Assembly: GCA_000442125.1 (NCBI GenBank)
Contig: KE546979.1
Coordinates: 992,001 to 1,056,000, forward strand
Reading direction: 5' to 3'
DNA from: Opeltia flavorubescens
Taxonomy: Eukaryota > Ascomycota > Lecanoromycetes > Teloschistales > Teloschistaceae
Length of the DNA stretch: 64,000 nt
In this document: piece by piece, positions 1-64,000 of the stretch
Layout: each line of letters opens with the position of its first letter
Position numbering within the stretch: position 1 is the first letter of the stretch
Notes under the pieces: model-generated
Told to the model about the DNA's origin: nothing
The model's database searches: none
What the model saw: the letters and a program-made list of their open reading frames with translations, nothing else
Made by a program: the position numbers and the translations under genes

Positions 1-1441
1 ATATATATCTTATAATAAAATCAATAATTAGGTATAAAACTTGATAAATTACTAATATAAATATTTTATATATAAACTTTACTAGAATCGAAGCGGAACC
101 GAATAAATCAAAGGTTTTTTTATATATAAATTATTTTAACCTCTTTTAACCCCTTTAATAGAATTTATATTTTATAAAATACTTTTATATTAGTAGCTTT
201 ATTATTATTTAAAAACTATTTATTATATTAGTAAAAAGCTAGAAATTATAAAAAAATAATAAAATCGAAAATAAAAACCTATTTATAAAAAATATTATTA
301 TATATTTTTTTACTATTTTTAATTAAATTATAAAATAAAATTTTTGAATAAATTTTATTTAGTTAAATATAATTAAATAAAAAAATAATAAGTTTTTTTT
401 AATAAAAATATATATTTTTTTTAAATTTAAATTCTTTAAATTGATTAAATATTAGAATAAATATATTTTATACTTTTTAATAAATATATAATACTAGATT
501 AAAATAGATTTCGAACTATTAAAAGTACTATTTTAAATTTTAACGAATTTCGGATTATTAAAATTACTATTTTATATATTAATAATCCGAGGTTTATTAA
601 AATTACTATTCTAAATTTTACTAGACTTAAATTTAGTTAGATTAATATTATATTTTAGTTTATAATCTATAATACAAACGGTTTTTTATATATTTATAAA
701 TTCTATATTAAAAAAAGCGACTATTTTTTTGTTAAAGTTATTTATTTATTTCCGCGATATATTAATAAAAATAAAAAGAAGCTACTACTAAAAAGTTTAT
801 AAATATTTAAAAAGGCTATAATATATATATAAAATACTTGGAATTTATAGCCTTTATAGTAATAAAAATCTAAAAAAAAATATAAATAATTTAAAATTTA
901 ATATAATTAGATAAACGAGTATTTAAATATAAAAAAATTAAAATAATAGAAATAATAATAGTAATAAAAAAATATTAATAATAAAAAAAATTAAATCCTA
1001 TTAAAAAATTAAATAAATTAAAAAAAGAATTTATAGTAAATTAAAAATTTCGATATTTATAATATTTTAAATAAAATAAAATATATTTAAAAAATATTAT
1101 ATATTTAATAATAAAAGTAATAATAAAAAAAATTTTATTATTTATTTAAAAGGTATTTTTTAATAATTTATAATTAAAAAATTTAAAATTATATTAATAA
1201 AAAAATAGAACGATATAAAATAGCTAGATAAATTTACTAATTAATTAATAAATTTATAAGATATAATACTATTATAATTTAACGTTTAAAAATAAAATAA
1301 AAAGATAATTCTAGGTATAAATAGAAATTAAATCTAATTATTAATTTTAAAAAAAATAGAGTTTAGTATAAAATAAAAGAAGTTAATAAAATAAGTATAT
1401 TAATTATATAAAAAAGGATTAAATAAAATAATACTATTAAA

Positions 1442-1920
1442 TTTAATAAACTAGAAGATTATATAAAAAAATTCGAAAATTAATTAAATATATAAAAAAA
1501 GAAGAAATTAATAATATTAATACTAAATTTAATAAACTAGCGGGTTATATAAAAAAATTTAATAATTTAATAAATATATAAAAAAAAAAATTATTAATAT
1601 TAATATTAAGTTTAATAGATTAATAAAAAATATAAAAAAATTTATATAAAAAATTAAAGCTTAAAATAATTATTTAAAATAAAATTATCTATTAATTAAA
1701 AAGTTTTTTACTATTAATAATATTAAAAAAAAATATATAAAGATAAATAAAAAGTAAATAAAATAATCGATTATAGAAATAATAAGCTAAAATATAAGAT
1801 AAAAAGAATTAATAAAATAGTATATTAGATATATAAAAATAAATAATATTAATACTAGATTTAATAAGCTAGTAGAAAATATAAAATATTCGAAAGCTTA
1901 AAATAAATTAATAAACGATA
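1442..1920. repeat. Degenerate repeats of about 85 bp
   Basis: A phrase TTTAATAAACTAG followed by a run ending in ATATAAAAAAA recurs starting near 1442, 1528 and 1611 (spacings 86 and 83), with a further looser copy near 1859. The units are separated by AATATTAATACTAA-like linkers. Seen directly but strongly diverged; it may be a decayed tandem array or repeated coding segments of an old element. Confidence 0.4.
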
Positions 1921-4900
1921 ATTTAATTTAAATATTTAATATATATCGAATCGATTATTAACTTCTATTTACTATTTTTATTATTTATATAACTATTTAT
2001 ATCTAAATAATATAAACTATAATTTATTAAATTTAAATAAAATTTAAATAATATAATATTTAATTTAAAATAGTAAAAATAATAAAAATAGTAAATAATA
2101 AATATATATAATTTAAATACTTATAATAAAAAATAAATATTATTTTTTTTTTAACTTTTAATATATTATAATATATAGTTAAATAAAATATTGAATTATA
2201 TAAATTAAATTTAATTTATTTAATTTTTAATAAAAAAAAAAATTAATATAAATATTTATTAAATATAATAACTATAAAATTATAAATAGAATATAATAAT
2301 AAACAATATTTTATTATATAAATTCAATTATTTTTAATCTATTAATACTTAAGTTTTTAATTTACTATTTTTTATTTATATATATTTTTATATTTTTATT
2401 CTTTTTTTATAATATAATTTCGAATAAAAAAAAATTACTCGATTTAATCTTATTTTATATTTTATTTAAAAATTTATTAGCGGATTAAATAAATTAAATA
2501 AAGAAATAACTAGAATATAAAATATAATTCGAGATTTATATAATTTAAATATTATAATCTATAATTAAAAGTTTTTAATAATAAAAAAATTTATAATATA
2601 TAATTAAATAAACTATTTTAAAAATATAATTTATTATTTTTAAACTAAAATAACTTTTAATTTTTTTTATAATATTATTATTAATTTATAAATATTATTT
2701 ATATATTATATAAAATATTTAAAACTGTAAATAATTAAAAAATTTATAATTTTCTTTTAATATAAAAGGTCTATATTAATTAAAAAGCGAGATTTAATAT
2801 TTAATAATAAAGCTTTTTAAATATTAGAAATAAAGCTAATATTTAATTATATTATTTAAAATAAAGCGCGTTTATTTAAAAAATCTAGTTTAATATTTAA
2901 TTCTATTATTTCTATATAATATAAATAAAAATATAATAATAATAATATTATTATTTTTATACAAACGGCTAGTAAAGTTTTAAATAAATTTATTATTTAT
3001 TTTAATTAAATACGGTTTATTATCTAATTTAAAATAAAGTAGGAATTTCAATTGAAAATAGTTTATATTAGATTAAATTCCGTATTTTAATTATTTATAT
3101 AATAATTTATCTAATTTTTTTTATAATAATAAAAACGAGCTAATTTTAATATAAAATAGATTCGATGCTATTAAAAATTAAAAACCTAATATAATTTTTA
3201 TATTCTTCTATTTCTAGCTTTTTATATAATAGATTCTATTTTAAAAATAATTTTTAGCTTAAATATTCCTTTATTTTCCCGAAATTAATAAAAAATTAAA
3301 AAATTTAAATAAAAACTCGATTATAAAAAAAATAACGAATATTTATTATTTTATAATAAAGATAAAAAAGTTATATAAAAAATCGATTTATTTATAATAT
3401 AATTTTTAATTAATTATAAAAATAAAATTAAACTATATATAATCTATAATAAAATTTATATAAACGTTAATTAATTTACAATAGTAAATGTTTTAAATTA
3501 TAAAATTTTTTATTAATTAATATAAAGAAATAATATTAATATTAAACGTTAATTACAAAAATAAAAAACCTATATAAAATTATCTATTATAATAATAATA
3601 GCTAATTCGAATTTATAAATTTATATAAATAATTTAAAAGTAATAAAGTATATTTAATATATATTATTTAATATATTAATAATAGGCTTTTAATATAATA
3701 ATAAATTAAAAATTTTTTTTATTTATATAATAACTAAAACGAAGCGCCGAAGTTTATTTAAAATAATAAATTTATTAAATTAAATTATTTAACTTTTACC
3801 GCTTTATAATTTTAATTTAATAAAAAAACTTACTAATTAAAAATAAAAATAACTTTTATATTATAATTTATTAAATGATAAAAAATAAACGATTAAAATT
3901 TAAATTCTAAATTAAGTTTATTAATTTATATATATTTTACTTAATATTTAAATATTTAATAGCTAATTATAGAAATAAATATATTTATTAAACCTATATA
4001 ATATAAAGAAAAGGTATAATAATTATATAACTAGGTTATATAGTTATAATTATAGAAAAAAGAGGAAAAAATAGTATAAAAGTAATATTTTTAATAACGA
4101 ATCTACTATTAATTTAATATTCGGTTCTACTATTATATAATACTATTTAATTATTATTAATCGCGATTTTTATATAAATATTACTACTCCAACTTTTATT
4201 CGCTAATTATATACTTTTTTTTACCTTTTACCTATAGCTCTGTTCTCGTTTTTATCCGTATTTATAATTTTAAATATTTTTTTCCGATTTTCTCTTCGAT
4301 TTTATAGTATTACTAGCTATTAATATATATTTAATAAAGTTAAATAATTTAATTAAAACGAAAACTTTATAAAAATAGTATAAATTTTATAATAGATTAT
4401 ATTTTATTAGAAAAAGATAAATATAAAATTAAAAAAGTTAAATTAAAAAAAAATAAAATTAAAATATTTATATTAACTTTTATATATTAATATTAAAATA
4501 AATATAATAATAAACGGTTATAATTTTTATTTAAAAAATAATAAATTTATATTAAATATATTTATTAAATTATTTCCGTTATATTAAAGGTTTTTTTTAA
4601 AAATTTTTAAAAGCTCGCGGTATTTTTTAAAATAATCCTTTTATTATATTTCTTTTTTTATAATTTAATCCTATCGAATATTTAAATTAATTATATCTAG
4701 CGGCTTTTATATAAAAATTATTAAATTAATAAAATAATTAAATTAAATACGCTAAATCTATTTTAAAAAATATATATTTTTAGTCTAATTATTACTAATT
4801 TTTTTCTATTAAAAAATTCAAAACGTTAAATAATAGAATTATAATTTTAGATAAAATTTAGTAATTAAAACTATAATTATATTAGAAAAACTATTTTTAA

Positions 4901-5560
4901 ATTATATTAAATTATTTTTAATTTTAATAAATAGATTTTTAATCTAATAAAGAAATAATTTTATATTTAAAAACCAATATTTTTTATACTCTTTAAATTT
5001 ATTAGGATTATAGCTTTTTATTAAAATTAAGTTAATCTTAAATATAATTTCTTTTATATTAAACTCTAATAGTAATTATTCGATTTTATAACTAGTTATT
5101 TTATAGTATCTAATTATATTTTCTCGACCAGCGGAAAAATAATTATTAATATTATCTATAAATATTAATAAAAATATTAATAATATTAAATTTTATAAAT
5201 AGAAAAAAAAAATTTACTAGCTTTTAAATTAATATATAAATTTATAAAAATAAATAAAAAAGTAAATAAAATACTTTTAATAAATTTTTTAAAATAATAA
5301 ATTTATTTATATTATAAATAATATATTTTAAATTAATTAATTAAATATTAATAATAAGGCGGTTATATTTTATAATTAGATTTAAAAAAAAAAAAGTTTT
5401 TTAATAAATATAAATAAATTTAAATAAAATAAAATATAAATATATATATATTAAAGTCGTTTATAACTATAATTCTAATTTATATTATAATAATTTCGAT
5501 TTATTAATATTATAACTTAAATATTATATTTTTATAAAAGAAAATTTTTAAAATTTTCGA

Positions 5561-5789
5561 TTTATATATTAGTTTTTAATAAATAATCTATAATATTATT
5601 TAAATTATATATTTTTTTCCTTTTATAATATTTAATACTAGCTCGATATTAATTATCTTTTACAAGAAATTAAATTTTTATAAAAAATAGCGCTTATATT
5701 ATTTTATTTATATATTATTTTTTAGTAAACGATCTATAGTATCGTTTAAATTATATATTTTTTTTCTTTTATAATATCTAATACTCGTT
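5561..5789. repeat. Two direct copies of an about 82-bp segment
   Basis: Positions 5561-5642 and 5707-5789 carry the same segment, 146 bases apart. Both begin TTTATATATTA, pass through a shared AAATTATATATTTTTTT block and end in TAATATNTAATACT. Differences are mostly C/T and G/A. The 64-base spacer does not repeat. It is a local duplication inside an unclassified relic. Confidence 0.55.
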
Positions 5790-8785
5790 TAATAGTTTTA
5801 GATTTTAGATAAAATATAATTTCCTATTTTTATTTCTAATAAAATCTTTTTTTTTAAATAAAAGCCTTTAAATTATAACCTTTATTTTTATATTTAAAAA
5901 GACTCTATAAAATATAATATTTAATCTAATATTATTATAAATAAAAAGAGACTTTATATTATATTTAAAAAATTTTACCTATATTTTAATAATAATTATA
6001 GTATTTTCTTTTACTAATTATATTTAAATCTTCTAATATTCGATTTTATAAATATAAATTACTTTTAATTTTAAAATTTATATTATAAAAATTATAAAAG
6101 AAAATAAATATATTATTTTTAATTATATATTATTGATATTTAATAGTTAAAACTTATATTAAAAAATTTATAAAATTTGATTATTATTAATACTATAATT
6201 TATTAAAGTTTTATAACTAATAAATACTAATATTTAATCGAAATATTAACCTTTAATTTTAAAATAATATCGAAGAATTTAAATTAAATAATAGTAATAT
6301 ATTTAATAATAAAATTTCTATTAATTAATTAAATATTAATAAATTTTAAATTATTATTAAAATTATTAAATCGATATTTAATATATTTTATAACTAATAG
6401 AACTAATATATATTATAAAAAAGTCGTAAAATATTATTCAAGTCGAGGTTAGCTATATAAATATAATATAGATTATATCTTTTGTATAATATATAAAATA
6501 GCGATTTAACTAGATCGGACTAGTTTAAATTAAAATAAAGCGATTTAAATAATTTAAATAATAAGTTTATATAATAATTATTATAAAATAGTATTAAATA
6601 GCGCTAGCTTTTTTAATCCTTTGAAATATATATACTTATTTTTAGATTTTTAAAAGCTATAATTATAGTTTATATCTTTTTAAATATTAATATTAGGAAA
6701 TTTAATTAAAAAATAATCTAACTAAATTAAATATATTAATATAGAATAAATAGAATAAAATAATTCGATAATTTAATTAAAAATTTAAAAAGTCGGATTG
6801 AAATATTAAATTAGAATTAATAAAAAAAAAATATATAAAGTCCGTTTAAATTATTCGAATTATAAGCGATATTAAATTAATAACTAGTAGTAGATCTATA
6901 ATTTTATAAACGAGTTCCAGGTTTATATAATATAATATATTTAGAATATAATTCGCGATTATTATAATTTTATTAATAGAGAATCCGTATATATTATTTA
7001 AATAGTTAAATTATTGAAAAAAATATTTTTATTTATTATATTTTAAATAGTAAACTATTTTAAAATATATAATATTTTATTATTATAAACGGATTTGGAT
7101 TAATTATTTATAAAAGTATTAATCGCTATTTATTTTTAAAATATAAAATATAGTTTAAATTAATATTCGAATATTATTTATATATTTAAAGTTATTAAAT
7201 TTAAATTTTTAATTATTATTATTATTAATATCTATTATATTTCTTTTAAATATTTTTATAATAATAAAAAGCGAATATTAAAGTTTAGAAATAAATAAAT
7301 AAAAAATATATTATTAAAATATTAAACCTTAATAGTAATTTAATTATTAATTAATATCGCGATAAATATTTATATATAAATATTAAATATTTAAAAAAAT
7401 TAAATAGATATTTATAAAAATAAAATCTTTAAAATATTTATTAAAAAAATAAAAAAACTTTAAAAATAAAAACATTTCGCCTATTATATATTTATTATTA
7501 AATTATTTTAAAAATTATACTATAAATTTATATAAACTAATAAAATTAAAATTATTTAATATTAGAATATTATTAATATTTTTCTTTTTAAATTTAGGAT
7601 AGAATTTATAGTTAAATACCTATTTTAAAAATAGGCTATTAATTATACCTATTTCGCTAGCCGCGAATCGAAGCTTAAAATTAAGTTTCTATTATAATAA
7701 TAAAATAGAATTAGATATATAAATAAATATCTATTTATACTTTTATCTTACCCGAGTTTTTTTTTATTTTTAATATAATAGATTTAAACGGATATATTAG
7801 AATTTATAATTAAAATAAATAATAACTAAAAAAATAATTTAAAGCGGGATTTATTATTATAAAAATTTATATATATAATATTAAATCTTTTAATAAAGTT
7901 TAGAGCTATTAATAAAAATATACAATTAAAATATTTATATATAAGTTTTTTTAGCTTTAACGCTTTTATAGAGATAGTAGATATATAATATTTTAGAATT
8001 TAGTATTAAAAAAATTGGCGCGATATAAATAACTTTATAAATAATAATAATAATTATTTAAAATTTATAAAAATATAATTAATAATTAAATTTAAAATTA
8101 ATAAAGTAAATAATTTTAAAAAATCTAATATATAATATATTATTATTTTCTCGAATTCGCGTTTTAAAGTATTTATTTAAATTATTAATCGGATTATTTA
8201 ATTTTAATAAATCCTAACCGTTTATATATATTTTCTATATAAATTCTATAATTATTCGTTTAATATATTAGTATATAATTTAAATTTATATTTTTCTCGA
8301 TTTAAAATATTATTAGTATATTAAATTACTAGATTTACTTTAAAAGTATATATAACTAATTAAACCGCTATAATTTTTTAATTTTTTATTTTATAATTTA
8401 GATTTTTATAAAATTAAATTTTATATATACCCGCTATATATAAACTATTTAAAATCTATATCGCGATTATAATATTATCTAAATTTTCTAATATTAAATC
8501 GCTTTTTATTAATTTTTAAATATTTATAATAGATTTTACTAAATTTTTATCGAAATTTCGATAGGATTTTAATATAGATTTCTAGCGAATTTATAGCGAT
8601 TTTACTGCTATTATTTAAAAATAATTCTATATCTCTATTAGAATATATATTAAATATATTTTTATAATATATTAAAAAATTATAGTAATATAAAACGAAT
8701 TTATAGTTAAAATAAAAAATTTATCTATATTTATTAATAATAAGGTTTTTAATAAATGGTCTCGATATTTAACCCTATTTTATTA

Positions 8786-8821
8786 TATAGTAGATATTTA
8801 CTATATATTATATCTACTATA
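8786..8821. repeat. Inverted repeat with perfect 11-bp arms
   Basis: TATAGTAGATA at 8786-8796 is matched by its reverse complement TATCTACTATA at 8811-8821 across a 14-base AT spacer. It could extrude as a cruciform, but it lies in low-complexity DNA and no function is indicated. Confidence 0.45.
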
Positions 8822-9300
8822 ATTTATATACTTTTATTTATTATATATTTTATACTATATTTATTCTATTTATAAAGTTTATATATAAATCTAGTTAATA
8901 TTAATTAATAATATAATTATAAAATCGAATACTACTAGTTTAATTATTTCAATATTGGTTTATTAAATTAAAGTTTTTAAAATAGTAAATTTTATTTTTT
9001 TAATATATTTTTTTATATTTTATAAAAAAAAGATAATTTTTTAAAAATACCTGAATATAAAAATATTATAGAAAAAAAAAATATAATATAATCTAATTAT
9101 TATAAAATATTATTATATATTAAAACTTATATTATATTATTTAATAATAAACTAATTTAATATTTTAGTAAATTTTAAATTTTCTTTTTTTAGTATTAAA
9201 ATTTTTTTTTATAGTACTTTTATAATTAGCTAGCTATATTATATCCGGTATATTTATAAAAAATACTTTTTTTAGTTTTTTAAGTAATATTTAGCGTAAA

Positions 9301-9525
9301 ATAGTAATTATAGTAATCTAAAACTATAAAAAAAAAATAGTTATAATAATCTAATATTATAAAAAAAAAAAAAATTATAGTAATCTAATATTATAAAAAA
9401 GGAAAATAGTTATAGTAATCTAATATTATAAGAAAAAAAAGTAATTATAATAATCTAATATTATAAAAAAAAAAGATAGTTATAGTAATCTAATATTATA
9501 AAAGAAGAAAATAGTTATAATAGGC
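9301..9525. repeat. 34-35-bp tandem array, six or more units
   Basis: The phrase TAATCTAATATTATA plus an A-rich tract and TAGTTATA recurs at about 9314, 9347, 9381, 9416, 9451 and 9486, giving periods of 33, 34, 35, 35 and 35. Unit length varies mainly in the A tract. The array ends where the less AT-rich GGCTATTATTTCTAGAG sequence starts near 9530. A minisatellite; no coding sense was found. Confidence 0.75.
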
Positions 9526-11373
9526 TATTATTTCTAGAGTATTTCTACTAGTAGCTAGTAGAATTAATTTCCGGCTAATTTTAATATAATTATACGGAGA
9601 TAAATTTTTAACGGTTAATAATATAACTAGTTTTTATTCGATATTTAACGTTATTATATTATTAGAATAAATTTATTTAGAATTCTAAATTAAATTATTA
9701 TAAATATTATTATATATAATACTAATAAAACTATAATATTTAGAAAATTTGATTATTTTAATAGTTAATAGCGCTAATTAGAAAAAAATTTATAATTAAA
9801 ATAAATTTACTAATTATTTATTTAATAATTTAAATTTAAATCTTCTTTAAATATATTCTAATTATAAATATATATTCTATAATCCTACTTTTACTTTATT
9901 TATATTATATTTTATATATTATTTTCGCGTTTAAAGTTTAAGTTTAATAATAATAATTATTTATTATTAAAAATAATAGCTTTAATAAATATTAGATAAA
10001 AATAATATAAAAATAATAAATTTAGTTTTAAAACTCGCTATTTTATTAATAAAATACTATTTTTTGATTATCTATTATTATATATATTATTCGTATATTT
10101 AGATTATTTTATTTTTATTAAATCTAATATTTATTTCTAGTTTATTTTAATATTTTATTTAACTGATTTTTTTTAATATTAAATTATTTATTTATAAATC
10201 AATTTATATAACGAATTTAATTTGATTAAATTTTATTTTATTTTTTTATTTTTTTATCCGCTACTAGTTTAAAAGGTTAAATTTTTTATTATTATTTCTA
10301 TTATTCTATATTTATATCGAAAGCTTTATAAAAAATATATTATAACTTTTTTATTATAAATATAAATCTTTTAATTACTAGAATTTATTATTATTAAACT
10401 TTTTATATAATTAATAATATTATAGATTATAATAAATTTTTTTTTAATATACTAATTATATTATTACTATATTATAATCTAATTTTTATCGTTTTAATAA
10501 AAGATTATTATAATTTAAAATTATAAATTAAATTCTATAATTATTATAAATATAGTTAAAAAATTACTAGACTATATAATAATAAATAAATTAATAATAA
10601 TTTCTAATTTAATTATATTATTAGTTTATTTATTTATAAATATATTTTTATAAAATATAATATAGTAGATTTTAATAGTTTTTTTTTATTGAATTAAATA
10701 ATATTAAAAATTTAAATAATTCTTTTCCTTTAGATTTTAAATTAATGAAATCTAATATTTTATATAAATTACTATTTACTTCTATTCCGCTATATAAAAA
10801 ACTAGATAACAAGTAGATATATAAACTAGATAAAGAAAAACAAAATAAATACAATAATTTTTTTATTTTTATAGAATATTTAGTATATATTTTAATATAA
10901 ATTTTAATATTTTTAATGGTTTAATATATCGTAAAATATAGAGAACTTTATAGCTAAAAAAATATAATAATTTAGAAGTTTTTCTATTTATATATTATTT
11001 AAACATTTTTTTCTAAAATAAAATAAATATATTATAAAATATAAAATATTTTTAATTAAAATTAACCTTTTTAAAAATTTTAAAAAAATAATATATATTA
11101 TAGTAGTTTTAATATCTATTTTAAATTAATAAATATATTTTAATTAATTATTTATACTAATATAATTTATTATTTATTATATTTTAAAATAAAAAATTTT
11201 TATAAAAAGTAAATTATTTATAATTTTAAATCTTTAAAATAAATTAATTTAATTAAATAGTATTAATTATAATTTAAAAAAACTCGATATAAAAAAAAGT
11301 TAAATTAGATAATTATATAATAAATATTTAAAATTTATATTATTATTTAAAAAAATGTCTATTTTTAATATAT

Positions 11374-11578
11374 TGTTGCGGCCATACCGTATAGGCAAAA
11401 GGCTGATAGGGCAGGTAGGGCTGAATGGCCACCGTGGCTCGAAGGAGGCCTTTTAAATATATTTACCTAGTTGGGTTTAACGCTTTTTAATACCTATATT
11501 TATTTAGTTATAAATTCTATAAATAAATAGTTCCTTACCTTTAATATAATACTATTACCTTATATCTATAATGCAATA
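11374..11578 (+). repeat. 5' LTR of Gypsy A
   Basis: 205 bp beginning TGTTGCGGCC. Its 3' boundary is set by comparison with the other LTRs of the family (CAACA-type end). The first 85 bases or so keep many CpA and TpG steps, while the rest is RIP-altered. The early part contains three 9-bp variants, GCTGATAGG, GCAGGTAGG and GCTGAATGG, in tandem. Confidence 0.9.
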
Positions 11579-11580
11579 AA

Positions 11581-11598
11581 TAGTAGCAATTGAAGGTA
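11581..11598 (+). promoter_or_regulatory. Candidate primer-binding site of Gypsy A
   Basis: Two bases after the LTR a TAGTAGCAATTGAAGG stretch occurs; the same place in copy B reads TGGTAG. A TGGTAG start fits priming by a tRNA ending in CTACCA, such as initiator Met tRNA in the Ty1/Ty3 world. The match beyond the first six bases was not verified, so the tRNA assignment is inference. Confidence 0.45.
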
Positions 11599-11639
11599 AC
11601 CCGTATAAAATACGGTACTATTAACTTCTATATATATAT

Positions 11640-14150
11640 ACTATTAATTATTATATAGTACTAGATCTTCCGGGCAGGCCTAATACTCTTTCGCCTATTA
11701 AACTACCGCTTCCGTACTAATACTCGGTTAATAGAGTTAATTAAAATATATTCTAGCTTTTAATCCTCCTAGTAAAGTTTTAGGTACCTTCTATAATAAT
11801 TTAAAAGATTTAACCGACCTCGCTATTATACTAGTTCTTATTATAGCTACCTTTTATATTAAAAAGTTTTAAAAGTATATTAAGCGGTTTTTAGAATAGG
11901 ATCGGGCTCTTATAGTAATTTTTAGAACTTATATTAACTATATCTATAAAAAAAATCCAGGCCTATACCGTTCTTTAATATAGGAATTTTCTAATAGCCG
12001 GGCAATTTAAGCTAGTATAATAAAAGCTAGTATAGTTTTTATTACTACTTACCCTACGGATTAGAGCGAGTACCTATAGATTTTTACTAAAATAATAAGC
12101 GATTTCTGTAATAACGCTACTATAGTTTTTAAAGACGAAGGCTTTTAAGTTTATATTTAAAAGCTAGCTATAAATTTTATCTAGGATAGTTTAAGTCTTT
12201 ATTTTTATTTTTTAAGCTCGCTAAAAAATTTGTAACGGATCGACGAACTTATAAATATTACTGAATTTATTAATACGTTTAAATAGCGAAACTATATTTC
12301 TAATATTAAATCTAGCCCACTTTACTTAATAAAATCGGAAGGGAGTATTATACCGCTATTAAATATAGTAGGAATTCCACTATAATAGTAGCAGGGTGGA
12401 TTTATAGGTAATAGTAATCCGTTATAATAATAGTAAGTTTCTCTAGATAGGTAACTATTTATAAACGCCCGTCTAGCTTAACTACTAGGATTTTTTATAT
12501 AAAACTTCTAGAATTAAATAATTACTATACCGGTAAATCTAATAATTATACTAGCGATTATTAAATCGCAATAAAAGGCTTATAATATTAGTCTATTCTA
12601 ACTAAATAGCGATAAACTATCTATAGAATTTATAGAATTGTATAATATTTATTATAATATATACGCTTTTACGCAGTATATAAAAATTAAATATAAAACG
12701 ATAAATATATCGTTAATACGTTATAACCTGGATTTTTATTTATAAAGCGAAGTAGTTATATAGTTTACTATTATAATTAGTAAGCCTACTCGTAAATCGC
12801 TACAATTAGGTAATAGTATTAAACTATAGTATATATTCTTTAAAAATTATTTCGGCGAGCTACCGTTTATTACGCTAGCGTAGTTAAAATAGATATACTA
12901 TATTATTAACGATATACGGGTTTAAAAAGACTCTTTGGAATACTTTAATAATATTATTATTAAGGTAAAAAACGTAAAGATAGTACTTACTAAAAATACT
13001 TAAGTAATAATTAATATTAAATATTTTAACGCTCGGTTACGAATATTAATTCTAGATAAAATCGTAATAATTATTGTTAAAACCTTTTATAAATTCCTTC
13101 GAAATAAGAAGAATAATTAGTTTAATATTTATAGTAGTAATAAAAACTATAAGGCGCTAAAATTAAACCTTCTATAGAAAGATAAAAGTAAATAATATAA
13201 AGGAGTAGTAGTATATTATCTACTATAAAATAACCCCTTTTATACGCCTAGATATCTATTTATATACCCGAACTATATATAAAGAAACCAGCCGAATATA
13301 TTTTCTATTATATACTAATCCCGGAATCTCTCTATAGCTCCGTAAGCTCCGTTAATTAAGAATAAGTCTAGTATATAAAATAATTAGTATATTATTTAAG
13401 ATAATCGTTAGTAGTTCCTATTTAAGGCTAATACTTTACTATAATAGAATTAAACCGGAAACTAGTAAAACTACGGCTATTAATAGCGTAATAATAGCCG
13501 AAATCTATATAAAAGCTATTAGCTAAATAACTAGCGAGTTTATTTCTAATAAAAAGCTCTTGGTAAGTAGGTTCCGGGTAATAAAACGGAATAATATTAA
13601 AGTTATAAAAACGGCTTTTATTAATTAACGGATTTTACTAGAGCCGAATATATAGTAGACGAAAAACTTAATAAAGCTCTATATACTACTATTAAAGACC
13701 CTAACTAGTATAGTAATATAATAGAATTCTATTTTATTATAATAAAGCGTACGGAACCTAAACCCGAACTAGTAAAAATATATTAATATAATAAATACGA
13801 CGAGATTTTTAAATTAAATAACGCCTTATATCGTTATTTACGCGCTGGTTATAGTAGAAAACTACTCCTAGCTATAACTACTACGGTTAAACCAACTGTT
13901 AAGCTAAATATTTTAGTAGTACTAGCGTAAATTTATTTAAAACTAACTAAACCGTTTAAAAATACGCCGAAGGTTATTAAATCAGAAATTATTAAGTAGC
14001 TGTTATTATAAATACCCTAGTTAATTCGTTTAACCGTAAAGGATACGTTAATAATAGATTTTACCTTTTAAAATTACTATTATATAACCGCAAATATTCG
14101 TTTATAATTAAACGCTAAAAACTATAACTTCTACTAGAATATAGACTGTA
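11640..14150 (+). pseudogene. Gag-like region of Gypsy A (fossil)
   Basis: This 2.5-kb region lies between the 5' LTR and the pol domains, so by position it should be the remains of gag. It aligns along its whole length with 30965-33490 in copy B, so it is an original part of the element. I could not recognise a capsid signature or zinc knuckle by eye. Broken many times. Confidence 0.55.
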
Positions 14151-14169
14151 TAATAAGCTTAATTAATTA

Positions 14170-17100
14170 AAAATTTCTATTTAAACAGCTACTAAATACT
14201 ATAATTTAAAAAATATTAGTTTTTATAAATATTAAAAGTATTAACGAGAGGCGATATAATACTATTAAGTTTATAATTATTAAAATTTTTATATTTAATA
14301 AAAGAGCTATAAAGCTTACTATTATTACGCGCGAGCTTTATTTAGTAAACGATTTAAGCGCTAATATATTTATTAGTATTAATATTATAAAGTTTAAAGA
14401 TATTAATATATACCTATCTACGAATATAATAACTATTAGCTCCTACAATAATATAGTAGTACTAATCGCTACTAGTATTAAAGGTACTAGAATAAACGCT
14501 ATTATTTATAGTACTTAATAAATTATAATACCGCTATACGCTAGTAAGGCCGTTAAAATCGCTAGCCTATATTAAAGTCCTTTAAACCTTTTATAAGACC
14601 GTAACTTTATTTATAAGTTAAAAATTTTAGATACCCTCGCTAGCTATACGTATATTATAGATTATATATTTAAATAAGTTTATATTCGGAATAATACACT
14701 ATTTCCTATTTAATTAGCTATAAAAATTCAGCTAGATATTATTTAAGAATATAAAATTAATAAATACTATTAAATAAACTCGGAAGATTATAAACTAGCT
14801 ATTAAAATATTAAAATAAAAGCCTGGATAGTTTTTAAAGAATTTTAAATATTATATAACAGCCGCTATAATAGCTATTATAGCTTTAAATACCGCTGTTA
14901 TACTATTTATTAATTTTAACTATTAGACGGAAGTAGTATATTTTATAGAAGCAATAATCTTTAAAATATAAGCTGAATAAGCTACCCTAGCTATTCTAAT
15001 TAAACGCTACCCGCGTTTATAGTAAAATACTAATAATATAATTAATATACCGGAGTTAGAGTATATAAATATTCTATTAATAGAAAACTAGAAGTAAATC
15101 TATAAACTCAAGTAAACTTATATATACTCTATTAGTATTCGTAATAAGAAGGTTATTAATAAAGTCTTTAATAAACTTTATAAGTAAAATCAGATAGAAT
15201 AAACTATTATAGCTATCTTATTTTTATTTCTTTACTTTATAGTATAAAAAGATACTGATTAAAGCTTTAAAAGCCGTATTATTATTGATATTCAGGTACT
15301 TAATAAAATTATAATACTAGATACCTACTTAATTCTATTATAAACGGAAATCCTAACGTAGATTTATAATACTAAAGTTCTTTCTATAATTAATTTCGTA
15401 AACTTCTTCTATTAATAGTAGATTAACTAATAGTATCGCTACTATTTAATAATAGTTTTATATTAGAGGTAAGAAACGTTTAAAATACTGGTAATAGGTT
15501 ATTATAACTTACCAGCTTACGTATAATAGATAATAGATAGGATTTTATACCCGTTTTACTCCTTTTATAAAGCCTATATCGATAATATTATAATTTTTTT
15601 TTTTTTAATAGAAGAGTATATAAAATATTTTAACTAGATCTTCAGCACGCTTAATACTATAAATCTGTATTTATTATTTATAAAATCGTTTATTAACTAT
15701 ATATTTATATATCTATTAGGCTAGAAGGTTAATACCTTCGGGCTTATTATAGCGAAAAATAAGTTAAAAGCAATTTTAAAGCTCTTATTTCTATATATAT
15801 TTTAATAACTAAAAAAATATTTAAATTTAATAGGCTACTTTCAGTAGTATATTAGTAATTATACGGCTATTATAAAGCTACTTTAAAAACGTAAAACTTA
15901 TATAAACCGCGATATTACCGTTAGGAATAATATTTATAAAAAAACTACTACCCGAAGTCTACTAGTAGTATTTATATCTAAAGAATTTAACGCGTTTTAT
16001 TATTTATAGAAGCTCTTTTTATCGCTATTAATCCTGGTCCACTTTAATAAAAGTTTAGTATTATATATAGATCTAGACGCTAGTAAAGAGTTCGGTTTTA
16101 TAGTCTATATCTATTATAATATAAACGAAGCCACCTATAAAATAAGCGAAAAATTTAAATAAAAATCTAAACGATCGATTCTATTCTTTAACCGCTTATT
16201 ATTAGACGTTAAAATATACTATTAGCCTATAAAATTAAAGGTTATAAGTATCGTTTAAGTAGTTAAAAAGATCCGTTATATAATCGAAGTAATTAAATAT
16301 ATTATTATTATTTATACGGACTATTCTACTATAGTTAGTATTTTACGCTAGACTAGCTTAAATATAGTATTTATAAAAAAGCTTAACCTTCGTTTAATAT
16401 AAGCTTCTGAATATTTTTAATATTTTAGGTTTAATATCCGTTATAAGTTTAAAGTTATAAATATAGTTTTAGATATATTATTAAGGCTTATTAGCTGTAA
16501 ATACCGCCTGGAAATAAACGAATCGCTAGATATAGAGGCCTTTATAGTGCGTTATTTCCCGGTAAACCTAGTAAAAATATTAACTGAATTCCGCTAACGA
16601 TTAATCGATAGGTATATAAAAAAAGGCCGTTAGGCTAAAATTAAGGAATCTGTTAAAGCTAATATAAAATTAGGTAATAATACTATTAAACTACCGTACT
16701 GTATTATTAACGCGCTATTTTATTTTAATAATAATAAACGAGGCTTACGTTTAATAATACCTATAGATATAAAAAAGGAAGTATTCTAGCTAGTATATAA
16801 TAAAATAGGCTATCCCGGCTATATACGCACGTATAAACGTTTAATAGAAGGCTTTTATATATATAATATATCAACGAAGTTGTATAAGTTTATTCGCTAC
16901 TATCTATAGTACTAAATTAATTAAATATTTCGCTACTGCCTATACGGAGTTTTATAGCTAGTATTCAGCCTAATAAAACCGTTCTATACGCTTACTATCG
17001 ATTTTATCCTCGTTCTACTAAAATCGTATAAAAAATATAATTATTATATATTAGTAATAAATAAATTTATTAAAGTAGTTATCTATATACTTAAAAAGAC

Positions 17101-18340
17101 TATTTAAAGCGGTAAATAATAGGCCGAATAGCTATTAAATAAACTGGTAAAGTTAAATTAGGGCGTACCGCGAGTAGTAATTTCGGATTATAATAGAAAG
17201 TTTATAGATTAGTTATAGCGTTAAATATTTAAGGTATTAAAGGTAGATTTATAGTATTCTACTATTTAGTATCTATAAACTAATAGTATATTAGAACGGT
17301 TTAATTAAATCGTTGAAATTATTATACGCTATTATATCGTTATATTAAACGATTTTAAGCTATAGTTTACTATTCTTTTATAAATATTAACGGCTCTAAA
17401 TAACTCTATAAACTATAGTTCTATACTTAAAATACCTAATTAAGTATTATTTAGATTTAAAACTCGTGAAATACTAAACCTTCTATACCTACTAGACCCT
17501 AAGTAAACTATCTAGCTAGAAGATACGCTAGGCCCTAAAGCTCCTATCGACGCTCCCGTTAAAGAACCAGCTACTTTTTTAGCTATAATATAGATAGCTC
17601 GTCGCTGTAACCCGACTGTTTTAAAAACTAACGAGCCTATAAACGTACTTATAATACGGAATACTATAGTATTAATAACCGTAGAAGAGTATTAACCTAT
17701 ATATATTAATATTAAAGATACTATTACTTTTACTATAATAAAAATAAAAAAATATTATAATATATATTATTAACTAGTTTATTTTAAAGTTAGCGATTTT
17801 ATAAAGATATATTTATATTAAAGCTATAATATATCGGGGTTCACGTTTAAAAAGATTAAATAATAGCTAGTAAGCCCTTTTAAAATCATTAAACGTATTA
17901 GACTATTAGCCTACTATTTAAAACTACTACCTATTATAAAAATTTACGATATAATATCGGTGGTATATTTAGAGCTTACTACTAACTCTAGCGATAATTC
18001 TTACTAGCGTTATTATATATTTATACCCCTAGTCGTCGTTAATAGTAATAAAAAGTTCGAAATCGAACGAATCCTCTATAAGCGCTATATCTATAAGGGT
18101 AAAGGTTTTTTTACTTAATATTTTATTCGTTAAGTTAATTATAGGCCTAAAAATAATTAATAGATACCTAAATACCACCTAGATAATATTAAGATACTAG
18201 TAGAAGAGTATAAGCGCCGTTTTAGCCTGGAATCGGCTTTAAATTACGATAAGGCTATTAATAATACTAATATTAATATTAAATAGTAGGAATAAGTTAA
18301 GGAGCCGCTTATCAGCGAGGAAGAGCCTATTATTAGAGGC
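14170..18340 (+). pseudogene. Pol region of Gypsy A: PR, RT, RNase H, IN, chromodomain
   Basis: Fossil pol, read on the plus strand. A retropepsin-like stretch lies near 14330-14500. The reverse transcriptase spans roughly 15050-15700, with its Y-x-D-D-type active-site block near 15574. An RNase H start block, with the D-A-S element typical of fungal Gypsy elements, lies near 16065-16090 and the domain runs to about 16470. The integrase zinc-binding region is near 16790-16960 and the catalytic core near 16985-17400. A chromodomain-like segment lies near 18050-18200. RT and RNase H preceding IN exclude Copia. In chromoviruses the chromodomain steers insertion toward heterochromatin, which fits this location. 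The frames are broken throughout by RIP. Confidence 0.8.
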
Positions 18341-18366
18341 TAATAGCTTTATTTATTACCGGCATC

Positions 18367-18571
18367 TATTGCGGCTATACCGTATAGGTAGAAGGCTGAT
18401 AGGGTAAATAGGGCTGAATAGCTACCGTAGCTCGAAAGAGGCCTTCTAAATATATTTACCTAGTTGGGTTTAGCGCTTCTTGGCGCCTATATTTATTTAG
18501 TTATAGATTTTATAGGTAGATAGTTCCTTACCTTCAATATAATACTATTACCCTATACCTGCAGTGCAATA
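18367..18571 (+). repeat. 3' LTR of Gypsy A
   Basis: 205 bp, same length as the 5' LTR. It starts at a TATTGCGG block corresponding to TGTTGCGG. The left part is RIP-altered where the 5' LTR is spared; the final 40 bases keep some CpA and TpG. No clear polypurine tract was recognised upstream. TATAT follows at 18572-18576. Confidence 0.9.
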
Positions 18572-20104
18572 TATATTTAATTATTTTTTTTTATTTATTA
18601 AAAAAGAAAACGCTATATTATAAATTTTTAAATTAATTAAAATATTTTTTTTTAATTTTTATTTTTTATTATTAATTAATTATTTATTATATAATATTTT
18701 TATTTATATATTTTTAATAATTCGGTTTATATTTATTTTTAATAAATTTTTTCTAACTCGCTATTAATATAATATTAATATAATAAATTTTATATTTTAT
18801 TATATATAATTATATCGCGACGTTTATAGTATTACTATTTAATTATACTATTTTTATTTTTTTAAGCTTTTATAAAAACGTATATATATATTATAATTCT
18901 TTTTTTTTATTCTATTTAATATTATATTCTTTTTTTTACTAGTAGATTATTTTTAAATATAAAATAGCTATAAATCGAAATTTTTATATTAATAGCTATT
19001 GTAGTTTATTATATTCGATTCTATTTATTTAATAAATAATACTCTAGCTAGTTTATAAAATAAATAAAAGTCTAGAAATAAAATAAATAATTTAATAAAC
19101 TAGTAAACTTTAATATTAAAATAATATATAAAAATAAAATAAGATTATAACGGATTAAAATTTTACCGCGTTTAATTTTTTATAAAACTAGCTCGATTTA
19201 AAATATAGTTATTATATAAAAAACAGGTATTAATTTATTTAAAAGTAATTAAAATTAATAATAGTTTTATTAATCTACTAGATATTTTATTTTAAAATAG
19301 CTCCTTATATTAAATAAATAATAGGTAATTAAACGAATTAATAAAGTTTTATTCTAATATAAAATAGTAAAAGCTCGGCTAAAAAAAATTAATATTATTT
19401 AAAATTTATTAAATTTAAAAGTTTTAATCGTTTTATCGCTATAATAATATTATTATAATATAATTCAACGTTTATTAATATTTTAATTATAGCCGTTTTT
19501 AACGTTTAAATAATATAATAAAGAATTAATATTATAAAAAAATTATATATAAAAATAAATAGTAGTTAGTATTATTACTACTATATTTCTATTTATATTT
19601 TTCAAATATAGATTTTCTTCTATATATTTTTTTATATTAATTTTTAAAAGTTATAATATTCGATTTTATTATATTAAACGTTTTTATTTTAAATATATAT
19701 TTTATATTTTATTTTTTTTATTATATTACGTTATATTTATATTTCCAGCCCGATTTTTTTATTTTTACTTATTTATATTTTTATAAATTTATTAAAAAAT
19801 AATTTTTAATAATATAACTAGTTATAAAGATAATAAATTTATTATTTTTTTTAAATTTAAAAATATATTTTTATATTAATATAGTCTTAAAGATATTTTA
19901 ATAAATATTTTAAATAGAATAAACCTTTTATTATTTTAATTTTAATATAGTTTATTTGAATAAAAATAATATAATTAAATTTTACCTAATAGGTTTTCTT
20001 ATAAATAGTAAAATTTGTTTTTTATTTATTAAATATTAATTAGTTTTTTAATTTAAGAATAAAATAACTTTAAAATAATTTATAAAATATAAAAAAGTTA
20101 TATT

Positions 20105-20122
20105 TTCGAGTAATTACTCGAA
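20105..20122. repeat. Perfect 18-bp palindrome
   Basis: TTCGAGTAATTACTCGAA reads the same on both strands, with no spacer. Its two CpG steps are intact in otherwise heavily decayed DNA. No neighbouring element explains it. Confidence 0.6.
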
Positions 20123-20435
20123 GAATCTAATAATTAAAAGTTTAATAGTATTTATAAAGATTAAAGATTATTAATAATATTATATATACTAGATAATTAA
20201 AATCCCGAATTATAGAAAAAATTAAATAGTTTTTAAAATTTAATAATATTTTTAATTTTTACTTTATACAGCGAAGTAATATATTATAATACTTTTTTAT
20301 TATTAAACCCGCAATTTAATTTAATATTAGATTTTTATTATATAAAAATTAGATTATAGATTAATTTATTATTATAATACCTAATTAAAACTGCGATTAC
20401 TACTAGATAAATCGAAATATTTTCACTAATTATTT

Positions 20436-22552
20436 CTATAATAGCGATTCTACTACTATATAAAATTAATATAAGCGGCGGTTTTTTTTTAAATTTAAAA
20501 GCTGCTATTTAAATATAAAATCTTTATATATAAAAAAATACCGTATAAATATTTACTTTTCCGATAATAAAACGACTATTTAGATATATTATATCGCTTT
20601 TTTAAAAATTAAAAAAAATAAAATAAAATTTCTTTTTATAATTTTAAAAATAAAATTAAAACTTTTATATATTGAATTAAAATTTAGAGTTTATATTAAA
20701 ATTAATAAATTTTATTTTAAACTATTAATAGTTTTAAATTAATAATATTAATTCGTATAAATTTTATTCTAGTTATATAAATAATAATCGGTTTTTTATT
20801 TAAAAATTAAATTTTTTAAATTAAATATATATTTAATATTTTTTAAATAATAAATTTCGAATATTAAAAAAAATATTTAAAAAATTATATACCTTTTAAT
20901 TTTAAATACAATTTCTATTTAATAAAATTTTTTTTTTTATTAATTATTAAAAAATATTCGTTTAAATCTTTTTTAAATTAAAATATAATTTTATTTTTAT
21001 AAATTTTCGCGAATTTATTTTTATAAAAATTTTCTAAACTAATAAACTATTATAAATATTATTCTATTATTTTTATAAAATATTCTAGTTATTAATTTTA
21101 TTAAATATTTTACTTATTAATTTTATTATATATTCTAATAATCTAGATACTAAATTTTTATAGTTAAAATTATATATATTTTTTAAAACCAGTTTTTTAA
21201 AGGTTTTAAAATTATATAATATTATATAATACTTTTATAATTTAATTATTAAAATACTTTTACCTTTTAAAAAGGATTTTACTAATTTTTAGAATTAATA
21301 TTTATATTTATATTATTAGAAATATTCGGTTTTTTAACTAGTATAATATTAAACTATTATTTATATTATTTATAGAATAAAAATTAAAAAAAAAGAAATA
21401 ATAACTATTTTTATTATTTAGTATAAAATTTTCATTATTAGTTTTCCTTTTTAAATTATAAACGAGAGTATAAATTTATTAGTACTAATAAAATATAGAT
21501 TATTTAATTATTAATAGCGAAGTTTATTATTTAATATATAATTTTAGAATTTTATTTTTTATTAATTATCCTATTTTTATTTTAAAAAAAACTACTATAG
21601 TAAATTTATAATACGAAATATTAATATAGTATTATATTTTAAAAGAACTTTATATAATTTAAAAATAAAAATTAAAAAAGATTAAATAAAAAAAATAAAG
21701 GAAATTAATTAAATAATAATAAATATATTAATAAAATATAATCTATTTTAAAAAAATTAATACTTTAAAATATAAATTATTATATATATTAATCTTATTT
21801 TAAAATCTATAAAATAAAATTTTAAATAGAAAAATTACTGCTTTAAAGGATATTATAATAAAAAAATATAAAAAATCGAGTATAAAAGTTCTTATAATTA
21901 GTTTAACGGTTATAAATTTTAATAAAAATATTAGCTTTTTAACCCGCTTTAAATATAAAACTATAGGAACTTTTATTAATTTTTATATAAACTACTTTAA
22001 TCTTTAATTTAATTAGATCGTTTAATAAAATATAAGAATATTAAATTTAGAAATTCTAGAGCTTTATAAAAAAAAGTAATTTTTTTTAATTATATTTAAA
22101 GAAAATCTCGATTATAATATAATATTTAAAAAATATCGTTTAGTTATAAATTATATAAAAATTTAAATTAAAATTAAAAAATTTAATTTTAAATCTAATA
22201 ATATAATAAAATACCGGTTAAAATATTATAAAAAAAATAAATTATTATAAAAGTTTTATTAATTTAAATTTTTTTTGAATTTTATATCTATATTTAAAAT
22301 ATTAAAATACTTTTAAACTATATTAAATAACTTTTTAAATTTTTTTAATTATAAAAATAGTATTATTTAAATTAAAAATATCGCTATAAATATTATATTA
22401 AATAAAAATTCTATTTTATATTAGTTTATTTATTGTATTTTCGCGGATTATTTTATTTATAGTAGTATTTATATTATAAATATCTATAATAAAATTAATT
22501 TCGGCGGCGGTTTTATTAGAATTTAAAGGTACTATTTAAATATTAAAATATT
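20436..22552. repeat. Two related blocks around GCGGCGG, 2.03 kb apart
   Basis: Positions about 20436-20525 and 22440-22552 share a TAAAATTAAT stretch, then GCGGCGGTTTT (GCGGCGG at 20475 and at 22504), then a TTTAAA-rich stretch leading to CTATTTAAATAT. The similarity fades on both sides. They may be a tandem duplication, or the same part of two copies of an unknown element. Only the two blocks, not the DNA between them, support the call. Confidence 0.4.
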
Positions 22553-23379
22553 TATAATTCGAATACTATTTAAGATCTTTAAATAAAAAAGCGATAGTTT
22601 TTAATTAAAAAAAAAGATTTAATAATAATTAATTTTTTAAATAAACTTTATTTTTTTTTTATTAAATTAATTATATATTTTTTTATTTAAAATTAACGGC
22701 TTTTATTATAAATATTAAAACCCGGTAAAAATACCAATAATTATTAGCGTTTTTATATAAGTTATAATAGCTATTAATAGTAAAAGATTAAAATAGAGGT
22801 AATAAAAATATAAATTATTAGTTTAAATATTTAAAAAAAACTTTATAGATATATTTATAGCGGTAGAAATAGATATTATATTATAATTAATATCGCTAAT
22901 AAATATTAAAATTTTTTAAATATTGCGTTAAATATATAATAAAAGTTAAATAAAATATATAAATTATTTTATCTATTAATACTAATATAATAAAATAATA
23001 AAATTATATTATTATTTAATAAATATTTATAGAAATTTATTGAATAAAATATATTATAGTATTTAAATACGTTACTATATATAATTAAAAATTTTATAAT
23101 ATTATTATTATAGATTAAAATAATATAAATAATATAAATAATATTATAATTTAATAAACTATTATTAAAATTTATTAAATTAAAAATAAATATAAATATA
23201 TTTATTTATAATATATAAAAAATATTTAAAAAATAATTATTATTAGCTATCTATTTATTAATAAAATAGCTATATTTAAAAATTAAAAAGGCTAGTTTAA
23301 AAATTAAAAGCGCGTTCAGCGGTTAAAACTAGCTTTATACTTTTTAAACCGGATAAAATTCGTTTTATAATTTTAAAAT

Positions 23380-24177
23380 ATAGTTTATTTTAAAATTAGC
23401 GATTTTATAAAAATATATTTATATTAAAGTTATAATATATTGAAATTTACTTTTAAAAAAATTAAATAATAGTTAATAAATTTTAATAAAATTATTAATT
23501 ATATTAAACTATTAGTTTACTATTTAAAACTACTATTTATTATAAAAATTTATAATATAATATCGATAGTATATCTAAAGTTTACTATTAACCCTAGTAA
23601 TTATCTCTACCAGCGCTATTATATATCTATACCTCTAATTACTATCGATAGTAATAAAAAGTTTAAAATCGAATAAATTCTTTATAAATATTATATTTAT
23701 ATAAAAAAGGTTTTTTTATTTAATATTTTATTTATTAAATTAGTTATAAATTTAAAAATAATTAATAAATATTTAAATACCGTTTAAATACTATTAAAAT
23801 ATTAATAGAAAAGTATAAATATTATTTTAACCCGAAATCGGTTTTAAATTGTAATAAAGCCGCTAATAATATTAATACTAATATTAAATAGTAAGAATAA
23901 ATTAAAAATTCGTTTATTAATAAAAAAAAGCCTATTATTAAAAATTAATAGCTTTATTTAATACTAATATTTATTATAATTATATTATATAAATAGAAAA
24001 TTAATAGAATAAATAAAGTTAAATAGTTATTATAATTTAAAAAAAGCTTTTTAAATAAATTTATTTAATTAAATTTAACGCCTTTTAATATTTATATTTA
24101 TTTAATTATAGATTCTATAAATAAAAAAATTTCTAACTTTTAATATAATACTATTATTTTATATCTATTATATAATA
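23380..24177 (+). mobile_element. Old Gypsy fragment E1: integrase end, chromodomain, 3' LTR
   Basis: It aligns with copy A from about 17773 to its end, covering the integrase tail, the chromodomain-like stretch and a terminal LTR (23972-24177). Everything upstream of that point is absent, so this is a 3' remnant. It is far more AT-shifted than copies A and B, so the insertion is older. Broken many times. Confidence 0.8.
23972..24177 (+). repeat. 3' LTR of fragment E1
   Basis: About 206 bp, colinear with the family LTR from its TATT start to its TATAATA end. Heavily RIP-mutated. Confidence 0.75.
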
Positions 24178-24199
24178 ATTAATAATAATAATAAATTTA

Positions 24200-24712
24200 A
24201 ATTTAAACAAATTGTTTATAAATACCGTATTAATAAAAATAAAAAATTTTTTATTTAATATTTTATTTATTAGATTAATTATAGATTTAAAATTATTTAA
24301 TAAATATTTAAATATTATTTAAATAATATTATAATCTTTTTAAAAAAATATAAATATTATTTTTATCTAAAATCGGCTTTTAAATTATAATAAAATTATT
24401 AATAATATTAATACTAATATTAAATAGTAAAAATAAATTAAACAGCCGTTTATTAGTAAAAAATAGCGTAGAATTAGAAACTAATAGCTTTATTTATTAC
24501 CGGTATTTACTATAGTTTTATAATATAAATAAAAGGCTAAAAAAATAAATAAAATTTATTAATTATTATAATTTAAAAAAAGCCTTTTAAATATATTTAT
24601 CTAGGTAAATTTAGCGTTTTTTAGCGGCTATATTTACTAAATTATAGATATTATTAATAAATAATATTTAATTTTTTATTTAATATTATTATTTTATATT
24701 TATTATATAATA
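24200..24712 (+). mobile_element. Old Gypsy fragment E2: chromodomain end and 3' LTR
   Basis: A second 3' remnant in the same orientation as E1, starting only about 20 bases after it. It aligns with copy A from about 18060 (chromodomain-like region) to the LTR end, with the LTR at 24508-24712. The pre-LTR ATTACCGG motif is kept. Two 3' ends back to back, each lacking the body, suggest recombination between nested or tandem copies. Broken, old. Confidence 0.8.
24508..24712 (+). repeat. 3' LTR of fragment E2
   Basis: 205 bp, colinear with the family LTR. It differs from the E1 LTR as much as from those of A and B by eye, so E1 and E2 appear to come from separate insertions. Confidence 0.75.
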
Positions 24713-25236
24713 TAAATAATAATTTTTAAAATATAAACTAAATAAATTATTTTAATTATTTTATTTAAATACTACTTATATTTTTAATAAATATTTTTGT
24801 TTAATATTTCTAAGAAATATTTTTAATATATATTTTTAATTAAAATTTTTAATAAATATTTTTAATAAAATACTAAAAATATAAATAATATACAGGAAAT
24901 TAAATATATAAATATTCTATTAATAAAAAAACTAAAAATAGTTTTTTAAATTCAAATAAATTTATTTAAATTTTATTAATATTTAAATTAAAAAAATTGT
25001 TAATAAAGTTTTTAATAGATTTTATAAATAATTATTATAATTATTCTATTTCTATTTTTTTATTTTATAATATAAAAAAATATTAAATAAAACTTTAAAA
25101 ATTATATTATTATTAGTATTTAAATTTTTAAAATAATTTTAATATAAAATATCTATTTAATTTTATTATAAATAGAAATTTTAGCGCAAATTTATATAAT
25201 TAGAATTTTTTTTATAATAAATTTTACGAGTTTTTT

Positions 25237-25396
25237 TGTAATAAATAAAGAATATACAGTATATAAAATCTGGTAGTAAATAGGTTGATTCCTAAATCTT
25301 TATAGAATCGCTGTAAAAAGTATAAGAACGCTAAGCGTACTAGGCCTAATCCGATAGTAATATCGAGGCTTATATTTTTTATAATAGAATTGTAAC
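25237..25396 (+). repeat. Element Z terminal repeat, copy 1
   Basis: Outermost left repeat. It contains the family core CTAGGCCTAATCCG followed by TAGTAATA. Its end overlaps the TGTAAC start of copy 2, as if one terminal repeat had been duplicated in tandem. Confidence 0.7.
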
Positions 25397-25551
25397 GAAT
25401 AAAAAATATATAGTATATAAAATCTGGTAGTAAATAGATTGATTGCTAAATTTCTATAAAATCGCTATAAAAAGTATAAGAACGCTAAGTATACTAGGCC
25501 TAATCCGGTAGTAATACCGAGGCTTACGTTTTTTATAGTAGAATCGTAATA
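25391..25551 (+). repeat. Element Z terminal repeat, copy 2
   Basis: 161 bp, direct orientation. It is directly followed by the interior, which begins GATGCC as in the 45-kb copy. Confidence 0.75.
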
Positions 25552-25574
25552 GATGCCTACAAAAAATATAAAAA

Positions 25575-25610
25575 GCAGCGCCCTCGCTGCTAATAGCGCC
25601 GGCGAGGTAC
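25575..25610 (+). other. Conserved GC-rich double hairpin in Z interior
   Basis: GCAGCG-CCCT-CGCTGC forms a perfect 6-bp stem, followed at once by AGCGCCGGCGAGGT containing the palindrome CGCCGGCG. The same arrangement occurs at 45201-45236 with almost no change, although the surrounding DNA here has been RIP-mutated. Its position just inside the left terminal repeat is where LTR elements carry packaging or primer signals. That role is inference. Confidence 0.6.
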
Positions 25611-27159
25611 TATAGAGATAATAGACGCTCAGTATATATAATTTGTATATATTTTATATTCTAGATTCTATATAACCCGTAGTAATACCTCTAGCAGGTA
25701 TTTTAATAAAAATTTGCTTATTTTCTATATATTATTCTCTTCTAGTATATAGTTAATATATATAATATATATATTAAATATATTATATATACTTTATATA
25801 CTATATATACTAAATCTACTAAATCTATTATATAGTATAGGGGGGTACTACAGCGAAAAAGAGGTATATAACGGCGAAATAAAAGGTATAATACGTATTT
25901 AATTTAAAAAAATAGCTTTTAATTGATTAAATTTAATTATATTAACTAAAACTTAAATTTATACATTTAAATACTATATTCTAATTAGCTAAAAACGAAC
26001 TGTATATTTAATATATACTTATTTAGAGTTAAATTTTTTAAAAAACTAGTCGATTATTATCTATAGCTTTTTTTAGCGTTTATATAATAGTAAATATAAT
26101 AGTATATATAGGTTTAAAAAAGATTTCTCGTGCGATTTAATATATTTAATAGATATAAATAATAAAATTTCTTATAGTAATATAGTAGGGGTTTATAGAA
26201 TTATTTATAAAGAGTATAAAGGTATTAATAAAAATACTAGTATATATATATTTAATATATAAATATATTTTTTATAGTTTTAAAAAGTATTTAATAAAGA
26301 TTTCTCGTTATTTTAAATAGTTTTTTTCTAGAGATTTCGTATAGAATAAGAACGCAACTATTATTTACTATAGGGTAGTAGGCGATAAAAAGCTCCCGGT
26401 ATATACAGCTGAAATATACTTATATAGCTATATATTTAATAAAAATCTCTTTAAATACCGGCGGTATTTATAATAAAATTAATATTTAAATATTATTTAT
26501 ATTTAATTAATTTCTATAAAAGTTTTTTATTTAGCTTTTTATATTATAGCAGCTTGTTTTTTTTATTCTTCCTTGCGTTCTCGTATTATTTTTACCTAAA
26601 CTACTACTAATTTTTCGAGAACGAAAAAGTATTTAAGTAACTTAATATAGTATTACTTTAAAGGATCGATAAAAATAGTTCAATTATTTAAAGCGAGATT
26701 ATAGGCTTTATATTTAATTTAATCTTTATCCTCTATAATAGAATTATAATTAAAACTAGTAGAAATTATATAAAATAGGTATAAAAGATTAAAAAACGGC
26801 TAATTAACAAATTCTAGCTTTTTAAAAGAGAAATATTTTATTTTTTTAGTAATTATATAGGTGGTAAAAAAAGAAAATTTTTTATAGGCTATTTGATAGG
26901 TAATTTAATAGATAGACGATTTAGTAAACGAATACTATATAATAATTAGATACTTTTCAATAAAATAGATATAAATTTAATAAAATAAATACTTAAAATA
27001 GATACTAGTAAATAACTAGTAGTTTTTATAGAATAATTAGGTACTGTCGAAGCTACTAGATATTATATAGTAACTAGTACTATTTAAACTGCTAGATACT
27101 ATAGGGTAATTGGGGTATAATAATATAAATAGGATTTAAATATATTAATTGCTATTATT

Positions 27160-27320
27160 TATAACGAATATAAAATATATAATATATAAAATTTAGTAGT
27201 AAATAAGTTGATTGCTAAATTATTATAGAATCGCTATAAAAAGTATAAAAACGCTAAACGTACTAGGCCTAATCCGGTAGTAATACCGAGGTTTATATTC
27301 TCTATAATAGAATTATAATA
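27160..27320 (+). repeat. Element Z terminal repeat, copy 3 (right end)
   Basis: 161 bp in the same orientation as copies 1 and 2, and somewhat more mutated. Immediately right of it Gypsy C resumes after TTTTT. Confidence 0.75.
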
Positions 27321-28147
27321 TTTTTCTACTAATAATAAATTAACTAATAATATTATTATTATTTAATAGTAGTTTTATATTAAAAGTAGAATATATTAAA
27401 AATATTTATAATAAACTATTATAAATAACTAGTTTATATATAATAGAAAATAGATAAAATTTTATATTTATTTTGTTTTTTTTATAAAATCTATATTAAT
27501 AATATTTTAGTTTTTTTTTTTTTAAAAAAATTATATAAAATATTATAATTAGATTTTAAATAAATTTTATATTATAAATTTATATTTTTTATTTATAATA
27601 TCAATTTCTTCTATATTTATATATTTTTTAGACTAAAAAATAAATTTTTATAATATTATTATTGCGAAAAATAAACTAAAAATAATTTTAAAGTTTTTAT
27701 TTTTATATATATTTTAATAATTAAAAAAATATTTTAATTTAATAAATTATTTTTAATAGTATATTAATAAATATAAATTAATTATAAAATTATTTTAAAA
27801 GCGTAAACTTTTTTTTAATCGCGATATTATTATTAAAAATAATATTTATAAAAAAACTATTTTTAAAAATTTATTAATAGTATTTATATTTATAAAATTC
27901 AATTTATTTTATTATCTATAAAAACTTTTTTTATTATTTTTAATTCTAGTTTATTTTAATAAAAATTCAATATTAAATATAAATTAAAATATTAATAAAA
28001 AATTTAATTTTAAAATTTAAATCTATTATAATTTAAATAAAACTATTTATAAAATAAAAAAAAATTAAAAAAAAAATTACAATAATCGATTTTATTTTTA
28101 AACCGCTTATTATTAAATATTAAAATACGCTATTAGTTTGAATTGAA

Positions 28148-28330
28148 CAGTCGATCGAATTTTTTAGATAAAATTTAAACTCGAAATCGATTTAAATCGA
28201 ATTAAGAATTTTTAATATCTAATTCGATTTAAATTAAATTCTAGTTAAATCGAGTTCTTTTTAACGGATCGAATTTGAATAAAATTAGATATTTAATAAA
28301 TTGGCTCTAGATTAAATTTAATTTAATAAA
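28148..28330. repeat. Subterminal inverted motifs of element X1
   Basis: Variants of ATCGATTTAAATCGAATT, AATTCGATTTAAATT and TTAAATCGAGTT occur repeatedly in both orientations, for example CGAATTA against TAATTCG across about 15 bases near 28196-28225. Clusters like this near hAT ends usually bind transposase. The motif keeps its CpG steps in strongly RIP-mutated DNA. Confidence 0.5.
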
Positions 28331-29115
28331 CCTATTAAAAGTTTATTAAAATTTAAAAATATATATTATAATATATAATTTATAATACTAGTTTTTTTAT
28401 TAAAATTAAAATTATATTAATAATTATATTTTATATCTTTAAAATAATCTATTATATAATTCTATTTTATTATAATTTTATTAATAGAAGAATATATATA
28501 ATAATATATTTAATCTATTATTATAGAACTAATTATATTTTTTTTATAAAAAGAATAATATAAATAAATTTAATAAAAAACTAATATTAAATTTACTAAT
28601 TAATAGTATTTAGTTAAATTTATCTATTTATTAGTTTTTAGAATAGAATACTAGTAAATTTCTTATATTAAAATATTTTCTTTTAAAAAATTAAAAATAA
28701 ATTTAAATAAAAATAAAAAAATTAATTTTAATTTTTAATTTTAATTTTTAAAATTAGAAAAAAATATATTTAATAGAATAAAAATATTTAAAAAAAATTT
28801 AAAATTTAATAATTAATTATTTTTATAATAAAAATATCCGAAATTTTTTTAAAAATTTCTTTAAAGAAAATTTATTTATTTTACTAAAAAATTAATTTTT
28901 TATTTAAAAAATTAAAAATTTTAAAAATTATAAAATTCGAAATAATTAATTAATTTTATTTTTTAATTAAACTATTAATTTTATTTTATTTAGTAGTTTC
29001 TACTAAATATAATAAAAAAATAATTAATAATTAAAAAATTAAATAAATTAATTATTCTCTTTTAAATAATTTTTTTCAAATTTTTTTATTTTTTAAAAAA
29101 TAATTTTTATATTTT

Positions 29116-29205
29116 TTCAGCCCTATTAGATTTTTCAGCTCTATTAGATTCTTCAGCCCTATAAAGCTTTTTAATTCTATTAGTTATTTTAACTCTATAA
29201 ATTTT
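29116..29205 (-). repeat. 18-bp minisatellite in element X1
   Basis: Five units of 18 bp start at 29116 with TTCAGCCCTATTAGATTT and become more diverged to the right. It is the reverse complement of the array at 57452-57559 in the other X copy, so it belongs to the element. Confidence 0.8.
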
Positions 29206-29520
29206 TTTAGTAAACGTATAATAAAATTTATTAATATAAATTTTCTATTATTTATAACGCTATTAGTTTTTATTCAAATTTTAAAATTTTTATAATATTA
29301 GAATATATTCGTTTAATATTTCAAATTAAACTATTATATATATTATTATATACAAAATTAACGGAATTATTATAATTATAAAATTTTACTAGATTTTAAT
29401 ATTTTTTATTTATTAAAAATACTTTATTATTAATAAATAAACGGGTAGAAATTAATTTTTTATATAATCTGGACTTTTTTTTTAAATTCTATTATAAAAA
29501 AATTAGATAATTTAAATCGA

Positions 29521-30611
29521 AGAAATTTTTAATAAATTAGTAATTTTTTTATAAATATAAAATAAAAATAATTTAATTAAATTTTATTTAAAATTTTAAT
29601 TAAAATTTAAATAAATTATTTTAAATTAAAATAATAAATTAATAATTATTTATAAAAATAATTTTAAAAATTTTAATTTTTTTATTATTTTTTATTTATC
29701 GATTATTTTAATTTTAAATAATTATTTAATTATTATTTTTCTTTAAAAATTTAAATGGTTATATTTTAAATTAATTATTAAAGCAAATTTTAATTATATA
29801 AATATATCGAAAATATATAAATAATATACCGTTAAATAAATTAAAACGAGTATTTTTATAAAATTTTAATAATAATTTATTTCTTTAATTAAATTAAACT
29901 AGTATAAAAATATTAAAAATTATTATATTTATTTATATATAAAGTAGATAAAAATTTTTAATTAATTTATCAAATAGTATTTCTTTTATATAATTTTTAT
30001 AAATTATAAATTCGGGATTTATAATTATTTATTTATTTTTATTATATTATTAAATTTATCGATTTTATTTTTGTATAAATATTTTTTAATATTAATTATA
30101 TATATTATATTTTTATATTTACTAAAACTTTCTATAAAATTTATAACTAGGTAAATACTTTAATTTATAGAATTTTTTAATAAAATAAAAAAAATAAAAA
30201 TTTAATTTAGTTTATAGCTAATATTAATTATAATTTTAAAATATTTTATATTAATATAATTTAAATTTATTAATTAAATTAATTTATATATTTATTTTTA
30301 TTATTTTAATTTTTATATATTTATTTTTATTATTTTAATTTTTATATAATTATTATATTAAATTTTAAATTAAATTTTTATCAATTATATAATTATTATT
30401 TATAATTTTATTAAAAATAATATAAATTTAAAATAGATTAATATTATTATTAATTAATAGAATATATTAAAATATTTTCAAACTTTTTTTTTTTCTATTT
30501 TAATAAAATTTTAAATATTAAAATAATTATATAAATATATATTAATATTATAAATAATTTTAAATATAAATTAATAAATAAATTATTATAAATTATAATA
30601 ATTTATTATAT
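29521..30611. other. AT-rich DNA, no gene; one 29-bp duplication
   Basis: No gene or classifiable element was seen. It probably includes the unrecognised end of X1 and old flanking DNA. Near 30288-30347 a 29-bp segment, TTTATTTTTATTATTTTAAT plus a short tail, is duplicated in tandem (starts 30291 and 30320). Confidence 0.55.
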
Positions 30612-30703
30612 TATAATATTTTGAAACCGTTATATAACTTCGGCTAAAATATTATATCGCTATATTATAATAATAAAAAAAAAGCTTATATAATTAAAAA
30701 AAA

Positions 30704-30908
30704 TGTTGCGGCCACACCGTATGGGCAGAAGGCTGATAGGGCAGGTAGGGCTGAATGGCCACCGTGGCTCGAAGGAGGCCTTTTAAGCATATTTACCCAG
30801 TTGGATTTAGCGCCTTTTAGCGCCTATATTTATTTAGTTATAGATTTTATAGGTAGATAGTTCCTTACCTTTAATATAATACTATTACCCCACGCCTACT
30901 ATACAACA
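30704..30908 (+). repeat. 5' LTR of Gypsy B
   Basis: 205 bp, beginning TGTTGCGGCC and ending ACAACA, the clean TG..CA pair that fixes the LTR ends of the family. The first 85 bases are almost free of RIP changes, as in copy A. Confidence 0.92.
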
Positions 30909-30910
30909 AA

Positions 30911-30927
30911 TGGTAGTAATTAAAGGC
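30911..30927 (+). promoter_or_regulatory. Candidate primer-binding site of Gypsy B
   Basis: TGGTAGTAATTAAAGG starts two bases after the LTR. Its first six bases pair with a tRNA ending CTACCA. The rest was not matched to a known tRNA. Confidence 0.5.
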
Positions 30928-33489
30928 AACTCGTATAAAACACGGTACTATTAACTTCCGTATATATATACTATTAACTATTATACAGTACTAGATCTTT
31001 TAGATAGGCCTAGTACTTCTTCGCCTACTAAATTACCGCTTCCGTACTAATACTCGGTTAATAGAATTAACTAAAATATACCCTAGCTTCCAATCCTCCT
31101 AGTAAAGTTCTAGGTACCTTCTATAATAATTCGGAGGACCTAACCGACCTCGCTATTATACTAGCTCTCGTTATAGTTATCTTCTATATTAAGGAGTTCT
31201 AAAAGTATATCGAGCGGTTTTTAGAATAGGATCGGGCCCTTACGGTAATCCTTAAAACCTATACCGACTATATCTATAAAAGAAGTCCAGGCCTATATCG
31301 TTCTTTAATATAGAAATTTTCTAGTAGCTAGACAACTTAAGCTAGTGTAATAAAAGCTAGTATAGCTCCTATTACTACTTACCCTATAAATTAGGGCGAG
31401 TATCTACGAATCTTTACTAAAGTAATAAGCGATTTCCGTAATAACGCTACTATAGTCCTTAAAAACGAAAGCTTTTAAGCCTATACTTAAGAACTAGCTA
31501 CGAATTTTACCTAGGATAGTTTAGGCCTTTATTTTTATCTTTCGGGCTTATTAGAAGACTCGTAACGGCTCGACGAATTTACGAATATTACCGAATTTAT
31601 TAATACGTTTAAATAGCGAAACTATATTTCTAGTATTAAATCTAGCCTACTTTATTTAGTAAAATCGGAAGGGAGCGTTATACCGCCGCTAGAGATGGCA
31701 GGAATTCTATTATAATAATAGTAGGGTAGATCTACAGGTAATAGTAATCTGCCGCAGTAGTAGCAAGTTTTTCTAGATAGGCAATTGCTTATAGACGCCC
31801 GTCTAGTTTAACTACTAGAATTTTTTATATAAAACTTCTAGAATTAAATAATTACTATACTAGTAAATTTAGTAGCTATACCAGTAATTACCAAGTCGTA
31901 ATAAAAGGCTCGTGATATTAGTCTATTCTAACTAGATAGCGATAAGCCGCCTATAGAGTCTATAGAGTCGTATAATATCTATTACGATATATATACTTTT
32001 ATGTAGCGTGTAAAAATTAAATACGAAACGATAAATATATCGTTAATATATTATAACCTGGATTTTTATTTATAGAGCGAAGCAGTTATATAGTTTACTA
32101 CTATAATTAGTAAGCCTACCTGTAAATCGCTACGATTAAACGACGGTATTAAATTATAGTATATATTTTTTAAAGACTATTTCGGCGAGCTACCGTCTAC
32201 TACGCTAGCGCAGCTAGAGTAGATACGCTATACTATTAACGATATACGGGCTTAAAAGGACCCTTTAGAATATTTTAATAATATTATTATTAAGGTAAAA
32301 AACGTAAAGATGGCACTTATTAAAAGTACTTAAATAATAATTAGTATTAAGTATCTTAACGCTCGGCTATAAATATTAATTCTAGATAAAACTATAATAA
32401 CTATCGTTAAAGCCTTTTATAAGTTTCTTCGAAATAAAAAGAATAATTAATTCGATATCTATAATAGTAATAAAAACCGCGAGGCGCTAAAATTAANCCC
32501 TCCGTAAAAGGATAAAAGTAAATAACGTAAAGGAATAGTAGTATACTAGCCGTTATAAAATAACCCTTTCTATACGCCTAGATATCTATTTACGTACCTG
32601 AACTATATATAAAAAAACTAACCGAATATATTTCCTACTATATATTAATACCGGAATCTCTTTATAGCTCTGTAAGCTCCATTAATTAAGAGCGAGTCTA
32701 ATATATAGAATAATTAGTGTACTGCCTAAAATAATCGTTAGTAGTTTCCGCTTAAAATAATTACGCCGCTATAATAGAATTAAACCGGAAACTAATAAAG
32801 CTATAGCTATTAATAGCGTAATAACAGCCGGAATCTATACGGAAACCACTAGCTAAATAACTAACGAGCCTACTTCCAACAGGAAGCTTCCGGCGAGTAG
32901 GTTCTAGGCGATAGAATAGAGTAGTACTAGAATTATAAGAATAGCTTCTACTAATTAACGGACTTTACTAGAGCTAAATATATAGTAGACGAGGAGCTTA
33001 ATAAAGCTCTATATACTGCCGCTAAAGATCCTAACTAGTATAATAATATAGTAGAATTCTACTTTACTATAGTAAAGCGCACGGAACCTAAATTAGTAAA
33101 AATATATTAATACGATAAATACGACGAGATTTTTAAATTAAATAACGCCTTATATTGTTATCTACGCGCTAGCTATAATAGAAAACTACTCCTAGCTATA
33201 GCTACTACGGTTAAACCAACTATTAAGCTAAACGTTCTAATAGTACTAGCGTAAACTTACTTAAAACTAGCTAAGCCGCTTAAAGATACGCTAAAGGTTA
33301 TTAAACTAGAGATTATTAAGTAGCTACTATTATAAGCACCCCAGTTAATTCGTTCAACCGTAAAAGATATATTAATAATAAGCTTTATTTTCTGAGGATA
33401 CCGTTATATAACCGTAAATATTCGTTTATAACTAAACGCTAAAAACTATAACTTCTACTAGAATATAGGCTGTATAATAAGCCTAATTA

Positions 33490-36400
33490 ACCGAAAATTT
33501 CTATTTAAATAACTACCGTATACTACGATTTAAAAAATACTAGCTTCTATAAATATTAAAGGTATTAGTAAAAGATAATATAATACTACTAAATTTATAA
33601 TTATCGAAATCTTTGTACCTAATAAAAAAGCTATAGAGCTTACTATTATTACGCGCGAGCTCTATCTAGTAGACGATTTAAGCGCTAATATACTTATCGA
33701 TATCGATATTATAAAGCCTGAAGATATCGATATATATTTATCTATAAATATTATAACTATTAGCTCCTATAATAATATAGTAGTGCCAATCGCTACTAGT
33801 ATTAAAAATACTAGAATAAGCGCTATCGTCTATAGCACTCAACGAGTTATAGTGCCGCTACACGCTAATAAGGCTGTTAAAATCGCTAGCCCACACCGAA
33901 GCCCTTTAAATCTTTTATAAAACTATAATTTTATTTATAAATTAAAAACTCTGAATACCCTCGCCAGTTATATATATATTATAGATTATATACTTAAATA
34001 AGTCTACGTTCGAAACGATACGTTATTTCTTATCTAATTAACTATAAAAACTTAGCTAGGTATCGTTTAAGAATATAAAGCTAATAAATACTATTAAATT
34101 AGCTTAAAAGATTATAAACTAGCTACTAAAACGCTAAAATGAAAGCCCGGATGGTTTTTAAAGAACCTTAAACGCTATATAATAGCCGCCGTAATAGCTA
34201 TTATAGCCCTAAATACCACTATTATACCATCTATTAATTTTAATTATTAGACGGAAGTAGTATATTTTATAGAGGTAACGATCTTTAGAATATAAGCTAA
34301 ATAAGCTATTTTAGCTGCCCTGATTAAACGTCACCCGCGCCTATAATAAAATACCGGTAATATAATTAATATACCGGAGTTAGAGTATATAAATATTTTA
34401 CTAATAGAAAACTAGGAGCAAATCTATAAGCCCGGGCAAGCCCGTATATACCCTATTAGTACCTATAATAAGAAGGTTATTAACAAGGTCTTTAATAAGC
34501 TTTACGAGTAAAATCGGATAGAATAGACTATTATAACCACCCTATTTTTATTTCCTTACTTCGTAGTATAAAAAGATACCGATTAAGGCTCTAAAGGCCG
34601 TATTATTATCGATATTCAGGTATTTAATAAGATTATAATACTAGATGCCTATTTAGTTCTACTATAAACGGAAATCCTAGCGCAGATTTGTAGCGCTAAA
34701 GTCCTTTCTATAGTAGACTTTACAAGCTTTTTCTACTAATAATAGATTAACTAGTAGTACCGTTACCGCCTAATAATAGTTTTATATTAAGGGTAAAAAA
34801 CGTTTAAAGTGCCGATAATAAGCTATTATAACTTACTAGCTTACGTATAACGAATAATAAATAGGATTTTATACCCGTTTCGCTCCTTTTATAAAGTTTA
34901 TATTAATAATATTATAATTTTTTCCTTTTTAATAGAAGAGCACGTAAAGTATTTTAACTAGATTTTTAATATACTCGATACTATAAATCTATATTTATTA
35001 CCTACGAAATCGTTTATTAACTATATATCTATATACCTATTAAATTAAAAGGTTAATACCTTCGGGCTTACTATAATAAAAAATAAGNTAGAAGTAATTT
35101 TAAAGCTTTCGTTTCCACGTACGCTCCGATAACTAGAAAAATATCTAAATTTAATAAGCTACCTTCGGTAGTATATTAGTAATTATACGGCTATTATAAA
35201 GCTATTCTAAGAATGTAAAACTTATATAAACCGTAATATTACCGTTAAAGGTAATATTTATAAAAAAGCTATTACCCGGAATCTATTAGCAGTATCTATA
35301 TTTAAAGAATTTAACGCGTTTTACTATTTATAAAAGCTCTTTTTATTGTTATTAATCCTGGTCCACTTTAATAAAAGCTTAGTACTGTATATAAATCTAG
35401 ATACTAGTAAAGAGTTTAGTTTTATAGCTTATATTTATTATAATATAGACGAAGCTACCTATAAAGTAGGTAAAAAATCTAAATAAAAATTTAAGCGATT
35501 AATTCTATTTTTTAACCGCTTACTATTAGACGCTAAAATATACTATTAGCCTACGGAATTAAAGGTCGCAAATATCGTTTAAATAGTTAAAAAGATCCGT
35601 TATATAATTAAAGCAGCTAAATATATTATTATTATCTATATAGACTATTCTACCGTAGTTAGCATTTTATACTAGATTAGCCTAAATATAATATTCGTAG
35701 AAAAGCTTAACCTCTATTTAATATAAACTTCCGAATACCTTTAATACTTTAGGTTTAATATTTATTATAAGCCTAGAATTATAAATACGGTTCTAGATAT
35801 ATTATCGAGGCTCGCTAGCTATAAATACCGCCTAGAAATAGACGAATTATTAGATATAGAGGCTTTTATAGTACGTTATTTCCCGGTAAATCTAGTAGAA
35901 ATATTAGCCGAATTCCGTTAACGATTGATCGATAGGTATATAAAAAAGGGCCGTTAGACTAAAATTAAGGAATCCGTTAAAATTAATACAAGGCTAGATA
36001 ATAATACTATTAAACTACCGTACCGTATTATTAACGCGCTACTCTATTTTAATAATAATAAGCGAGGCCTACGCTTAATAATACCTACGGATATAGAAAA
36101 GGAAGTATTCTAGCTAGTATACGATAAAATAGGCTACCCCGGCTATATATATACGTATAAATATCTAACGGAAGGCCTCTATATATATAATATATTAACG
36201 AAGCTATATAAATTTATTCGCTATTACCCGCAGTACTAAATTAATTAAATACCTCGCTACCGCTTATACGGAGCCCTATANCTAGTATTNAGCNTANTAA
36301 GACNNTTNTATANNCTTANTATTAATTTTATCCTCGCTCTACTAAAATCGTATAAAGGATATAATTATTATATATCGGTAATAGATAAATTTACTAAGAT

Positions 36401-37665
36401 AGTTATCTATATATCTAAAAAGACCACCTAGAGCGGTAAATAATAGGCCGAATAGCTATTAGATAGACTAGTAAAGTTGAATTAAAGCGTACCGCGAGTA
36501 GTAATTTCGAATTATAATAGGAAGTTCGTGGGTCAACTATAGCGCTAAATATTTAAAGTATTAAAGGTAGATTTATAATATTCTACTATCTAGTATTCGT
36601 AAATTGATAGTATATTAGAATAATTTAATTAAACCGCTAAAATTACTATACGCTATTATATTGCTATACTAGACGATTTTAAACTATAGCTTATTATTTT
36701 TTTACGAATATTAGCGGTTTTAAATAACTCTATAAATTATAGTTCTATATTTAAAATATTTAATTAAGTGCTATTCGGATTTAAAACTCGCGAAATACTA
36801 GACCTTTTATATTTATTAGACCCTAAGTAAGCTATTTAACTAGAAGATGCGCTAGATTTTAAAGCTCCCGTCGACGCTTCCGTTAAAGAACCAGCTGCTT
36901 TTCTAGCTATAATATGGATAGCTCGTCGTTATAACCTAACTGTTCCGGAAGCTAACAAGTTCGTAAACGTACCTGCGGCACGGAATATTATAGTACCGGT
37001 AATTATAAAAAAGTACTAGCCTATATATATTAATACTAAAAATATTATTACCTTTACTATAATAAAAATAAAAGAATATTACGATATATACTACTAATTA
37101 GTTTATTTTAAAGTTAGCGATTTTATAAAAATACGCTTATATTAAGGCTATAATATACCGGGGTTTATATTTAAAAAGATTGAATAATAGTTAATAGGCC
37201 CTTTTAAAATTATTAAATATATTAGACTATTAGCCTATTATTTAGAGCTACTACCTACTATAAAAATTTATAATATAATATCGGTAGTATATCTAGAGCC
37301 TACTATTAACCCTAGCGATAATCTCTACTAGCGCTACCGTATATCTATACCCTTAATCGTTGTTAATAGTAATAAAGAGTTCGAAATCGAACGAATCCTT
37401 TGTAAGCGCTGTATCCGTAAGAATAGAGGTTTTTCTACTTAATACCTTATTCGTTAGGTTAGTTATAGGTTTAAAAACGACTAGTAGATACCTGAATATC
37501 GCCTAAATAATACTAAGGTACTAGTAGAAGAGTATAAGCGCTGCTTTAGCCCGGAATCGGTCCTGGATTATAATAAGGCCGCTAATAATACTAATATTAA
37601 TATTAAGCAGTAGGAATAAGCTAAAAAGCCGTTTATTAATAAGGAAGAGCCCACTATTAGAGGCT
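33490..37665 (+). pseudogene. Pol region of Gypsy B: PR, RT, RNase H, IN, chromodomain
   Basis: Fossil pol in the same order as in copy A, shifted by about 19.33 kb. The retropepsin-like stretch lies near 33660-33830, reverse transcriptase near 34375-35030 with its active-site block near 34900, and RNase H near 35345-35795. The integrase zinc-binding region is near 36120-36290 and its core near 36310-36730. The chromodomain-like tail lies near 37375-37525. The presumed gag region is 30965-33490. Many breaks; no working product expected. Confidence 0.8.
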
Positions 37666-37690
37666 AATAGCTTTATTTATTACCGGTATC

Positions 37691-37895
37691 TATTGCGGCT
37701 ATACTATATAGGTAGAAGGCTAATAGGGTAGGTAGGGTTAAATGGCTACTGTAGCTCGAAGGAGGCCTTTTAAATATATTTACCTAGTTGGATTTAGCGC
37801 CTTTTAGCGCCTATATTTATTTAGTTACAGATTCTATAAATAGATAGTTCCTTACCTTCAATATAATACTATCACCCCACGTCTATTATACAATA
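37691..37895 (+). repeat. 3' LTR of Gypsy B
   Basis: 205 bp. The left part is RIP-altered, while the last 45 bases keep CpA steps (for example TTCAATATAATACTATCACC). AAAAA follows as the target duplication. Confidence 0.92.
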
Positions 37896-38000
37896 AAAAA
37901 TTTCTTTAATATTTATAGTTTTCTGGATATTAATATATATATATATTTTTTTTATTATTTTATATTAAAGATAATAAAACGCTAAACTATTTTTATATTT

Positions 38001-41000
38001 TTATATAGTTTTTTTACTTTTATATTCTTTTTATATTTTATTATCTCTATTTTTTTTAAAAAATAGTTTAATTATATTATAAAATTTAAATATAAAATAA
38101 TAATAATAATAATATATTTATATTTAAATTATAGTTATTAATAAATATAATTTTATAATAAAAAAATAATATAAATTAATTTAATAATAATATTTTAGTT
38201 ATAAAAATTTTAAATTTTAAAATAAAATAAATTTTAGTCTATTAATAAAAAGGTTAAAAATATTAAAAATAAAAAATAAATTAAAGTTTTTAGAACTATT
38301 TACTATTATATATTAGTAATAATTCTTTAAAATCTTTATTAATAGTTTTAAATATTTTAAAAAGTAAAAAATAAATATTATATTAAATATATACTATTTA
38401 AATATAAATATAAATATATTTATAAAATTTATTCGATTATATATAAAAAATTTCAAGAATTTTATTTAATATAAATAATTTTAATTATTAATTAATAAAA
38501 ATATAAAATTATATTTAAAAAATAATTTTAAATATTAAATTTAAAATAAATTAAAAAAAATAATTAAAAATTTTATTAAATTTATTCGATTTTTAAATTA
38601 TTTATAATATAAAAATAATAGTATAATATTTTAACCCGAAATACCGCTATAAATAAAAAACTTTTTTAATTATTAAATATTATAAAAATTTTAAAAATTA
38701 TATAAAAAACTTTTTAATCGATTATATTTTAATAAATATTTTAAAAAAATATTATTTAAAATAATATAGTTAATAGAATTTTAAAAAATATTTAATTTTT
38801 TAAAAATATATTAGAAAATTATTAATTAAAATATTAAAATTAAATTAGTTTAATTATAATATTAAATATATATAAATAATAAAAATATAAATATTATAAT
38901 ATTAAACTTTAAATTTTTAAAAATATTTAAAAAAATTAAAATTTATTTAATATTATTATATTAGTAATTTATATAAATATAGTAATAATTAATCGCGGAA
39001 ATTATAAAATTTAATACGGTTTTTAAAACCGCGATTTAATAAATAAATATAATTTTTATAAAAATAATAGTAAATTAATAATAATAATCTATTTTAAATA
39101 TAGAAAAAAAATTATAAAAAACTAGACTAGTTTTATAAATAAAAAAAAATTTTAATAAATATTATTTTTATATTATTAAATTACTAAAAAATAAATTTAT
39201 AAATATTATAATTAATAACTAATATATTTTTTTTTAATAAAAAAATTAAAGATTAAATTAATAGTTATTATTAATTATAATATAAATTTAAATTTTTAAT
39301 TATAAAATTATAAAAAATAATTAAAAATTTATAATAACCGTAATAATAAAATACTAGTTAAAATTTTAAATAATAAAAATAATATATTTTTGAAAATATA
39401 AACTTTTAATCTATTTTATTAATTTAATAAAAAAATTTAAAATAATAATAAATAAATATATTATAATTAATATTGAATTCTTTAATATTATTTTTAATTT
39501 TTAATAATTTTATTAATATAATTTTAATATTAATTTTATTTATATATAATAAATATAATATAATTTTAATATTAATCGAAATAAAAATTAATTTTAAATT
39601 AATTCTAGTTAAAATATTAAAGTATTTATTAAAAAAAAATTGAAATAATTATATTTTTTAATTATAAAATTATATAATTAAAATAATATAATCGTTTTAT
39701 ATAATTCTAAAAGAAAAATTTTATAAAGAATTATACTTTTAAAATAATAAATAATCTTTTATTAAAATTAATATAAAATTTTTAATTATTATATTAAAAG
39801 TTTTATAGATTTATAATAATAAAAATCTAATAAAAAAATTTATTTATTTTCTAATATCGCGAGCTATCGTTTTAAATTTATTTATAAAAAAAAATAATAA
39901 ATTTAATTTATATATTAATTATTAAAGGCTAAATTGGATTATTATTAAAAATTAATTTTTTTTAATATTAAAAGCTTTAAATAAATTATATAAAATATTA
40001 ATTTTTATTTATTTAAATATCTAGAATATTTATTATTATATTAATATTTAAAAATATAATAAATAGAGAATAATATTTTAAATTAATTATTATTATTTTA
40101 AATAATATATTATATTATTTAATTTTATAAATATTTCGTTTATTTTTTTAAATATTTATTAATAATATTTTTAAAAATTTTCTAAATTTATTTATTTTAA
40201 AAATAAAATCGAGTAGTTATTATATATATATATAAATATTAGATTTTTATTAAATTATTATAGAATATATTATATTTTAATTGAAAAAAATATTTATTTT
40301 ATATATATAAAATTAAATTTATAAAATTGAATTTTTATTTTAATAATATTATAATAAAATAGTTTTATATTATTTTAAATATATATAAAATTAGTTTTTT
40401 TTTATTTTATTATAATATATAAAATTTTTTTAAATTTATAATTTTATATTAATATTTTATAAAATTAATTTTTTTAATAATATTACTATTTATATCGCTT
40501 TTAAAAAATAATAATAAAAAGAATTTAATATTAAATCTATTTTAATTAAAAAAATAACTAGTATAATTAAAATATTAAAAAATTATTTTATAATAATTTA
40601 AATATATAATTTAAATTTATATTACAATTAATATTTTAAAATATACTAATTTTATAATATTTTTATAATTTTTTAATACTAATATATAAATTTATTAATA
40701 TTTTATAATATTTAATTTTTAAAAATAATAATAGTAAAATATAATTATAATACTAGAAATTCAAAAATATTAATTATTATATATTTTTCTAAATAGTAGC
40801 AATATTATATTAAAAAAGATTTTTATAAAATAAAATTTTTTTAATTAATATAAATTAATATAAATTTTTAATAAAAAAAATTTAATTATAAAAATTTTGA
40901 ATTAAAAAATTAATTAATTATTTTTAATTTAAATTTAATATAAAAATTAAATTTATTAGAAGTTATTAATAGATTATTAATATAAAATAATTATAAAATC

Positions 41001-44000
41001 TTTAAAATTTATATTATATTTAATATTTTAAATTAAAATATATTTATTTTATTTTATATTTTAAAAAATAATAAAAAAATTTTAAAAAAAATATTAAATT
41101 TTTTATAAACCTTTAAAAATATTAAATATTTTATAAACTTTTAAAAAATTTAATATTATTTAATAAAAACTTTAATAAAATAAAATAAAAATATATTAAA
41201 ATATTTATAAAAATTTTTAAATAATTTTAAAAATTTATTAAAAAATATTAAAAAAAACTATTTTAATAATAAATAATTATTAATTAATTTTATAAATACT
41301 AAAAAAAACTTTTAAAAATATTTAAAAAATAATAGTAATATATTATATAATAAAAAAAATAAAAATTGATATTTCTAAAAAAAAAGAATAAATTTTTAAA
41401 GAATATTTTTAAAAATAAATTTTTAATAAAAAATTATATATTTTAAATTTTTATTAGAAAATATAATAAAATTATATTATTTATATTTTTTTATAATTAA
41501 AAAATACCTTTAATAATAGTAAAAATAATATATAAATATTATTTTTATTTATTATAATTAAAATTATATTTTAAAAAATAAAATAAAAATAAATATTAAT
41601 AAAAATTTATATTTTTAAAATATATAATAAATTAATATTTTATATATATTTAATATTTATATATATATATATATTTATATAAAATTTTTAAAAAATTATT
41701 ATAATTTTAAAAACTAATAATTAAAATAATTGATTATTAAAAAAATTATATTAAAAAATATATATAAATTATTTTTAATAAGTTTTTATTATATTAAAAA
41801 AAAATTTTAAAAATTTAATAATATAATTAAAAATCGAGTATTTTTAAAAAAAAACTATTTAATAATTTATAAAATATTTATATAATATTAAAATATTATT
41901 ATTTTTATAATAAATAAAATTAAAAATAAAATATATTTTATTAAAATAAAAAATTGTATTAAATTTTTAATATAATTAAATAAAAAGTTTATAATTATAA
42001 TTATAATAATTTTATAATAGATTATTTTAATTATAAAATATATTATAATTTTAATATTAAAAATTTTTATAATTATTTTATAATAAAAAATATTAAATAT
42101 TATATTTATATAATATATTATTAAAGAAAATTTATAAAATATAAACTATATTATAAAATATAATCGCTAGAAAAATTTTTAAAATTATTAAGCGATTTAA
42201 TAAAAAATTTTATTATTAATTTATTTTTATTTAAATATTTTTATATTTTATATAATTTTATTTTTATTAAAATTAAATATTTTATAAAATATATTATATA
42301 TTATTTACAATAGATAATTATAATTATAAAAAAACTAGCGAATAAATTTATTAGAAGAATAAATAATTATTATAATATATTTTATTCGCTACTTTTTAAT
42401 TAATAAATTTTTTTATTATTATTTAAAAATTAAATATTATTTAAATATTATTTTTTATTTATAAAATAATTAATAAATTATTTAATAAAATTAAATTCTA
42501 GAATAAATTTAAAAAAACTTTATTAATTATAATTAAAATAATTAAAATAAATAGTTTTTATTTATTAAATTTATTTAAAATAAATATAAATAAATTATAT
42601 ATTAGAAAATATATATATATTTAATTTAGAAATTATTAGAAAATAAAAATATAAAAATTATTTAAATATTATAAATCAATAATTATAATATTAAAATTAA
42701 AAGGTTATTAAAAAAATAAAATTATAAATTTTATAAATTTTTAAAAATAATTAAATTATAAATTTAATAATTATATTATTTAAAATTTTTAATATTAAAA
42801 TATTATATTTATTTTATTTTTTATATTTCTTTTTAAATTATATATAATAATAGAAAATAAAAATAAAAAAATCTATTATTTTGTATTTATTAATAGTAAA
42901 AAATAATATAAAATAAAAAAAATATTAAATTTAAAATAATATTATAGGAAATTATAATATTCAATAAAATAATATAAATATAATTCTTATTAAAATAATA
43001 GCTAGTTTAGTATTAAATAAATATAAAAAATAAATAAATATATAAAAAACTTTTATAATATAAATTTTAAAAAATAATTGAATTAAAATAAAAAAAACTA
43101 TTAGAAATTGTAATTAATAAAAATTATATTTAAATTATATATAAATATAAAAATAAAATAACTAATAATATTATAAATATAAAATAATAATAAAAATAAA
43201 ATTTTATATAATTATCGAAATTTAATAATAGAATATATATTAAAAATTATATATTATTAATTATATTATTAAAGAAAATTAAAAATATAAAAAAACTTAA
43301 TTAAAAAGAATTTTTTATAGCTATAATAATTTAAAAATAATATAAATTTAAAAAAAAATATAAAAAAAAATATAAAAAAATAAATATTAAAAATAAATAT
43401 AAAATATTAAATAAATATAAAAAAATATAATAATATCGATTTTTTATATTTTATTTTTAATAATAAAAAATTCTTTTTATTTAATTAAATTGAAATACTT
43501 TTTTTTATAATTAAAAAATTTAAATAATTTTAATATAAAATTAATATATAAAATTATATAAAAAAAATTATTTTATAAAAAAAATAAATTATAATAATAT
43601 TTATATTAATTATTCTTTTTAAAATATAAATAAATTTTATAATATTAAAAATATTAACGGTTTTTTTATTATATTTTGGTTTTTTTTTTAAATTTTAATT
43701 TATATATAATTATTTTTATTAAAATAAAGCTTTTTTTTTTAGATTTAAAAAAAAAATATATTAGTATATTTTTAATATCTAGATAAATATAATAAATATA
43801 AAAAAAATTTATATATAAAAAATATAGATTTTATACAACTTTAATATATATTAAATTCTAGCGCTTTAATATTAGTTCCTAACGTTAAAAAAAACTAACG
43901 GGATTTTTATAAATTTTTAAAATTTATTAAAATCTATTTTAAAATTTAATTTATTTTAATATATATATATATAATTAAAAATAATAATAATACGCGAGAA

Positions 44001-45007
44001 ATATATATTATATTTTTTTATTTTTATTAATAAAATTAATAGTAATAATAATGGAAAATATTTTATTAATAACTAAAAAAACTTTTTTAGAAATAGATAT
44101 AAATAAAAAAAAACTATTATAATATATAAATTTAATATATTAATTTATCCTTTTTAGAAAATATAAAATAATATATATAATATTTAAAACTAATATTAGA
44201 TTTTATATAATAAATAAAAATTTTATAAATAATAAAATAATTTATTATTTTTTTTCAATTAAAAATTATTAAATAATAATATTAAATAAATAATATATAT
44301 TATAAATTCAGCTTTAATTATTAATAATAATATTTTTTTTTTAAAATTAAAATATTAAATATTTATATATTTTAGAAAATTTTATTAAATATTAAAATTT
44401 TAGAACTTTTAAAATTTATAATAAAAAATATAAAATTAAAAAAAAATTTATAAAAAAATAAAAGTATTAAATAAAATTAAATTATAATAAAAATAATATA
44501 AATTTAAATTTAATAAAAAATTTATATTAAATGAATTTTTTTATAATATATTTATATATAAAAAATAAAATTATATTATTTAACAGGAGATTTTTAATAT
44601 TAATAATATAAATTAAATTATTTAAAATTTTATAATTTTAATTTATTATATTTATTATAATATAATATAATTTTTAAAAAAAGTTATTAAATATTATTAA
44701 ATTTTATAAATATAATTTAATATAATAGAATATTAAATATTAAAAACTATAAATAATATATTCTATTATTATAATTAATTTTAATATTAGTACTAAATTT
44801 CTTTTATATATAAAATAATACTATTTTAATATTTTATATATATTAAAAAATTTTTTTATTAATAAATATTTATTAATATTATTTATTTTTAAATTATTTA
44901 TTTATCTAATATAAATTCAAATACGCGCGTTTTATATAAAAAATTTAGCTATTTATTATATAGATATCGCTTTATTATAAAATAATAAAAATAATATTAT
45001 AAAAATA
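38001..45007. other. Extremely AT-rich DNA, nothing recognised
   Basis: Seven kilobases with almost no G or C by eye. No gene, RNA or known element fragment was detected. Short AT repeats such as (AT)n near 40220 and 41660, and A- or T-tracts, are everywhere. Slightly less AT-rich patches at 38630-38660, 38990-39030 and 43860-43910 could be traces of very old elements. Confidence 0.65.
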
Positions 45008-45178
45008 TTAAAGTGCAGAATATATATAGTATAAAAAGTAGATAGTTGAAAAGTTGATTGCTAAATCTCTATAGAATCGCTGTGAAATATGTGAGAATAC
45101 TAAGGCGCGCTAGGCCTAATCCGGTAATAATACCTTGGCATATGTTCTCCACGGTACCCTATAGCAGAACCGTGACAG
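45008..45178 (+). repeat. Left inverted terminal repeat of 45-kb Z element
   Basis: 171 bp. Against the direct-repeat copies it is in the plus orientation, ending CCGTGACAG next to the interior. It shares GGCGCGCTAGGCCTAATCCG with its partner and carries the CCACGGTACCCTATAGCAG stretch of the 57-kb solo copy. Confidence 0.85.
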
Positions 45179-45200
45179 ATGCCCACAAAAAACACAAAAA

Positions 45201-45236
45201 GCAGCGCCCTCGCTGCCAGTAGCGCCGGCGAGGTGC
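45201..45236 (+). other. GC-rich double hairpin of Z (45-kb copy)
   Basis: GCAGCG-CCCT-CGCTGC (45201-45216), then AGCGCCGGCGAGGTGC. CCTCGC and GCGAGG can also pair across the whole unit. Same sequence and position as 25575-25610. Confidence 0.65.
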
Positions 45237-45881
45237 CTAGGGAGCATTGACGCTCTTTGCATGCATTTCACTACCAGAAATATCGTTGCTTTCATGCCCT
45301 AAAATCTCGTTGCTTACCCAGCTGGTTCCAATCCACATTGCGACCGTATTTTCCAACCTGTTTCTCCATACCCTTTTGACCAATGAGCTTATCGCATTCC
45401 TGCTGAGGTAAGCGAGCACATCGGTGGCGACGTAGCTTGCGATTCGAAGTGGCCACAGTGGTGCAGCGCTTGCATGCATAAAGGCGTGGAGAATATGTAT
45501 AAGAATATACAGTGGGTGCAGGGGGGTGTAGCGGCGAGGGTGGGGTATACGGCGGCGAAATGGGGGGNGGCGCAATTTACTTCTGCGCAAAATCAGCACT
45601 AAATTGCTTAGGATAAATTTGATTTAAAAGTACTATATTTAAGCGCTTTTAAATACTTATTTCTAATTGGTTAGAATTAAACTAAATATTCGTTAGCGGC
45701 ATTTTTGGTTTGCAGAGCCTCTTTAGTGCTATTGAATTCGTTAGTACCTGCTATTTCTCCTGGCGCTCAGCATGAATTATAAAGGTAGGTGTAGAGATAC
45801 TAGTATATATAGTAGAGAGCGTGTTTTCGTTACCACCAAATTTATAGGTAAGAGCTATCTTCTTCTCCCCTATTATTATAA

Positions 45882-46052
45882 CTGTCACGGTTCTGCTATA
45901 GGGCACCGTGGAGAATATATACCAAGGTATTATTACCGGATTAGGCCTAGCGCGCCTTGGCATTCTTATATATTTTATAGCGATTCTATAGAGATTTAGC
46001 AATCAATTTCTCAACCACCTACTTTTTATACTATATATATTCTGTATCTTAA
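45882..46052 (-). repeat. Right inverted terminal repeat of 45-kb Z element
   Basis: 171 bp, reverse complement of 45008-45178. It starts CTGTCACGGTTCTGC at the inner edge and ends TATATTCTGTATCTTAA. It is slightly more mutated than the left end. Confidence 0.85.
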
Positions 46053-46096
46053 TAAAAAAAAAGATATTATTATTTTTAATAATAGATTAATTTATA

Positions 46097-46235
46097 ATAA
46101 TATTATATAAACTTTATATAGCTTCGATTGAAATATTATATCGCAATATTATATTTATAAAAAAAAAGGTTTATATAATTAAAAATAATTTTATTTAATA
46201 TTTATAATTTTTTAAATATTAATAACTTTATATTT
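46097..46235. repeat. Dispersed repeat Y2
   Basis: Second copy of the Y block, uninterrupted here: GCTTCGATTGAAATATTATA, TCGCAATATT, an A tract, TTTATATAATTAAAAATAAT, then ATTTATAATTTTTTAAATAT. Its start is 45 bases right of the 45-kb Z element. Similarity to Y1 and Y3 beyond these limits is not distinguishable from AT background by eye. Confidence 0.6.
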
Positions 46236-47848
46236 TTTATATATAGTTTCGTATAAACGATAATAAAATACTAGATTATTATTTATATTTTTATATAATT
46301 TATTTATTATTATATCTATTTTATATTTATACTATTATATTATTAAATTTTATTTATTAAAAAAAAATTAGTTAATAATTTTTCAATTATTATATTTTAT
46401 TATAATCAATTTATTATAAATTTAAAAATTATTAAAATTATTAAATATTGTATTTTTAAATATAAAGCTTTTATAAATTTATTATTTAATATTTAAATTT
46501 TTATATTATTAATAATATTAATTATAACAACAATTTTATTTATATTAGTTTTCTTTTTAAAATATTTTTTTATTTATATAAAATAAAAATATAATTTAAA
46601 AATTCTATTTAAAATATATTTTTTAAAGTTTATTACTAAATTTTTATATTTAATATATTAATAAAAAATTTTATTTAATTATTTAAAAAGTTTAAACTTT
46701 TAATAAATATTTATAAATTATTAATATTATTAATTATTATTTTTATTTATATAAAAATTAAAGTTTTATTTATAAATTTAATTGATAATATTTAATATTA
46801 TTTTTATTTTTTAAATATAATTTCAATTTTATTTTTTAAATTTAATTTTAATAGTTTATTTAGATTTTTATTATTAATATATTTCTTTTATTTAATAGCT
46901 AGTACTTTTTTTTTATAAATTCTTTATTTTTTTTCTATTTTTCTTTTATTTTAACTCTAATATCTATTTATTTATAAATATTTAATTATTTTTTGTATTT
47001 TTAAAACTTATAAAATTAAAATAAATTTATTATTATATTTATTAATTAAAATTTTATTAAACTAGAAAATTTAAATTTTTCAATTTTATTATTTCCGATT
47101 TTAAATATATTAAATAACTAGAAATTATAAAACTATTATATTAATAAATTCGTATTAATTAGTAAATTTAATAATATTTTTAATAAATAATTCAACGATT
47201 TTATAACTATTTTTTTATAATAGAACTTGAATAATAATATATATAAAGTTATTCGAGTAGTTTATAATCTAAATTTCTAGATTTTTAAAAAATATATAAA
47301 AATTCTAGTATAAATAATCGCTAAATTTGAAATAGAATTTAAAATAAAAAAAATCGATAATATAAAATATATTTAAATCTATTTTAATAAATTTTAATAT
47401 TAATAATTTCAAAATATTAATTAATATATAATAGAACTTTATTCTTTTAATAATAAATTTATAGTTATAAAATTTATTTTTTTAAAATTAAAATTTATTA
47501 ATTAATTTATTTTAAATTTTAAATTTAATTTTAAAATTTTTAAAATTATTTTTATTATTATAAATTTATTTTTTTTTAAAAATATTATATATAATATAAT
47601 TTTAAATAAAATTAAATATATAATAACAAAAAATATTTTCAAAAAATTAATATTTTTATTATTTTAATAATACTAAAAATTATTAATAATAAAAAATATA
47701 TAATAAATTTATATATTATTTATAAAAATCTAGATTATATAATAAAAAATTATTATAAAAACTACTTTAAATTTTATTTAAATTAATATTAAAAAGATTA
47801 AAATAATACAAATATCTATTTAGTATAATAGATAATATATATTAACGG
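46236..47848. other. AT-rich DNA, nothing recognised
   Basis: No gene, RNA or classifiable repeat. T-rich runs dominate 46480-47080. Slightly richer patches near 47090-47350 carry no recognisable motif. Confidence 0.6.
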
Positions 47849-48060
47849 CCGATTTTTTATCGGGGTATATTTTTCGCAATAACTACTATAACTTTTATTA
47901 ATAGTAATAGTAATAGTAATATACTAACTATAAATTATCTAAACTATATTTTACAGCCAATATTAATATTATTGCGAAAAATTCCCAGATTATAGAATAA
48001 AAAGGATTTTTGTAATCTCGGAAGATCGATAATACCAATATACAATCCTTTATATACCAA
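47849..48060. other. Less mutated island with nested hairpins
   Basis: CCGAT-TTTTT-ATCGG (47849-47863 region) is followed by a perfect 14-bp inverted pair, ATTTTTCGCAATAA at 47869-47882 and TTATTGCGAAAAAT at 47968-47981. The 85-base loop holds a TAGTAA trinucleotide-pair run (47902-47920). The DNA to the right (GGATTTTTGTAATCTCGG, ATACAATCC, ACCAAG) keeps CpA and TpG that neighbouring DNA has lost. It may be a small inverted-repeat element or the end of one. I could not match it to a tRNA, 5S rRNA or known TE end. Confidence 0.45.
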
Positions 48061-48094
48061 GTATAAAAAGATTTATATAGATTATAATAATAAA

Positions 48095-48214
48095 AACGGT
48101 TATAATAATAAATAAAAATAATAAATAAAAATAATAAATAAAAATAATAAATAAAAATAATAAATAAAAATTATAAATAAAAATAATAAATAAAAAAATA
48201 ATAAAATAACCGTT
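48095..48214. repeat. 13-bp tandem array between 9-bp inverted arms
   Basis: Units of TAATAAATAAAAA repeat about seven times between 48104 and 48205. The array is bounded exactly by AACGGTTAT (48095-48103) and its reverse complement ATAACCGTT (48206-48214). Confidence 0.7.
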
Positions 48215-48419
48215 AGTTTTTTGATAATAGCTATTTTATAAATTATTAATTAAAATTTTATTAATAATCAAATATTTATTAATACTTTTATATAATATAT
48301 TATTTTTTAAAAGTATTTATTACGCGATTTTTATTTATTAAAATAAATATAAATATTAAAAAATTTTAACTTTAAAAACAATCTAATATATATAATTATA
48401 TTAAAATTTTAAAATATTA

Positions 48420-48594
48420 TTATTTAAAAATTTAAACTAGTTACTATTAATTATTTTTAATATATATTAGAATTAATAGCTAATATTTTATTTAATAAAT
48501 AATTTTTAAATAATTATATTTAAATTTTAATTACTATTTTAAATAAAAATTTTAATTTAAATTTTAAAATTTTAAAAATTATATTAACTATTAA
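48420..48594 (+). mobile_element. Left part of element X2, left of Gypsy D
   Basis: The DNA immediately left of Gypsy D (TTTAAATTTTAATTACTATTT and on) resembles the reverse complement of 29540-29640, the part of X1 that would precede the segment found to the right of D. If so, D inserted into X2. The similarity is in AT-rich sequence and could be partly fortuitous. The start is arbitrary. Confidence 0.35.
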
Positions 48595-48799
48595 TATTAC
48601 GGCTATACTATAGAAATAAAAAGTTAATAGAATAAATAGAGCTGAATAGTTATTATAGCTCGAAAAAAGTTTTTTAAATATATTTATTTAATTAAATTTA
48701 ATATTTTATAATAGTTATATTTATTTAAATTATAGATTTTATAATTAATAATTTTGTATTTTTAATTTTATATTATTATTTTAAATTTATTTAATTATA
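48595..48799 (+). repeat. 5' LTR of Gypsy D
   Basis: 205 bp, colinear with the family LTR. It keeps recognisable AGAGCTGAATAG and AGCTCGAA blocks. Unlike A and B, its left edge is not spared by RIP. Confidence 0.75.
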
Positions 48800-51183
48800 A
48801 TTAATATTAAATAACGGTAATTTATATAAAATATATTAATATTAATATCTATATATATATATATATAATTGTTATATAATATAAAATCTTTTTAATAAAT
48901 TTAGTATTTTTTTATTTATTGTTTTAAATTATTGTTTTTATATTAATATTGGATTAATATAATCAATTAAAATATATTTTAATTTCTAGTTTTTTTAATA
49001 AATATTTAAATATTTTCTATAATAATTGAAAAGATTTAATCGATTTTACTTTTTTATTTAATTTTATTATAATTATTTTCTATATTAAAGTAGTTTAAAA
49101 ATATATTTAATAATTTTTAAAATAAAATTAAACGTTTATAAAATTTTTTTAAATTTATACCGATTATATTTATAAAAAAAATTCGAATTTTTATAATTTT
49201 TTAATATAGAAATCTTCTAATATTTATATAATTTAAACTAGTATAATTTCTATTATTATTTATTTATAGATTAAAATAAATATTTAAATAATTTTATTAA
49301 AATAATAAATAATTTTTATAATAATATTATTATAGTTTTTAAAAATAAAAACTTTTAAATTTATATTTATAAATTATCAATAAATTTTAATTAAAATAAT
49401 ATAAATATATATTTTTATTTTTAAAAATTTAATATAATTTAATAAATTTATAAAATTATTAAATTTATTAAAATATTTAAAAAAAAAAAAATTTTACTTT
49501 TAATATTAAATCTAGTTTAATATATTTTATAAAAATAAAATAAAATATTATACTACTACTAAATATAATTAAATCTTTATTATAATAATAATAAAATAAA
49601 CTTATAAATAATAGTAATTTATTATAATAATAGTAAATATTTTTAAAAAATTAAATATTTATAAAAGTTTATTTAATTTAATTACTAAAAATTTTTATAA
49701 ATAACTTTTAAATTAATTAAATTATTATATTAATTAATTTTAAATTATAATTTAAATTTTATAAAATTATTTTTTTTTTATTAAATAATAATATTTAATT
49801 TATAGAATTTATAAAATTATAAAATATTAATTATAATATATATATATAATTATATAATATATAAAAATTATATTTAAAATAATAAATTATTTATTTATAT
49901 ATTATAGTTAAAATTTTTATTTATAAAATAAATTTATTTTAAATAGATTATTATAATTCGATAATTTATTTATAAATTATTATATTTAAATAAAAATATT
50001 AAATTATAAATTATATTTTTCAAATATTATTTTACCGAGCTATTATTTATTATATTAATATAGATAAAATAATTATATTTTATTTATAGTAATATATAAA
50101 TTTAAAGTTTTTTTTAAAAATATTTTAATACTATTATTATTTATATAAAAAATATAAAAATTATATTTATTAAAAGTATTTGAATAATAATTAATATTCA
50201 ATATTTTAATATTTTAATATTTAATTATAGATTTTAATTTTATATAAAGTTATAATAAATATTACAAAAATCTTTTATAAATTTTTTAATAAAAAATTGA
50301 TTAATTTAATATTTTTAATAATAATAAAAATCGTAAAATACTAAAATTAAATCTTTTATATAAAAATTAAAATAAATAATATAAAATATTAATAATATAT
50401 TAATTATTTTTAACTAATTTTTTTAGTATATTTAAATTTTTTTTTTAATATTTAAACTATAAATAAATTAATAAATAGAATATATTTTATATTATATATT
50501 AGTATTAAACTACTTCTTTAATTTTATAAATTTTATTAATTAAAAATAAGTTTAGTATATAAAATAATTAATATATTATCTAGAATATTTATTAATAATT
50601 TCTATCTGGAATTATTATTTTATTATAATAAAATTAAATTAGAAATTAATAATACTATAAATATTTATAGTATAATAATAGCTAGAAATTATATTAATAC
50701 CGCGAGCTAAATAATTAATAAGTTTATTTTTTATAAAATATTTTAATCGAGTAAATTTTATAAAATAAATTAAAATAATATTAAAATTATTAAAATATTA
50801 TTATTGAATAATAAATTTCAAAAAAACTAAATATATAATATATAAAACTTTTAGTAAAATATTATATATTATTATTAAAAATTTTAATTTTTATAATAAT
50901 ATAATAGTATTTTATTTTATTATAAATAAATATATAATATTTAAAATAATATTAATTTATTAATAAAATAAATATTATAAATTTTTTAAATAAAATAATA
51001 TTATATATTAATATTTATATTTTATTTATAAATTAAATTTATTTTTAACTATAATTATTGTATTAAAATTTATTAATAATCTAAATATTATAATAATAAT
51101 AATATAATTATTTTTTTTAGCTAGTTTAATTATTAAAATATATATTAAAATTTATTAAATTAAAAATAATTAAATTATAATTT

Positions 51184-51260
51184 ATTAAATTAAAAACTAT
51201 TAAATTAAAAACTATTAAATTAAAAAATATTAAATTAAAAAATATTAAATTAAAAAATAT
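51184..51260. repeat. 15-bp tandem array abutting the gap
   Basis: ATTAAATTAAAAACT, later ATTAAATTAAAAAAT, repeats five times with a 15-bp period up to the first unknown base. A looser copy lies at 51155-51183. The array probably continues into the gap. Confidence 0.75.
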
Positions 51261-51830
51261 NNNNNNNNNNNNNNNNNNNNNNNNNNNNNNNNNNNNNNNN
51301 NNNNNNNNNNNNNNNNNNNNNNNNNNNNNNNNNNNNNNNNNNNNNNNNNNNNNNNNNNNNNNNNNNNNNNNNNNNNNNNNNNNNNNNNNNNNNNNNNNNN
51401 NNNNNNNNNNNNNNNNNNNNNNNNNNNNNNNNNNNNNNNNNNNNNNNNNNNNNNNNNNNNNNNNNNNNNNNNNNNNNNNNNNNNNNNNNNNNNNNNNNNN
51501 NNNNNNNNNNNNNNNNNNNNNNNNNNNNNNNNNNNNNNNNNNNNNNNNNNNNNNNNNNNNNNNNNNNNNNNNNNNNNNNNNNNNNNNNNNNNNNNNNNNN
51601 NNNNNNNNNNNNNNNNNNNNNNNNNNNNNNNNNNNNNNNNNNNNNNNNNNNNNNNNNNNNNNNNNNNNNNNNNNNNNNNNNNNNNNNNNNNNNNNNNNNN
51701 NNNNNNNNNNNNNNNNNNNNNNNNNNNNNNNNNNNNNNNNNNNNNNNNNNNNNNNNNNNNNNNNNNNNNNNNNNNNNNNNNNNNNNNNNNNNNNNNNNNN
51801 NNNNNNNNNNNNNNNNNNNNNNNNNNNNNN
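51261..51830. other. Assembly gap, 570 unknown bases
   Basis: A run of 570 N. The bordering 15-bp tandem array on the left suggests that repeat collapse caused it, so the true length is unknown. By comparison with copy A, it falls within the gag-to-RT part of Gypsy D. Confidence 0.97.
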
Positions 51831-53289
51831 AATTAATATACTAAAATAAAAATATAAAATTATTTTATTAAAAGAAAATTAAAAATAAATTTATAAATTT
51901 AAATAAATTTATATATATAATATTAATATTTATAATAGAATAAATTATAATAAAATTTTTAATAAATTATTTAAATAAAATTAGAGAATATAATTTATTA
52001 TAATTATTTTATTTTTATTTTTTTATTTTATAATAATAAAAAAAACTAATAAAAATTATATAAATAATATTTTTATTAAATTTCGAATATTTAATAAAAT
52101 TATAATATTAAATATCTATTTAAATTTATTATAAATAAAAATTTTAATATAAATTTATTATATTAAAATTCTTTTTATAATAAATTTTATAGATTTTTTT
52201 TATTAATAATAAACTAATTTATAATATTACTATTATTTAATAATAATTTTATATTAATAATAAAAAAAATCAAAAATAATAATAATAATAGATTATAATA
52301 ACTTTCTAATTGATATATAATAAATAATAAATAAAATATTATATTTATTTTATTTTTTCAATAAAATTTATATTAATAATATTATAAATTTTTTTTAATA
52401 AAAAAATATATAGAATATTTTAACTAAATTTTTAATATATTAAATATTATAAATAATTATTAAATATTTATAAAATTATATATAAGCTATATATTTATAT
52501 AATAATTTGATTTAAAAATTATAATTTTTAAATTTATTATAATAAAAAAAATAAATTAAAAATAATTTTAAAATTTCTTTTTTTATATATATTTTAATAA
52601 TTCAAATTTTATTTTAATTTAATAAACTATTTTTAATAATATATTAATATTTATATAATTATTGTAAATTTTTTTTAAAAATATAAAATTTATATAAATC
52701 GCGATATTATTTTTAAAAATAATATTAATAAAAAATTTATTATTTAAAATTTATTAATAATATTTATATTTAAAATATTTTATATATTTTATTATTTATA
52801 AAAATATTTTTTATTACTATAAATTCGAATCTATTTTAATAAAAATTTAAAGGTATATATAAACCTAAATATTAATAAAATATTTAACTTTATAATTTAT
52901 ATCTATTATTATTTAAATAAATATATTTATAAAATAAATAAAAAATTTAAGTTAAATTTTTAATAATCAATTTTTTTTATTAATTATTTAATATTAAATA
53001 TTAAAATATATTATTAATTTATAAAATTAAAAATAATAAATATTATTTAAATAATTTAAAAAATTTATTATATAATAAAATTTATTAAATATATTATTAC
53101 TATTAATATAGATTATTTTATTACAATTAATATTTTTTACTAGATTAATTTAAATATAATATCGATTAAAAAATTTAATTTTTATTGAATATAAAATTTT
53201 TAATATTTTTAATAATTCAAATTTAATATTTATTATAAATTCGAGATATAAATAATTTTTAATATATTTATAAAATATAAAAAAAAAAT

Positions 53290-55800
53290 ATATAAATATA
53301 ATAATAAATATATTTTTTAATATTAAATTAATTACAAAATTTTTTTTAATAATAATTAAAATTATTTTATTTATTATAATAATAAATTTTTTAAAAATTT
53401 ATATATATTAAAAAAATCGCGACGATATATAGTAGTTTATATTATTTTATATTTTTTTTTAAAATTTAATAAAATTGTTTAATATTTAAAATTTTAGTTA
53501 ATTTTTAATTTATAAATCTAAATATAATATATATATTCGATAATTTTTTTTTAAATAAAAAGATAATTATATAATAATAAATAAACAATTAAATAAAACT
53601 ATTAATTTTTATACAATAATAATAATAATCGCGTTTAAGTATTTATATATAAAAAAATAAAAGAAAATTATATATATAAAGTTAATAAATAGTTTTTTTA
53701 AAATTAATAATAAAATAATAATAATTAAAAAAAAATTTATAAAAAAATCCAAAAATAATAATAAATTATAATATAAATATTAGAAATTTAAATTAAAGAA
53801 AAAATTTATTTGAAAAAAAAAATCGTTTATTATATATATAGATATAAAAAAAAAAATTATATTATTTAATATTAAATTTATAATATTAATAATATAACTT
53901 TATTTATTTAAAATATAATAATTATTTTTTATTATAATTATTATAGATTTATATATTTATTAAATAAAATTATTAAATAAAATTATTTTTTATTATATTT
54001 ATTTTAATATAAATATTTTATAAATATTAAAATAAATTAAAAATATAATTTAATATTATAATTAATATAAATTTTAATATTTAAAAATTTATAATATATA
54101 GAATAAAATTATTAATATATTTTATATATAATAATCAAAAGTTTTATATATAAATATATATTAATATTATAATTTTTTAAATAATTAATATAATTAATAT
54201 TTATTTAAATATATATATTTTATATAGAAAATTTATTTATTTATTATATATATTTTATTTAATTATATAATAATAATAATATTATTATAAAAAAAATAAT
54301 TGTTATAATTAATAATATTTAGCCTATTATTATATTATAAAATTATTTGATAATTTCGATTTAAAAATTACATCGCTATATTATATTAATAAAAATAAAA
54401 ATTTATATAATTAAAAAAATTCCTTTTAAAATTTATAGATTTTTAAATATTAATTTATAAATATTTTCAAAAAATAATTTTATATAAATAATAATAAAGT
54501 TTTAAACTATTAATTAAATTTTTTTCTGAAAATTTTATTATTTAATTTATTTTATAAAGAAATTATATTAATATTTTTTATAATATTTTTTATATAAATA
54601 ATTAAAGTTATTTATTTATTTATTATTTTTATTTTAAAATTTATAATTTGATTAATATATTAAAAATTAAATATTAAATTTATTAAATTTATTTTTTTAA
54701 TAATTTTAATAATTAATTTTTTAAAAATTTTTTCTAATTATATAAATTTTAAAATATTATAATATTTTATTCTATTATTTATAAATATATTAATAAATTT
54801 AAAAATTGATTTTTGTATTTAATAATAGATTAAAGTTATTTATAGAATTTAATTTAATTTAAAATAATTTTATTTTTTTTTAAATTTTAAAACTATTATA
54901 TTAAAAGATTATTTAGTATAAATAATATAATAAACTATTATAATATATATATAAATCAATTCTAATAATATATAATTTTAATTACTTCGAATAAAAACTA
55001 TTTATATAGCTAAAGTTTTTATTTTTTAGAAATAATTAAATAAGTTTTTTATATATATAATTTTTATATAAATTAAATTTTTATTTTATTTATTAAATAT
55101 AAATTTTATAAAAATTTAAATAATATATCTATCAATAATATTTATTTATATTAATTTATAAAATTGATTTTAAATAAATTATTTAATAAAAAGATTAGTT
55201 TAATATTTTTTAATTTTATAATAATTAAAAATTTAGTATTATAAATAAAATAATAAAAATTAAAATATTAATATTTATATATAATTTCTAAAATAATATT
55301 AAAATTTATTAATAAATTATTTAAATTTTTTTAAAATAATAAATATATTTAATAATTTATTTTTATTATAATTTAAATTTTTTACTTTTTATTATATTTA
55401 TATATTTTAAAAAATATTTAAAAAAAAATTATTATAATAATTACTAATATTAGAATTAAATAATAAGAATAAATTAATAATATTTTATATTTATTTTTTA
55501 ATTTTATAATAATAAATATTAAAATCTAAAATTAATTTTATTAATAAAATTATATTTTTTTATTATAATTTTATATTATTTTTAATATATTCTATTATAT
55601 TTTTATTATAAAAAATTATTTTATTAATTATATTAGAAAATTTGTTTTTTAAACTTATATATAAAATTTTTAAATAAATATATATATTTTAAAAACTAGT
55701 AATTATATTATTATTATTAGTTTAATATTTTTTATAATTATAAACTTTTTTTTATAAATACTTTTAAAAATAATTTAAATCTTTAAATATAAAAAAAAAA
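53290..55800. other. Foreign or unalignable DNA inside Gypsy D, including Y3
   Basis: Between the recognisable RNase H part (to about 53280) and integrase tail (from about 55800) of D, most of the sequence does not align by eye with copy A; weak similarity may persist to about 53700. It contains repeat Y3 at 54331-54462. The simplest reading is an insertion carrying Y into D, with loss or extreme decay of the integrase core. Confidence 0.5.
54331..54462. repeat. Dispersed repeat Y3
   Basis: Third copy of Y: AATTTCGATTTAAAAATTAC, ATCGCTATATTATATT, an A-rich tract, ATTTATATAATTAAAAAAAT, then ATTTATAGATTTTTAAATAT. Same orientation as Y1 and Y2. It lies inside Gypsy D and so arrived after D, unless D itself is chimeric. 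Confidence 0.6.
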
Positions 55801-56787
55801 CTAAAATTATAATATATTAAATATAATTTAATTAATATAAAAATATAATAAATATAAAAAATTTAATCTATATTAAATATATTTAAAAATATTAAATTTT
55901 AATTTTATTCTATTTATTAGACTTTAAATAAATTATTTAATTAAAAAATAATTTTAAATTTAAAAACTTTATTAAAATATTTATTAAAAAATTAATTATT
56001 TTTTTAAAATTATAATATAAACAATTTATTATTATAGTTTAATTATTTTTAAAATTAATAAATTTTTAATAAAATTATTAATGAAATATATTATAATATT
56101 AATAAATTTAAAAAAATATTAATTTATATAAATTAATATTAAAAATATTATTATTATTATAATAATTAAAATAAAAAAAAATTTATAATATATATTATTA
56201 GCTTCTTTTTTTTAAATTAGCGATTTAATAAAATTATATTTTTATTTTAATTATAATATATTAAAATTTATTATTAAAAAATTTAAGTTATAATTAAATA
56301 GTTTTTCTAAAGTTATTAAATATAATAAATCTCTTTTTTGATTATATAATTTATTTTTTACTATTAATTTTAATATTTTAATATTTTTAATAAATTTAAA
56401 ATTTATTATTAATTTTAATAATTATTTTTTTAATTTTATTTTATATTTTTATTTTTATTTATTAAAAAAATTAAATATAAATTTAAAATATATTAAACTA
56501 TTTATAAATATTATTATTATAATAATACAAATTTATTTATTTAATATTTAATTTATTAAAATAATTATAAATTTAATAATATTTATTTAATATTAAAATA
56601 TTATTTTAATATTATTTAATTATTAATAAAAAAATTTAAATATTATTTTAATTTAAAATATATTTTAAATAATAATAAAATAATTATTAATATTAATATT
56701 ATTATTAAATAATAAAAATAAATTAAAAAGTTTTTTATTAATAGTAAAAAATATTATTAAAAAATAATAATTTTATTAATTAATAGT

Positions 56788-56940
56788 ATTTAATATAAAT
56801 ATATTATATAAAAAAATTTAATAAAATAAATAAAATAAAATATCTATTATAATTTAAAAAAATATTTTAATCTAAATTTATATATTTAAATTTAATATTT
56901 TTTATAATATATACTATTTTTTTATATTTATTATATAATA
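56788..56940 (+). repeat. 3' LTR of Gypsy D
   Basis: About 153 bp still align with the family LTR, shorter than the 205 bp of the other LTRs. It ends TATATAATA directly before the GTTAG target copy. Confidence 0.6.
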
Positions 56941-57210
56941 GTTAGTTTTTTTTTAAAAATTATTTCGAGCTAATTTATATCTACTCTTTTTATACTAGAT
57001 TTAGTAAAAAAAAAGTCTAGTTTATATAAAAAATTAATTTTTACTCGTTTATTTATTAGTAATAAAATATTTTTAGTAAATAAAAAATACTAAAATTCAG
57101 TTAGATTTTGCAGTTAATATAACTTCTTTAGTTTTTTATATAGTAATATATAAAATAGTTTATTTTAAAGTATTAAATAAATATATATAAATATTATAAA
57201 AGTTTTCAAA

Positions 57211-57382
57211 TATAACGAATAAAAAATATACAATATATAAAATCTGGTAATAAATAAGTTAATTGTTAAATCTCTATAAAATCGCTATAAAATATATAAA
57301 AATGCTAAGACGCGCTAGGCCTAATCCGGTAATAATACCTCGGTATATATTTTCCACGGTACTCTATAGCAGAACCGTAATA
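57211..57382 (+). repeat. Solo terminal repeat of element Z in X2
   Basis: 172 bp from TATAACGAAT to CCGTAATA, in plus orientation, with no interior or partner nearby. Its GACGCGCTAGGCCTAATCCG and CCACGGTACTCTATAGCAG stretches group it with the 45-kb copy rather than the 25-kb copy. The flanks TCAAA and GAAAA match at only three of five bases, so the target duplication is unclear. A solo repeat is the usual result of recombination between two LTRs, which supports the LTR reading of Z. Confidence 0.75.
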
Positions 57383-57451
57383 GAAAATTTGAATAAAAAT
57401 TAATAGCGTTATTAACTATAGAAGATTTACGCTAGCGATTTTTATTACGCG

Positions 57452-57559
57452 CTCGCTAAAACAGCTTATAGGGCTGAAATAGCTGGTAGGGCTGAAAAGC
57501 TTTATAGGGCTGAAAAATCTAATAGAGCTAAAAAGTCTAATAAAATTAAAAAAATTTTT
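57452..57559 (+). repeat. 18-bp minisatellite in element X2
   Basis: Units start at 57452, 57470, 57488, 57506, 57524 and 57542 with exact 18-base spacing; the best read AGGGCTGAAA plus eight variable bases. In the frame starting at GGG (57471) the units give Gly-Leu-Lys-Ser/Asn-Leu/Phe-Ile-like hexapeptides. The length is a multiple of three and the frame is preserved, so it may once have been coding. Confidence 0.8.
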
Positions 57560-57860
57560 TTTTAAAAAATCAAAAAATTTTAAAAAAATAATTTAAAAAA
57601 GAATAATTAATTTATTAATTTTTTTAATTATTAATTATTTTATTTTATTATTTAATAGAAATTATTAAATTAAAAAAGAAATTAATTTATTTAAAATATT
57701 ATATAAATTAATTATTTCGGATTTTTTAATTTTTAAAATTTTTAGTTTTTTAAATTATTAATATAATTATTATAAAAAATAAATATAAATTTTTAATAAA
57801 TTTTTTTAAAAAAATTTCGGATTTTTTTATAAAATAATATTTAAATATAGTTTTTTTTTA

Positions 57861-60800
57861 TTAAATAATTATAAATAATTTAAAATAAATTTAAATTAAT
57901 TAAAAAATTTATAAATAATAAAAAAAATTAAAAATAATTAAAAAAAATTTATTAAATAACTTTTAATTTATATTAATTTAAATCTATTTTTAATAAATAA
58001 TATTATTTATTTATAATTATAAAAGTTTTTAAAAAAAAATTTAAATAAATATAATATTTTATATTTATTTTATATTTATTAAATAATTTTAAAATAATTT
58101 TATTAATATAAATTTTTTTTAATATATTTTTAAAATAAATAATTAAATATATAAATAATAATTTTAAAATATATTTATATTTATAAAACTTTTAATTTTT
58201 ATTTTATAATTAAAATAAAATTATAAATATTTTAATATTTATTAATTAAATATTAATTAAATATTTTCTATTATTTTTTTTATAATTATTATAATAATTT
58301 TTATATTAATTTTAATAAAATAAAAATTTAATATTAATAAATAATAGTTCTTTTTTAAATTTTATAAAAAATATTAATTAATAATACTATTTAATAAAAA
58401 AATAATATTATATTTATTAATTTTAATAATTTATCTTATATATATATATAAATTATAATTTTATTATTTTATTTTATTAATTAGAATTTTTATATAAATA
58501 TAATTTTTTTTTTAAATTTATTATTTATTGTATATTTATTATTAGAAAATTTAATATTTAATAAAATTTATTTTAATAAATTTAATATTTTTTTATTTTA
58601 TTGTTTAAAGTTTTTTTTCTAGAGATTTTTTAATAAAATAATATTTAATTTTTTAATTAATTATATATATATAAACTTTAGTAATTATTATTTTATAAAT
58701 TTTATAGTTTTAATAATTATTTATTTAATTTTATTGTATTTTTAATTAATTTTTTAATAAAAGTTATTAGTAATTATTTAGAATAATAAATTAGTTAATT
58801 TTTTTAATTAATTTATTTTTAATTAATAAATTTTAAAAATTTATAAAAATATTTTTAAATTAATATATAATAAAAAAAAATTTTAATTCTAAATTTTAAT
58901 AATTTAAATAGTTTTATTAATATTTAAATATATTATAATATAAATATATATTTTTTTCTATTTATAAATATTATTTTATTTTATTTTATTATTAATTTTT
59001 ATTTTATAAAAAAAAATTATTATAATATATTAAATAAATTATATTTTTTTTATTTATTTTATTAAAATATTTTTATATTAATTATTATAATTTTATCTAG
59101 AACTAATATAAATAAATATATATTAATATTTTAAAATTTAATATTTATTTAAATATATTAAAATAATATTATTTTAAAAATTTTATTTTAATAATAATAA
59201 TATTAAAATATTATATAAAACTTTTTTTTTTAATATATTATTAATAATTTTAATTTTATAATATAATAAATAATAAATTAAAAAGAAATTTAAAAATAAA
59301 TTTATATAATTTTTTTTTTATAAATTAAAAATTTTATTAATTATTAATAAATATATATTTTTATATATAATTACTATATATCTTTTTATTATAAATAAAT
59401 ATTAGTTAATATTATATAAATTAAAATAATTTACTATTTTTTTATTAATATCTATTTAAAATAAATTAATAATATATATTTTTTATTATAATTTAAAAAT
59501 AATTAATACAATTATTAAATATATTAATATAAATATTTTTTTTTAATTTAATATTTTTTTTAAAATTAAATTAAATAAATATATATAAAAAAATATTTAA
59601 TTATTTATAAATATTTTATTAATATTATTATAGATAATAATAGTTATTATTACTATTTTATTATATAATACTAGTTAGTATAAATAATCGATTAAATAGT
59701 TTATTATAAAATAGATTTTTAATATAATATATATACTATATTTATTTATTATATTAATATAATAGTAGTTAATTATTAATATTATTTAATTATTAATCGA
59801 TTTATAATTTTTTATTTTTTTTTATTAAAAATTTAATATTTTTTAATAAATTATATAAAACTATTTATTATTTAGTATTAATTATTATTATATTATTTTA
59901 TATTATTTTAATATAATTAATTCTATTAAAATTAAATAATTATTTTATTTTAGTTATATTTTAAATAATTAAGTTCCTTTTAATTATAAATAAAATATAT
60001 ATTTATAATATATTTACTATAATTAAATATATTTTTAATTAAAATATTTAATACTATTAATATTTTATAAAATATTATTACTAAAAATTTATTCGTTTAA
60101 TTAATTATATTTAATTAATTATAATAAAAAAATTAAAATTTCTATTTTAATAATTTATAAATACTTCGGCCTTTTAAAAAATAATTATATATTTTATAGT
60201 ATATATTATAAACTTTTACTAATATTTAAAAATAATAAAATATATAAAAAATAAAATTAAATTTATTATAAATACTATTAATATAATTAATATTTTTATA
60301 TAATATTAAATATTTTTAAAAAAATTATAAAATATTTTATAAATTTTAATTATATTATAATTTCTATTAATAAATAAAGTAGTTATATAATAAATAATTT
60401 TAAAAGTATAAGTTTAAATATATTAAAATAATAATAAAAATCAAATATTTTAAATTTATAAAATTTATTAGAATTGAAAAATAGAATAAATAATAATAAT
60501 TATTCTAGTAAATTTAATTCAAAAAAAATAAAATTATTCGATTTTTTTCTAATAGTATAAATTAATAAAGAAAATTAATTTTATAATATTTATTTTTTTA
60601 TTAATTATATTAAAAATACTATTATTATATATAATAATATATTTATAAAAATCAATTTTTTTTTATATTTTCGAAATAAAATAATAAAATAGTATATAAA
60701 AATATTTTTTATTTTAAAAAAATAGATTTATATTTATTAAATAATATTATTAAAAAATAATATAATATTTTTATTATTAAATAAAAAAGATTTATTAAAA

Positions 60801-61150
60801 ATTTATTTATTAAATTAATAGATAAAAAATATATAATAGCTAATAATAAAAATTAGTATAAATCTACTAGTTAAATTTAAATAATTATTTATTATATTAA
60901 AATATTTAAAATTATTAATATTTATTAATAATTTATTTTTATTTATTAAAAAATATTAACGAAACTAAAAGTTTTTATTAAATAATCGATTAATAATATT
61001 ATAATAATATTATTTATTAATATTTTTAAAATTAAAAAAAAAATATATAATTTAATATAATAATATTATAATATTACTAGTTNTATAATTAATTATATTT
61101 TTTTTTTAAAATTAAAATTAAAATTATTAATTAATATTATATTAGTAAAA
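57861..61150. other. Extremely AT-rich DNA, nothing recognised
   Basis: No gene, RNA or assignable element. G and C are very rare from 57870 to 59600. (TA)n near 58438-58450 and many T-tracts are the only low-level structure. One unknown base lies at 61083. Confidence 0.6.
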
Positions 61151-61698
61151 TAAAAAACTGGTTTTTTAATTTCGAGTAAATAACTAGTGGATTTTTTAGC
61201 TCCGGCGGTCTCGGGCTAGATTTTAGCGCTAAAATATATAATAAATTAGTCCGGGGCTAGCCCTAATTTAATTTATTATTAGAAAAAATATAATAATAAA
61301 AAAAAACTAATAAAATTAATAAAAAGTTATTTTTAATTTTTTAAAAATTTTAGCGCTATATACTAGCGCTAAATCCGTTATATCCGAATTTTTGAAAAAA
61401 ATTTTTAACTTTATTATTATTTTATTAAAGTTTTAGCGCTATAAATATTTATATTAAATAAATATAAATAATTTTTCGAACAATTTAGCGAAATTATATA
61501 TATATATTAATTCGGTCTATTATTATAAACGTTAATTAATATAATATATTAATATTATTATTATTTACTATTAATATTTTTATTAAAATATTTTTTTTAT
61601 ATTAATAAGCGCTAGCCGTTTTATAAAAGGCTCGAGGCGCTTATAATACTTTTAGGTTAGTCCCGGCGGCCCTATTAGCAAAAAAGTAACCAGTTAAT
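61151..61698. mobile_element. Element W: small inverted-repeat (MITE-like) element
   Basis: The ends AACTGGTT-TTTT (from 61156) and AAAAAAGTAACCAGTT (to 61696) are inverted. Further inside, TCCGGCGG (61201) opposes CCCGGCGG (near 61664), both followed by AGCGCT blocks. TAGTAAAA occurs on both sides (61143-61150 and 61699-61706), an 8-bp direct repeat as hAT elements make. Inside are four TAGCGCTA palindromes (61224, 61351, 61364, 61434), one AGCGCT (61608), and the palindrome GGGCTAGCCC (61254). About 550 bp and no coding frame, so non-autonomous. GC-rich blocks survive at both ends, while the middle is AT-rich. Confidence 0.6.
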
Positions 61699-61706
61699 AG
61701 TAAAAA

Positions 61707-64000
61707 AAAAAAAAAAATACGCTTTAAACGCTTGTAAACTATTTTTTACTATTTATTAAATAAAAAAAAATAATAAAATATAAAATCGGCAAAAATAAAT
61801 AATAAATAAATTTAATATTTTAAATTTTTAAAATTTAATACCTATTAATTTTTATTAAATTCCGTTTTATAATAAAAAGCTTTTAGTAAAATAACTAGCT
61901 ATATTAATATTATATAAATATTATTTTTAATATCTAGGCTAAAATAATATTAGTATAACTATTTATAGAATTTTTTTCTTTTATAAATTAATATAAGCTA
62001 ATTAATTATAATTAATTTTTTAAATAATTTTTTTTTATTAAAAAATTAGCTCTAGATATTTATAAAGAAATTATCTATTTATAAATATTTAATTTATTTA
62101 TAATAGCTTATATAATTTGAAAATCGAAATATAATTTTATACTAGTTTATTAATTTATACCAATTTATTTAATTTAAAGTTAAATCGACTTTTTTATTAA
62201 TATTTAAATAGGTTCCGAGCGGTAATATATTAGTCTCGAGTATTATAGAGCCTGGTTTATAAACTTCTGGCCTTTAGAATTTTAGCTGGCTCGGGGCGCT
62301 TCCGCGCAAACTTTTATTTTATCGATATATTTTAATAAATTAATAAATATTTAAATAGTAATTTTCTATTTTATTAATTATTTTAATTTTTTTAATAATA
62401 TTAATTTTATAATAATTATTTATATAATATTTATTATTTATTATAAAAATAGAATTATAGTTAATAATATAATTACTAGCTAAATTTTTTCTATTAGTTT
62501 TATCCGCTACTATAATAGTTTATATTTACCGGATTATTATTTTATAAATTAATACTATTAGCTTTAATTATAAATTCTAATTTATATTTAAATTAAAATT
62601 TATTAAATTTATTATAAATATTTAAATATTTAAACTAAAAATATTTAAATTAATAAATACGCCCGAATAAAAAACGCTAATAATTAAAATAATAAATATT
62701 TAAATAAAACGCTAAATAATTATAATAAAATTATAAATTTAAAATTATTATATATTAAATATTAATCGATATTATATTATTATTTATAAATAATACTACG
62801 GATATAATATTAAAAGTCGACTTTAATATATTAAAATTATAATAAAATTATTATAAAAATAATAAATATAAATTACTTTAATTAAAATAGTATTAAAATT
62901 AAAGAATATATAATTATAATTATAATAATTATAAAAAAAAAAAAAATTTAATTAAATAATTATTTTTTAAATTATTTTATTAATATTATAAATATTATTA
63001 TTTTCTATTATTATTATAATAAAAAGTTTTTTTTAAAAATAAAATTTTATTAATATTTTTATAAGAATTATTATAAAAACGTTTATAATAATAATAAAAT
63101 AATATTTAGTAATTTTATTATATTTTATTAAAAAAATAAATTTAGTTTACTAATTCTTTAAATATTACTATTAATATATAAATTTTTTATTAATCGAAAT
63201 AATATTAGTTTTAATTATAATTTTTATTATTAAAATTATATTTATATTTTAATAATTTTTATTTTTGATATAAATAGAATAAATATTATCTATTTAAATT
63301 TTAATTATAAAATTTAATTAATTAATAAAAAATAACTTTATTAATATTTATTTAAAGCTAAATTAAATATTTAAAAAATAATTACTTTTATTTCTATTTA
63401 TAATCTAAAAATAATTCAATATTATATTAATAAATATATTACTATTCCGGTTTATTTATTAAATAAAAAAAACGGTAATTAATTTTTTATTTATTTTTAA
63501 CGCGAGTTTTATTTATTAAATAATCTTTATATTAATATATTTATAGAAATAAATATTATAGAATTTCAAAATATAATTATAGATATTAAATAGAAAAAAA
63601 CTATTATTAATAACTATAAAGTTATAATTAATATCGATATTTAAAAAAAAGAATATTTTATAAAATAATAGTTACTAATAATATATATTATAATAATTCT
63701 ATTATATAATTAATTTTTTATTTTAATTATTTTATTTAATTTATTAATTAATTATAATTTTATTTTTAAATTTTTATTTAATATTTTAATAAGTTTTTTT
63801 ATTTATTTAATTAATAATAGATTTAAAAATATTCTAATAAAAAATAAAATTAATAAAAAAATTAAAATATTATAAAAAACCTATTAAAATATAATATAAA
63901 AATTTAAATATAAAAATTATTTTTAAATAAATATATTTATAAATCTAGTAGTAATAATTTTAAAATTAAAATAAAATTAATTTTTAAATAATAGCTTTAA
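61707..64000. other. AT-rich DNA with one GC-richer island
   Basis: No gene or RNA was recognised. At 62205-62320 a less AT-rich island contains GGTTCCGAGCGG, AGTCTCGAG, GAGCCTGG, TTCTGGCC, GCTGGCTCGGGGCGC and TTCCGCGC. GGCTCGGGGCGCTT resembles GGCTCGAGGCGCTT of element W (61640 region), so it may be part of a W relative. The rest, including 62700-64000, shows nothing beyond AT repeats. Confidence 0.5.

Follow-up and report, generated by a model that had tools for sequence, protein, structure and literature searches.

An inverted pair of LTRs around a short interior

Positions 45006-46054 of the window, by which we mean the whole 64,000-nucleotide stretch of DNA analysed, hold an LTR, the first ~703 bp of an LTR-retrotransposon interior and a second, inverted copy of the LTR, with a total inserted length of 1,049 bp. 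In an inverted-repeat search of the window, the two arms (45006-45178 and 45882-46054; 173 nt each, 91% complementary, 703 nt between them) rank best among 25 of the 51 inverted pairs, followed by the right arm paired with a solo LTR at 57 kb (86%), with the other listed pairs at 70-74%. Comparison with the family places the LTR proper at 172 bp, namely 45006-45177 (+) and 45883-46054 (-), with one additional base on the inward side of each copy, G at 45178 and C at 45882. We use U3 and U5, by convention, for the start and the end of the LTR; both outer ends of the locus are U3 ends, and TATAAA lies 25 nt inside each arm. The original prediction had described facing copies of a repeat around a 703-bp interior that opens as in LTR-form copies. 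Both points hold, the interior being colinear with the first 703 bp of fuller family copies, and the predicted limits fell 2 nt short at each end. The features of the locus and of its relatives in the window are as follows.

45001-45005, + strand: left target-site copy, AAAAA, in the A-tract of a high-copy RIPped repeat
45006-45177, + strand: left arm, sense LTR, TATTAAAG...GTGACA, U3 end outward
45178-45881, + strand: interior start, GATGCCC... as in other copies, almost RIP-free, with a single N at 45568
45882, no strand: extra base C at the inner joint, equal to the G past the LTR end in the LTR sense
45883-46054, - strand: right arm, inverted LTR, with U5 facing the inner joint and U3 outward
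46055-46059, + strand: right target-site copy, the beginning of the rest of the A-tract
25237-27320, + strand: subfamily B copy of the same LTR lineage, LTR-LTR-interior-LTR, with TTTTT on both sides; limits by eye
57211-57382, + strand: solo LTR of the family, 5-bp flanks unmatched; approximate limits by eye

The LTR family across the assembly

Searches of the assembly (34.4 Mb, 23 contigs) returned 86 matches to the whole element (40 of 41 candidates scored), 35 to this LTR and 32 to the LTR of a second subfamily, and 20 regions, then 6 further ones, were examined. The RIP-like pattern and the genome size point to a probably fungal host. At each of the 14 other examined loci holding at least two LTRs (L029-L040, L043 and the 25-kb copy in the window, which is L071; L069, which has three fragments on one strand, is not counted), the LTRs are direct. 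Single or partial LTRs occur at L042, L044, L045, L046, L067, L068, L070 (which overlaps L041) and at 57 kb in the window, and no LTR match was found in L047 or L048. Target duplications, scored in eight copies with L034, L039, L043 and the arrays outside the scoring, are identical 5-bp sequences in seven (L029 GCTCT, L030 AGAAA, L031 AAAAT, L032 TTTTA, L033 CTAGA, L035 TAATT and L037 GTATA); the flanks of the eighth, L038, agree at four of five bases (CTTTT/TTTTT). The LTR has TG...CA ends, opening with TG, often RIPped to TA, then TTAAAG, TTAGGG or similar, and closing with ...GTGACA, in which the CA is likewise often RIPped to TA. On direct inspection, the LTR is followed by GATGCCCACA, without TGG where a PBS is expected, and the 3' LTR is preceded by CAATTGCTACCATT, which is not purine-rich where a polypurine tract is expected.

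The family is an ordinary LTR retrotransposon, and the inverted locus is classed as a derivative of it, not a regular member, its right LTR being the inverted one. The expectation that a single family displays both direct and inverted ends is supported by this locus set against the 14 direct ones. The 57-kb repeat is, as anticipated, a solo LTR of the family with approximate limits; the 25-kb copy is indeed in direct orientation, but is an array of three LTRs and not a plain pair. An extra 5' LTR is present in two subfamily-B copies at separate sites, the one at 25237-27320 in the window and L036 (about 560-2662), and these arrays represent a second irregular form that integrated. L036 reads LTR, 12 bp of the 3' interior end, LTR, interior, LTR, enclosed by a GCTAT duplication; in the window array, which is enclosed by a TTTTT duplication, the first LTR is without its last bases.

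The inner joint was found once

In ten other family copies, the region aligned with the inner joint reads ...TATAA-A-TTTTT... (TATAT-A in L034), whereas the inverted locus reads ...TATAA-C-TGTCACGG, the continuation being the reversed U5 end of the LTR. The aligned base is thus A in 10 of 10 other copies and C here, and this C is the counterpart of the G found just past the LTR end in most 5' LTRs. At the inner joint the LTR runs to its exact U5 end and one further base follows, without evident homology; this extra C may have come from a chance transversion.

A RIP-tolerant junction pattern (34 places, at most 3 mismatches) matched once in the assembly and not at all in the reversed control. 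Since this pattern would miss inverted LTRs joined elsewhere, the orientations of the 35 LTR matches were also read. L036 (+) and L037 (-) lie about 5.5 kb apart on C18, each a direct-LTR copy with its own duplication (GCTAT and GTATA, respectively); on C11, the LTRs of L070 (+) and L042 (-), 13.7 kb apart, are parts of apparently one split element. Opposite LTRs more than 10 kb apart are found on C2 (1733.8 kb versus 1720.1 kb) and in the window (right arm versus the 57-kb LTR). With the junction found once in the assembly and only direct LTRs at the 14 other examined loci that hold several, the locus stands alone among direct-repeat copies, and the inverted-end element type raised in the original prediction is rejected.

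Evidence for insertion of the inverted form as a unit

Both flanks of the locus belong to a high-copy, heavily RIPped repeat; the two flank searches gave at least 205 and at least 189 matches, with 40 of 1442 and 40 of 1495 candidates scored, respectively. Eleven paralogs of the flanks were examined, picked for adjoining matches in both searches, and in all 11 the site is uninterrupted, that is, empty. When the two flanks are projected onto the paralogs, they overlap by 4 nt in eight of them, by 5 in two and by 6 in one. The purine tract at the site measures 10 nt in ten paralogs (one of these, L085, with Ns) and 9 nt in L081, against 5 + 9 = 14 nt at the inverted locus, about 4 above the empty sites. 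This gives a target duplication of 4 nt, which becomes 5 nt when the last LTR base, an A, is counted with the tract; its length is uncertain between these values (it is 5 in the family) because it sits in an A-tract. Random flank 4-mers match by chance in 3.9% of cases and 5-mers in 1.8%; the duplication alone is thus moderate evidence, which the empty sites make strong. Together, the 11 empty paralogs and the approximately 4 extra bases indicate that a 1.05-kb molecule was inserted with its two U3 ends outward. The inverted-LTR molecule came in as one unit.

This unit insertion with its own target duplication, seen against 11 empty paralogs, argues against a decayed head-to-head pair, which had been among the proposed explanations. 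The suggestion of a different mobilisation route survives in a narrower form, as a single aberrant cDNA integrated whole.

Ty3/gypsy relatives and the likely source of enzymes

One copy with the same LTR, L035, spans ~8.9 kb from LTR to LTR (LTR up to 91.7% the same; target duplication TAATT) and carries Ty3/gypsy remnants in the orientation of the element itself, covering reverse transcriptase to integrase (E = 1.6e-105; 1078 columns, 28%) and Gag (E = 1.5e-12). These were found by tblastn with the intact gypsy-type ORF of another locus, L066, as the query and with the low-complexity filter and composition correction off; weak matches in L030 and L037 (E about 0.01) were disregarded. A same-LTR copy thus carries remnants of Gag and of RT-RNase H-integrase. 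Searches of the genome with the Pfam models RVT_1, rve and RVT_2 listed no match in any family copy, and they are insensitive to RIPped copies, since they also found nothing at L035 or at the gypsy remnants in the window; a Pfam scan of four short L035 ORFs likewise gave nothing. The 3.4-kb copy L029 has only the first 216 and last 226 bp, LTRs included, in common with L035. A nucleotide comparison of L035 with the reverse transcriptase loci yielded diffuse AT-rich matches and was not used. Presumably, the 3.4-kb copies and the inverted locus are non-autonomous passengers of a Ty3/gypsy element, and an element of the L035 kind probably supplied the small copies with enzymes.

L066 itself (positions 80-6589; G000:C12, about 978.6-985.1 kb) contains an intact 2169-aa gypsy-type Gag-Pol ORF, with RVT_1, two RNase H-like models, Integrase_H2C2 and the Tf2-1 SH3 model above the cut-offs and rve below. 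It has no direct repeats of at least 60 bp in 9.9 kb, but the ORF begins 80 bases from the edge and a left LTR would fall outside; the adjoining ORF looks SNF2-like by eye. Two decayed gypsy elements in the window, at 12647-18130 and 31905-37454, match the L066 ORF (E = 3e-133 and 2e-170, respectively); apart from the inverted locus itself, the main regions of lower AT content in the window are where these two elements lie.

Base composition, RIP and age

As originally predicted, the locus is the GC-rich stretch of the window: the three richest 500-bp intervals (step 250 bp) begin at 45001, 45251 and 45501 (0.454, 0.442 and 0.394), and the next, at 30751, reaches 0.36. The interior has retained C or G at 221 of 231 scorable sites, a loss of 10 (4%), compared with losses of 22-62% in seven other family copies, so that the near-absence of RIP is substantiated for the interior. 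Recent arrival, which had been read from this composition, fares less well. The 173 arm positions include 16 differences, all of them transitions, without a transversion or an indel; this is the fewest among nine LTR pairs and weakly favours youth, but it is close to the 17 substitutions of L029 (the other seven pairs have 20-28), so that a spared interior need not mean a young one. The inverted copy has only ~0.87 kb in common with fuller copies, at 67-83% identity, and, being short, may simply have escaped RIP.

Two patterns of mutation in the arms are not claimed. Fourteen of the 16 arm differences are G/A on the LTR sense strand, but TG sites are themselves in excess of CA sites (14 versus 6); a test of TG against CA gives p = 0.34, and one of all G against all C gives p = 0.0097. 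Loss in the left arm exceeds that in the interior (14% versus 4%, p = 0.018), but the result depends on the threshold (4% versus 3%, p = 0.66, at a stricter one).

Origin of the inverted form

A reading that we consider somewhat probable is that a non-autonomous LTR retrotransposon, itself probably dependent on Ty3/gypsy, gave an aberrant reverse-transcription product, and that this was inserted in one piece to form the locus. As the plus strand extended through the leader, reverse transcriptase would have quit its template at about base 703 and jumped onto a dead-end plus-strand strong-stop DNA (U3-R-U5) at its free 3' end. Copying of this DNA to its 5' end would create an inverted LTR delimited exactly at either side, and the strong-stop DNA itself could provide the right arm with its second strand. 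Integrase would then have joined the resulting linear duplex, with its two U3 ends, to the chromosome like a normal copy. A strong-stop origin is proposed because the inverted LTR extends exactly from the U3 start to the U5 end, as plus-strand strong-stop DNA does; these ends are assumed, since no PBS or PPT can be assigned in the family. The action of integrase on both U3 ends is deduced from the target duplication. In the Ty3 model reviewed in PMC5371799, repeated priming at the PPT yields plus-strand strong-stop DNA more than once; the second such molecule stops at U5 because the tRNA is gone by then, and dead-end products build up in the particles of yeast Ty3. The extra 5' LTR in L036 and the 25-kb window copy, a second irregular integrated form in the lineage, was counted for an aberrant product, as were the exact joint with its one extra base and the lack of transversions and indels between the arms. 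Counted against the inference that the arms were identical at insertion are their 16 present differences. The template jump rests on a single event and would account for an aberrant product, not for an inverted-end family.

Autointegration and end joining are the main rivals to the template jump. The former, which we regard as rather improbable, would have the U5 3' end of a cDNA attack its own interior, or a sister cDNA, at ~703, and the inverted-LTR piece would later be freed and integrated. It accounts for a joint at the U5 end of the LTR; integrase should, however, join CA straight to the target without an extra base, so that the base present at the joint counts mildly against it. Inverted 2-LTR circles for Ty (PMC4751563) and rearranged circles in retroviruses (PMC3148978) are described as its products. 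These are circles, and removal of just the remaining interior exactly at the U3 border needs a further precise step. In the latter, end joining would unite two cDNA pieces, one with an LTR plus 703 bp and one as long as an LTR, before integration. We judge this unlikely: the lack of evident homology at the joint and its one extra base speak for it, but it requires a free double-stranded fragment of LTR length with exact U3 and U5 limits. The strong-stop duplex is normally attached to the remainder of the cDNA. Nonhomologous end joining of linear Ty DNA is a route to circles according to PMC4751563.

Most improbable in our view is a nested insertion, in which an antisense copy would have entered an ordinary resident element at base 703 and been reduced to a solo LTR, with deletion of what remained of the resident. 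Single LTRs of the family exist, for example at 57 kb in the window, but the right limit is an exact LTR end followed by the target duplication, 11 of 11 examined paralogs are uninterrupted, and the deletion would have had to stop exactly there. Still harder to credit is an assembly artefact, by palindromic collapse or chimerism. The one N inside the element (45568) and the proneness of assemblies to error at inverted repeats point that way, yet an artefact would hardly give exact LTR ends, a target duplication of 4-5 nt and 16 differences between the arms.

Comparison with known systems

With the Ty3/gypsy relatives (L035 of ~8.9 kb, and relatives of 3.4 kb and about 1.9-2.0 kb without detected genes), the inverted locus shares the 172-bp LTR, the TG...CA-type ends and a short target duplication, and with the 3.4-kb copies also the start of the interior. 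It differs from them in its inverted right LTR, in retaining the first 703 bp of the interior only and in having two U3 ends outward. Fold-back transposons and MITEs, including the TTAA-targeting kind of DNA transposon, are likewise short, with inverted ends and no evident coding capacity, but here the ends are retrotransposon LTRs. In piggyBac-type transposons, the TTAA target duplication lies outside the inverted repeats. The TTAA of the locus lies within the LTR terminus (TG-TTAAAG, here RIPped to TA-TTAA), with an A-tract outside that is also present in the empty sites; TTAA sites flanking the element, as originally described, were therefore not found, and a TTAA-target DNA transposon was rejected.

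Penelope-like elements have variable target duplications and repeats in either orientation. Their features do not fit a family with 5-bp duplications in seven of eight copies and one inverted case only. DIRS and other tyrosine-recombinase retroelements are not known to leave a target duplication, and inverted repeats are a feature of the whole family; here a target duplication is present and the 14 other multi-LTR loci are direct. DIRS-1 is described as a retroelement with inverted LTRs (PMC5633606). It encodes a tyrosine recombinase and integrates circular intermediates. The inverted 2-LTR circles that autointegration gives in Ty1 and the rearranged circles of MoMLV, RSV and HIV-1 likewise have mutually inverted LTRs with the joint at a U5 end. 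Such forms are described as unintegrated circles (PMC3148978, PMC4751563), whereas the present one is linear, shortened and integrated with a target duplication.

Meaning and precedent

No integrated inverted-LTR case with a target duplication was recognised among the papers listed from the full-text literature searched, a corpus with subscription journals mostly outside it. Gypsy-25 of locusts is said in PMC8786324 to have an inverted LTR pair, without coordinates or target duplications in the relevant passages, which may be a precedent or loose wording, and the matching phrase in PMC6189423 refers to LTRs in inverted chromosome regions. The empty sites and the target duplication make the locus evidence for the integration and inheritance of a linear form with inverted LTRs. 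This suggests that malformed retrotransposon copies can still insert and that a pair of identical U3 ends is acceptable to integrase in vivo. It also opens a possible one-step path from LTR elements to inverted-end elements. We offer more tentatively, and with some doubt, the idea that the machinery of LTR retrotransposons makes, and integrase accepts, linear DNA with two U3 ends, thereby producing a fold-back element in one step; its two inward-facing promoters could supply double-stranded RNA against its own family.

Other rearranged copies of the family

L040 is a tandem of LTR-interior-LTR-interior-LTR with differing 5-bp flanks (CGATT and CTATA, by eye), as from unequal recombination. L070 and L042 (G000:C11, 700.9-715.4 kb) seemingly represent one 3.4-kb element split at bases 2618/2622, with a 5-bp overlap. 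The halves lie in opposite orientation about 11 kb apart, indicating an inversion, perhaps via another element inserted there.
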